From assembly GCA_950295325.1 (NCBI GenBank), contig OX485803.1, forward strand, positions 19,964,001-20,028,000: DNA of 64,000 nucleotides, read 5' to 3'. Positions 1-64,000 of this stretch are shown here, piece by piece (position 1 is the stretch's first letter; every line of letters begins with the position of its first letter). A program made the position numbers and the translations under genes. The notes under the pieces were generated by a model. The model saw only the letters and a list, made by a program, of their open reading frames with translations. It was not told the DNA's origin and did not search any database. The stretch is from Polytrichum commune (lineage: Eukaryota; Streptophyta; Polytrichopsida; Polytrichales; Polytrichaceae).

Positions 1-58
1 GTCTATCACAGTTCAACTTTGCTGAGATGACAATTAGGTGCTTCAAGCTCAAGCTTAC

Positions 59-3000
59 CTGAAGAGCGTACATGTGGAAACCTATATACATCATAGGATA
101 GCGCCAAATGACTTTTGGCAGATCATGGGGTAGTCGGAAGAAACCAGACACAAGTAAATATATTCCCTGCAATAAATCAGTCCAAATGTTAATGTGATCC
201 AGCTTCAACAAGGAGCAACTTGAAACCAACCTAATATATTCAGATCAAGTAAGAAAGAAAAGAAGAGAAGCATTCATCGCTATCTATCACTGGAAGGTGT
301 GGTATGATCTCTAGAATGTGAACGGGTTAATGTTTGCTCCACACCTGAATCCCAGCTCCTGTGATGATACCCATGAGGTAGTTTGGAACAAGTGCAGCGA
401 CAGCCATCATCAAACTTTCGACAACAAGGAGGCACGCATAGAGTGACAACACAAAGTATATGAAACGCTCGATCCCTGGATGTAACCCAACCATGAAGTA
501 GAAGATACTTGTTGACACCGAAGCAATGAGGAATAGGAATGGAATTGAGGACAGTGTGTTCCCAACCACAAAGGCGCCTACTCCATAGTGCCCATTCAAC
601 CGCTCTCGTGTGAACACCTGTGTTGCATTCTCCACAATACGTACTTAGAATGGACCTTACGATGGACCACAAATTGATTTCTACTGTTGCAAATGGACTA
701 AGGTATGCGTGTGTTGTTTGGTTACAGTTCTTAATCGGACACCTATATTTGAGTGGTGTGCGATTAGGTCAGGATCAAAGAACAAACACCATAAAGACAC
801 ATGTTTGAAAGAGATTGACCTACGCCTTCAGATTCTATTAACAACTCCACACTCAATAGTGGACACAATTGGAGGAGGACCCATTTATTCAGTAAAGGTA
901 TCAAGAAACATGCTCTTCCGATAACCATAACTAAATCAGGAGAGGTCTAATTTTCAATCTGATATTTGTTGATGCTTCATTGTGAATTTGCTAACGCAAT
1001 AAATTTTTTGTTGTGTGAATCTAACTGGCATAAGTTGGTGAACATGAAAAACGAACCGAATAACACCCACATACCTTAATTACCTATCTACAAACTGGTT
1101 GAGATAGAATATTCAACCTTGTGATGATTAATTTTGGCAAACCCTGATTTATTCACTCCTTGACATAAAATCGTAAATACCTTCATGTCCTCCACAAAGG
1201 AGGGAAATGCCCCAATAGACATGAATGTTAGAAATCCTGCAACATAGGATATGCAAGCTGCTCTGGCCTGCACCACAACGCATAGTTGGGTGAGTCATAT
1301 ACCAACATACCGCATTTCAAGAAACTTAATCTCCAAAAATTTCCATCAACAGGCAAACATTGTTGATCTATGTAAATGAGAACTGCGGCTCAATTAAGAA
1401 AAACTTATCCAATGAACTTGCAATGTGAGCGAGCGCTAACCATGATGGAGGTGTAAGAGTAGCCGACTTTGTAGTAGATAGTGCCAATGCACAGGGAGAG
1501 CCCTATATACATGGCTAGCCGTAGCCAGTAGTAGCCCACATCTCGTGACATATTCAGGAAGGATCGTCGTGTAAGGGTGTAGGATTGCATCCAGAATCCA
1601 GCTTGGCTACCTTTGGATTCCAATATAGATCCAGCCTGTTTGTGCCCATCAAATTAAGCACCAAACTTTAATTTTGAATTTAGCTCCACCACGTATATAT
1701 ACTCAGTGCCCACAATTGTTGTTTCGAAAATTAACTATTTTGATGCATGTTGCCACATGCAATTCCTCAGCGTGGGTAGGATAAGTCTAATTACCTAGGG
1801 CCTGACAAATCTGTCGTAGGCCTTTTTGCCATTTGATGACCCAAGGGGTTATCCTTGAAGAATGTAACGAAGCTTCTACTGACAAAAAGGGTTGAGGTGC
1901 TTACACGGTTAGAATATTCGTGAACTTTTGAGGAGGCCCACATGGCACCTTCAGAGCCTTCATAGGTGGAAATCAGTTTTTGAACAACTTCAGATGTGGG
2001 AACTCTTTCCAGTAGGTCATCATTTTCATTCTGTTCACAATGCGTGCTACGAGTGAGTCTTTCAGTGGCAGCTCAACAAGTAGCAACGAATTGAATACTT
2101 AAAGACTCAATAGCATCTGCTATAAGACCAGTTTACTGCATTGGTATGTCCTCCAAGTATTTATCTTGATAACTTCATATTCTTACCATGCCTCCAGTGG
2201 ATCCAATTGCATTCACTCTATCGAAGTCGGAGTTGATGGCCCGGAGAAAGTGGTCAGAAGGGTTCCTGAATGGTGGGCACGGATACCCTGCTACTTCGAA
2301 ATGCTGCAATGCAACAAAACAAGTGCCAGGCTTAGGGTTATTGGATCGTACACCATGAACGTGTAATTAAACGTAGCACCTTGTCAACCTCTTGGGTCCA
2401 TTATTGGGTTCTTAACCTAACCCAATGTTTCCAACAAATCACAACAGTTCAAGGATCAAACTTGGAATGCACACTACGCTGCATTATACTGCTTTCACTC
2501 AGGATCAGATCGCAGTGCGCAATTGCTGATAGCCACTGCGGAATGAACAAATTTGGCCTTCTTTAATGACAAATCTCTTGAGATATTCACATGCGGAGGT
2601 AATTAAATGAGTTACTTCAGAAAGAGGCTTTAAGTAGACATACTTCTTTGGCCTTAACACCTTGACCGAAGTAGACCGTGTGCCCGCTGGAGAGGAGGAA
2701 GAGGTTATCGAAAAGCGCAAACACTTCACTGCTGGGCTGATGGATTGAAGCAACTACTGTACGTCCATCCCTCGACAAGCTTCTCAGGGCCTTCACAACA
2801 AAGAAGGCTGAAGCACTGCACCCCAAACCAAGTTCCAAATCATCAACATGATTTACTGAAAACGATTTAGGATCCATGCAAAAGTAGGTTTCCGTGTGTT
2901 CCAGCTTCATGGAATACACGGAAACCTACAGAGGTGAGTCTTAAGGACTTAGAAAATAGAACTTACCTAAACAAGTATCCCTTTAAAAATTCCATCATCC

Positions 3001-4628
3001 CCTTGCTTAGCCAAGATAGGGTTTTCCTGCATCAATATCTTCATTTGGTGATGTAATTAGATGGCAAGGAACTCACTGACCTGTCCAAGCCACTTGTGGG
3101 CTCATCCAGAAACAGGATGCGGGGGCGTGTAAGAACTTCCAATGCAATGCTGACCCTTCGTTTCTCTCCTCCACTCAAGCCACGAAGGTGCCAGTTGCCA
3201 ATGGGAGTGTGTACGGCATCTTGGAGGCCCATGGCGGCTATGGTGGAATCCACCACTGCCGATTTCTGGTCCTTCGACATGTTGTTGGGGAGGCGCAATT
3301 GAGCGGTGTAAGTCACCGTCTCGTGAACTGTTAGGGTTCCTATTAATGTGTCATTTTGTGTCACATAACCCTGCCACAAACATTATTTAAGACGAAACAT
3401 AAGAGTCACATCGATCGTTATATATATATATACACACATACACGAGCATGCTTACTTATATGGTCATGTCAGATGGTTTCCTCAGATTGGTTGTAGGAAG
3501 CAATACTAAAAGAAAACTAGATGACGTTGAAGATAAATAACAATCAGCCTGTTTGTGAATAAAGAACCTTACCGCAGTACCATACGAAAGTTGTCTTTCA
3601 CGACCATTCACCCTGATGTTGCCGGATAGCTCTGCGTTCCTGCTGAGCCTGCCTGTTTGATGTTGTAAAGTAGGTTAAGAAAAAACTGTAATGATTATAT
3701 ATTTTCATAACGAAGAAAAATTTCAACAACAACGAAATGGAACTCAAGAGACCATAAATATTGGCCTTCCTTATCTCCGTGCTTGAGGATCAGGATGCCA
3801 TCAATATCAACATTTTAAGGTCTTGAAAATTCAGATGAAAACTATTCTCAGCAAGTTTGCAGATTAGCAGGTACATCCCGAGTTCTTTAGGTTGTATGCC
3901 AAGAACCACATCATTTTTAGCAGGTACAATCGCAGCCAGGGGGTATTAAGAAATTTGCACAGGAATCTACATCCTCTGTGTTTATAAGAACAAAGTCTGG
4001 TCATGTGCACCCGAATCATGTTCATCCATCATCCATGCCATGCTATGTGAAAAACACATGGAAGGTAAACATGACTCATTGACACGAGGTGACTTGCTTG
4101 AAATAAATCTGCCAGAGGGGCTGCAGAAATTTGAAGACTTGAAAAAATCTGTAAGAAAACCATAGTGTATGTCCACCAAGTCACCTCCTGTGGAATTGGT
4201 CGTGTCAACCATGTGCTTTTTTCCTACTAATAATTTTCTGCAGCTCTGCTCGCTTGGTAAGTTAAAATCTTTTATAAAAGTATAAGCTGTGGTGGTTAGA
4301 AACAATATCTACCTGCAAGAGAGTCTAGAAGCGTCGATTTTCCGGAGCCTGAAGGTCCCATGATGGCGAGAATTTGACCGGATTCCGCATAGCCGGTAAG
4401 GTTGTGAAGGATGGGAATGGTTTCGCCCAAGCCATTCGTCACAGACACACTTAAGTCCTGCCATGTGAGCAGTGCACGAGGGACGTCGCCGCCTATGACC
4501 TCTGTCCCTGGCTTTTCCCTCCACATAATTTCGCTAAGAGGGCTTAGCTGATGTGAATTTGACCAGCTTCTGATGCTTTTATGGTTTCCCTCTCCGTTCT
4601 CGAAGACGAACTCTTGTATAGAACCCAT
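59..4628 (-). CDS. ABCG: ABCG half-transporter, ABCG11/WBC11 type (3' end outside window)
   Basis: This is a plasma-membrane ABC half-transporter of the plant WBC group, whose members export cuticle lipids as dimers (family knowledge). I place ten exons with GT-AG borders and continuous phase: 4628-4313, 3652-3573, 3370-3081, 2815-2644, 2303-2187, 2030-1905, 1635-1441, 1267-1181, 617-345 and 166-59. They total 588 codons without a stop. Walker [10 protein letters not shown] is at residues 91-99, the Q-loop in GYVTQND at about 133-139, the signature LSGGEKRR at 197-204, Walker B ILFLDEP at 217-223 and the switch histidine in ASIHQPSSE near 254. Exons 7-10 carry the membrane half, with WBC11-like motifs [32 protein letters not shown] and VSGFFRLP. 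The start is the first ATG of exon 1. By comparison with Arabidopsis ABCG11 (about 700 residues), roughly 115 C-terminal residues lie beyond base 1. The gene looks functional. Confidence 0.93.
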
Positions 4629-5550
4629 TACAGCTGCGTTGTAATTTTAGATTCTTCCAATTTGCAAACAAAGATTCCTATGACGTCAAGTGAAAATGAG
4701 ATTTATCCAGTAGTGCAACCTGGATAGTTACTGGCACTCACTTATAACTTTGATGTCCTGCAGAACAAGAGTGTGAAGTTAGGGCATGCCAACTCTCTCT
4801 TTACAGTTGATGCAATCTAATGTGTTGAATTCCATTGGGAACAACTTACTTATCCACAAAAAAATACTATGAAGCAATATTCCTCAAAGTTCTGCTTCAA
4901 GTTTCCTGCAACGGAGTTGCTTGTTGAATTTTATGTAGTTTGATTGGGAGGTTAGTGTTTGAGTTATACCTGGATTCAAGCCTTCGCAGCTTGGAAAAAT
5001 GGAAATCTTCTAGACTCTCCTGGAAGATGGCGCTCGTTGAAAGAATCTTACCATGGAGTTTCAATTTAATCTCCAAAACCACATATTCAGGTGGGCCTGC
5101 AACTATTTGGAGGTGACATACATACTTACCTCATGATATCTGAGTTCTACATATGGACCACGTCACATGTAATAGATCAACTTCAGCTGCGGGATCCAGC
5201 CGGAACATCATGAACTGCCAACCACCGAATTCCAAACATTGCCAACCAATTCTTGATTGTATCAAAATTTTCTATAAGCGCCAGAAGTGAGCAGATTCAG
5301 TAGGTGAAGCATCGTGCAAATCCTTCTGCTAATCACCCATTCTATAACCTGTGCTGCCTCAGAAGTTCTAGACTGGCGCAGTACTGGATTATGAGTTTCC
5401 AAGCTAGCAGTTACACCCAACCTGCAGCATTGATAGTCGATTCTCCAAATGATATTAAACATCCAACTTGTGAAGATGTATTCCACTCGTAGCTCCGTAA
5501 ATCACATGAGCCTAACTTTGACTGAATATTGAGAATTGACGATCAGTCTC
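4629..5550. other. Upstream region of the ABCG gene
   Basis: This stretch holds the 5' flank and presumably the promoter and 5' UTR of the minus-strand ABCG gene. I see no conserved coding segment, and the short ORFs here have no recognisable motifs. I cannot place a TATA box or transcription start with confidence. Confidence 0.5.
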
Positions 5551-6760
5551 TTCGCGAATCGTTAGCCTGACATATCCACAAACTCAAAGTTAGGCTAGCT
5601 AGTACTATCTAGTGTGCAAAATCTCTCAAATGATCTACAACAGGTAAAAACTATGTAACTGATCACTCGAATCTCCAGGTTATGCCTTATCTCCAATTAA
5701 TTAGTTCAAATTATGTGGAGAACTCTAATTCGCAACTTTTCTAACTGCTATCCATCAACATGAAGAACGACATCCATACAAAGCTTAGTGCTAGTTCAGA
5801 CAGTCACCCTGGGCTCCAGATGGGATCAGCTTGATGAAGTTTACATATCCACACACTCAAAGTTAGGCTAACATTGTACTCAAACCCAGAATCTGCAAAC
5901 AGTCAAGCTGATCACTCGACTTGAAGCGCATTGGGCCGGATCGGCGTACGGATCTCCAAGTCCAAATGTGGAATGCTCTATTTTGCAACTCTTCTAAGTT
6001 CTATCCTTCAAAAACAATGATTACGTCCATACAAAGAGAAACAACAACGGCGTCCACACATAGATTAGTGTAACTAGCTAGCTCAGACAGCCACATTGAG
6101 TTGCAGAGCTGCAGATCAGCCTGATGAAGTATACATATGATCCACAGACTCAAAGGTTGGGCTAGTAAGTCTGTCATCAAAATCTGGCTCAAACCTACAA
6201 AATCCCCGATCTGCAACAAACAGGGTTGAATTAGGTCTCGAATATCACTTAACTTGAAGCACATCCTGGGCCCCCTGATAATCTCCAAGTGTAAATATGG
6301 GTTCCCCTACTTCGCAATTGTTGGACTATCCATCAATAACAAACGTGTCCAAATAAATGATTAGTGCTAAGCGAGTTCAGACCGTCACATTGAGTTGCAG
6401 TGCTTGATGAAGTTGTACATATATCCATACCTTACACTCAAAGTTGCGTTAGTTACATAGTACTGTCCAGCTGAGCCTAGCGATGCAAACTCCAATTTAA
6501 CCTCCAAAAACCCAAAATTGCAACAAAACAGGCTTCAAGAACTCGCTGAATAGTACCACTCCACTTGCATTAGCAGCACAGAAGCCCCCTGATGATCTCC
6601 AAGTCCAGATGTAGAATGCCCTACTTTGCAACTGTGAGACTATATTCCATCATCATGAACAACAACAACAACGGCAACGGCGTCATCAAAGATTCGGAGT
6701 AGCTAGTTACGTTGAGACAGTCACCCTGAGCTGCAGAGCTGATGATCAGCTGGTGGAAGC
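5550..6760. repeat. Degenerate tandem array, about four units of ~280 bp, upstream of ABCG
   Basis: Four diverged units follow each other. The shared anchor, roughly CATATCCACANACTCAAAG, occurs near 5572, 5844, 6133 and 6417, giving periods of about 270-290 bp. Each unit also has a block beginning ATCTCCAAGT (near 5950, 6270 and 6590, with a weaker form near 5670) that runs into TTTGCAACT. A block ending in a GATGAAG-like string occurs near 5830, 6125, 6405 and 6755. Coding potential is absent. The array lies 0.9-2.1 kb upstream of the ABCG start codon. Confidence 0.7.
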
Positions 6761-7099
6761 ACTGCAGGGACCAGCTTGTTTCCAGTTTGAATCCCGTGAT
6801 TGATAAGACACGGTGACAATTCCTGCTGGACCTAGCAGCCCTGACCGAGGGTCATGCTGGAAATCTGGCCTTCCGAAATCACGGAACACATGAATCTAGA
6901 GCTGTCGCGCTCTTGTTGATCTGTGCAGGTAGCACTGAAATTCTAGTCCCATCAGTGATATGTCATAATGGAGGAGCTAGAACTGACGGGTTGCCTAGGT
7001 AGATAGTAGATACATTTCAATTTTCATCAGCATGCTGGCTAAGCTTACAAGCCTGGAGTACGTGACAATTTGAAGTGATTTCATGCCCATCATTGGCAG

Positions 7100-7945
7100 G
7101 CATTGAATGCGCAGGGTCAGAAACTTGGACCTCATAAACTCCGGACAAGGGATGTTGGCAGGACAATATCATACCTACCTTTTCAAGCAGACCCCATCAG
7201 TATATATATATTCCACCCAGGCTGATGTGGCGGATGGCAACCCACGCTCGCTACTGGCCTTCAGTATTAAACGCCCCAAAATTGGGTCGCTCAACTTGTC
7301 AAATGAATGGATCTTCCTAACCGATGCGACGTGTGTTTATATCACATTGTTGTTCCCAAATGTAGTCATAATAGGAGTTGCTTTAGAGTTTCTATCATTT
7401 CCAACAACTTCAACATTGTTGGTTTAAATATTGGTTTTGCATCATAAATTTTGTATGTTAAGGATTGTTGGCATGATGTAAGTCATATGGTAACCTTTCA
7501 ACTATACCATCGTTAACTTCGTAAAGGATAGTAACCCACGCTAATGGCCTAAAGTTTTAATTTAACGTCCCCAAATGGAACGCTCAAGTTCAAATGATTG
7601 GATTTTGCTAGAGATAACTTGTGCATTTTACCAAAATTGAATTTGCAAAATGTAGTTGTAATTGGAGTTTACTTAGAGTTGAATATTCCACCACCAAAAA
7701 CTTGAACATGACATGAACTTATCTTTAATACCTCGACATACATTTTGAAGAAGGAATGTTAGCAAGGTATACCTACCTTACAGTTACCATGTGATTCATA
7801 TGAATTACAAGTCCTATGTAGGACTCGATGTAGAGGATGGCAACAAATGGCTATTTCCATGGCTAGAGCATTCCACAATGAGACTCTAAACTATGAAAAT
7901 GATTGGATCTTGCTAAAAGAGAAGTGCTCTTTTAACAACTTTTAT
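7100..7945. repeat. Second degenerate tandem array, about three units of ~300 bp
   Basis: Blocks resembling GGATGGCAACCCACGCT recur near 7231, 7526 and 7837. Each is followed by an AAATGATTGGATCTTGCTA-like block and, in the first two units, by a TGTAGT(C/T)(A/G)TAAT(A/T)GGAGTT block. The ORF at 7107-7427 lies inside this array and is not considered a gene. Confidence 0.6.
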
Positions 7946-8590
7946 AAAAAAATAAAAAAATAAAATTTCCAATATCTCCTCCAAATCATGCTTGGTCAGT
8001 CAACTAGTCACAACCTTTATACCTCATAGTTTCTATATATAGTATTGGTAGGATATAATATGTAGGTTCATGTATGTGTTAACATTGTCATTATACTAAT
8101 TTGAATTATACTAGTCTCACAATCAACCAAAATATATCGAGATGTTTTTTAAATAGCTAAGTTCCATATTATGATGGTGAAGAATGACATTTTAAACCAT
8201 CATATCAATTGTTGTGTGGAGAATATTATCCAAAAAATTCAAACCTTTTGACAAAACACTATATTCGGTAATAGGAGACTTTTTGATGATTTTGAGATTA
8301 TTTAAAGACGCACTTTTCAAATTGGACCAGTAATGACAACCTAAAAATCCCATATGTATAGTTTTGGATATAATTATCAGACATAAAGGCATCAAAGTGA
8401 ACAAAAATGTGAAGCATACATGAAAATATTTGCGTATGAAATGAGAAATCGTTATGAATGGAAGGGAAGATGCGGAGAATGGTTGGAAATTGAATGAATT
8501 GAATGGGATTGAAATACAAATATGATGGAAATAGAATAGAAAGTAAGCTCTAATATGTTCTACCCCTAAACGCATTCAGGGAGTCTGTAC
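7946..8590. other. AT-rich spacer without a supported gene
   Basis: The sequence is strongly AT-rich with low-complexity runs. A 127-codon minus ORF (8192-8575) is rich in Phe, Ile and Ser, as AT-rich DNA translates by chance, and has no domain motif. The base composition rises abruptly in GC at about 8590, where the ParB/phosphatase locus begins. Confidence 0.4.
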
Positions 8591-9029
8591 TATACGTTTC
8601 TAGTCCCACTAGTCCGTCCCACTACTTTTTTTTTGCAGCCGTGTCCTTGCTTTCGGCAGCCTCCATGGCTTAGAAAATCTCCAGCCCGCGGTTGTAACCA
8701 TCTTTGTTGACGGGCTAGGAATATGTGTCGTTCTTCCATATATCTGGACGCGCTCCCGAATTGTACGAAGTGGTATTGTGAGTGGAATAAGAGTGCGTTT
8801 GCGAGAGGGAATGTCTTGCGCTTCGCCGGAGGGCCAAACAACGATCCGACTCAAAAGATGCGGCCTTAAGGGCATGCCTATCCAAGGAAGACGTCGAGGA
8901 GGGCCGGCCACCAATCGAGCGGGGGGCCACCTGCGAAAGAATGCCATATTATTAGGAGTAAAACAAAAAAAGGAATGGAGTGGGGGAAACAAGGAGGGTG
9001 GTTTGGGATGGGCGCTCGTAAAGTTACCG

Positions 9030-9680
9030 GCACGCACATGCAAGACAAGGAAAACAATGGCGAGAAAGGGGTTTAGGGTTTAAGAAGGGCACCTTGGTTT
9101 TGGGGATGTCCATGTCGGGGACGATGGGCATGAGGGGGGTGTCGACGGGAGCATTTGAAGCCGATCGAACTATGGCACTGTTGAATAACGGAGGGGAATC
9201 AAGGCACGGAGGGCTGACGATCGCGGAGGAGGTTGCGGGGGAGGAACGGAGTCGGCGGGGGAGGTGTAGCACCGGGGGGCTTCCATGCGGAGACGCCGGC
9301 TCGGCCCGCGACGAGCGACGCCATCGTCCTTCGAGGGCGACAAGTGTCCCAAATGAACGAGTGTTCGTTTCTCCTTGGAGAGGGGAGATGACGACGGGGC
9401 GACAAGTTTGGGGGGGGGGGGGTTGTTCACAACGCCATCGTCGATCCCGACGTCCCGGGAATAATCCATGGCCGAGGTTGCGTCCACCGCCAAGAACTGG
9501 TAGAGGGATGGCATTTGGAAGTCTGTCACGTCGCAGGAAGGGGAGCCAGGGGTCAAGTGGGGACGGGAAGGGCCGTCGAGGATAGGGGCGTCACATATGG
9601 GGACAGACTGTGGACAACAACAACAACAACAAAAAGGACATCCCAAAACGGAGCAAGCATTAGATATGTGAACCACATGA
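9030..9680 (-). pseudogene. Companion ORF of the phosphatase cassette, copy 1 (unknown function)
   Basis: I do not recognise this product. It is supported by a second copy at 20440-21020. Both copies share a motif of the form DFQ(L/M)PSLYQ(V/F)LA(I/V)D early in the frame, a block like NNPPPPKLV, a block like GPSRRLRMEAP (GPSRRIHMEAP in copy 2), and a short block around PKTKVPF (PRTKVCS in copy 2). In both copies it follows the FCP1-like gene on the same strand after a short AT-rich spacer. The frame is broken by shifts. The GC-rich DNA continues to about 8600, but I cannot extend the match there. One palindrome copy lies inside (9351-9370). Confidence 0.45.
9351..9370. repeat. 22-bp palindrome family, outlying copy
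   Basis: This copy reads AAATGAACG, AG, TGTTCGTTT. It lies inside the companion ORF of the phosphatase cassette and is the copy furthest from the ParB-methyltransferase gene. Confidence 0.5.
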
Positions 9681-9767
9681 TAACAAACACAAACATGGAG
9701 GCAATTTAAATTAATTTATTGAATTTTGCGAGCCGCACAATGCTCTTATATACATTATCGCGCGGGC

Positions 9768-10418
9768 GCTTAGTGCCGCATTGCCGATGGGGTTGGACCT
9801 AACAAAATCCGGGATGCTTCCGGGGTGGAGCACAAGCCTTCTGAGGTAGGGGGTAGCCTATCGACCAAAAATGTGTCGTTCCTATCGCGGGTCCACGGGT
9901 CGGGGAAGATGGCGTTGCCCCGGGGCTTCAAAACACTCTTGATGGGGCTATCGTTGATGAGGAGGGTGTTCTCCGGAGACGGCCACCACCCGTGGACTCG
10001 TGGACCCATGGACTCGCCACAATCTGGACTCGAGGATCTTGAGGAACTGTTGTCCTCCGCCTCAACTGCCGAAATTGGGCACCGCCTGACCCTTCTCATC
10101 GAAGAGCTCGTCGCACGCCTCTTGGCCGAGGACGAAGCAAGGGCTTGGGAGGTCACGGAAGAGGATGTGGACAATGGACTCCGTGTTCTCCATGACCATG
10201 GAGCTCTACATGACGACATGAGCGAAGTTGAGCACCTCACGAAGAAAGTCCCGCAAGCCGGGACGGGCGCGGACAACCTTGCGGTTAATGAAACCATCGA
10301 GCTCGCCGTCGTAGTCCCTCTCGTTGGGATGATAGGAGGGACGGGTGGGAACCTTGGGGATGTGTTTGGTGTGACACAACACCCTGTTGAGGTCAAAAAC
10401 TAGGAACGGTTTTTGTCG
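9768..10418 (-). pseudogene. FCP1/NIF-type phosphatase-like pseudogene, copy 1
   Basis: The minus-strand frame starts KPFLVFDLNRVLCHT, the place of the FCP1/SCP (NIF, HAD-superfamily) catalytic DxD motif. The first Asp is kept; the second is Asn, and an Arg replaces the usual Gly. RARPGLRDFL, GQEACDELFDE and later ENTLLINDSPIKSV match the order of this family, where the last corresponds to the DD(S/N)P motif. The frame contains TAG at 10206-10208 and TGA at 10062-10064, then a shift at about 9990 before ENTLL. The C-terminal block around PYLRR and HPGSIPDF is in a further frame. The opposite-strand 192-codon ORF over this interval is a shadow. A plus-strand copy lies at 19617-20300. Confidence 0.65.
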
Positions 10419-10419
10419 G

Positions 10420-11050
10420 GTCTCAAGTCCATTGGTCGAGGGGTTGCGACCTATCTCCGGGGGGTCTTGTGATTAACAATTTGACTAGTTTAATGCTATG
10501 ATCTAGTAAATAAGCTTGCTTGAAATATGAAAACGATGCATTATGTAAAAAGACGAAGAGCGAGAACAAGAGTGCAAGGGAAATGTGATTAGTGGCACAC
10601 TTGCGAACGGGCGGTCGTGAATGAAGGGTGTGGGTGGCAGTGCGCATCATTTATGAGCGCTCGTTCATGAGCGCGGCTACACGCACATTTACAAGCGGTC
10701 GTTCGTGAAAGAGGTGGACACGGGGTCGCACCCTTTTACGAACGAGTGTTCGTGAACGCGGTAGGTATGTAGGAATGAAGAGACGTGCATGAACATACAC
10801 ATCACAAAAGATGAGAGACGATACAAAGTTTGGGCGATTCAATGCAGAGATCATCTGCTTATATACAAATTCAATGAATAATTATGTACAAATTGTCTCA
10901 AGTGATAATCTATCACACGGGTTTCTAAGCCAAAATGATGGCGTGTCCTACAAAATTGATTGGCCTAAGGGAGCACACAGGAAAAGGCTCTCGCAGACCT
11001 CGGGATGCTGATGGAGAGAATGCGCCAAGACAACATCGCGGGGGTTAGTG
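10420..11050 (-). other. Intergenic part of the ParB/phosphatase locus with four palindromes
   Basis: This separates the 3' end of the ParB-methyltransferase pseudogene from the FCP1-like pseudogene. On the minus strand an exon-like stretch at about 11052-10940 (ITNPRDVVLAHSLHQHPE and on) may be the last exon of the upstream gene, after a ~50-bp intron that contains a degenerate palindrome. The rest shows no coding motif. Four copies of the 22-bp palindrome lie between 10601 and 10756. Confidence 0.4.
10601..10756. repeat. Cluster of four 22-bp palindromes between the two pseudogenes
   Basis: Copies lie at 10601-10622, 10650-10671, 10688-10709 and 10735-10756. The consensus arms of the family are TTTACGAACG and CGTTCGTAAA around two free bases. 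Sequence between copies is not shared, so this is not a tandem repeat with a longer unit. Confidence 0.85.
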
Positions 11051-11052
11051 AT

Positions 11053-11074
11053 CTTACAAATGCACGTTTGTAAA
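11053..11074. repeat. 22-bp palindrome in a probable short intron (degenerate copy)
   Basis: The arms are CTTACAAATG and CGTTTGTAAA around CA. It lies in a possible ~50-bp minus-strand intron between the donor following DDE (near 11102) and an AG near 11053. Confidence 0.6.
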
Positions 11075-11088
11075 TGCTTGTGGTATTC

Positions 11089-12150
11089 TCAAAGATGAGT
11101 TACCTCGTCATCGGGGGGAGGGGCGCCAGCGCTAGACCCAGCAGCAGCTCCCTCCTCATCGATTAACGAACGCGTGTTCATAACCTCCATTGCTGCAACG
11201 CCATCCGTCTCCATGACGTCGTCTACATGCTCCGCCTGAGACGCCTGGGTCTGTTGGATGTGCTCCGCGTCATTGTCTTCGCCGCCTAGGTCGAGTGTCT
11301 CCATGTGGACATCCTCCATCCACGCGGAGGCCTGCCAATCATGCGCAGGGTCCTCTTCGACGTCCATCCTTTGGACATCGGCAGCGTTATTGGGGCTTCC
11401 CTGCGTGTCCTCCACAATGACCACGTCAGTGTATCGCGCAGTATCATTGCCCCTTGTCCTATCCACTACCCTGGGACGACGGTGAAAGAGGCCGTATCCG
11501 TGTCTGAGGGCAGTCCTACCCTTGAAGGGGGAGGGGTGAGGACTGCCGAACCTGAAGATTCTCGAACGCGCATTCGTAAACCCTCTTCCTCTCGGATGGC
11601 CGCCGAGATGGCATCATGGGAGGTGGCGGTGGTCGCCGGCACTTCAGGGGGCGGAGGAGTGCCCACCGGCGTTGGGTGGTACACTGGTTGGAAGGAAGGT
11701 CCTCCGGGGAACTGGCCTGGTGGGGGGTACTGGGAGGGGTATCCTCCAGGGAAGGGATACGCCGGCTGGGGGGGCGCCGAGAAGTTCTACATCCGGCTGA
11801 GCATTGCCAGCATAGCGTCCGTCTTCTCGTTGGAGGCCCTGAGCTCTTCCTGAATGAGGAGCATTTTCCTGGCATTAATTTATCCTCTATAGCCGCCGCC
11901 ATGTCCTCCTTCATCTTTTGCTAGAGCTTGGCATTAAGCTCGGCGATGGACAACGCCTCCCTCTTGACCTTCTTATTCTTGTCGAAGTCCACCCCCAGCT
12001 CAACCATGATCTCCATGTCGCCCTCGTCCTCATCGGATACCTCGATGATTGTTCCCTCAGGCAGCTCCACGTAAGGGGTTTTTTTCATCCTCCGCCTCGT
12101 GTTGCGGAAGTGGTCCAACGATGGACGGGAGCATTGGTCGAGAAGATCAA
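11089..12150 (-). pseudogene. C-terminal tail of the ParB-methyltransferase pseudogene
   Basis: This continues the gene of 12147-15488 after a probable one-base shift near 12150. Readable pieces are an acidic/basic block (LPEGTIIEVSDEDEGDMEI), a coiled-coil-like stretch (QKMKEDMAAAIEDK then, after a shift near 11870, ARKMLLIQEELRASNEK), a Pro/Gly/Tyr-rich segment (PFPGGYPSQYPPPGQFPG) and, after a shift near 11470, a very acidic Asp/Glu/Met-rich end. TAG codons interrupt at 11921-11923 and 11787-11789; CAG would restore Gln at each. Such low-complexity tails are common in transposon proteins. Two palindrome copies lie within this coding stretch (11163 and 11559). Confidence 0.5.
11163..11580. 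repeat. Two 22-bp palindromes inside coding sequence
   Basis: Copies at 11163-11184 (TTAACGAACG, CG, TGTTCATAAC) and 11559-11580 (TTCTCGAACG, CG, CATTCGTAAA) fall within the open frames of the C-terminal tail, where they are translated as VMNTRSLI and GLRMRVRES. Their arms are less perfect than intronic copies. Confidence 0.65.
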
Positions 12151-14073
12151 TTAAGGTTCTCCATCTTGGGAACCACGACATTGGGCCTGGGAGACACCGA
12201 AGTCGAACATCCACTAGGGGTGCCGAAGGCCTCCGCACCAAAGGTTTGCGTGGGAAGGACATCCTGGGTGGTGCCCGCCGACGATCCCGTGTAGCCACCC
12301 GAAGTCCCTTGCGGGTCGGATGGATTACCCGCTGGCGCCAATATTCGAAGCGGGGTGATGTTGAACGACTGGACGATCGCGTCCAGATTGGTGGAGGGGA
12401 TGGGCTCGTCGTCGTCTGTCTTAAGGACGGGCATGCCCTCGTCGGCGGGCATGTTCAATTTTGTCTTGGGGACGGACATGTCACCCAGGTCCATCGTGGA
12501 CGCCTTCGTCCTGTGGAGCTTGTACTCCTCCTCGTTGACGGCGTCAACGTATGTGTTGACGCACAACCCCAGCATCTAGGAGACAGAACCAAATGTGTCA
12601 ACATATATGAACGTGCGTTCATAAACATCAACACTATGGGTGAGAATATAGTGTGAAAACAATCTATGAAAACGAATAAAAAACTTTGAACATTGCGGAT
12701 GCCATGAAAAACTGCAACATACATGGTTTTATGAACGAACGTTCATAAAGCTTAGTAGGAGAGCTTACCATTGCAATGTACATGAATTTGCTACCTCCAA
12801 AGACGTTGTAAACCGTCTCTCCATTCATCGCCAATCCTTGCAATACGGAGACGTAGAACTCCAACGTTGGGAAGACCGTGTACAACGTCTCCTGCAGCAG
12901 TTCCTTGGGAAGGGGATGAGGGATGCTGTATATCTTCTTGAACGTGTTGTTGGCCCTGACAGGTGCTCGTCCATTCCTAAGTGCATTGTACGTCAAGAAG
13001 ATGAGGCTGACTGCTCCCATCTGCTTGTTGCTCCTGGCCTCGTTGATGGCCATGATCCCTTCCGTCTTGGCAGGCACGTATATGCTGTGGAATATATTGT
13101 ATTCGAACTTGATTATCTCCTCATACAGCTCGGTGACGACGGAGACCTTCTCCAGTTCAACAATCCACAGCCACACGTGTGGCTCCCTCATGGCTGGCGA
13201 TTTGTACTCCATGAATTTCTCCATGAAGGGGCTATAAAAAGGCACCCCCTTCGTCCCCTGCCTAGACGCACTCGGGATCCCCTGAAATCGATTATTGCGA
13301 ATGGGCAACCCCGGCGGTCCTCCCTTACCTCGGCCCTGCTCATGGTGCCGTCCCACTTTGAGAACGTTGTCCTCTCCAACCCGGTTTTGACCCCACAAAA
13401 TCATGCGACGCCCTCGAATGTGGCGTTTCTCTTCCTCTCCAAGAAAGAGATATACCGCTGCAGCTCTTCGGGTTCTGTCTACGTCTTCTTGGTTCTTTTG
13501 TTGCCCTTGAGCTTCAAAACGACGATGTGCTCTTTCACCAGACTGCGCATCGAGGCACCCTTGATGTTGAACAATGACCTTCCATTTGGCCCAATTGATG
13601 TCGCCGTCAGCATGGAAGAATTGCATCTCTGGCAAGAGACCCCTCAATTCCCGCATCATAGTTGTCTTCATCTTTTTGTGGTCGCACCACTCCTTGATGG
13701 AGTACGTGTTGGGCTTGTGCTTTGGCCTCTTCAAAAATATCTTGGGATAAGGGATTGTTCTTCTCACGGTGTTCCCAAGAACATGCACCGCACAACGCAT
13801 TAACTCCGACTCCGTCAAACCTTGTAGGGACTTGAAGAAGTCCCTCAGCAATGGAGGGGCCTCCCCGGTTTTATCCGCATTGTACTTCTCCTTTGTGTTG
13901 GGGTTGATGTGATCGTCCGAGTTGTGCGCGTCAAAAAATTGTGTCCACAAATCCCAAGTGTCCCTGTTGCAGCAAATGAGGCGGAGCTCACCCTTCAGCT
14001 CCAGTACTGACTTGGTGGTGGTCGACTTCATGTCGATGAAGGAAAATTTGTCCACCATCGCATCGCAAAAAAC
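12147..14073 (-). pseudogene. DNA N4/N6-methyltransferase-like domain of the ParB-methyltransferase gene
   Basis: Exon C (14073-12769) is 435 codons with no stop and joins exon D (12575-12147) across an intron 12768-12576. Near the end of exon C the order is: a segment like PHVWLWIVELEKV, then GRAPVRANNTFKKIYSIPHP, then LPKELL, LEFYVSVLQGLAMNGETV and NVFGGS at residues ~839-844. In the beta-class (N6_N4_Mtase) DNA methyltransferases the SAM-binding motif I, F(G/M)GSG, sits C-terminal and is preceded by an HPTQKP-like box and GDxVLD; the layout here fits. I do not find a DPPY/SPPY catalytic motif, so activity is doubtful even before counting the stops elsewhere. A domain search of the translation is the decisive check. 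Confidence 0.55.
12604..12749. repeat. Two 22-bp palindromes in one intron of the methyltransferase gene
   Basis: Copies at 12604-12625 and 12728-12749 both lie in the 193-bp intron 12768-12576. The second has perfect arms TTTATGAACG and CGTTCATAAA around AA. Confidence 0.85.
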
Positions 14074-14108
14074 CTGCAATGCACAACAAAGGTGTCAGTG
14101 TTGCACTA

Positions 14109-14188
14109 CATACGAACGCACATTCGTAAATTGAAAAGTTCAGGAAAAATGAAATGCAATATGAACTTTACGAACGTTCGTTCGTAAA
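14109..14188. repeat. Two 22-bp palindromes in the ParB/methyltransferase intron
   Basis: Copies at 14109-14130 and 14167-14188 both lie in the 120-bp intron 14193-14074. The second has perfect arms TTTACGAACG and CGTTCGTAAA around TT, and begins five bases inside the 5' splice site as read on the minus strand. Confidence 0.9.
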
Positions 14189-14193
14189 TTCAC

Positions 14194-14759
14194 CTTCCAC
14201 TGCGGAGACTAGGTCTTTGCGTTTTCCCTCTCTTTTGGTGGGCACCCATGTATCACTCAGACATCTCTAGCAGGCACTATATTTGCTGCCCACGACGCCT
14301 CAAAAGCCTTGATCTTATTTCCGGATTTAAGAAATGTTGAAATTTTCCGGAGCTTGTCCCAGTCGCCTGACCACATCAAAAACGCCTTCCAGTAGCGCAG
14401 GTCTGCCTTGAGCTTGTGCTGGAAGTTATCGTCTTTGAGGATGATCAGTGATGCCTCCAGACTGTGATGTCCATTTATAATCCAAAACTCGTCATTCTGG
14501 ATTTGGGGCCAATCCTTCTCAGTGGGATGGGACGTCAGGCCCTTCGGCATCACGCAGATGGTCTGCCTATCCCACTTGACGTTATTCATTAAATTATTGA
14601 TTTGCCACTTCACACCCCCGCTCTCACGAGACCTAACCACCCATTTATTGGGGGATTTTTCGCACTTGAAGTAGTCCACGTTGAATGTGAAGTGCCTTCC
14701 CATGGGCCAACAATCCTTCAAATAATTGTTGAAGTCTCTCAGGATTATGGTCGCCTTCA
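14194..14759 (-). pseudogene. ParB-like domain exon of the ParB-methyltransferase gene
   Basis: Exon B is 566 nt and fits in phase between exon A (ends 14807) and exon C (starts 14073). The core QTICVMPKG - FWIINGHHSLEAS resembles the ParB/sulfiredoxin-like fold signature (hydrophobic strand, then (I/V)(D/N)GxH(R/S)xxA; residues ~294-331). It is followed by RYWKAFLMWSGD, then LRKIST and SWAANIVPARDV. ParB-like domains fused to N4/N6 DNA methyltransferases are common in bacteria and phages (established architecture). Two premature stops lie at the exon end: TGA 14257-14259, where Trp (TGG) is expected, and TAG 14209-14211, where Gln (CAG) fits. The 120-bp intron that follows (14193-14074) contains two palindromes. 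Confidence 0.55.
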
Positions 14760-14806
14760 CTGCGTCCGGGTTTTAAAGGGGTTGGCATTACAGGCGGTGA
14801 GCTTAC

Positions 14807-15488
14807 CTCTGTGGTCTCTGTTACTCCAAACCTTTCCATGTCATCCCTTGACCTTTTGGATGGCGTGGATTGTCTATTGGGCCCCTCCGTCACCCTGCTC
14901 GCGGAAAGCACCGGCCAGGGTGCACTTCTCGAACCTCCTGCCCCGGATGCAGATGGTTTTCTTGGATTTTTTTAAAATTTTATTTTTCTTGTTGGATTCA
15001 GCTACCACACTATTGTACTTCGAGATGTTCAATGCGAGGGCGGTTAGCTTCCTCGTTGTCCAATGTTGGCTGAACGTGAACTTTGTGAAGAGTCCCTGCA
15101 GGCCGAAATGCTTGGCATATTCACCTACATTCATTTGGGCGTACATGTAGGAGAACGAGTGCTCTAGGTAGTTTAATAAGAGGTTGATGTGATCTTTCTT
15201 GTTTTTCATGTCCAAAATTATATAATCTCCCTAGGCCTCTATGGACTCTATCTCCCACATCTTCATCTGCACCCATTGTTCTGGCTGGTCCGGTCTCGTC
15301 TCCAACTCGTAGGTAAAGCGCATGATGAAAATACCGTCTTCGGTCTTCTCTGGCAGCGCCGTCCACTCCCCCATGAAGTCCTCCTTTGGGACGTAATTGT
15401 CGTTGCCATTTGTGTCGGACACTAACTGTGGCAAGCGATCCACCTGCACCGCGAACATCTCAATGGCGTTTCTGCTTGATCTAGCCAT
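14807..15488 (-). pseudogene. N-terminal exon of the ParB-methyltransferase gene
   Basis: Exon A starts MARSSRNAIEMFAVQVD right after an acceptor CAG and runs 682 nt in one frame to a GTAAGC donor; the next exon restores phase 1. It includes EDFMGEWTALPEKTEDGIF, YAKHFGLQGLFTKFTFS and a Lys-rich block. I recognise no domain. Three premature stops interrupt it: TAG 15231-15233, TAG 14874-14876 and TGA 14841-14843. All are one transition from CAG, TGG or CGA. A further short 5' exon may lie just upstream, ending at a GTAATG donor at 15550; the 62-bp intron between (15550-15489) holds a palindrome. Confidence 0.5.
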
Positions 15489-15519
15489 CTGCACCATAAC
15501 ATACACGTTTAGAATAGTA

Positions 15520-15541
15520 TTTACGAACATTCGTTCGTTAG
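15520..15541. repeat. 22-bp palindrome in the predicted first intron
   Basis: The copy reads TTTACGAACA, TT, CGTTCGTTAG. It sits in the predicted 62-bp intron 15550-15489 of the ParB-methyltransferase gene. Confidence 0.8.
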
Positions 15542-15639
15542 TGACATTACCAGGCCGCAGACACTACTGACTGCATTGTGGGTTTGGTTGTACATCATAA
15601 CATTCATTCATATATTTGATCCAACAGCTTTTAAGCATA

Positions 15640-15940
15640 TTTACGAATGATCGTTCGTAAATGAAGATGTGTTGCTAGGTTGTATTTTATATTGCACGCT
15701 TTTACGAACGTGCGTTCATAAGATTGGGTATTTGGTTGTGTAAATTTTCACAGTGATGGTATGTTTTGATTATTGTGACATTAGGGTGGTGCATATGTTG
15801 GTGTTTTCCAGCGTATATTCACGAACACGCGTTCGTAAACTTTTGGACTTGTGCTTTGGACACGGGTATTTACGAACGAGTGTTCGTAAAAGGGGTTGGG
15901 TTAAGCGATGTAGTTGCATTTACAAACGATCGTTCGTAAA
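15640..15940. repeat. Cluster of five 22-bp palindromes upstream of the ParB-methyltransferase gene
   Basis: Copies lie at 15640-15661, 15701-15722, 15818-15839, 15869-15890 and 15919-15940, with start-to-start spacings of 61, 117, 51 and 50 bp. The arms are nearly perfect (for example TTTACGAACG, AG, TGTTCGTAAA). Flanks differ between copies. The 90-codon plus ORF across this cluster merely translates the palindromes. Confidence 0.88.
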
Positions 15941-15949
15941 TGTGGTTGC

Positions 15950-16300
15950 TTTGGTGTTCTTCTTTGATATTGTCCGTACATATATGTATTTATATATATA
16001 CAAATACATATACAATGGACTATGATTGTTCCCCTCTCAAGAATGCTTGCAATAGTGTCTACAACTCTTGGTCAGAATGATTGAACTCAAGAAAAAATTT
16101 AAATCAGAACATATTATTGTTTGGTGTCCAAAGAAAATACAATCATGTACATAATATTTGGAAATAAATAATATGTTTTGAAACTTGGTATTAGCATTTT
16201 GTTCTCTTTGCATTCTTATTGTTGTTTCTTGTTTGATTGCTATGTATTCATTATAATTTGCCATATGTTTGTTGCTTTCTTGCATGTTGACATTGTCCTA
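15950..16300. other. AT-rich junction between the ParB locus and gypsy remains
   Basis: The DNA contains a TA-rich run near 15980-16010 and no supported gene. Palindromes end at 15940 and gypsy homology begins at about 16302, so a boundary of one of the elements should lie here. I cannot identify terminal repeats. Confidence 0.4.
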
Positions 16301-16301
16301 G

Positions 16302-16570
16302 CTAAGTATCGATCTCTGAGGTATTTTTGCACTCAACCAAACCTCAATAATAGACAATGCAAATTGATAGAGTTACTTAAGAAAATGACTTTGATATAAA
16401 ATACATTAAAGGCAAAAAAATATAATAGCTGATGCATTGTTTAAACAACCTAAGGCAAACGCAATCTCATGTATTAGGTTATCTTTGATAGATGAGATTA
16501 AAACTCACTATACGAATGTTGATACATTTAAATAACGGTTTGAAAATCTATCCAAAGAAGTGCCATTCAT
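16302..16570 (+). pseudogene. Ty3/gypsy polyprotein fragment, RNase H region
   Basis: The translation has a run like YRSLRYFCTQPNLNNRQCK followed by LIELLKK. This matches the gypsy pol RNase H end, DHKSLRY(F/I)xxQxxLNxRQxxWxExL. Broken-frame remnants then resemble KG(K)NxxADALSRQPKANAIS. Shifts and stops show it is dead. The integrase part of a gypsy element occurs 2.5 kb downstream on the same strand. Confidence 0.7.
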
Positions 16571-19110
16571 GATTGGGGTGCCAAGAATGAGTATCTAACA
16601 AAAACTGGACTAAAATAGATAACTTTACATAGTTGGTGTGCTTAGATTTGTATTGTGAAGCATATTTTGGATCATACTTACATTTAATATTCCATAATCA
16701 ATACAATGACAAAGTTCATTTACAAGGATAAGGGTTATCTAAGATATCATTTTGATTCTTTAATTGTTTTTTTATGGTTGTTGTGTGAGCCCAATATGGT
16801 GCCCACATGTGTTCTTGACCTCAAAATACTCTAGGACTTAGACCTTGATGCGTGCTTAAGTATTTAAAAAAGATAAAAAGAGTGAGGCTTAGCCTTTAGA
16901 ACTTTAATTGAGTTTACGATTAGAATAGAAAGCTAAGTGGACTTTTAGTTTTGGTTGGAATTTGGATTATAATGTGAAGTAGAGGAAGCTCATTGTTAAG
17001 GGAAGTTAGGAGTAAATTGGTTAGAAAGGGTTGTGGCTTGACTAAGGGTTAGTATTAGTGTAGGTTTGAGAATTAGTCAGATAAGGATAGGAGGGTGTTC
17101 ATTTTAGGAAGGGGGGGGGCCTCCCTGAAGAGATCAGGCTCCAACTTTCGAGATCCAGGAGCGGTTAGGCTTGTGCAGCACTGGAGCACTCGCTCTCTCT
17201 CTCTCTCGCCAGACAGGGGGTGCCTCGGAGGAGGCCAACAGATGACGGAGGGGAAGAACTCGGCACCAATGTGGACACTGGCTGGAAAAACAGGTTGCGG
17301 CTAAAGTTGCAACTGCTGATCATGAGGAAGATGGGTCAAGGTGTAGAGGGTAGGCAACTAAGGAGGAGAGGAGGCCAGGAGTAGCCGCAACCTGAAGAAG
17401 AGGGCGGCTGAGGCGACAAAGGAGGAGATGCGGGAAGGAAGAATTCAAGGAGATTGGATTGGCATTGGGGATAGTGAAATTCATAACACTCGGCAGTTGC
17501 AGTCATTCTCTTTGGAATTGTAACTCTGGACTTTGGTTAAACTTGTGCAAGGTCTAGCTCAGGCTGGGTGAAGGAATGGGGTGCTTCCCCTCGGCAATTG
17601 AGCTGCCTTGGATTAATGTTGTGGGATCTACTAAGCAAACACGGTGTGGATTTTCACCAACTTCATGACTGCGAACTGAGGGTACATGTGAATAGCTCAT
17701 GGCTCAGCAGCTTGCTGGGTCTTCAGAAGCTGGGGCGAATTTCGGAGGCAAAGCTCAAGGAGGCTTCAGCATCTGAGTCTCAGCAGCTGCCGAAAACGGA
17801 CTGGGAAGGGTGCCTATGCTTGCAGGCGGGCAAATGGATGAACCTGCGGTGGGAGGTAGTAACAGCGTGGCAGAGGACCAGGGGAGTCCAGGGGACCGGG
17901 AGGAAGAGAGTGGAGGAGAACAGGGGGTCTCGGCTGTGAATGTACCAAGGGGTGGAGGCTCCAGCTGCTCTAAGGAGGGGGACTAGATAGTTAAGCTAAG
18001 TGAGAGGGATTCCCAAAGGCGCCACGTGGGCAGAGTAGGATTAAGAGCTAGGTGAGGGATTAGAGATTAATCAATGCAGTTTAGGGCTTAGGGTTAGGTA
18101 GCTAAGTTAGTTAAGCATGGTGGTGTGGATTTGATTTAAAGAGGAAGAAGTATTTCTTAATACTTGCTACCCGTTGTTTGGAATAAAGTTTGATTGTGGA
18201 ATCACAGTGAGTGGACCCTTGAGAGCATGGCTCAAAAGGGTTAATGGGAAGTACACAAACATGTGGGCTCTAAACTCTCACCTGGACCACGATGCTTAAA
18301 GGTGGGGGTTTATTGCTGACATGCTGTCAAAAATTTTGACCTTGGTATTAAGGAATAAAAATGACAACAAAAATTAATTGAAATAATCCCAATTTTCATC
18401 CTTTCACTTATCATTTAATTATGTACCAATAGAACTAAAGATGTATTGGATACCAATTGTATAGCTTTATGTATGACACCAAACATGGGCCACATTACAT
18501 AATAACATGGCTACATGAAAAATGAATGTGTAGAATTAGAATTGGACATAAGAAAATATATGTATGCACACATGACACTTGCACCAAGGTACTAGGATGG
18601 AAAACATGAAGTAATTCACCTTTGATGTACACTTCAATAATGAAATTGCTATTGATGTGGCCCAAATAAGTCTTATGAACTCCCTACAATTCCTATGACC
18701 TATCTACTCATTCATAAATGATTTACCTATTATTGGTTATTATTTAATAATAAATCATATATTTCTTGATAAGTCATATGACCTCTCTACAATTCTTGTG
18801 ACCTATGTATTCATTTCACAAATGATTTATCTATTATTTATCTATTATTTAATAATCAATCATATTTTTTTGATAAGTCCTATGACCTCACTACAATTCC
18901 TGTGACCTATTCATTTCACAAATGATTTATCTATTATTTAATAATAAATAATATATTTCTTGATAAAACCTATGATCTATCCACTAAATTATTTAAAATG
19001 TTTAATCAAATGATTTTAAACCGTAAAGAAAACGTCAAGATCCAATGCGACATAGTCCTTGGTTCCTTTGTCTCAAAAGTAGTACCCCAATCGTGAATGG
19101 ACCTAAGAAT
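16570..19110. other. Non-coding insert between gypsy fragments
   Basis: This separates RNase H and integrase remnants on the same strand. A GC-richer core at about 17090-17950 has a short CT microsatellite (17193-17207) and two ORFs (17095-17304, 17568-17939) without recognisable motifs. The part 18650-18980 is built of imperfect repeats of blocks such as TCTATTATTTAATAATAAAT and CCTATGACCT. It may be one or more nested non-autonomous elements, but I could not find convincing termini. Confidence 0.45.
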
Positions 19111-19139
19111 CTAGATCCATTGAAGAGATAGAACAATTT

Positions 19140-19590
19140 TGGTCTTGTGATTTGGAGAAAAAAACATTTTGTATTATAATGCCAAAGTCTATATTCCTAC
19201 GGTTGGGAATTATAGACTTGATATTATGCATGATCTTCATGGTATTTCGATAGTAGGTCACCTAGTAAGTGTCCAAATGACAAACATGGCTATTATATTG
19301 CATTATTATTGGTGAGGCATGAAGAAAGATCTTTGAGATTTTATTGAGCATTGCTTAGAATGCCAAGTATCTAAAATTGAACTTATTAAGAATCATGGGT
19401 TGTTGCAACTCTTTGAGGTGCCTAATTCAAATTTGAATTAGTTAGTATGGATTTTGTTTTGAGTTATTCCAAGTCACAAATTGGTTATGATAGCATCTTT
19501 GTAATTGTGGTTCAATTAGCAAAGATAACCCATCTCATACCAACAGTGACAATATTGATGGCTTATGGTATCCATTGGAGATAGCTCACA
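19140..19590 (+). pseudogene. Ty3/gypsy integrase fragment
   Basis: A frame reads VYIPTVGNYRLDIMHDLHG, then IEHCLECQVSKIELIKNHG and LLQLFEVPNSN. This is the HHCC zinc-binding and early catalytic-core region of a gypsy integrase (family pattern: HD..GHxG, CxxCQ). Stops occur in positions where conserved Trp codons are expected. The fragment ends where the FCP1-like copy begins. Confidence 0.75.
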
Positions 19591-19616
19591 ATTTGTCAAA
19601 AAAAGGACATGAGCCC

Positions 19617-20300
19617 GGTCATAAAACCTTTGTAGTGTTTGACCTCAATGGGGTGTTGTGTCACACAAACATATCCCTTAAGTTCCCACAATTTTCCACC
19701 AAAGTCCAAATGAGATGGACTATAACGGTACACTAGACACTGTCATTAACCACAAGGTTATCCGAGCCCGTTCAAGCTCCCGGACCTTCCTCTGCGAGGT
19801 GCTCAACTTAGCTCACATTGTCGTATGAAGCTCTATGGTGTTGGACAACACAAAGCCCATCGTTAGGTTCTTCTTTTGCAGTCTCTTAAGCCCTTACATG
19901 GTTCTTGGATAAAAGACATGTGATGAGCTATTCAATGAGACAGGTGCGCCAATGCCCAAGTTCAAAGGGGGTAGAGGGCAACAATTCCTCAAGGTCCTCA
20001 AGTCCAACCTATGGGTTGTCATCCCTTGGTTGAAGGGGATCCCTCACAGGTGGTGGCTGATCGCAGAGAACACCATCCTTGTGGACAACAACCCCACCAA
20101 GAGCGTCGTTAACCCCTTGGCACTGTCATTTTCCTTGACACATGAACTCGCAATAGAAAAGACACCTTCCTAGTGTCAGAATGAGCTAGCTCCCTACCTT
20201 AGGAGGAATGTACACCACCCTGGTAGGATCCTAGATGTTTTCTCCAACCCTATTGGCAATAAGCCTCTACCCCCTCCAATGATGTTTATAAAGCCATTTG
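19617..20300 (+). pseudogene. FCP1/NIF-type phosphatase-like pseudogene, copy 2
   Basis: The frame opens KTFVVFDLNGVLCHT, retaining the DLNGV form that copy 1 has changed to DLNRV. It continues VINHKVIRAR, EVLNLAHIVV, then TGA at 19826-19828, where copy 1 has TAG, followed by SSMVLDNT. Later parts are GQQFLKVLKSNLWVV, WWLIAENTILVDNNPTKSV and NRKDTFLV. Several further stops and a missing C-terminal frame show it is dead. It is oriented opposite to copy 1 and has no ParB-methyltransferase gene beside it; upstream is gypsy integrase. Confidence 0.65.
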
Positions 20301-20439
20301 TTGGCTTGCAGAATTCAATAATTCAATCTAAATACCCTCCATGTTTGTGATTGTATACTCTGTGTCCTTGATATTGTTGTATCTAATGTAAACATTTTTT
20401 TGGTATAAATTTGTGCTCTCATAGTTGGCCCCTCAAAGT

Positions 20440-21020
20440 GTGCTTCATGTCACCAATGGCCCTTTCCGCGTCCCCATCTTCCCCCAGCTCCCCATCTTGC
20501 GGCATGAATGACTTCCAATTGCCCTCACTCTACCAAGTCTTGGCCATTGATTCCTCCATGGATGCCAAGGTCAACAACATTGACGTGGACAACCCACCCC
20601 CAAAAGTTGTCAACCTCACATATCTCATCACCCTCTCCCCTCTACAAAGAAAAACGCACTCTCGAACGCCATCGTAGGATAACAACGACAACACTTGTCA
20701 AGGGCCTAGTAGGCGTATCCACATGGAGGCTCCCCTATGCGACGTCACCGTCAATCCCATTTTTGTCCCCTAAACTTGCCCCCAATCACGTAGCCTGCAT
20801 GTGTTGATGCCCCCCCCCCCTTGTGGTTGCCCATCATTGTATGCCCTCCTGCATCAGCTCCTTCTGCAGTTGGCCAATCGGAGTCTGACCGATGTCTCAC
20901 CCTTCACCCAAGTGGAAACAATGCTCTTGAATGTTTGGGCCTACAAACATCTTTGTCATCCCGATCAAGATTGTGACCCCTGTCCCAAAGCCCACAACCA
21001 ATAAACCGAGAACCAAGGTG
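20440..21020 (+). pseudogene. Companion ORF of the phosphatase cassette, copy 2
   Basis: This carries the motif DFQLPSLYQVLAID and the DNPPPKVV block, matching copy 1 at 9030-9680 in the same order and at the same position after the FCP1-like gene. A homopolymer of C at about 20808-20820 and frame changes break the later part. The function is unknown. Confidence 0.45.
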
Positions 21021-22065
21021 TGCTCTCACTTCCTCTTCGTTCCATTTTCTAGCATTTTAGTTCTTGGAATTGTGTCTAGGAGTTAAACGTTTGCTAACTT
21101 CTTTAAAATAAAAAGTTTAACATTTTTTGAGAAAAAAGGCAGCGGCAAAGGCGTCTACAACTAATGTTAAGTGAATTACAAAGCTCGCTGGTACTTAGAT
21201 CGATAATGTGGATTCAAATGCGAATTTAACATTCAAATCATTTGTTAAAGACTGACCCTTATGTTCTATGTTGAGTATATAATATATTTATCTTCCATTT
21301 TGGCTCTCCATAGTATGTTGTTTGCATTGTATACATTTGAATGCATCCTTATTGTCTTTAGTGTTTGGATTTGAATGCTATGCCACATGTGCAATCTCAA
21401 ACATGTGATTGTAAATGATCGATCATTATGTAATTGATTTTTCTTTCTTGTATTTCATATCATGTAAATTAAACTTCAAATCCTTTATTAATCTCTAAAT
21501 CATGAAAAGTCTCAAATTACCGAATATAGTTTTCTATACCAACGATAACTGATTTGCTTACCAGGTGCTTTATCATCTGAAAAGTGGTATAATCCTGTGC
21601 ACTGTGATTGGATGCATGGCCAAATAGCTCAAGTGATGTTAGGTGCAAAAAGTGATTTGCCACCGGACAGTTCAAGTAGCTTGTTTCTACTGCAACTTTA
21701 CAACACTACTACACTTAGACTCATAAGTATCATAGCTCACCTATTTCCCTTTTTGCAGTGCACAGGCAGCTTTTTCTAGTTGTACTTATATTTGTAACGG
21801 TAATCTACCTTCACTTCTTTTGGCTATGCAGAAATAATGTCACTCTACCGGGCATTTGCTTAAGTAGTCCTTTCTCCTTCCACCTGCTGGCAGCCATCGA
21901 TCCGTCATCCTGCTACTTGACACACATTGCAGCCTTTCTCCTCAATATAAAGCAGGCAGCTTTAAGTCTCTGCAGATATTTGCGCTGCTCCCACTTATCT
22001 GGAGAAATGTGAATTATATTCAATAACTGTTAATACGCAGCCAGAATCAAAAGTTCAGTGAGGTA
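21020..22065. other. Region without a supported gene
   Basis: The sequence is AT-rich. Two ORFs (21597-21779 and 21758-22012) are hydrophobic and Cys/Ser-rich with no family motif, and I regard them as chance. Confidence 0.4.
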
Positions 22066-22311
22066 AGGTAGATGGTGCTAAAACCATCGGTTTAAGTGCC
22101 AATCAAGGATACTATTATTGTATCTGAAAACCTTCAAATTATTTTCGTTAGCGATTGGCAGGGGAATTGCAACGCACCAACGCATGTCTAGCTTCAAAGC
22201 TTCTGAACTGGTAGATGACCCAAAATCAACACGGGAGCATGGGACATTCTCGGAAATGAGTATCCACTTATTGTGTACGAATTTAGGTGTTGGTTTTAGA
22301 CCCATCTACCT
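22066..22311. mobile_element. Small inverted-repeat element (MITE-like)
   Basis: The left end AGGTAGATGGTGCTAAAACC mirrors the right end, whose reverse complement reads AGGTAGATGGGTCTAAAACC (two mismatches in 20). The interior of about 200 bp has no coding potential. A related left end occurs near 32040 (AAGGTAGAAGGTGCTGAAAC). No target-site duplication is evident. Confidence 0.55.
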
Positions 22312-22834
22312 GAAATGTGAGTTTTGGGATCTATATTCAATGGGGATGTGCCCATGTTGAGAAGATCTAGAAAATTTGGAAAAGGTTATATTTTCCAGTA
22401 CTAAATTAATGATTGATCAAGCGGCGGCAACTTAGATATTCCCCAAAAGGTTCACCAGTTTGTTGCATACCACCTGACCTAGGAAATTCACCTTAACAAG
22501 TATATATGGTCTGGTTGTTCTGGTGCTGCCCCATATATATACACCTGCACATTGAGACCATGACATCGAAAGCATCTGTCGAAGCATCTGATCAAACTGG
22601 CAGAGGATATGAATAAATTCAAAGATCAACATGTAGTAGGTAGGTAGGCCCCGCTTCAGGTTGTTGTTTGATCCAGTTCTGTCTGTTTTTGTTGCTTTCT
22701 AAATGTACAGAAACAAATAACTCTGCAGGAATGGCACTTTCGGGTGGGAAGTGTGGCCGAAAGGACAGTGTGTTATGGGGAAGGGTCCGGAGAAAGTGGG
22801 CATCCGGAAAGGTATGTCAGGATCTCGACCCATT

Positions 22835-22974
22835 CACTACTGGAGTCCAGTGGATTTAATGTCATTCGTTTGTCAACTTTGTGACATTCTTAGTTTCCAC
22901 TGAGAGAAAGTGTCATATTTGTGACATTATTGTGCTCAATAAGTTGACATTAACGCAATCAAAACGCAGTAGTG
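22835..22974. mobile_element. CACTA-type MITE, 140 bp, with ATT target-site duplication
   Basis: The element starts CACTACTG and ends CAGTAGTG, flanked on both sides by ATT (22832-22834 and 22975-22977). CACTA elements make 3-bp duplications, so the fit is good. Subterminal repeats in opposite orientation lie inside each end (TTTAATGTCA near the left, TGACATTAACG near the right). It has no ORF and must depend on transposase in trans. Confidence 0.75.
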
Positions 22975-22977
22975 ATT

Positions 22978-24630
22978 TCAACTCCGTGAATTAAACGTAG
23001 GAGTCAATAGTGCATCTTCCATATTCCATCACACAAGACCCCCTCCAGCTCTCATAAGGAGAAGGAGAACCTGGCTAGTCGCTGCAATTACCTCCAGCCT
23101 GCTGCATGCAAGAAGACAAGCAAATAAACTAATTCAAAGAGGTACCTAGCTTGCTACTGGCCATTCCAGCCGACAGGCCCAACTTGATGAAATCTCTTCT
23201 CATGTTATGTCATGACGCATGCGTGCAGTCATATATAATTGATATGAATTCAAGGTGCATAATTTTGATGTGCATAGGCTCTAGATCCTTGCAGGCTTCA
23301 AGTCTAATGTAAAGTTGTTCCTGGCATGTCATGTTTTTCCTTTTGTATGATCTGCAGGGAACCGACGGTAAAACTAGACAACGTGCACTCTCAAGTGGAA
23401 TTTATGAGAGTGAGAGGAGCTTCAGACCTTTAATAAGTGGAGCTGGAAGTCGAGAAAATTATCGCATGCAAGCCACCTCTTATTCATTCAACATTAAAGC
23501 TCTGAAATGTACGTAGTCTGGAGGTTAGTTTTTAGGTATTTTGACTCCGGAGTTAGTCTCAAGACCCCAAATCAGTCTAGTCAAGTCATTTGAGACGAAT
23601 CCACCTACAAATGGGGAGATCCAGCCGTTAGCTACCGATGGGCCGGTTGAGTTTGAGAAATAACAGGTTCAAGTTCCAAGATTTTAGGCATATCGCCAAA
23701 CGTTCTAAAAGAATCTATAGAATTTATATCAAATTAATAATGGAAAACCAAAAGATTTAAATATGTAAGTGGACGTTGGACTTGGAAACACTTGGATCTC
23801 GACCGATTTTGCCAAATTCTCCCCGGACATTGGTCAACCACAAACCTGTTTGGGATCGAGTTTTTATCCTGGATGGAGGAGAGGTGCTCTGGTATACGAC
23901 AATTCCCTCTCTGAAGCAGAGAAGCTTATCTTGGATGTGCGGTGTGGGTCTAAGAGCCGGAGATTACTTATATATACTAGTGCATGCATTCGCTGGTAGA
24001 AAGTTCTCACTACCTTTTTGAGAAGCTAGCTGCTGATGATGATGCCTGTCCTGCTGGTCTACTTATAAGAACATGAGGAGTGGTGATCATGTCCATGTGT
24101 AAGTTTTTGCAGCCTCATGATGTTGCTACGTAGTATTATTGCACCTCCTGCATCTACACTGTCATTCTCGTGCTGCTCGTTAACAGCTCAACGAGAAAAA
24201 ACAAAACTTGGTCAGGAGGAAATGAATCCAAACCATCTCGACAGAGGGAGGCCAAAATTAAAAATCCTTAGTATTTGCATTTGATGAGACCAGCTTGCAT
24301 GCACTTCGAAACCGTCTTGACTGAAGATGATGATGCAGGGAGCAGTGGTTTCATCAACTTCTCAATTTGGATATACACCCACCTTCTCTAGTGGCCCAAT
24401 TTGGTGCAGACCTGGCTTGCGAGATATTTTGCTCAAAAAGTTCCACCACCATCCTTTTCTCCTCCTTCCCGTGCACAATTCTCCGGCTTGTAATGAGTCA
24501 CCTTACCTCAGTCATGTCATCGTAGACTGCATATGATTCCATGATCACCGAAGTTATATCATGAGAACTTAAGTTGCAAGAAGACATGCATGTCAAGTTT
24601 CAACCTCCTCAGTACTAGTATTGCAGAGCG
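22978..24630. other. Region without a supported gene
   Basis: Mixed-composition DNA. Short ORFs at 23331-23516, 23769-24021 and 24327-24536 lack recognisable motifs or splice partners. No repeat beyond the flanking MITEs is evident. Confidence 0.35.
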
Positions 24631-24631
24631 T

Positions 24632-24712
24632 CTTACACTATTGGAATGCAGTGGATTTAATGTCATATTCGTTTGTCAATTAGTTGACATTAACGCAGTC
24701 AAAATGCATTGC
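24632..24712. mobile_element. Degenerate relative of the 22.8-kb CACTA MITE
   Basis: It shares GCAGTGGATTTAATGTCA and the right-hand block TTGACATTAACGCAGTCAAA with the 22835-22974 element, with an internal deletion. The left end has drifted to CACTATTG and the right end to GCATTG. Confidence 0.6.
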
Positions 24713-27700
24713 ACATATGACATTTCACATAATATTTTTTTGCAGTTGGAATAATGAGGAACGACAGTGAGTAAACCGTGACTAGTAAAATATTAGATCA
24801 CATGCCTCCTGCATTTGGAATCATCCTCATAGCAATTAAAACTAGGTACCATCTGTATATAGTGTGCTGTACGATGAAGTTATCATCCTAATCTGTACCT
24901 TGCTCCGTCGAGATTGATATATAAGTGAAGCGGGCTGGACGTTGATGATCACCGGCTCCTGCTACAATATTATCCAGTCATTTTGTATGGTTTCTGGCCG
25001 GTGTCAATGGCGTTCTGATGATTGATTGAAACATGTTACCAATCCCCAAGAAGATTGGAGCAGCGTGCAGCCGCCACCTCGTAGTTGATGAAGGTTTTGC
25101 ACTAATTCAAAGGAATTGATCAGCTAATTAACCCCATGTCAGTTTCAGAATCACTTATAACATATGGCACACATGTGGGCCAAGGCATGACCCTTGAAAT
25201 AAATTGCTTTGCTCTTGCATTGTTGAGGTTTGCAGCCGTTACTGTAACATTCTTTAGGCATTTTACAACTCACTCCTGGTAGGGACCAATACTCTTCAAT
25301 ATCCCATAATAAAAAAATCGTGATTTTGTAATCAACTTCCTGTTTGTAGGGAGAAATTCTCCTTCAATATTTTATAAACCAGTCTTGTATCTGGATACAA
25401 CTCACTCTTTGTAAGGAACAACAGTCTTCGATAATAATCCCATTACAAACAAGCCTTGATCCTGTAGATTTAGATCTTTCATACTGAAGATGGCGCATCC
25501 TGCTCTGGCTTCAATTCATGTGGGACAATCTCCTTTCTTGGAGGAGAAATTGGACACTGAGGGAAGTTTAGAAAGTATCAGGCTTACTCTATCCCGAAAT
25601 GTAAAGGGCAAAGGGCTATTCTGTTGAAGAATGTTATAACCTGGTCATGTAATATCCCCAATCTGTCAATTTCAATTTCAGATATTCGTTTGCCAGAGAT
25701 ACAATACACCTCAGCCGAGCATGAATACAGGTCCACCCTCACAAAAACGTACACCCAGAAATTCTCTCTTCCAAGTGAAAACCAAATGTCCACATTGACA
25801 CACTCAAAATTTTGGGTTATGCTTATCTTTGCTACTCTGTTAACATGCACAGATAGGAATACCAACCAGCAAGGTTAAAGTCCTCCTCTAATGAAGAAGC
25901 CAGAACGCAAAGCTCTGTGTCCTCACGCTTGCCGAACCCATTCACAAATACAATAAAAGTAGTTGGCCAATGTTAGAAACAGAAATTGACAAGAGGATCG
26001 AGATAAACAAGTTTGAGAAGGCTCTCCACCCAACCATAGAGAAGGAAGTCACAAGTTGATGATCTTCCTCTCACCCCGAGCCTCTTTATTGATAAGTAAA
26101 TTGTTACACTTGTAGTCTCTTGACGCTTCGGGTTAAGATACTGGAACACCGATCACTTGGTTGTTCATCTACTCATCCAAACTGCTTAAGGTCACTTGAG
26201 ACCTTTTAGTTTGAACTACCTCAATCTCTTTGAACTTCCAACAGCCGAGCCTTCACTTGGGTCATGCACCGCACTTTGGCAAGCTCCATGGCCTTCACTA
26301 TTCTAATTCGAGCCTGTGCCATCCTGGCCTATTGCACCCGTGGGTATTATTGGAAGACTTCTACAACAAGATGCATATTACTCACATAAAAGGACTTCAA
26401 CACATTCTAAGACTCGAACTTAGGTTAGACATAAATCAAGAAGCTCAGCCAAGCATCAAAACATTGTGAAGTAAGTTCCCTCTTTACTACACTGTGTACC
26501 GCAAGGCTGCGGTATTACATACAACCAAAATCCACATAGGCAACACCTTGACATACACTCTTAGGCAAGAGCTCAAGACACACACCAACACCAAACCACT
26601 CACCTTCCCGTGCATACTAAAAGGGGTGCCAAGGAGAGAGATGAAATCATTACTTGAAGAGGAAGGCAATTACCATAGTCCTTTCAAACGAGAGCAGGAT
26701 GAGTAAGAGTGAGATGGCGAACTCATTACGTGGACATCCTAATTAGGTTCTAGTTAGCAAAGTGATGACATGGACAAACCCTAAACAATAGGTATGAATT
26801 AATGGTTTTAGCCATCTGCACAGTATGCTCAACATGGCCCCATTGACAGCCGGTTGTTCTGGGACTTTGGAACAGCAACTGCGTCAATGCCCAAGCGCCC
26901 TCGTCGTTATAATTTTTAAAATGTATAGTAGAATCCTTGTGGATGCCAACTCATGGCCTGCAAACTTTTCTGGCCCACTTCCAGCTGCTTCATCTCCTCT
27001 AAGTATTGCCTCGGTATCAAAACCTGTGGATTCTTCCTCCCTGGGACTTGCAGCTGGCAAAGAAGGAAAAAATGAAAAATATTAACAATCGGAAAGTTGA
27101 AACTTGCACTTTGAGGTTGTTTGTGGAACAAATCAAAAATCAAACTTTCCTATGCATGTAAATTTCTTTATTACATATAGCAAAGGTGAGAAGAAGAGGA
27201 AACTTGCAAGTGGAACAATAATAGGGAAGAGGAGAACATGTAGACATAGCAACTCTGGAATTGAAGAGCATGTATGCTTGTATGCAAAGTCATCACTGTG
27301 GTACAAAGAAGAAATTCTAACAGCAATTGAAGGAATACCTTGGCTAAATTCCAGCACTGGCCACCCATTCGCACAACTTAGTTCTCTGATGCAAGAACTG
27401 GCAAACGATGAAATCAATATTTGTGTCAACACCTAGAGGATACATAGGAAAACATGCTAGTAAGAGTAGCAAGTAAGTATCATTCACAAGTTATTGCTCC
27501 TATCTCATAAACCTGAATTTACAAGCTTGTAGGTTGCTTGATCCCAGTCTGGATTAGAAATATGCGGTAATGTAGCAAGCAAGATACTGCCCTTTGTTTC
27601 ATCCAAGCGATTCCCGCAATATCTACTAGACTTTTTGGAATGGTTGAACGGTGCTCGCACGGGTAATCATGCAATTGTCATTCCAAAAATGGTAAGCGTC

Positions 27701-28258
27701 CACGGTGGCATGTTGAGCGGACAGTGCGTGCTGGCCTTGGACATGAATTCATATGCACGAGTGCAATTGGCTGGGATGGCATAGGCTCAAAGTGGTTTAA
27801 AACACATTTTGGAACTTTGAAATGGCACTGGCGCATGGACTTCGACACAGTCACCGTTGCAAAGTTCCATAACAATCAGCCGGCCGTCGACAGTGGGTTG
27901 CTCAGCATGTTCAGCAGCCGGTGCGGGATGACTCAGGATATTACTTAAATGCCCGGATGGCACATAGTCCCAAACTCGTTTGTACACAAGGAGGTGCCCA
28001 TTTCTCTTCAAGACATCTTGGGCAAGATTTCCCTCTAAAACTCCCTGTGTGCACTCTTTTTAAAGAATTAACGAGATTTGGAACCCCAAAGAGTAAGAAA
28101 GGAACCTGCCATCAATGAGGAAGAGAGCAAATTAAAAATCTCGAAGCACTACTGCCAGCTGTGGATCCAAGCATTGCTCAGATCATACACCTTCAAATCT
28201 CATCACAAACTTCTAATCTTAAACATCAAAAAAATCTCACATTGATTTTGGATTAGTT
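24713..28258. other. Long region with no gene I can support
   Basis: Several ORFs of 60-110 codons occur on both strands (for example 27104-27436 plus and 27724-27948 plus). The 27.7-28.0 kb stretch is GC-richer and could be an old coding remnant, but no domain motif is visible. The copia element begins at 28259. Confidence 0.35.
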
Positions 28259-28510
28259 TGTTGTTGGTTAGTTAGTTAGTTTTAGTTCAGGTTTAGTATG
28301 TCGAGAGAAGATGACATTAGATGTTTCCAGAAGCTACTCGGACATTGACAGTCACTACAAGTGTTTGCAGACAACATCTCAGTGCTAATTTGATTGTATT
28401 CTGCTTTGTGAAATATATTTGTGTCAAACCAATCTCTTGTGTAATCCGATGTATGTTTGTCATGTAAATCAATGTAGAAGTGATATGCTTATGAGTAGCT
28501 TTAGTTTACA
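28259..28510 (+). repeat. 5' LTR of a Ty1/copia element
   Basis: This 252-bp direct repeat begins TGTTG and ends TTTACA. It matches 31039-31291 with scattered differences (roughly 93% by eye, mostly transitions). The base pattern after it (GAGGTTATGGGCC) could be a degraded primer-binding site. Confidence 0.85.
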
Positions 28511-28596
28511 GAGGTTATGGGCCGATCCTGCACGTTTTTTCATTCCAGATGTACTTCCTTGATTTCTTGAATTCTAGATTTCTTGATTTCTTCAAA

Positions 28597-30060
28597 ATGT
28601 CACTTGATAAGGAACTTAGTGGTATGGCTAGATTCAATGGAGATGAGTTTCACATCTAGAAGTGGCAGATAAAGTCATTGTTACTATACAAGAAGATTAA
28701 CACCATTGTTGATGGCACTGAGACATTCGAAGACGCTGCAGACAAAGCAAACTGGCAAGCTCGGGAATATTCTTCGTTCACTTTTCTCTGCAACTGCATT
28801 GAGCGTCATGTTCTGACTCCACTTCTTCAGTGTACCACGTCTCATCAAATTTGAACTACGTTTTTGTCCATCTTCGAGCACAAATCTAGTGTTGATGTTC
28901 ATGAACTTTTAACGCCAAGATCCAGCCCGAGCAATCACTGACTGACTACATTGGTGAACTACAGTCAATCTTGAGTGAGCTTACTGACATTGGAGACACT
29001 TTCTTCACTGAAGACTCTCATATCTCCAAGTTAACAACTAATCTATCTGAAGGCTTTGATGCTTTTCTTATGCCTTGAGACAGTACACCTCTTGAGGACC
29101 GATCTTTGCTAATCTTCAGCTTCGACTTTACAAGGAAAAAGCTAGGCTGAAAAGACGCATTGCTGCAGATGTTACTTCTGATACGAAGGCTTACTATTCC
29201 AACAAGTCGTTTTTTGGTGCAACTTCTGGACATCACAATCATTCTGCTCCTCATATGTGTATCAGTCGCAGTGGGAGACCTGGCCAAAGTGGCAACTATC
29301 ATAACGTAGGCTGTGGTTATCAACCAACAAACTCTCACTATACATCTCGATCATCACATCATGTCTCGCATACTTCCTATGGTGATCAATATTTTTTGCT
29401 CCATGCATTGTTATTTAATCTTCCGATTCCACAAAACATAGGTTCGTATTTGGTATTACCCGGAAATCAGAGGCTCTTATGTGCTACCAACAGGTTTTCA
29501 AGAAAATTTTACAAGAAATAGGTCGCACGATTTCTACACTTCGCACTAATTGTGGTGGTGAATTTAGTAGCAATGTTTTTCTTGCTCATATCTTTAAAAA
29601 TAATATTTGCAAAGAACTCACTACCAGTTATACACCCGAACATAATGTAATTCTTGAATGAGCAAATTGGACCATCATGGAAGGAGTGCAGAGTTCATTT
29701 TATCACTTGCAATTGCCAATTTCGTTTTGGGCTAAAGCAGTTGTGTATATTGTGTACACACTCAATCGCACTTATTCTAGGATCCATAGTGATCTTACAC
29801 CATTCGAACTCTACACTGGCATTAAATCCTCTTTATCTCATCTTCGTCCATTTGGGTACCCAATCTTTGTTCACATACTTGATTAGCTACGCAAGAAATT
29901 GGATGCAAAAAGTAGAAGAGGCATATTCGTTGGTGACTTTAATGAAAGTAAGGGCTATCGAGTTTGGGATTCAACCAAGAAACATGTGATTACTACTAGG
30001 GATTTAGTGTTTGATGAACGATTTTTTTACACATTCCCAAGTATACAAAGCTTCCTTCTT
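28597..30060 (+). pseudogene. Ty1/copia gag and integrase remnants
   Basis: Gag-like frame from ATG 28597 reads MARFNGDEFHI, then TAG at 28657-28659 where copia gag has Trp, then KWQIKSLLL. From about 29440 the integrase core and C-terminus follow: ALMCYQQVFKKI, TNCGGEFSSNVF, TSYTPEHN, PISFWAKAVVY, then KSRRGIFVGDFNESKGYRVW and VFDERFF. The Asp expected before GGEF is changed, so even that part is inactive. The protease and the start of integrase are deleted around 29370-29440, and reverse transcriptase and RNase H are missing altogether. Frameshifts are frequent. Confidence 0.8.
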
Positions 30061-30551
30061 TCAATGCCTCTTCCACTTCTCATGTCCTCATTCCAGACAT
30101 ACCTCCACCTTCTAATCCTCTAGGTTTTCCTCATACTCCTACTTCCTCTAATTCAAAATTTAGTTCTCAATTTGTTTCGCCATCCTCCAATTTTACTGAA
30201 CATTCAGAGAGACATCTTGTTGTCAATATTCAACTTCATCTTATGTCAATTCCAACATATGTATCTCCTACAGGTAATGTCGCGCACCTCTCCATGAGGA
30301 ATGCCCGAAACACCATGGGCACAAGTGGGACCCCGGAGTGACACCCGAGACTTGTGGCGCCGTTGGTGGGAGGGCCCAAGTATCCTAGTGTGGGTGAGGG
30401 CCCCGGGTGTTGGAAACACCTCCCACCCACATAAACTAGGAGGCACGAGGGTAAGGTCATCAATTATGCGTAGCTTATGGCGTGCAAATTCTAGAATGCA
30501 CAAGATCACCTCAATCGGAGGTGTGAGCTAGGAATTATGGCAATTTAAGTG

Positions 30552-30575
30552 GGGCGTTGTCCCGGGACAACGCCC
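30552..30575. repeat. Perfect 24-bp palindrome
   Basis: GGGCGTTGTCCC is followed directly by its exact reverse complement GGGACAACGCCC. Confidence 0.95.
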
Positions 30576-30628
30576 TGGTACAGGATTGGCTTCATAGTGG
30601 CTCCCGGGACTACCAAGGTTTGAACATG

Positions 30629-30750
30629 CATAACTTCCTCAATACTTGCTGGAATGGGGCAAGTGAGGGGTCCATCGGCATTTACGTTTCACGTAGATGC
30701 CGATGGACCCCTCACTTGTTTAGCGTCTAAGATCATACAAGGAAGTTATG
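30629..30750. repeat. Long hairpin with a 27-bp inner stem
   Basis: The inner arms 30660-30686 and 30692-30718 pair over 27 bases with one T/G mismatch and a 5-base loop. Outer arms CATAACTTCCT (30629-30639) and AGGAAGTTATG (30740-30750) extend the foldback. A transcript would form a stable small-RNA-precursor-like hairpin. Confidence 0.9.
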
Positions 30751-31038
30751 GGGACCTGAAGCTGCTAAGGGGAAATGTCTACTTGGCCCCAACTCTTGGT
30801 AGAGAGACAAAAGGTTTCTTGACGGTGGTGTAGGGGCCCTACCAAAAGTCCTAAAAGTTTATATGAGTGAGGTGGTGTGGCCTTACCCACCTGAGGCCGA
30901 AGGGCATGGCCTCCATGGGCTTTGGCCCAATGTGAGGGCATAGTTGCCTAGTATGGTTCGGGTTGTTGTAGTGTTGCTCCGGCAATGCGATGATCAATAT
31001 AAGATTGGACTTCCATGGATGGAAGTTAGTTTTAGATT

Positions 31039-31291
31039 TGTTGTTAGTTAGTTAGTTAGTTTTAGTTCAAGTTTAGTATGTTGAGAGAAGATGACATTAG
31101 ATGTTTCTAGAAGCTACTCGGGCATTGACAGTTACTACAAGTGTTCGTTGCAGACAACATCTTGGTGCTAATTTGATTGTATTCTTTTGTGAAATATATT
31201 TGTGTCATACCAATCTCTTGTGTAACCTGATGTATGTTTGTCATATAAATCGATGTAGAAGTGAAATGCTTATGAGTAGATTTAGTTTACA
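31039..31291 (+). repeat. 3' LTR of the Ty1/copia element
   Basis: Direct repeat of 28259-28510, with the same TG start and CA end. No clear 5-bp target-site duplication flanks the pair, perhaps because of later change. Confidence 0.85.
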
Positions 31292-33190
31292 AAAATTGAT
31301 TCGTTCATATCAACCTACAACATTGCATTAATGCCTATAAAACATAGGGTTGCAATTTTGATCTTTCTGTTTCTATGTTATATAGTTGCAAGACCAAAAA
31401 GATTGAACTATGTCATGCATCAATGCTGAATGAATCATTAGTTAAATGTTGAGTTAGCATTGAAAAGACACTAAACCCTGAAGAGTATGTACCAACATTG
31501 GCTCGACATTCAACACTGGTCACTTAGATTTTGAGAGAAAACGCGCCATACAAGATGGCTGCGAAAGACAATCTGGCACATAAATTGTTGGGTCACGCGT
31601 AACATGCTACCGAAACAGAACATCTAACTTTGCATGAACCTGCTATCGTAAGATGGTGTTGTCTATTTTTAACGAGTAAATTCATTCCAGAGTGTGGTTA
31701 TCATCGTACACCTGTTGAAAAAGCTGAAGAAACTCATTCTGTTCCTTTATTTGTCTCTCTCTAACTCTGAAGATCTCTACATTTCGCATGGAGATTGCAA
31801 CACCATTAATCCTTCTTTCCTCAGAAGAGCTTAAACCCTAGCGCAAGGGCCAGGGGTCCTTAAACCCTGTTCCATCATTACTGTGATCTTTAGTGGGATG
31901 GATTAGTGCCTTCCTTATAACCCCATCAGAAGACACTACTCAAGTGTATTGTTAACAACTCAATAAATGTCAGGTTCACTTTATGTCAACCTAAATAACT
32001 TTTTGAAAGAACCAAATTTTCAATGGTTGAAAGTTAGTAAGGTAGAAGGTGCTGAAACCAACACTTTAAGCTATTGCACCTACATATGGCTCTGTGGTTG
32101 TTAAAAAATATATATTCATATTAGTCTTGGGGCTAAACAATGAACTTGGACCGGCTCCACCTTTTCCACCAATGAGAGTGCTTGAAGTGTAATGGTCACG
32201 GGTTCTCAGGCTCATGTGTGTAGTGGCCCTTCGTGCTAATGAATCGAGTTTAGGGCACCCAACAAACAAGATAGGATATAATCAATATATTCAATTATTC
32301 TACAGCCGAAGATTTATATAAAGTCTATAAAACTCGCTGCCAGAAATTCAGTCATCTGTAGTGTACATTAAAAGCAGAGGGTAAATCAATACTAACAAGG
32401 AATTGCCAAGGCCAAGTTTGGGCTCTAGAGTACATCCACAGTTTCTGTTTATCACCTCAGTCCAAGAATTAGTCTCCCATTCCTTGAGTTTATTTCATAC
32501 TATTCACATACAATTAGGTATCCCAATTAGTGTGTGTTACTATTCGGAGTTATGCAGTGTAATAACATCCTATTCATGAGTTCAATAGGTTGTTCAGACA
32601 TTATAGAACAAAAATGTCTTTGATTACTAAAATATTGCATTCTCATTTTATAGTTATAGCATTGTGTAACTCTGAATAGTAGCATGCACTATTTGGGGTA
32701 ATCAGTGTAGTATCAATAGGCACACTAAGATTTGGGAATTGGGATCATGCACCTGCATAACTTAGTCGTAATATTGTATCTAGTGTCACCAATACTAATT
32801 TTCTTGCTCAATACTAATTGTAAATCGCATGTGTAGTGTTACTAACACTTAATGTAAACTAAACATTAATTGCCATTTCCTTGTAGAAAAATTGGGCATT
32901 ATAGATTAACAAAATTGTAATTGTTGTCACTTACTAAGTGATTATTCATCCAAAATCTCAACCCTCCATGAAAAAAATTCACATAAATTTGAGGGTGCAG
33001 AATATACCATACTTGTAATGTTGGAATGACAATACTTGTAAACTTACTCATAAGAAGTGTTATTAGAAAAGTTACCACAGTGACATAGAATATTGGCATA
33101 TGACACTACATATAATATTTAGTGTACTCATTGGGAGTGCACATAATAGTATTCAACTACTATCAACCGTTTTATTCTAATACTATTTAA
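31292..33190. other. AT-rich region without a supported gene
   Basis: Nothing with coding motifs is visible. A sequence near 32040 resembles one end of the 22066-22311 inverted-repeat element. The ORFs at 32066-32269 and 32899-33099 appear random. Confidence 0.35.
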
Positions 33191-33199
33191 TGATAGTGT

Positions 33200-34210
33200 T
33201 TCACCCAAATCTCACTCATTTTTTAAGTTGAATCTACCTACTACTAAGCATTTGTAAGGTGTAGTTCTAGCACCTCACATGACATAGCAATGCTTAACTC
33301 CATATGGTAACACACACTAATAGAACAATTTGTCAACAGTAGGAACTCATTTGTGGAAACCCAACAATCTCAAATTTGCACCACATTGAATGTTGAGAAG
33401 AATTTTGTCATGTTTCAATGCTCTTCCCATAAGGGTGTCAAAAGATGAAACGTTGAGTTGAGTCCCCATGGTCGACTAATTTCCTAGAAGAGATTGTTGT
33501 AGCGTCTTCAAATCAACAAAATTTATCAATTTTCTGACAAAAACAATTCCTTCAAATGCTTTGCATTTTTATCCTCGGTGAGAGTATTAAGGAAATTCAT
33601 CAAACATACATCATGATATGGGTCTCCCAAGTAGGTGCCACAAATGTTTCAAGCTCGGTGTTAGGCAACACAATCACGATATGATAATCCCAAACACTAA
33701 TCTCATGAAGCCATCTAACACATACTACTATAGTTTGTAGGGGGCGGAAGAAATAGTGGATACCCAATGGTGTCTTAAAAACCTGCAAGAATTTGCATTG
33801 GATTTGGAGAGTAAGAGCCACACCAATGGAAATGAAGAGATTTGATGTGGATATTATATCTAGAGGAACACAAACACCCCGCTCTTTTAGAGCCCTTGTA
33901 ATGTCATTTAAGTCCTTCGTCTTGATGACAATGTGTTTTCCTCAAACTATCATCCAAGACTTCTCTAGGTTGCAACCCCTGCACATAAGATCCAACTGCT
34001 AATTAGAAATATGAAAGAGTTGGTTCTTGAGTAATATTCATTAAGGTCTTCCCCTCTTTCAACCATGTTTTCCATGTATCAATTCCCCTCACGAGCTTCC
34101 ACATCATGGTCATGAAGGAGATATTGAATTTATGTTTGTTGGACACATCTACCCAATCTTGGTAGTACATGCATTGTAACATTTTCCCTCGTGGGAACAT
34201 TCCCAAATAT
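33200..34210 (-). pseudogene. Possible coding remnant of unknown family
   Basis: Minus-strand frames at 34206-34003 (QDWVDVSNKHKFNISFM, then WKLVRGIDTWKTWLKEG) and 33821-33600 (PLGIHYFFRPLQTI, VRWLHEISVWDYHI) have the amino-acid composition of real protein but are broken by stops and shifts. The reading appears to continue in another frame with NFLNTLTEDKNAKHLKELF near 33600-33540. I do not recognise the family. It could be part of a decayed transposon. Confidence 0.3.
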
Positions 34211-36300
34211 GTTGTGTCATGAGTTCTTACATGATAACATTTTTGTCATTTTTTTTGTCACACTAATAAACACCATGGATCATTACTTTGCAAAAAGCTA
34301 GGCAGATTCTCCATGAAAAACCATGTTAATTTATAATCGGTTGACAAATACCATGCTTCATTTGTACGTGCAGTCGAAAACCATTATTAAAATGTTAACC
34401 TCTCTTTCTCCTTATAATTTGAATATGATAAATTTGGAATTTAAGAAATCTCCATCTTAATTATCTCCTCTCTCAATGTAAGGCTCATTGATCATGAGAG
34501 AAACTAAGATGAAGCGAGCTTTTAGAGGTGTATGAATATCCTAAAATTTCATCCATATCTTTCATAACTAAATCACATCAATTAATATCATTAACAGTTG
34601 ATGACTAAAAAAATTCTCCAAGAGCTTTAAATAAGTTTTCCAAAGAAGATCAAATTTGTAATTCACTTTATGATTTTTTGTGTTATATAAGCCTTCAACA
34701 TCAAATCATACATACATATTCTTGCGTCAATTTTACATAATTATCATTATAAAGTACGTTATCTTATGTAATATTAAATCACTTCTTTGTTAAATTATAG
34801 CAATAATGAGAATTGAATGTCAATGTATTAAATAAAAATGCATGTTCTTGTGTCTTTTTTTGACTCAAATATTACCACTTAAAATATCATTTCATAATTA
34901 TATTAAAAATACTTATGACAAGTTCAACTATATTGATATAATTGTGGATACAATACTTCTCATATTTAATCATATATCATTATAAACCATCTAATTGAAT
35001 ATAATAACCAAAATATGTTTTTATTATTACTTTCACAAAACACGAGTTATAGTTCATTAATTTATGAATAATAAATCTCAACACTCCCAGTTGAGGAGTT
35101 CAATCATAAATTTTTTTTTTATGAAAAGAAGAATAAACTTGATCTTGATTTTTCAAGTCATTGATGTGAGTTGAAGTTTGATTCAACATCACTTTGTTTC
35201 TCAAAGTTCCATTAATTATACAAAGTCTTGAGCGCTTCAATCTCACCCTTATATCATTCTTTGAGTGTTTGCTCAAAAGATGTTACTTTCATCTCAATTA
35301 ACAAATCATTCAAGTATCACTACATCCAACAACTCACAAAAGAAATTGTATGTGTATTGAAAATGATACTCAAAGGTATGATCCCAGTGTCACAATATTT
35401 AAGGGCTAGCTTCATCACAAAAAGTCTCCCCATTGCATTCGTAAGAGGAATCCAAGAAATTCATATATACCCCCCTTGCCTCCAATCCCTTTAACCCCAA
35501 AGTGACATAGGATATTCCTCGAGGAAGAATCCATGCGGCATGTGTTCATTTTTTAATTTTTCTTCAGGGAGGTCCATGGCTATAGATGTAAATCCAACCA
35601 TATAAAGGGAGGGTGGAGTAGGGTACAAATCATCTCAAAAATTTGCAACCGTCCATTCTCTTTTTCAATAAATTTTTTTCATCAAAAGCACATGTTGGTA
35701 TCGAACAACTTGTAGGGTTTCTCGGGTTTTTTCTTGCCTCATTCCTCAGTACAGCCAACAACACTCCAAATTTCATGGCGACTTCAACTAAGAAATTTAA
35801 GCTTCACATACTAGCTCTCCTCTCCACTTGAAAAATTTGCAAAAACTACGAAACTTTATTATACTCGATGTTGTGTACATAGGGGTGTTGGAAATTGCAA
35901 ACATAAGGGTATTTCTTACATAAATTTGGGAGAATTTGAGAAGTGAGAAATATGCAATTCCAAACGGCCACAATACAACTCATAGCAAGTGCAACTTCAT
36001 GAATTTTTTTGAGCCACGTTGAGCAGCTAGATCTTCGGCCAACAAACTCTGAGTACACGTGATCCATGTAGGAAGCCAACGTCCAGGGAAGAGTCGGGTG
36101 GACAAAAACTTTGCAATTTGCAGGATAGCCTAAAACTTTCGAGCTTCATAAAAATTATAGTCCATCCTCAAATTTTTTTTTTTTGGTGTTGTTGGGTTGA
36201 TCTCGCAGTTTTGTACAATCGCTTTTTATTGATTTTTTTAGAACAGTTTGGCAAATGCCTTCAATTTTGAATTGAAAATAGTCGAGGGGCTATTCAGCAA
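34210..36300. other. Strongly AT-rich region without a supported gene
   Basis: The block 34250-35100 is extremely AT-rich. A fragment near 35070 (ATCTCAACACTCCCAGTT) resembles one at 50570 (CCTCAACACTCCCACTTT), which suggests pieces of the same old retroelement. No motif-bearing ORF is present. Confidence 0.35.
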
Positions 36301-38830
36301 ATGCCTCCATGTCACTTTGGGGTTATTATATTACACATACGGATTATGCATAGAGTTCCTTCCACCAAGAAACTTTGCAGAAAAGCCAGACGAAAAGTTG
36401 AAAAATAAAACCCACCACAAATAGCCATCACCCACCACCTACTACTGCCATGGCAGTGCACATCCATTGGTGATAGATCAACTACAAGTCTAACATGATG
36501 TCTTGAGCAAACCATGTCTTGTACCCCTCAAAGCCTACAAACGACGGTCTTCACTAAATTCAGCACAAAACATATATGGTGCACAGAGGTCTCCATTTTC
36601 TCTATTGAAATAACTCAATCAAGTTCATGTCCCGCTTTTAGACCTAGAAGTATTACGCATGTTTCTTTCATGAAGAAATTACCCCTGCACACAACATAAA
36701 TCATGAAAACACACACACTGCAACAAACAACCACCACCTCATATACCATGATAGTAGTGGTGCCTAGTGAAAAACTCAACTACAAGTTATCCAGCATGAC
36801 TTCTCCAAAAAAAAATTTGTCCACCCTGAAAGCCGAGGAAAAATAGTCGCAACTAAGTCAAAAATTAGCCATGAGTTCCCCACCTTCACAATTGATTGCT
36901 ACTAAGCTCCATCACATAAACCTCCGTTTCCTTCACTGAATGAACTCAAGTACTAGGCTTGCATCCCATTTCCTAGCCTAGTAATCATGCTCCATTCACC
37001 AAAAAAACCTCCCATACAAACAACAAAAACCATGAAATTACCTTGAAACATTTAAGCAAATGACCACCACCTCCACCTCCTCGTCATGGTGGCAGTCATA
37101 CATTAGTGAAAGGATAAACCACAAGTACAACAAGAAATCTTGAGCAAGTTGATCTTATCCATCCTTAAACACGATATTCAATACTTTGAGAGAGTGGGAT
37201 CCTCTCAAAATAATATTGGCCATTTGGACACCTAAAAGTCATGTTAGGTTGATAAATACTAGATTATACTTCAGACGTGTAGTTTCCATTAAAATGAGAG
37301 TATGTTAAGCTGGGAAATCGACTCGTTTAGGTTGAGTCGACCTAAATGAGGACAATATTTTGTCAATTTAGGTTGAGTCAACCTAAACGAGGACAATTAT
37401 GTTAGTCAATTTAGGTTGAGTCGACCTAAATGAGGACATTATGTTGTCAATTTAGGTTGAGTCGACTAAATGAGGACAATTATGTTAGTCAATTTAGGTT
37501 GAGTCGACCTAAATGAGGAAAATATGTTAGTCAATTTAGGTTGAGTCGACCTAAATGAGGACAATATGTTGTCAATTTAAGTTGAGTCGACCTAAATGAG
37601 TCGATTTCCCAGCTTAACATACTCTCATTTTAATGGAAACTACGGCGGAATTTACGGCAAAAAATCAAATGTTATTTTTTTACTAGTACTCTACAACTTT
37701 CTAGTGGTTTTCATTTCATTTTTGGATTAATAGTTTGCTTTATGTACTCTCATTTTAATGAATATTGTGTTCTTAAAATTTGGGAAAGAAAGTCACAACC
37801 AAGTCCATAAGAAACTAGCCATGGATGTGCAATGGGAGGCACATCAAGCCATGAGTTGCCCACATTGATTGGTAATGAACTCTATCACAAAAACCTTCAT
37901 TCCTCGACGGAAGAAACTTAAGTAGGTTCATATGTCATTTCTAAACCTAATAATACTTTGCATGCTTTGATCATCAAGAAACTACATATACAAACAACAT
38001 AAACCATGAAAACACACACAGTCTTCAACAAAATACCATGATCACCCCCACTTCCTTACCGTGACAAACGTACACTAGTGATAGGCTCAACCACAAGTTC
38101 AAGAAGAAATCTCGAGCGAACATTGTCTTTTCCATCTTCAAAGTCTAGGAAAGTCACAACCAAGTCCATAATTTTTTTTGTGATGGACATGCAAGGGACG
38201 TGCATTGGACATGCACATCGACCCATGAGTTGCCCAATGATGTAATTGACCGTTATGAACACCATTACAAAAATCTCCATTTCTTTCATTAAAATAACTT
38301 AATTATAATTATGTACCATTTTTATACCTAAAATTATAAATTAAAGTTATGCTCTTTCCAGTGAGAAACCACGCACACAATATACATAGTCTTGGAGCAA
38401 ATTTGCCAACCCTACATACCATGGTAATAGTGGTGCTAGTGATATGCTCAACTACAAGTGGCATATCACATGATGTCTTCACCGAAACTTATCATGTCCA
38501 CCCGCCCTCAAAGCCTAGGGAGGATAGTAACAACCAAGTCCATTAGAAATTAACCATGGTGCATAAGTCAGCTGGCACATCACCCATGAGCACACTCTCC
38601 ATATTTGGCAATATTGAGCTTCATCACAATAATTTCCAATTTTTTGCAATGAAGGAACTATCTTATTTTATACCACGTATCCCATGTCTATACTTAGAAG
38701 CATTTTGCATTCTCCTTTCACCAAGAAACCATGAAACTCATATTACCTACATTGTAACGTCTCTTCTTAGTTACATTCAACCATCACAAAATGAAACACA
38801 CAACATGATGTAACACAAAGCTCACGGTGT
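36300..38830. repeat. Degenerate tandem array (~300-bp units) interrupted by a MITE
   Basis: Blocks resembling CTCAACTACAAG, preceded by GTGGTGCTAGTGA-like DNA, recur near 36470, 36775, 37110, 38085 and 38445. They alternate with ACCATGAAAACACACA-like and GAAATAACTCAA-like blocks. Divergence between units is high. The array is split by the inverted-repeat element at 37279-37643. No coding potential is evident. Confidence 0.6.
37279..37643. mobile_element. MITE with 46-bp perfect inverted repeats and seven internal near-palindromic units
   Basis: The left arm 37279-37324 is the exact reverse complement of 37598-37643. Between them are seven copies of a unit of about 40-46 bp built on TTTAGGTTGAGTCGACCTAAA-like cores, which are themselves near-palindromes, separated by GAGGACAATATGTTGTC-like spacers. 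A partial arm (ACTCTCATTTTAATG) recurs at about 37745. There is no ORF and no clear target-site duplication. Confidence 0.88.
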
Positions 38831-40900
38831 GAAGAAGCAAATGCCAAGACCACTGAACCCCATGATCTTATACCCGAGCACGAAATCCACCAAGAGCAGC
38901 TACAACGGCACGTTGACGCTTCACATGGAATGGGAGAGAGAAAAGGAACGTAGAAATAAGCAAGTCGAGAGCTAGGAAGCAAGGCAAAGGAACTAGGAAG
39001 GGAGTGAGCAGTGAGTGGGGTTGGAGAAAGCATGGCGATCCCTACCCGTTGGACTATATCTGAATTTGCTCGCTTTGTTACCCCCTAAGACCTAACTTAC
39101 CAGGCTGAAAACCATACTCAAAATTTGATCCTATTATACAACTGGCCATACCCTTGGGGGATCCAATTGAGAACCGGCCTACACCCTTGGGGGTCTAGCA
39201 AATCTCTGCCTCCTCTTGATATCAAACAACTAGTTTACCTTAAAATGATTTTACTGGACTGGTCAATTTTGTATACTCTCTATTTTACCGTCGGTTATAT
39301 GGCCTTTGTATACAAATTTCATCCAGTTTTTGACCAAGTTCATTGGGCTAATTTTACGCTGACCGTCGGCTCTTCTCGTGCATTGACACCGAGTCTTGAA
39401 GAATGCAGCATATTTCCCTCAATTTTAGAATGTGAATCTAAGAGTACTGTACGTCTCACCCTATCCATGGTACCTCATTGACAACCACCTAACAAAAGTA
39501 TCCGTTTCGGGGGGCGCCCTCAAAAACTCTTCCTTATTAGCATCGTAATTGGCCGTTGCATGGCTCGGCGGCCCTTATCGGAGGTCTGATCTCTTCTACG
39601 AGCGGCTACGATTCTTCAGTGGTAGCGAATGGACGGCTGAGATTCCATACTAGCTCCTTCACATCCGGCGCCTCCTCTCGTGGTTTCCGACCGATTGCAA
39701 CGCAACTAGTCCGCAATTGTCTGCGGGAAAAGGATGCATCCTCCAGTAGATGCTGATGAGGATTCTGGGCTGCAGGGCGTTTTCAAAACGGCTCCATCCA
39801 TCTCAGTCCCAATATCTAGAGTTCTAGTAGATGTCAGGGTTCAATGTACCATTTGTGAAAGTAGTACATCTACCGTGGACCTAGATATTGGGATGAATTT
39901 GAGGACCCTTGTGTTCGGGGCCAAGGAATAGGAGGTTCAACTAAGATTTGCCTTGGGATCCGGGAGCTGTTTGCAAAGTGCAGAATGAATCGGACGAAGG
40001 ACATGAATCAGGATCATCGGTGGCTCAACTTCACTTCACCTTCCTCAAGTTATTTGTCAAGGCTTACTTGCACTAATTCGTAAGTAGGTGAGAATCGGTG
40101 ACGGTGTTTGAAGGGTGGAGGTTCTGTTAATCGGTAAGCCTGCCGGTGGGTTTAGGAGAATTCAAGCATGTGCATTGGAATAGTCTAGCAGTGTGTGTTC
40201 GAATATGAGTAACAGCTTTTGGTGGTGAGGCGGATGCTTGTTATTTGAAGCAAATTGGGTTGGGTTAGGTAGGTTTAGATTCGGAGTTGGGATAGGGAGT
40301 GACAATTGCTGATTCAGGTGATTGGGTATCAATCCCTTGAATCTTGCGATTGATCGATGGATTGGAGCTGCTAAGATCGGTCTGGCTGCCTAGATTAATC
40401 TTGAATGGTGATGGGAGGCTTGTGTTGAAGGTAAGCATTGTAATTGAGTGAATTAATCCAAGGTGAGAGAGATGCAAGCTGCTCATGAGCGTTGTTGCCA
40501 ACCCTTGCCCCCTCATGAAGAAGGGAGGGGAAAGCAGATTAAGTAGCATTTAAGGTTAATTTTGGGCTAGTGGTGCAACCGGCAGATTCAGAGCTAGCAA
40601 CTTTTAAGAGAGGTTTTTGAGGATCCGAGGAAGGATCAGATCACACGAGGAAGCTGTTCCTGGCACAAGGGAGCTATCAAGAATGTATCACCTGTGAAGT
40701 CTGTGAGTAACTTGGCAGAACACACCTGTGTGGCTTTTTGGTTGTGAATTTACTAGGGTCTTCAACACATCGGTTTGGATTTCCGGCGACAGGATATGTG
40801 TCTTCACTCACAGATCTTTAGGATTTTGAAATTGCTTTGTTCACAGGTTCTTTCTCGTCTTTTGAACGATCATACCAGGCAGATTATGACAAGCATAGAA
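38830..40900. other. Far-upstream region of the membrane methyltransferase gene
   Basis: GC rises from about 39480. ORFs at 39125-39481, 39556-39756 and 39734-39931 have no motif and could be 5' untranslated or promoter DNA. A hairpin at 39808-39892 is listed separately. Confidence 0.4.
39808..39892. repeat. Imperfect 85-bp hairpin upstream of the methyltransferase gene
   Basis: The outer arms CCCAATATCTAG and CTAGATATTGGG are exact complements. After a short mismatch, GTAGATGT and ACATCTAC also pair. The loop is about 30 bases. Confidence 0.8.
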
Positions 40901-40949
40901 TTTTCACTACCAAGACAATGGCCAAGTTGAGGTTTTGTTATGTTAAATG

Positions 40950-41960
40950 TTGGTTTTAAGTAATGCATTGGTAATGGACATGGCAAGGCTTCTAAATTGG
41001 TTAGATTAAATACTTCAAAGTGTACAATGAGAACGATTTGCCGATCAAACGAGTTAGCTAAATGACGCTTACCTGCTTGACTACTATAAGTTGCAGCTGG
41101 GTCTATCCCGGGATCTGGTTTAACTGATCAGCGAGGAGGAAACCGAAGGTGGTCAAGTTAAAAAGATTCTATTGGGCAGAATACTAGTACACACTTCGCA
41201 ACCAAGACAATGTTTTGTTCCTGTTATCTTTTGGTTTTAAACATTAATGCACTGGCAATGAACGTACCAAGGCTTTCGAAATCGTTATGTCAAACATTCC
41301 ATCAAACTGTCCATTGATATCAAGTTGCCGATCTGAAGAAATGATCGATTGGTTGTTTTATTTATTTAAGTTGCAGCTAGGTCGATGCTGGGAGGGTTTA
41401 GCTGATTAGATCTGCGAGCTAGGTTGGGTTCTGGTATGTTATGTCGTTTAACAACTGTGCACTGGCAATGAGCATGGCAAGACTTACAAAACGGTGATAT
41501 GGCAGGCTTTTCATCGAACTCTTCAATGACATCCAGTTGGTGTTTACACGATGTGGAGGAGTCATTGCTTACATGTTTGTATATATTTGGGTTTTTCTTG
41601 TCACGTTAGTTTTTGACAGCAATGCACTAACAATGAATATTGCAAGGCTTACAAAACGGTGCTATGTCAAAAAAATGATCAAACCGTTCAATGACATGAA
41701 TGTGAGCGAGTGCCAATTCCTTGATTGCAGCTAGGACGATGCTGGAAAGGTTTATCTGATTAAATCAGCAAGGCTGGTTAAATCACGTGTTGGATTTTGA
41801 CAACAATGCTCTGGCAATGAACATTGCAATGCTTACAGAATACGGTTATGTCGAAAAATCCATGCAACTGTTTCAACGATATCGATATGAACGAGTGGCA
41901 GTTGCTTGATTGCAGCTGGTGGGTCGATGCTAGAAGGGTTTGGCTGATTTGATCGATCAG
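40950..41960. repeat. Degenerate tandem array just upstream of the methyltransferase gene
   Basis: Five blocks of the form GCACTGGCAATGAACATGGC, followed by AAGGCTTACAAAACGG, begin near 40962, 41246, 41459, 41624 and 41809. Spacing falls from ~284 to ~165-185 bp. Units also share a TTGATTGCAGCTAGGACGAT-like block. The array ends less than 100 bp before the start codon at 42033, so it is promoter or leader sequence. Confidence 0.75.
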
Positions 41961-42032
41961 GAAGATTCAGATATGAAAACCTATTAATTTATCGCATCAG
42001 TTCAGGATAGGGTTGATCAGTAGCAGGGCAGG

Positions 42033-45001
42033 ATGATGCGGGAGCTCCTATCCCAAGGTGTGGTGAAAGAGTATCACCGATCGCTGAGCAGTGACAGCCG
42101 GCTGCGAGATAGGTCAGACAGGAGCAGGGACAGCTCGGTGGAGCGGCTGGGCACACCGCGGCATTTGATGGTAGGAGCCAGAAATTTACATTCTGGGGCA
42201 AAGGACAATTGGATGTACATTCTCCTCGCAGTCCTCTTGTTCTCGGTGACAGCCAGTTTGGTGCTTCACATGCGCTCTTCGTATAATCAACCGAGCTCAC
42301 GGCTACTTGCAGGTGACCAGTGCACTGATCAGCAACAAAAGCTGAAGGTGAACGCGAACACCATAGCCGTCCAAGCTGCATACTTGGCTGCAACGGTGGT
42401 CGAGTTGCAGGAGAAGATTAGGGTGGCAAAATTATTGCAAAACTACAAGTTGAAGGAGAAGAATAGAAATGCTGATCCGAGCTCGCCTTCGGTGGATGCC
42501 ATGGCTGACCTAACTCTGGAGAGGAAGAGGAATGGTGCCTTGGTGGAAGAGATGGCTTCGGGGTTGGATGGGATGGCAAGCTTGTTGATGGATTTGAAGG
42601 AGGCTGGGGTGGATTTCACCAAGACGTCCACTGGAAAAGACGCTTTTGCCAAGCTCGTTAAAATGAACGCAGTGAGAAACAACGACGATGTGGATCAGGA
42701 GAAGCTGTTGCTCATTGCAGACAAGGAAACTCTGAGCCTGGGAATACCAGGTTATGATGTGTTTGAGCGGGAGGAGATTCGTAAGTACATCAAGGTAAGT
42801 TCACATCTGCTCTTATGTTCTATATCTCCTTCTCAATTCTTCACATATCAATCTGTAACAGGATTACAGTTTTCAAAATCTTTCGAGGAGAGTTGAAGCA
42901 ATGGATTGGATAGTAGATTGAACCATGTCAAACATACTTGTGGGTAAGTAAGCCTGTTGAGAGCTCAAGTCAGCTTGGTACGCACTTAATGGATCAAAGT
43001 TAACCCAGTTTTACGGTGACCTACCTGCAAGTGTGAATAGACTTGGGGATAACGAATGTAGCAAGTTGACTATTAGATAGGTTAACAAACCATTAAGTCG
43101 ACTTTACCTGCAAATGTTAAACCTCCCTAAGATCGAGAGGGTCACTTGAAGGTGCAGTACTCCTTTCCAGACCATTGTATAAATCCCGAAGAGTCCAGTG
43201 CTTTTTGAAGATGCACCAAAATATTCCTCAGAAACACCAGCTACAGATTTTGGGTCTTTGTATTCCTATCTGAAAGAGGTTGAACACCAAGAATTACACC
43301 CAACCCTAAACCCGAGGCTCTGGGAAGCTCAAAATTATGTTTGTCTAGTTTGATACATTGAATAAAATCAACATGGAAATAGGAAAACCGACAATACTGA
43401 TCGGATTTAATTACTACTTAGTGGACACGTATGGTAAGGCTGACCAACTGACCTGCATGACCAAAAGAGCTTACAGGTGCCTAAGAGTAGTGGAGGACAA
43501 ACAAATACGTGTAATATACCTGAATCTGCTGCAAAGATTTCGAGCTGCTCTCAACCCAGTAATTGTGTGAGAACTGTCAGGAGTTCAAATGTGCAATTTC
43601 AAATCTCAACGGAAGGAAATCCTAAAAAATATTTTTAATGTAGATGATCCGGCCTCCATGAGTTCGAGCTATTGAGAAAAGACTTCACTTTGAATATCAC
43701 AGCTGATCCGACCAGTGTATATAGTTTAAATTTTCTACCATCCATAGCGATCTTATACCCCGCCAGTAGAGGTCCGCATGAGTATTCTCTGAAATCCAAG
43801 TTATTGCTTGCAATTTGCAAATTCTGACTCGGTAAGATTGTAATTCCAAATCTTAACAGTATTAAGAAACCCTGTAGAATGTAGACGATGCAGTCTTCAT
43901 GAGTTTGAGCTGTTCAGAAATGACTTCACTTCGAATAATATCACACGCAATCTGATCATTGTCTAGAATTCGAATTTTGAACACTGAAAGCAAGAGATTA
44001 CAACTTTTTTCCAATGGAATCAATTCAACTACTTGTCTGAGTGGATCGGTGTGTTTGTAATGATATTGATCCAGGTGAGGCAGAATCGGAGTAGGAAGAA
44101 GAACTTCATGGGAACAAATTTCACGTCTGGGGCAATTGGCCATGCCTGCATTCGGAACAAGGCACTCCTGGAGAAGTACATGGATTACGATGTAGGAGAG
44201 TATTGCAAGGACGATTGGGTGACCGCTCAACAGCTCATAATTCGGGGATGCGAGCCTCTACCTCGGAGACGGTGCCGAGCAAGAGGTCCGAAGCAATACA
44301 CTAAACCTCTCCCTGCCAATCTCTCACTCTGGGCATTACCCAACAACAGGAACGTGAGATGGGACAACTACTTCTGCCAAAACTTTTCCTGTTTGGCAGA
44401 TTACACAAAACGCAAGAAATTCTTCAAGTGTAGTCCCTGCTTCGATCTGGCAGTGCACGAGAAGATGCGATGGGTGGTGGTCAATAGCTCCGACACCGAG
44501 TTTCTAATCACCGATGTGTTGGCGATCAAACCCTTGGAGATTCGCATTGGCTTGGATTACAGTATGGGGACCGGCACTTTTGCTGCCCGGATGAAGGAAC
44601 ATGGTGTTACAATTGCTTCCACTACCCTTAACCTTGGGGCACCGTTCAGTGAAACTATAGCTCTTCGCGGACTCATCCCTCTTTATGTTTCCATTAACCA
44701 GCGGCTACCCTTTTTCGACAATACACTGGACCTTGTGCACACTACCTTGTTTCTTGATGGCTGGATCGACCATCAGTTGTTGGATTTCATCCTGTTTGAT
44801 TTCGACCGGGTGCTCCGACCCGGTGGTCTCTTTTGGTTAGACAGATTCTTTTGCTCAAAAGATGACCTTGCCGAATACTTGTTCTATTTCAAGCGCCTTC
44901 GGTACAAGGTTCACCTGTGGCGAACCCTTCCCAAAACTGACCAGGGTGCAAACCAGGTCTACTTCTCCGCCGTTTGGGAGAAACCACACAGCTCATTTTG
45001 A
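42033..45001 (+). CDS. Membrane-anchored SAM-dependent methyltransferase (At1g29790-like family)
   Basis: Two exons, 42033-42794 and 44075-45001, join in phase 0 across a 1280-bp intron (GTAAGT donor, CCAG acceptor) to give 562 residues. Residues ~60-80 form one transmembrane segment after a basic Ser/Arg-rich tail, so a type II endomembrane (Golgi-like) protein is likely. Exon 2 carries the plant family's blocks: GHACIRNKALLEKYMDYDVG, GCEPLPRRRC, a Cys-rich stretch (FKCSPCFDL), GTGTFAARM, RGLIPLY, LPFFDNTLDLVH and RVLRPGGLFWLD. These are the Rossmann methyltransferase motifs. The substrate is not known for this family to my knowledge. The motif I region reads GLDYSMGTGTF, while relatives I recall have a run of glycines (GGGSGTF), so SAM binding may be altered. 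The first of two adjacent ATGs was used. Confidence 0.9.
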
Positions 45002-48000
45002 TGAGTTCTACAGTAAACTAAACATCTGAATTAGTGTAGCAGAAACTAAAATTGGTGTGCCATGTTGATGAAGAGTAATGTCTAGTTGCCAACCAGTGAT
45101 TGATTACAAGACAATTAGTGCGGGGTCGATGATGAACAGTGTAGTACTGGGCCAAACTTAATCAGATAGTTAGTGTACACTCTTTCATCAGGATTAGGTA
45201 GTTCATCCATGTTTCAGCTAATTGGATGCTTTGTTCTGCAACTAGGTAGATATTCATCACGATCCTTGTGATGATAGTAATTGCAGATTGTTATATTACC
45301 GAAAATTAAATTTTGGGAGGATTAGTTTAGGACCTTCGCAAAATCGACATGCAAACCTGTTTGGTGTTTCTTTGCGAAGGGATGATGATCCCGCAGGTAC
45401 TTGATCTTTGAGCACAAGCTGACGGCAACGCAAAGGAAGATTAGGATTCAGGACCGGAGCTTTGATGGAAGCTTGCAACCAGATTCACTTGGCCACAAAT
45501 TGAGAGACCTCCCTCATTGGACTTTCACAAGAGAGTCCAAACGGTTTATACCATACCAGGTTTTTGAGGTTGCTGCAAACCGAAACTTTGGCCTGTTATC
45601 CTGGTACACCATTAACGCAGCTGAGTTACATTTTCGCTAGGTCGACTATTCTCACGTGTTTTGTGAGATTGAAGTCTGTAAATGAAGTTATGTATCCATA
45701 GTTGGTCAGCTGGGACAAATGTCTTTGCAGATGCAATCTGTGTTGTAAGTAGTGCAATTTGAGGATCACTCCTTTTGTGACCAGAAACTTGAGTGTTATC
45801 CAAGTTCCTATCTTTCTGGCTTTAATCATGTGTTTGCAGAGTGCAGATCTTTGCCGTTTGAGAACTAAGACTTACTCTCAATGAATAGTACCTTGGTTCG
45901 CAACAGAGTATCTTCTGTCGATCATTAATTCTCTTCACTATCAGTTTGTACATTGTTTGAATTCTGCTGGATTATCCTGCTTGTGTTTTTGACTTTTGCA
46001 AAGGACTTTAGGCAAAGCTTCAATTTTAGATTCTCCAAATCAGTGGGTAAATATGTAATTTTGACTCCGATCTGGCCTCAATTGCGACGTCATCAATCAA
46101 AAGCGAAATAGGTATGATATTAGTACAGCAACTTATTGGGAAATAAACGCTGTGAACTTATGATGCTTGTAGTTTAGTTGAAAAGTACCACCTCTGCTCC
46201 TTTGCGGCCTGTAATTATTGGAACAAGAGTCACTGCATTATGGCACCGAAATTATTAAGGGCTCCGCGATGCTCCACCCTACCAATGAATACGATTGCTA
46301 TGTTTATGTAGAATTTATGATTTGTACTTTCAGATATATACTAATTCAAATTTGGGTATTGAGACCGTTTATAAGCTGTTTACGTGAATACTGACATGTG
46401 CTAGGGGTGGGGCCAGAGAAAATTGTGCCTTATTCAGTAGAAGGAATCATTTGCATAATACGAATGAAATATCATCATTCATAATATTACTCTATAGGAT
46501 TTCAAATGAAAGAATTTAAGGGTAAGACACCCATTTAAAAGAACTCTTAATTAAATTAATATATGATAATGAGATCAATTTATGATAATGTTCTTAATTG
46601 TCTATCAAATATAGGCAGACACGCGCATGGACATGTGATTGATCATGAAGCATAAGATCAGCTTGCTAAGTTGCATATTTGTAAATAGTTTGCGGTGCCC
46701 TTTCTCAATTGTTTTGTATCTACCTTTAAAACATATTTCATGAACAATCATGTTTGGTGGTGGTGAACTTGGAGGGGCGCATATGTGTCAACTCAAGTGT
46801 AATTCTATGTTAAACTACAACATAAACATGATGATTGTTGTATCCAAGTCATAGGAGAAGTCAAATGCATTGATTCATCAACACCTTATTTATGTTGTTC
46901 ATTTTGGGTCATTTTTTGTGGATAGGGTTGGATAGGTATGTTGACCAATGTGAAAACAACACCAATGGTTCATAGTTGAGGTCATTAGCCTTCCAAAATG
47001 TCATAGACTTTTGAGCAAGCAATGTTTGGTGATCTTATTCAGGAAACATCACTGCCCATACTCACATGTTGTATTGCAACCATGTGTATGAGAATGTTTT
47101 TTCTTTTCTTTTTTATAATTTTTTTTATAATCTTTGTGACTTATAACATCGTTTGGAAGATAGAAAACGAATTACAATGAGTTAGTAAGATCAAGTGCCT
47201 CAAGCTACTTGCGCAATTTCAAATTCACGAATCGGAAACGGTCTAAGGTCCATCATCTCAAGCTACTTGCACAATTTGGTAATGGTCTAAGGTTCATTGT
47301 CTTGGGTTATTGGCACAGTTTGGAAACATGGTTTTCTAATGGATCTATCAAAATTTTGGTAAAGTGAGTCCAAAATCTCAAGCTTCAGCAAGATGTTTTT
47401 GGAAGATGAAATGTGGCGAAGGATGTAAAGAAGTGAAATGTCATAGCAAAACTTGAATTGCTTTTGTACAAACTGTATCACATAAGTTGAATTCCAAGCA
47501 TCCTCTACTACTTTGAAGTCATCATTAGTAAGCTCTGTGAATGCATAGATTGTGGTGAATGATATGGTTGGCCAATACAATTTCATGTGGTTTCTGGAAT
47601 TGTGTAGATTACGAAAATTGAGATTATTTTGTGTGTACAACTGATAAAAACTTTATAATCAATCTGGAAAACTCTGCAATTGAAGTCGCAGCTTTCCTAT
47701 ACTCAAAAAAATAATTGTTGTGCAATCAATGAATAAGGCAACACCACTATCTGTATTTACAAATACTATAATAATAAATCAAAAAATGCCATTGTTGGTG
47801 TCATGGTTGTCAAGGGGAATTCCTTGACTAACCAATTTGGCACCCTGAAGTTGGAGAAAGAGTCCATGGTTGGTTCCATTTTTGTTGACATTGCAATAGT
47901 ATCACATGTAACAATGCTAAATGATTGTATCCCCTTTTATACCATGTCTCCATTGATAGGTCGATTGTCTAGCCCCACTACGTCAATCACACTATAATTT

Positions 48001-48860
48001 TTTTTGTTTTTGGGAAGCCCGGAGGAAAGCTTCGTTGTGCCCACCCACAAGGACTTTTTGACGACACTCAAGTTTTGTATCCATTGAGAAATATCCACGC
48101 CAAGTTGTTGATGTGCCAAGTTTTGACAATTTTATGAGCTTCCATTTGTATGAGTTGAATTGACCAATAACTAATGTAACTGTGACATGAACGTCATGCT
48201 CAGATTTTGAGGATGGTCCCCCCCTAGGTGACCTTTTCGTCCTAAATAAGGGTAGGTTTCTTCACCAATCATTTTGAAGCACTGTTCACAATTTTTTCCC
48301 AAATCCCATAGCGTGAAGTGGAACCCACTAGCATACAAAAGTTTTTTCTCGATTGCAAGTTGCAATATTGGGAAGATGAATGTGGATATTTCTTATTGTA
48401 TCAATAACCTCTTGCAATGTGGTTACTGAGAGTGGAACACCTATTTGCAAGAAAAGTTATTAAAGTTATTAATAATCAATCAAGTCTACAAATTTATGAG
48501 TAACATACCAATAAGTAACATAACAATAATAAGTTTTTAATTTTGTATCAAATTCCTGATGGTGGTTCCTTGTCTTGAGATTTTCAATTGATTACAAAGA
48601 TAATTACCTCAATTTTTTCACAAAGAAACCAGGATACTTAAGACAATATCCTGTAGTAGGAAAACTAAAAAGCCTAAAGTTTAAGGTGTTCGTGGAAGCA
48701 TGTTGTTGGCCAACAATACCTATAACCTTTCACAACTATCTCTGTTGGTGTTATCCATATTGGAAGATTATCTTTATTTATGGCGCGGTGAATGATATTC
48801 ACATCAAAATGACTCATCAAGAGCATATCTCTCAACTTGGACAATTCTATCATTAAGCGT
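45002..48860. other. 3' flank of the methyltransferase gene and AT-rich DNA
   Basis: The first few hundred bases are presumably 3' UTR. A plus ORF at 45401-45640 follows an AG acceptor-like site and has protein-like composition (GSLQPDSLGHKLRDLPHWTF), but I recognise no family and no partner exon. The remainder to 48860 is AT-rich without supported genes. Confidence 0.35.
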
Positions 48861-51800
48861 CTTAGAATTTGCCTTCACAACCTCCTGCTCACAATCAACT
48901 AGGTATATTATGTAATGAACTGAGACTCCACAAAACTATCTCTTGGGATCTAGTTGTAGAAGCATCTTGGATAAGGACAAAGGCAGGAGCTACAAGTGAA
49001 TGGTACCAAACTACATGTGATGGAGCTCGGAAAAGGAAACGAGACGGAGTTCCTATGATCAAGGACCCTAGGAAAGGGCAAGGGCCATAGGGAACGAGAA
49101 TTGATGCTTGGAAACGCACCAAGTTGTAGGGAACAAGCTGAGGCTTGGATACGTGAAAATTTTGGGAACATGAGCATGAATTAGTGGATATATTGCCTTA
49201 AATGGAAATCCATTCATTACATGAATTTTGATACCAAGGGTTAATATGTAATTAGGAAGAAAATTTTAAATAAGTATGATTTGATAATATAGATTAGGAA
49301 TTTAAATATATTCTATATTTAGACATATAATTTTATTCTTTGCTCCAATAAATATTTTAAAATATTAAAAACACCTAGATGTTAAACGATATATAAGAAG
49401 GTCAAGTTGAGGACCCTAATAACTTCATTGCCACAATTACTCCTACATGAGTGTCCGAGCTCTCTAACATTATATTGGCATTTGCGGTGCATTAGTTTTA
49501 TTAGCACCAATGGTGTATAAAGTTAGTTTCAACAAAGGTGGCGGACGCTCATACTCACCAGTTCAAGTTTATGAGAAAAGAGTCCACATTCTAATTTACC
49601 AAGGACTCGAGGGTGTTCGAATAAAAAATTTACAAGGAGATCAAGCCAAGTTGTGGCATAGAAAATAAATTGAGAAATGACAAGTTTGAACTTAAAGAAA
49701 ATTACCATCACTCTCACATAATTCAACCAAGGGGCTATGGTAAAACCACTACTAGAGGGCATAATCTAAAGTGATGTTGGATGTCTTAGGATTCATTGAT
49801 TGCACATACTTGAGAATTACATGGAAGATCTAATCGGCAAGAGTGAGGCCATCGTTTGGAGTGAAGAGCAAAGTTTGGAGGTGACTTATGCTAGGCCGTC
49901 AAGTAGGCCTAATCAACCATCACCTTACACTTAAAGTTAACTCAAGATTTTGATTCATCGATGGAATTTGTCATGATCGAGTGAAATTAGATTATGGAAA
50001 TAATGAACAAACTTGCGATTATAAACAATAAACTAGAAGAATGTGAGCGAAATCTTTGACTAAGTAATTGTCATCTTAGAGGATCTAAGACCTAGACCAT
50101 GTAAGTGGTAAGGTAAGTGAGGAATCACTTAACCTCGCATTAGACTTGGAAGGTAGTTGAGAGTTACATAGATAGTTCATCCTAGAAACCCATAACCTAC
50201 CTTATCACTAAGATGTTAGAAAAAATAAGCTTAAAAATTTCTTACGCACTTAATACGGGGGTGTATCAAAGATACTTGATAATTCATTTAACTTAGAGGA
50301 AACATTTATTGAAGCACAATAGAGATCATATTACAAAAACACATGCACATAGGTATATGAACGATGCTTGGAGTGAGATGGTCACCTCCACTTCTTGCCT
50401 TGCTCTTTATTCCCAATTCAATACTTTTAGCTCACACAATCCATATGGGATATCTTAGCTTTCACTTCCTACAAACCATATGGAATTTTTCAAACCTTAT
50501 TCATTCATATACCTCTAATATTCACAATTCTATGACTACGAGCAATTTAATCTTCTAACCTCAACACTCCCACTTTGCGGGGAATGAAAGTTGCAAAATC
50601 ATGACTCTTGATAGTGATTGTTGTCTCTCCTTTGCAAGTACTATGTTTGTGAGTGATATATGGTTTCACATAATTTTAAAGCATTGATTCATCTATATAT
50701 GCCATATTGGTCTTTATTTTACCACATTGGGGCAATATATGGTTCTTCTACCATCCTCCGAGTGGCCGGTGCTCCTTTATAGGGTATCATTGTTCCTTTA
50801 AAGGTTGCCTCTCTTCATGAATGCCTAGAGTTGGTTGCATTCCCTCATTAGAAAATTTGTGGGATAGAGGTGTTGAAGAACACCCTTCTCTTGCTTCTTA
50901 GATTGCAATTTGGTTATCTCCTACGTGCTCCTCAGGCTCTTCAATATCTTTACCATCATCAACTAAAGGTGATTTAAAAGACGTGTTTGTAGTTTAGATT
51001 TTGGTTACAAATAATCCCAGGGAATATAATCAGGCAAGACTTACAAGGTGATTTTTGTATCATCTAGGTGTCTCAAATAAGTTTATTTAGGGAAAACACA
51101 AGGTTATTTCATATCATTTCAGGTTTGAACTGACAATTAGGTAATAATTTAGGGGTAAAGACTTCTGAACATGTCAATGTCAGTGCATGCAATTGTGATA
51201 GTCACTCAATTTCACTCTATTTACCTAGGCAATAGTCGGGCAGTGAGTTCATTTTATTTGGATCAAGTACGGTGCACAAGCATAGGCACAACCATAGTCA
51301 ATTGTCTTGCATGAGTATCTCATTTGCATCTTTTTTTACCAAAGTCAAGGGCGCTTTGGCATACCCAATAGTCTCATGTTAATTAAATATTTTTTAATGT
51401 AACTTGAAATTGTTGTGCAGTCATCCTTCTAGGATTCACTATCTTTATTGATTAACATTCAATGTAATTCCATGGTCAAACTATAGTATGGATTCATTGA
51501 ATATCCCCTGATTAATTAAGTTTTGCTTGTATTACATTCGAAAGCTAGTAAATCAAGGTTCTAACCGTTACTTACTTAGTCAATCACCTTCCTCTCCCTT
51601 GAGTTGTCTTGTAACTTCCTCGGTCGATGGCCTTTCAGCTTCATGTATGTTCTTAAAGGTCATTGCCTTTTCATCTCCTTTCCGGGTGAATCACTCACCT
51701 GAAATAATATATTCACTCAATACTACAACGACAATCTCCTGTCAAGATTCAATTCAACTTTCCAAAGACCATAGTCTTCTGGTGCTTTCTTCTACTTAGG

Positions 51801-53552
51801 CAATCTCTACCCTTCTTCTGGACAATCTCTTTGTTCGTGTAACTAGTCTTACCTCATCTCAAGGTAAAGCTTTCCTATTCAAAGATGTTAAGGTCATTCA
51901 CTACCTTCTTACTCAATTACTTTCACAGTTATTGGCCCATGGTTGATTAACTAGGATATCTTAGTTACTTAGACTATAGTCCCCCACAAAATATCTTGAC
52001 TCTCTTTAATCCAATTTTATGTACTTTAGGTATTAGTCATCTCATCATGCTATTGACTTTCCCAAGCTTACTTGAGTAATTCATATGTTTATTCACTCAA
52101 GACAGTAATCTTTCCAAGATTAGCATCAACAAGTATCAATCCATGGTACAATCGTGCAATCAAACTTATCACTCAACTCCATGGAGTAGCCACTTATCAT
52201 TATAACCTCTCTCAGGCTATAGACAAGATTACAAATCATTTACTGACTTCACAAGATTAGATGATTGACTATTATTGCAATATACTTTGCAATTACAGAA
52301 TGAAACTTCACAAAACGTTCACTAGGGAATCACTCATTTGATATGCACCGCAACAATTATGGTTCTCACAACTAGAATGAACATAGTAAAAATGCAAGGA
52401 TCAATCCATGATCATTCAAAGGGATAGAAAAATCAATTGCCCTCCTGGCAATTACAATTTTCACAAGTTCAGAGATCATAGTTATATAAAGTTTTTGTAT
52501 ATCACCAAAAAAATATATCCACACATCTTTCTTAAAAAAATCCCTCATGTATACTTCTCCCAAAAGATCATGTGCTAATTTGGAAGGTTACATCTTCCCT
52601 AATCAAACAATAGTCTACTCATATCTTCTCTTTCCCTATCTCCCATACTATTGCTCTAATTTGCACATGTTAATAAAGTATCTAGCTCTGATTCAATCCT
52701 TTTCACATTATTTTTTCTATGTGGACCATAAATTCAAAAAAATTGACTCAACAATGTCCACCACAACCATCATGGAAGTATTATTTCTCCCACTTGGATG
52801 CATTTTCAAGTTATTCCAGTATTCATATTATCCTCCATAAATGCAGTATCTCTCATGGGGCCACACTCGTCCGAATGCACTATCTCCAAAAACTTATTTG
52901 CTTGCCTCCCCCCTTAGTTAGGAAACACTACACTATGTTGTTTATGCTCAATGCATTTAATGAAGATATCAACAAAGATATGAAACAAGGATTTTTGTCA
53001 AGGCTTATGACACTCAACATACTTTGAAGTGTATGAACATTCTTCACATTCAAATAACCAAGCCAATGATGCCCAAATTATCAAGTACACTCTTTTTCTT
53101 CGATGATTGTATTAAATTGGATGTTGTTGTTAGTGGACATGGCCAAGGTGCTACGCAATTTGTGTATCTAATATTTGAATCAACTTGCTTGATGGGATGT
53201 GGTATTGAATTTAGAGGCTTAATCTTTCCAGAGTTTTTGATAGATACCAACGGTTGCAAGTTTAAGTTGATGCCATGTATCTTAATACACATATTTTGGG
53301 TCACATCTCCTACTATACTAGCCATAAAATTAACATGAAATTCAGCGCACGATCATGGCATTTACTACATATTTTTCTCTCTCTAAAAAGACATAATGGA
53401 ACACATTAGCTATGATGCAAAAGTCATGTGCTTGATGCACGGTTCCTATTCGTGTTGTCATGGTTGCCATCATCATATGTTGTTCAACCTTACATGCAAT
53501 CGGCACTTAAAAGTCAAAGTTGGACCTCACTGATCTCTTGGTCAAGGCCAAC
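48860..53552. other. AT-rich DNA without a supported gene
   Basis: ORFs at 51527-51799, 52547-53027 and 53024-53338 lack motifs. The general look, with long runs of weak ORFs and fragments shared with the 35-kb region, suggests old retroelement debris. I cannot assign a family. Confidence 0.35.
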
Positions 53553-54947
53553 CACTACTAGCAGGGGCGTCGTTCCTCACGGCCAAGAATAGTATAAAGT
53601 GACCCCTGGCGACATGAATTTCACTCAACGCAGAGGTTCAGCGGGGGAGTGGATGTCCGCGATCTTCTCAGTGCTTCGGGTCACAAGAGACAAACTTGGG
53701 TCCCGTCGAGAAGAGTCTGATTGACTGGCCAAGACCTCCTCACCCACCTGCGATGTGCGTTCAGGCTTCAGCGAGCTCCGACGTGGACGCCATGAGTCCG
53801 ACGTGGATCCGATGAGTGGGAGACTTACCGAGGAGCCACATTTTTAACCGTTTCATCTGCAGTTCGTCAGATATAAAATTAGCCGTTAGATTGGCAATCA
53901 TCGTAGTGCGACTATTGGCTTACATATGCTCCTTTTTCAAGGGACATGGCTCGGGACTTCACATTGACGCCGAAGCCACTGTCCGCCGTGAGAACACGTG
54001 GGCCAGTAAAAAGTACTGGCAACGCGGGTATTATTTGTGTTTGATGTTTAGGTGGTAAATTTTGGACACTGTTGTGTATGATTACAGGTTCGTTTTTTCT
54101 CCGTTTTGAGCACTGATTTGGCGCTTCACGGCCACCCTCATGGACCAATATGCATATGTATGTATGCGGCCACCGTGCAAGCCAAACCAACAGTCTTGAA
54201 AATTAGGTCGGGATTTTTTGGATACACTTGGCCAAACTTCTGTATTAGCAATAAAAATCAATATCAAAACAAGCTGTAGGGGTATGCCGAGCAAACCACC
54301 GACTATAGCCTACAGTGCATGCCCAAGCACGTACTCAGCAAAACACTCTTATTCACACCTAATTACTCTACACATGTATTGCAGCTGCCGAGCCAGACTG
54401 CGACCATAGCCTACAGTGTGTATCTACAAACACTTATTTAGCGTGACTCTGTAATTCACACCTAATTATGCTATGAGCTACACATATCCAACTTCTCAGT
54501 GGCGGATGGTAATTCCAACTGAATCTGTAGAAGCAAATCTGTACCGGGAACCGAAGGGTCGTTAAGTTGCAGTGGTCCTCGCACGGCAGAGCTGCATGCT
54601 CCTCTACAACCTGTAATTCTATGCTCAAACCACCCGTCGTAGCTTCCATTTGGCCTATAGGATAGCTACCTATGCATTGCATGCTACATACGAGGAAAAG
54701 AAACGGCTGTGTTGAATTAATGTTGTTGCATTTAGATCACTGAGCTCTGCGACGACGTATGATAACCGACCCCCTCCATGAAATGCGGGGACTGGCTCTG
54801 GCAAAGCACGAACAAAAGTCAGTGAAGAGTCATGTGGTCAATTACGAGGGGGGGGTGGACGACGATGTACAGCAAATACTAGCAATAGCCACGGAAATTA
54901 GGCTCACTTGATAGGGATATGCGATGGTCTGTTGTAGCACTCACCTG

Positions 54948-57900
54948 CTAGTTGACCTTGCTAACTTTGACAAAATTCAGATACCTCGTTTGCCACAGAA
55001 TCGTCGCATCCTCTGCGAATTCGCCCTTCAAAGCATCACACAGTGTCACAATCCCTTCCCGCTGATGATCTGGGTATAGCACGCGTGTGTGCGCCCACTC
55101 TGGGTATACATGCTCTATCGTCACCTGCTGCATCCCGTGCTCCCAGGAAACGCCCTTCACGTTGGGGACAAATTTCTTTTTGTAGGAACGCCAATGCGGA
55201 CCACATCGACCGAGAGCCACTGTTGTGTTTTGGTGATCTGGATGCATGACCCAAACTGCCTTGTTTGGTTTTAGGGGGTCGCACTGCATGAGCATGCAAC
55301 AATGTGATGATTAATTCTCAGTGGTTAACTTCACATAGAGGAGAACCTGTTAGAGCAAGGATAAGCTTCCATGATCTTACCCCCTCTGCGCGTGGTTTGT
55401 TTTCTGCTGGAGGTACATAATCGAGGAATTTAGAAGGTCTCTTCCGGTTACGCGTAGGTCGCTGGACTGTCACTGATTCCGACGCGGATCGTGGCTCCTC
55501 ATTAACACGCACGACTGCTCCAATAGGAGGCTTCAGCAGTGCTCTTCTCGCGCCTGGCTTCGTTTTTTTGGGTATGATCTTGGACTGTACAAAGTCAGAT
55601 GCGCCTGCACTCCGACTCCTATTAGTTAGCTATACCTCCCTACGTGCAATATCTACTCGTGCAAGTTTAGCAAATATTTTGATGATAGTACATATCCCTC
55701 AACGACTACGAATACGGGGTCGTGAGGCTTACATGTTTCGGAAGGTCGCTTCAGGGATCGCAGTGTTTCACCATTGTCCGGTAATCCGAATGCTGCCTGG
55801 AGACCACTTATAGGATTCGCTCCCTCTTCTTCAAAAGCGGTCCGATTGACGTTGTGGCCATTCAAATTCGGGTGACGTCCGTCTCCAAGGTCCACTCCTC
55901 TATCTGCGGAGGGTGAAATACCAACAAAGGGAGAGTCAAACATGTTAGTCAAAGTTTTTGGTGCAAGCATTTCCTGCGAATAAAGGTGGATCCGAACATC
56001 GCTGTGAAAAAACGTAGGTGAGTACCAACCTACGTATATGTATGCACACCTGGAAGTGAGCTCTCGGGGAGGCCTGGGCACACCTCCTCAGAGACCCCTG
56101 ATGCTGACCACGTTCTTTCGTTTTCGGCAGGGACAGTAGGATTGCAAAGTGTCTTCTCTGCGTTGATGTTGCTTGCATTGTGCCCTGGATGACTACATGT
56201 CATCGTGTTCATTGCTACATTGCCTCTACGGATCGATGCACCTCCTACGCCTCCTGTTGGAAGGATAACCTCCAGTAGCAAGTCTAGTTTCTTGTTCACT
56301 GCTGCCATGTCATCTTTGTTTTGTGACATGTGTTGCTCTACTTCGTCTCTCCACTTCGTTATCGTGTGAATTTGGCGTGTAACGGCAACGAGTTCGCGGA
56401 CGAGTGGTTGGGGCGCAACGTCAGTCTTCTTCCTGTGAATCACTGCAGTGGTCGTGTGACTGGGAGTCCCCGCATCCTCGTTCATAGCCTGTTTTAGCAT
56501 GTGATAGTTAAATAAGTGCAAGACACCACATAGCCTCTACGCAATACTGTTGCGGATGAAATGGCATATTAAGGAAAAACGCAGAATAACACGGTGGTTG
56601 GAGTAAGGAAACCACCTGGAATGAGACGTCGTTCTCCCTCGAGACTGGTGTGCTCGCTGTTCCATCCTTATACACATTCGGCAACTGTAACATCGTCATT
56701 CTGAGATATAAAAGACATGTGCCGTGTCGCATTTGGCACATGATCGGCAAGAACTGCAACGACGGTCTTATTTTTTTCTCGCACAGTTCGGGACCAATAC
56801 TATGATAGATAGGGCAATCTCCCTTCGTGCGGCTCTATGACGTATTGCATGCACGAATGGACGTTTGTGATCCCAAGTTGTTAGACACCCGCTTTGTCTA
56901 ACACATAAAGTACGACGCATGTACAGCTAGAACAAGGTAATTGATTGATAATAAATATTCGCGAATTAGCAACAGAGCAGCATGCGAGTCCAAGTTTTCC
57001 GAACTCACATTTGTGTCCGCTTCGTTCATTGCCGTGGAACCGGCTGGGTCATCCCCTGCTACCGAATCCTCGCTAGACTCAAGATCTGCCCACTCGATAT
57101 CGTCCTCGTCCTCGTCCAGCAGTGGCTAGGTAATGTGTAAAAAACCAAATGTCTGTCACTTTGTCAGCTGAACAAAGAAAATCCCGTACTACGGTAACCA
57201 ACAAATCAAATTGCCCTCGTTCTATGACAACATGTATAACATCAATATAGACAGTGGGCGGATGCTTACGTCCCACTCCTGATGGTGCTCGTCGTCACCG
57301 ACTTGCGTGTCATGAAGGCGTATCTCTCTCTCCTTCCTTTTCGCTTCCCTTTCCTCCTTCAAGAGTTTCACCTCCTCGTCTGCCTCTTTTGTTTTCCAGT
57401 AACATACTAGAGACGGGAAGAAACGCAAGGGGCAGAACTTGTGCTTCTCTCCCCTGCCCGTGTTCAACCAGTGCTTACGCCAGATGTATCGAGCTGTTCG
57501 CGGAGAACTCTCGATGTAAAAGAGAATGTAATCCATCCGGAGCGGAGGATCAAATGTGAAACGTCTATCCAGGTCATCCTTTAGTATTTTAATGTCTGCG
57601 TCCCGGAATTTGATTACTGAAAGGTTTAGAAAGCGTCTGGCTGTTGCTCTGAACTGGGTATGGACAAAGGCTCTGACATCCAGCGGTATATCCCCTTTGG
57701 AGGTGCATTGAATGATCATGGGCCACTGTTGGGACCTTGCTTTGAAAGCACTCTTCCGCTCCCTCTGCGCCCTCCTCTGAAGTGTCTTTTTGGACTCCCC
57801 GTACTTCACCATGTCATTTGCCGGCCTGTTGGAGTCTGTTACCAATAGCGATCGAATTAACTCATTCCCGGGAGTGTATGGCACTTGAATGCTTTGGTCT

Positions 57901-58618
57901 GTGCTATTAATGGGAAACGGGAAAGGGGACAATGCCGACGCACCCCTCCAGCCCGGCCCAGGACCACTCCCAGGGATGTAATAAGGCGTTTCGGGAATCT
58001 GCATCGGCATGGTTGATGACTGTTGTTGCTGCCTTGTTGCTGAAGACGCAGTTGGTGTAGCGTACTCGTTCCCTCCGCTGCCACCACTGCTTCCTTCTCG
58101 GCCAAATGAGCCAGAAATGTGACTAGTTGTCGGTGCATGATGCTGATTGGTGTGTGGGACACCCAGGTTGGGCACATTTCTCAGCAACATCCCCGGCATT
58201 GGGTACTCCATGTTCAGAATGCTGGGGTTTAACATGCGCGAGGGATTACTTAATGGCTGCATCACGGGTTGGTGTCCTTGCATCTGGGGATGTTGAAACC
58301 CGTGGTACATGTATTGCAACGGCGGTCCTGCCTCCACGGGAGACGCTCCGGATGGAGGGTACATAGCTTGGGTTGTCCACGGATGTAGGTGTGGTTGTCG
58401 ATGTTGATATGAAGACATAACCGGCAAATGCGCGCTTGGGGCACCCTGTAGTTGCATTGTGCATTAGCGAGGTTGTAGGAATTCTAAGTGACATCGTCAA
58501 CAATGAGTAGAGGATAATGCAACTTTGTCCATTCAAAATACCGGTACAGAGGAACTACTGGATTCAGTGGTGTTACCTGGGTTGCACCGTTGGACGCGCC
58601 GTAGCTGGAATTGCTCAT
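54948..58618 (-). CDS. TNP1-like CACTA transposon protein, intact, eight exons
   Basis: Exons 58618-58577, 58445-57270, 57125-57009, 56684-56616, 56488-56048, 55973-55716, 55584-55381 and 55283-54948 join with consistent phase 0 and give 880 residues without a stop. The N-terminus is Gln/Pro/Gly-rich. Residues ~270-375 (VRAFVHTQFRATARRFLNLS, LDRRFTFDPPLR, WRKHWLNTGRGEKH) resemble the plant Transposase_24 (PTTA/En-Spm) domain. Exon 3 is acidic. A coiled-coil-like stretch is near EVEQHMSQNKDDMAAVNKKL. The last exon (MHPDHQNTTVALGRCGPH, VTLCDALKG) resembles the TNP1 C-terminal domain (Transposase_23). In this family TNP1/TNPA proteins bind subterminal repeats and assist transposition. The open frame suggests a young copy. 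Splice sites are inferred; the donor of exon 6 (GTATTC) is the least certain. Confidence 0.8.
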
Positions 58619-60009
58619 TTTAGCCGTGATAAGCGGTGATGTCCACCCACTTTCAGCTACTGTCGAGACTGCGACAATGAGCCCCTCCTGAGACATCAAA
58701 CAACAGAGGCATGAACGATCACGGCACCTAGTGGTGTGGAAAAATGCTTGTGAGAGAGTAGATAAAAAAGAAAACATGTTCGGCAAGCAATAGAGGTTAT
58801 GCCAAATGGGAAGCTGGTGTGGATGTAGAGTGTGGACAAGCTGATGGAAGTCTTGGCACTCTGCCTCGGAGATGTCTCAGAAATGTCATGGCCAAGCGTC
58901 TAAAGGTACTACCAATGAGTGCACATGCTTTGTTAGGATATTTTTTAACTAGATAGCATTGTCAAGAGAAAAGGATGACGCCTACTGTGGTTCCCCAGTA
59001 GGTAACAGTAGCATGGCCTGATAGAGAATGCAATCAACATCACTCAAGACTTAGTGACCTCAGTCAGCTTTATACATTACGCCCATAAAGTAACTTGATT
59101 CTTTGCTAATCCGTGTGCCACTGTAGAAGAGGAAAGACTCAAGTGCTTACTCGGGCGACTCTCCAAGAGCAAATATAGGGGACATCACCAAATCTGACAA
59201 ATCTTCTTTAGAGTGAGAACTACTGGGAGAAGTTAGAATTACAGAAACATGTGAAATCATCCCTATTGTGATTGATTGATTAAGATTGGTATCGAGTAGA
59301 ATGAAGTGTAAATTGGAAAGGATGGTGAAGAAATTAGTAAATCATATTACACACCATTGCCGCAACAGTAGTAGCATCAGGTGCTCATTATTTGGTACTT
59401 CGTTGAACTAGCTCTTTGCATTACACTCATCAAGAGAGTTCTAAATCCTTATGTGAGCTTTCAGCCACCAAAATATTGTAGACACACGGCCTTCCTGAGA
59501 AGCTTGCTTCTAAGCAGGACAAATCCACATAGACAAACTTGCCATACTCCTACATGGGATTGATAGATCTACACGTCCACATTGTATAATGTTATTCACT
59601 AATCACTTAAACCTTCAAAGTCTTATGAGAAGCTGCTCTTCACTGAATGCAGTTTAAGGACCTCGGATATTAAAGGGCAACGCCCATCTCTGTAAGTGCT
59701 TTGTGATCTAAGGCACTTGTCTCACGTTGCTTCAAGGCACTTCAACGAGAGCCGGAGCAATCGGAGTCGAAACATTACCAATAAATTCTTGTTATGGAAC
59801 CTTGGTTAAGGTTTTCCTCACTGACACATGTTAGTCAATCTTCTATACTATGTCCAATTAGTGGGATCTATGGGTGAACTGATCAAGCAAATCTTACATT
59901 GAGGACTAATTGACTAGCTTGATGATCGTATGAGCCTCAAAAGCGCTAACTTTTGTGTCACTCCGAAGATGGCCCTTTCTCTTAAAACTCAGCTTAATAA
60001 GCTTCAAGT

Positions 60010-60854
60010 TCTCCTCCTCACACACCATTAAGTTTTCTAAGGAAAACGAAGGACCACAAGCTTAAGAAAATCGTTGCATTACTAGCTGCTCTAACAGATT
60101 TCCAGCTTGTCCAGCCAGCTGAAGTAGAACTTATAGTTTCGGGAGAAAATCCATTAAAATGTGAAGGACAAGCAGAAGAGATTGAGGTGCACAACTTGTT
60201 CAGTGAGACAAACACCAGAAATAGACACACATAAAGTTGCTTGATTTTGACGGCAGAAGCACGTTTGTGTTCTGTATAGATTTCGGTCATTATAGATAAA
60301 AAAAATTCCATAGCAGTTGATGAAATGAGCAGTCCTCTCCTTTTGTGTTGCACGGTGATCAGCTAATAGAGAGAGGGCTGTATATGAAAATATAATATAC
60401 ATGCGTGTCACATAACCAGCATGTTCTTGTGATTGTAAGTTTTTAATATACAATCCACGATCACAAACACGTCCAATGAAGACCTCCAAATACCTGTACA
60501 TTGTACACTTGTGGAATATAACTTTTAGAGGGTCTGAAGGGATTCTTTCCACAGGTGTATAGCTGCAATCAAAAGCACAAATTTGTGCTTGATACGATAT
60601 GGCCATTCAGTAAGTTGAGACTTGCTGCATGAAGGAAGTGCTCATTCTCAATCCTAGCAAAATGTACAGCATCTTCAAGCTGATAGATGCAGCTGGACTT
60701 CAGTCATACATAGGACACAAAACCTTCAAGGCTTCACATTAGAGAAGGATTGGAATACAATCTCCTAAAGCTCTCCTCCTCACACACCATTAAGTTTTCT
60801 AAGGAAAATGAAGGACCACAAGCTTCTGAAAATCGTTGCATTACTAGCTCATTC
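60010..60854. repeat. Pair of ~82-bp direct repeats
   Basis: 60010-60091 and 60773-60854 match with about three differences, starting CTCCTCCTCACACACCATTA and ending CATTACTAGCT. They are 763 bp apart. No TG...CA ends are present, so they are not typical LTRs. On the minus strand the first copy runs into a readable stretch MVCEEENLKLIKLSFKRKG, which hints at a duplicated gene fragment. Confidence 0.75.
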
Positions 60855-61057
60855 TGTCATTACAAAGCTCATTCTGTCATGGACTGAAGGAGCCTTGACA
60901 TCTGACTCAGGAAACCCTATGTCAGCTTCATGTTCCTCCGAAGTGGCCATGACTACATTGGAACTCGTGTACGTGACCACCGGAACTGCTTTCGGAAAAC
61001 AACCTTAACAAAACAAGCCACATAAACAAAGGAGGTTTTTAGGGTTTAGACACTAAC

Positions 61058-61174
61058 CTGAGAGCAGAGAGTGATGGTATACTGCGTGGCGGGGAGTCGA
61101 TATGGAGCCGCCTCGACCGCCTGGTTCGGAGGTACTACTTGCAAGTTGAGAGCATTACAGTCCAGGGGCTCCAT
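61058..61174 (-). pseudogene. Possible first exon of a captured gene
   Basis: Minus-strand ATG at 61174 opens 39 codons (MEPLDCNALNLQVVPPNQ and on) ending exactly at CAG|GTTAGT. The context AGGAGAAG before the ATG and a TTTAGGGTT motif just upstream are typical of plant 5' ends. A second exon-like stretch around 60990-60880 (TSSNVVMATSEEHEAD) does not join in phase with this donor. I do not recognise the gene. It could be host sequence captured by the CACTA element, or chance. Confidence 0.35.
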
Positions 61175-62059
61175 CTTCTCCTCTCAAGGTGCGAACCCTA
61201 AAAAAAATGCACAAAGCGCAACCCAAAATCGCAAGTAAAACAAATACCACCACCTTCTCCCCGATGGCAGTGCAGTCCCATTAATGTTTGAAGTTCGCTA
61301 ATTTGGGATAATGGTGTACGTGCCCTAGCTGAAGACCCTGTTCTTACAGTCGTGAGTTGTGGAGGTAGGGTGCGTAGTAATGCCGCTCCACTGAGGAGAC
61401 ACATCAGGAGCATTTGCATGGATCAAGCCCGGCAAATCCCCTCTGCTTTTTTCCGTCAGGATATTGTCCATTACCACGCTGCCACGCCGCTATGCCACCA
61501 TTGGCCCAATGACATGTCGCCTTCGATTACTAACTCCACACACTAGGGACAAAACACGTCTCTGTCGGGACATTGGATTTCTATTGATTGTCGAGGAAGA
61601 TTAGGCAACAAATCCGGCGTCGGTGTGGCACTTCAGACGAAATCCTTCGCTTCCGCAGCGTTTAGGGTTTAGGCAACTCTTGGCATATCCGCCATTCCTC
61701 CATGTCGCCAACTCATAGCCGGCCACTGGGCGTTGCACCTCTGGCGAAGCCTGCGCTACTAACATCCGGTCTATGGTGAGGAGGCCAATATGCACGTTGG
61801 ATCTTCCTGCTTCGGTTTTAAGGAACCCGGGGCACTTCATTTCACTATCCCTCTACCCCCACTACCAAGGTTAGTTCTTCATACTCCAAACCCTAAGTCC
61901 TCCCTGAAATCTCATCTATGTTATCTTGGAGTGTTAATGTTGAGTGCGACGCCCATCATCACATACCAGCATGAGTAAGGGTCCAAGTCGTCTCAAATTG
62001 TGGTGGAGAGGATTGTAATTCGTTTCTATCAGGACGACCGACTCAGTGCTAGATTCAGG

Positions 62060-62740
62060 AAGGCTAGCATTCTATCACTAAGAAAAGGTGAGCTTGCCTC
62101 ACCTACCCTTATTCCTAATTAGAGAAGATTACAATGCAACATTTGATTTCATGAACCCAATTTTTAAAACATATATTCCACATACGTCTTCTCTTCGGCT
62201 TCCATAGCCAAATTCTTATTGCTGGATCTAAGGAATAGTTAAAAGCAATAACCTTGGTAGGTGAGATGCAGACTCTGGGCTAGCTGACAGAGTGCTGGAT
62301 TCAAGAAGACTAGCATTCAATTACTAAGAAGGGGTGAGCCTCCTTCACCTCCCCTTATTCCTCATTAAACAAGATAACAATGCAAGATTCGATTTCACAA
62401 ACAGAAACAAAAAACCACATATTCCACACCTCTCCAATCTGCCTTCTCCTTGACTTCAATAACCCAATTCTTGTTGCTGGATCTAAGGAATGGTTTGAAC
62501 CAATGAGCTTGCTGAGGTGAGAAGGCTTGCATTCAATCACTATGAAGCTGTGATCTTGCTTCATCTATCCTTATTCCTAATTAAAGAAGACTAAAGTGCA
62601 ACATTTGATTCCACAAATCATAAACACAAAAACAACCCTCTCACATCTGCCTTCTCCTTGATTTCAATAACCCAATTCTTCCTGCTGGATCTAAAGAGTA
62701 GTTTAATACAATGAGCTTGGTGAGGTAAGAGCTAGCTGAT
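62060..62740. repeat. Three-unit degenerate tandem array (~220-245 bp)
   Basis: Units begin near 62063, 62308 and 62526 with the block GCATTC(T/A)ATCACTAAGAA, continue with CACCTACCCTTATTCCTAATT and later TTGCTGGATCTAAGGAATAG. The array ends shortly before the TNP2-like gene and could be part of its promoter. Confidence 0.75.
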
Positions 62741-62882
62741 GGCAGAGTGTTGTGTTGTTTTATGCGGCATACAAATGAGGAATTAGTCTACTCTTTCTTT
62801 TGATATTGCAATCTTGTTGACATCGTTTCTAGCCGACCCTCGGTTCACTGCATGACCCTTACCTTGGCAGGTTTTAGGCGCG

Positions 62883-64000
62883 ATGGAGGGTATCCGCCGC
62901 CAAGCCCCGGACCAACAGCGCATACAGAGGCGGGATGTGAAGCTGTTGGAGCGAGAGCTTGCATTCGCCAGAACCATGAATTGGACGAAGATGCCCTGCC
63001 CTTGTCGGATACATATGCGAGAGGCGGAGCTCACCATTGCATCGTATAAGCGGTGTGTCAGGACAAATTCGCGACACCCGTGGTTTTATGGAGCCACCGA
63101 GGTGCATAAACTTTGTTTGCATCTCTTTGCATGCATTGGTCCTGCCTCCACGGTGTATTACCTGAATGCATTGTCGTGTTCGCGCATGAGCGTGTCAATA
63201 ACAGATTAGTGAGCTTTCAATTCATGTATACGAAAACTTTGGATGTAGGGTTGCAGATATCAGTTTGTGGACATCGGGATACCATTTTTGACGCAGTGTG
63301 TGATTTTATGTGAATCTTTATGTCAAACAAAGCCAGGGTTTTGCCATGGATGATTCGGACGATGAATGGGAGGGGCACATAACGTGGTATTATGGGGCTC
63401 AGGCAAGGGCGTGTCCAAATGCACTCAGAAGGAGGGATTTAGATCCGGGTATGGATATGAATGAGATGGTGGTTCGGAGTCTTGACATCGTGGATAGGAT
63501 TCGAGAGGAGGCAGCGAACGACCGCGAGCAACCTGCAAGTCCGCAACGCCCTCCTGCAGCAGAGAATGGACCACCAAGTCCCAAAATCCTTCGTGGAGCG
63601 GCTGGAGTCCAAGATATGGAGGTCGACCGTGAATTGGAGGGGTCCCAGCGCAGAGAGGACAGTGCGCATGCTAGTCCACTGCGCGGAGATTCTCCGTTCC
63701 AAGACGTCGATGAGTCGCATGGGCAGTACGACGCAGAGGTTCGTCGAGAGGAAGTTGACCCGGTACAAGGAAACTATACCTCTGAGCAAGACGAGCTCTC
63801 AGATGACGACGAGGCTATGGACTGGGGAGAATCCGAAGACGAATCAGACGCGGCGGTAACTGCGTTGGAGGAGGCTGCCGCGACCCCATTGTTTGCTGGA
63901 TCCAATCACTCCAGCATGGGCACCACTTATGTTCTTCTAAGTGGAGGAAAGCTGAACGGGTGCTCCGACACATACATGGACGAGCTCTTCCGAACGCTGA
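62883..64000 (+). CDS. TNP2-like CACTA transposase, N-terminal part (runs off the window)
   Basis: Exon 1 is proposed at 62883-63101 (73 codons) and exon 2 from 63337 to the window end, with a 235-bp intron (GTGCAT donor, CCAG acceptor) in phase 0. Exon 2, from ATG 63346 alone, is open for 218 codons. Exon 1 has MPCPCRIHMRE and a RHPWFYG ending, like the Cys/His-rich transposase-associated domain that precedes TNP2. Exon 2 starts MDDSDDEWEGHITWYYGAQA, continues through a long acidic linker and reaches ATPLFAGSNHSSMGTTYVLL and ELFRTL. That pattern (TPL(F/Y)xG...L..(H/N)G.S...EL..LL) marks entry into the TNP2 region. The catalytic core lies beyond base 64000. No stop or shift is present. Confidence 0.7.

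Follow-up and report, generated by a model that had tools for sequence, protein, structure and literature searches.

A 22-bp palindrome as the hallmark of a DUF7869 transposon family in the moss Polytrichum commune, and its possible role as a site for a transposon-encoded protein

CACTA elements (En/Spm) contain clusters of short TnpA sites and generate a 3-bp target duplication, Chapaev/CMC elements have CAC ends and a 4-bp duplication, and VANDAL elements have a MULE transposase. In bacteria, parS sites are palindromic and the ParB protein carries the GxxR motif. For the VANDAL elements of Arabidopsis, two papers describe short motifs in introns and intergenic parts, which vary from one related family to the next and have spread in the form of tandem repeats, together with an accessory gene that is more variable than the transposase; the motif of VANC21 is the 9-base YAGTATTAY, and VANC proteins carry DUF1985 (PMC5735166, PMC10398659). 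Our literature search returned no title or abstract opening on the moss elements described below, and no papers on DUF7869.

We analysed a 64-kb stretch of moss DNA (the window), in which a sequence-only reading had listed 18 copies of a 22-bp palindrome and regarded them as private to the locus. Seventeen of the 18 match TTTACGAACGnnCGTTCGTAAA with at most five mismatches in 20, the one given as 10601 starting at 10600, while the site listed at 9351 is not among the window places with up to seven mismatches and was dropped. No further place in the 64 kb has five or fewer mismatches, as had been claimed, and each near-perfect arm does hold two CG dinucleotides. Thirteen window sites have at most three mismatches, compared with none in 100 dinucleotide shuffles. 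The supposed privacy did not survive a scan of the whole 408 Mb genome, which contains 2,909 perfect copies (reversed control, 0) and 9,764 sites with up to three mismatches (reversed control, 27); the perfect palindrome had no match in IMG/VR. The palindrome is the hallmark of a transposon family, and not a family private to this locus.

The transposon, family F, is a DNA element of about 16.1 kb with inverted repeats that begin AACACTATATTCG. The ends were read in three 16.1-kb copies (F1-F3), all with terminal inverted repeats, and a search of the genome gave 2,064 places related to the repeat, where the control gave 0. A 4-bp target duplication was found in 10 of 13 copies, which were ten inverted-repeat pairs chosen by eye among the matches listed plus F1-F3, while 0.9 would be expected in shuffled pairs. 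Terminal inverted repeats together with a target duplication of fixed length identify the element as a DNA transposon. It encodes a DUF7869 protein, presumed to be the transposase (Pfam E-values of 4e-40 in F3 and 1.3e-46 in the family A copy A692), and a phosphatase of the NIF type; its second gene, g2, diverges fast. When we scored protein and DNA matches, 40-150 of 1,152-1,491 candidates were covered (for one g2 exon, 90 of 1,402 first-look candidates), so that copy numbers are lower bounds. Like CACTA elements, the moss element contains CACTA in its inverted repeat and carries clustered short sites; however, its ends are AACACTA, its target duplication is 4 bp instead of 3 bp, and its sites are palindromic and not subterminal in the full-length copy. 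A 3-bp CACTA-type duplication was rejected, as 0/13 copies had one with the ends set at AACACTA. In all 13 copies the left flank of CACTA ends in AA and the right flank begins with TT, so no 3-bp match is possible next to CACTA. The Pfam search of the transposase frames found DUF7869 and no Transposase_21/tnp2.

In family F, the palindromes lie upstream of the transposase and of g2, in pairs in each g2 intron and ahead of the phosphatase gene, and two lie within the g2 coding sequence. With gene limits set by eye, 28 of the 30 palindromes of F3 lie in DNA that was not assigned to a coding open frame. The window holds a degraded copy of this element, whose parts are given in Table 1.

Table 1. 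Parts of the transposon copy in the window
Feature	Position	Strand	Remarks
Truncated, degraded transposon copy; transposase half and second inverted repeat missing	8255..16012 (end ~16012)	-	8255-15547 79.0% and 15868-16012 76.6% identical to F3
Terminal inverted repeat AACACTATATTCGGTAATAGGAGACTTTT	8255..8283	+	related places genome-wide
NIF-type phosphatase gene remnant	9773..10472	-	255 aa aligned with the F3 phosphatase, 61.6% identity
Four palindromes ahead of phosphatase gene (10600, 10650, 10688, 10735)	10600..10756	.	4, 5, 3, 2 mismatches; F3 orthologues 13664, 13615, 13577, 13530
Palindrome just outside g2 open frame	11053..11074	.	4 mismatches; orthologous to F3 13226
Palindrome within g2 exon 3	11163..11184	.	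4 mismatches; orthologous to F3 13118
Palindrome within g2 exon 3	11559..11580	.	3 mismatches; orthologous to F3 12742
g2 intron 2, palindromes 12604 and 12728	12576..12768	-	splice signals; limits by eye
g2 exon 2, frame disturbed here	12769..14073	-	62% identical to F3; at least 90 relatives in genome
g2 intron 1, palindromes 14109 and 14167 (perfect)	14074..14193	-	splice signals; limits by eye
g2 exon 1 remnant with stop and frame changes, has IINGHHSLEAS	14194..15459	-	
Palindromes upstream of g2 (15520, 15640, 15701, 15818, 15869, 15919)	15520..15940	.	3, 1, 2, 2, 1, 1 mismatches; two align with F3 8832 and 8749

The palindrome, and not its flank, is what is kept. When we compared two subfamilies at 13/13 orthologous sites, the arms were 88.8% identical (231/260) and the adjoining 30 bp 73.0% (518/710; P = 6e-8). 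The flanks, which the sequence-only reading had called unrelated, have little in common in the window copy beyond one or two outer bases. In intact copies some palindromes are tandem duplicates with related flanks. The 22-mer was rejected as an inserted mobile unit, since direct flanking repeats are few: a 2-bp repeat at one of the 16 window-copy sites with up to four mismatches, and in F3 2-bp repeats at 4/30 sites and 4-bp repeats at 2/30. Arm changes that keep the symmetry, from which selection or gene conversion had been suspected, do exist, although they exceed chance just marginally, with 5 mirror-image changes where shuffles gave 2.1 (P = 0.037). Across the whole genome, positions C5/G18 show 4 double and 119 single variants, with 1.2 doubles expected (P = 0.035), and CpG transitions make up 19 of the 29 arm changes. 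We therefore do not regard compensatory evolution as strongly evidenced.

Other DUF7869 families carry palindromes of their own. Family A has a different palindrome, CCCACGGGTGnnCACCCGTGGG, with the same geometry of two 10-bp arms around 2 bp and a layout matching that of F, and a further sister family, D, has GGGTGAGGCAnnTGCCTCACCC, again in 10-2-10 geometry. Each of these three families with related DUF7869 proteins thus contains many copies of a different palindrome, and, with up to four mismatches allowed, none of the three turned up in any of the eight stretches read from a family other than its own. Family A was read at two places, the transposase together with the left part at A692 and A677, and the g2 part at L043; we took these as one element because a stretch is common to A692 455-928 and L043 1046-1510, and because palindromes lie at both ends of C1:48454084-48474947. 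The palindromes of A and F occupy corresponding spots, namely both introns of g2 and its exon 3, the DNA ahead of the phosphatase gene, and the regions upstream of g2 and of the transposase. At L043 nine of ten are clear of the open frames that we treated as coding, gene limits again being set by eye. Matched g2 parts of F and A are 24-26% identical, transposase pieces 33-53% and the phosphatase 36%, indicating that g2 is the least conserved of the common proteins. In family D, the g2-like gene was assigned from its position and weak motifs, with no tblastn match, and has no palindrome within it. One D element is neighboured by a kinase frame, an NB-ARC frame and an LRR-like frame, the last recognised by eye; together with the seven large contigs on which the listed matches lie, these frames point to a moss with n = 7.

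On balance, we favour the view that the palindromes are sites for a dimeric protein encoded by the family, with anti-silencing as its likeliest role. The transposon would encode a sequence-specific DNA-binding protein, most probably g2, and the palindromes, one per DUF7869 family with a free 2-bp centre between 10-bp arms, would be its binding sites; the transposase or the phosphatase could be the ligand instead. Since each family has its own palindrome, the protein would act on its own family. The sites are found upstream of genes and in introns, positions that govern transcription and silencing, and the likeliest effect of binding would be that the element stays expressed and escapes host silencing, as VANC achieves for VANDAL. 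What we observed are the sites, their layout, their specificity to one family each, the conserved arms and the rise in their number in a derivative that lacks transposase and g2; binding by a protein, the part played by g2 and the anti-silencing effect are inferred. The matching positions in F and A despite the low identity of g2, the closeness of most sampled sites to inverted repeats and the CpG ratios given below also speak for this reading. Against it speak the library searches that recognised no DNA-binding domain in g2, the g2-like gene of D that has no palindrome within it, the sampled places far from an inverted repeat and the lower CpG ratios of family A. One copy with nine palindromes and the transposase has lost g2, so g2 need not be present in cis. 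The likeness to VANDAL and VANC includes non-coding short motifs that differ per family and multiply in tandem, and an accessory gene, here g2, that varies more than the transposase. However, the moss motif is a 22-bp palindrome instead of the 9-base YAGTATTAY of VANC21, the transposase is of the DUF7869 type instead of MULE and goes with a 4-bp duplication, and Pfam scans with E-values up to 1 found no DUF1985 in g2 pieces from F, A and D or from the window. The best reading would thus be anti-silencing that resembles the VANC system and lies outside VANDAL/VANC membership. If this proposal is true, transposons of another type evolved anew the sequence-specific self-recognition that has been worked out for the VANDALs of Arabidopsis, and with a cleaner code of one fixed-geometry palindrome per family in a corresponding layout. 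Co-evolution of protein and site would then be directly testable by swaps between families, which might also be a source of orthogonal DNA-binding proteins.

Alternatively, the palindromes might be internal transposase sites used to assemble or regulate transposition, comparable with the subterminal sites of En/Spm and Ac, and we regard this as unlikely but the most serious competitor. A derivative lacking both the transposase and g2 has kept both inverted repeats and both upstream palindrome clusters, and in it the palindromes have multiplied to 46, compared with 30 in the full copy; the derivative must be moved in trans because it has lost both genes, and sites that belong to the transposon and multiply there would suit a transposase. 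However, the F3 sites nearest to the ends lie 3.9 kb and 2.4 kb away, many palindromes are in introns, and the sites of F and A are wholly different, yet their transposases are better conserved than g2.

It is rather improbable that the palindromes bind host transcription factors exploited by the transposons, with another factor for each family. Positions upstream of genes and in introns are typical of enhancers, but such factors should also have sites at host genes, and three unrelated factors would have to share the 10-2-10 spacing. Among the one-arm variants listed on contig 1, a non-random sample of 23 of which one lies within F1, 20 fall in the 3.5% of the contig that is no more than 16.5 kb away from an exact inverted repeat; 17 are within 10 kb, and three are far from any exact inverted repeat.

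Equally against expectation, or slightly more so, would be a g2 that acts like ParB, loading as a clamp at parS-like palindromes and then spreading. The sequence-only reading had connected the palindromes with ParB-methyltransferase genes; a g2 with IIDGQHSLEAS and NVCGGSKFMYAA does accompany them in F and A, but the resemblance is one of short motifs. The sites are palindromic as those of ParB are, and IIDGQHSLEAS in F and VVNGQHTLAAC in A resemble the GxxR region; however, GQHS and GQHT stand at the GxxR position, with S or T in place of the arginine. Of the N6A/N4C methyltransferase motifs checked (DPPY, FxGxG), a motif-I-like NVCGGSKFMYAA was the one seen. When g2 was searched by sequence against Pfam, PHROGs, NCBIfam and PDB, neither a ParB nor a methyltransferase was matched, and the library searches recognised no DNA-binding domain. 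A ParB-methyltransferase gene was rejected as an established fact. The best sub-significant match was HAUS-augmin3 in the low-complexity exon 3 (E 8e-4, under the model's cut-off), a profile match to the TrfB/KorA repressor had an E-value of 0.075 and was not counted as significant, and the D g2-like exon had one match in a phage collection (E 8). AlphaFold gave no usable fold for family A g2, with a pLDDT of 38 for exon 1 (alignment of 4 sequences) and 32 for exon 3 (3 sequences). The boldest form of the ParB reading, which we hold to be just as doubtful, is that g2 would be a ParB-type clamp that loads at the palindromes, spreads and shields the whole of its own element from silencing. A eukaryotic transposon would thereby have turned a bacterial-style partition clamp into its mark of self-recognition, each family having a separate palindrome code. 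It is very improbable that the palindromes work without a cognate protein, as hairpins of DNA or RNA in splicing, termination or small-RNA production. Their symmetry and their presence in transcribed introns would fit, but pairing would suffice for a hairpin, yet the 10-bp arm is nearly fixed per family and mirror-image changes are just marginally above chance.

The element is also rich in CpG, although young age, coding content and the palindromes' own CpGs are confounding factors here. Of 16 one-kb bins of F3, 14 have an observed/expected ratio of 0.69-1.61, whereas seven bins of the left flank have 0.26-0.64. The old copy in the window reaches 0.74-1.08, compared with 0.15-0.51 in adjoining DNA. 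Window positions 54001-58000, which hold no palindrome, reach 0.83-0.88, and family A is lower, with 0.34-0.89 at L043 and 0.24-0.70 at A692.

When we scanned the whole window with TTTACGAACGnnCGTTCGTAAA, 17 of the 18 palindromes described in the sequence-only reading matched at five mismatches or fewer, the one at 9351 not being among these, and nothing else in the 64 kb did so, as that reading had stated. Thirteen of the window palindromes carried at most three mismatches, compared with none in 100 shuffles. The family had also been thought private to the window; however, the scan of the genome (408 Mb, 64 contigs) gave 9,764 sites at up to three mismatches (reversed control, 27), and 2,909 copies were perfect (control, 0). 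A further palindrome, TTTAGGTTGAGTCGACCTAAA (10-1-10, one mismatch), lies in a tandem array at window 37326-37600; across the genome its degenerate form has 1,802 places with no more than one mismatch (control, 0), and the palindrome may be a site of some further element.

The palindrome is carried by a DNA transposon, family F, of which F1, F2 and F3, the three copies that were read throughout, have 16.1 kb in common at 99.2-99.4% identity. Their ends are the inverted repeat AACACTATATTCGkTAwTyGGAGACTTTT, found at 1,040 + 1,024 places genome-wide at up to two mismatches (control, 0). When the ends were set at AACACTA, an identical 4-bp target duplication was present in 10 of 13 copies (shuffled pairs average 0.9), all but L030/L031, F1 and F3, and a match at 3 or 5 bp was present in 0 of 13. 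One protein of the transposon matches Pfam DUF7869 (E 4e-40) and is presumably the transposase; DUF7869 gave 1,491 first-look candidates in the genome, of which the best 150 were scored, and was found in 0 of 14 control genomes. A NIF-type phosphatase gene (E 2.4e-14) and a fast-diverging second gene, g2, both run opposite to the DUF7869 gene. The g2 protein had no convincing match in the Pfam search, and g2 exon 2 gave 1,402 first-look candidates in the genome (best 90 scored). The NIF/FCP1-type phosphatase genes of F (L033 5684-6466) and of the sister family A (L043 8166-8987) are 36% identical and show DLNGV or DVNGI; the usual motif in such phosphatases is DxDx.

The window palindromes belong to a dead copy of this transposon, window 8255-15547 being 79.0% identical to F3 with shorter matches extending to 16012. 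Another fragment of this type of transposon lies in the opposite orientation at window 19624-19999 (69.5% to F3), about 3.6 kb past the truncated end of the dead copy.

Palindrome sites in F3 and family A, and parts of the window copy
Element	Feature	Position	Setting
F3	ten sites	3860-4913	between divergent genes
F3	nine sites	8222-8832	between divergent genes
F3	two sites	10183, 10246	g2 intron 1
F3	two sites	11644, 11717	g2 intron 2
F3	two sites	12742, 13118	within g2 exon 3 frame, encoding LRTRVRE, VTNARSL
F3	five sites	13226-13664	before phosphatase gene
Family A	palindromes, g2 side		upstream of g2; intron 1; intron 2; inside exon 3 frame
Family A	palindromes, phosphatase side		before and after phosphatase gene
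Family A	palindromes, transposase side		upstream of transposase; in transposase intron
Window copy	retained		one inverted repeat, phosphatase remnant, g2 with broken frame
Window copy	absent		transposase half

F3 contains 30 palindromes, and the first one in g2 intron 1 begins five bases past the exon; exon limits were set by open reading frames and splice signals rather than by transcripts. Where F3 and the window copy have orthologous palindromes (13 of 13 sites), the arms are 88.8% identical (231/260), compared with 73.0% (518/710) in the adjoining 30 bp to either side (P 6e-8, Fisher test); in the free centres 20 of 26 positions are identical, and in all aligned sequence outside the sites 79.0% (3738/4730). 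Among the 29 arm changes, 22 were transitions and 19 CpG transitions. The symmetry-keeping changes reported earlier are real, but the evidence is weak: mirror-image changes numbered 5 vs 2.1 in shuffles (P 0.037), and genome-wide the C5/G18 change affects a single arm at 56 + 63 sites and both arms at four (one in the window) vs 1.2 expected, with P 0.035 in a test that ignores the shared descent of copies.

The CpG observed/expected ratio was 0.69-1.61 in 14 of 16 one-kb bins of F3 and 0.26-0.64 in the seven bins of its left flank; the right-flank bins were high (0.98-1.28), but they fall within an adjacent inverted relative that carries palindromes itself. Three palindrome-free bins between the upstream clusters (F3 5118-8117; contig 3, 58123001-58126000) gave 0.75, 0.44 and 0.28 and may be an old insertion. 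The window copy, which is old, showed 0.74-1.08 vs 0.15-0.51 in adjoining DNA. This pattern is compatible with, rather than a demonstration of, escape from methylation; counting against the argument, family A is low (0.34-0.89 and 0.24-0.70 in two stretches), and window 54001-58000 shows 0.83-0.88 (2-kb bins) without palindromes.

A derivative on contig 1 (632001-650000) has inverted repeats 9.5 kb apart and 46 palindromes, with transposase and phosphatase as short fragments only and no match to g2. Many of its palindromes form 33-34 and 93 bp arrays at the positions of the two upstream clusters. One stretch of this derivative, L044 3240-4080, partly related to F3, was near full length at at least 32 places, itself included (94-100% identity; best 40 scored of 1,152 candidates, counted by this stretch alone), at least 11 of them at 99-100%. 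Another copy on contig 1 (21542856-21550409) retained the transposase and nine sites and lost g2. Of 23 one-arm variants on contig 1, 20 lay no more than 16.5 kb from an exact inverted repeat, a zone that takes up 3.5% of the contig, and 17 no more than 10 kb away (2.3% of it); the three distant ones perhaps sit in truncated copies resembling the window copy.

A search of other DUF7869 elements for repeated perfect palindromes gave CCCACGGGTGnnCACCCGTGGG in family A (two stretches) and GGGTGAGGCAnnTGCCTCACCC in family D (three stretches). In the eight stretches read, none of the three motifs occurred at up to four mismatches in a family other than its own. The A palindrome occurs 1,486 times genome-wide at up to three mismatches (control, 81), and the D pattern with R/Y at 968 forward places at up to two (control, 0). 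Similarity to F located g2 (25.5%, E 1e-8; 24.4%, E 2.6e-8) and phosphatase (36.4%, E 6e-31) in A, with no match to g2 exon 3 in this search. The layout of palindromes in F and A is largely matching while their sequence is different, and the transposase intron of F, unlike that of A, contains none. In D, the palindromes lie between the transposase and a g2-like gene, mostly as a 59-bp tandem array; since F g2 had no tblastn match in D, this gene was identified only by position and weak motifs. Adjoining a D element, L042 2198-8819 (contig 7) contains minus-strand frames with protein kinase and NB-ARC (Pfam) and, by eye, LRR-like repeats, a combination known from mosses.

Because the geometry is fixed, the sequence family-specific, the layout matching and the arms constrained, the palindromes are best explained as putative binding sites for a dimeric protein that each family encodes and that would recognise the palindrome of that family. 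The favoured candidate ligand is g2, since it is the least conserved protein shared by F and A. In the VANC work (PMC5735166), the short motifs bound by VANC21 sit in the introns and intergenic regions of the family to which it belongs, such motifs vary between families and multiply as tandem repeats, and the VANC protein varies more than the transposase. The likeness is a parallel in logic; the domains differ from those of VANC elements. A ParB-like nature of g2 is a lead only: the GxxR arginine is replaced, the libraries searched gave no match and fold prediction yielded no fold. An open frame at window 44033-44998 matches Methyltransf_29 (E 1e-10) and is probably an unrelated host gene.
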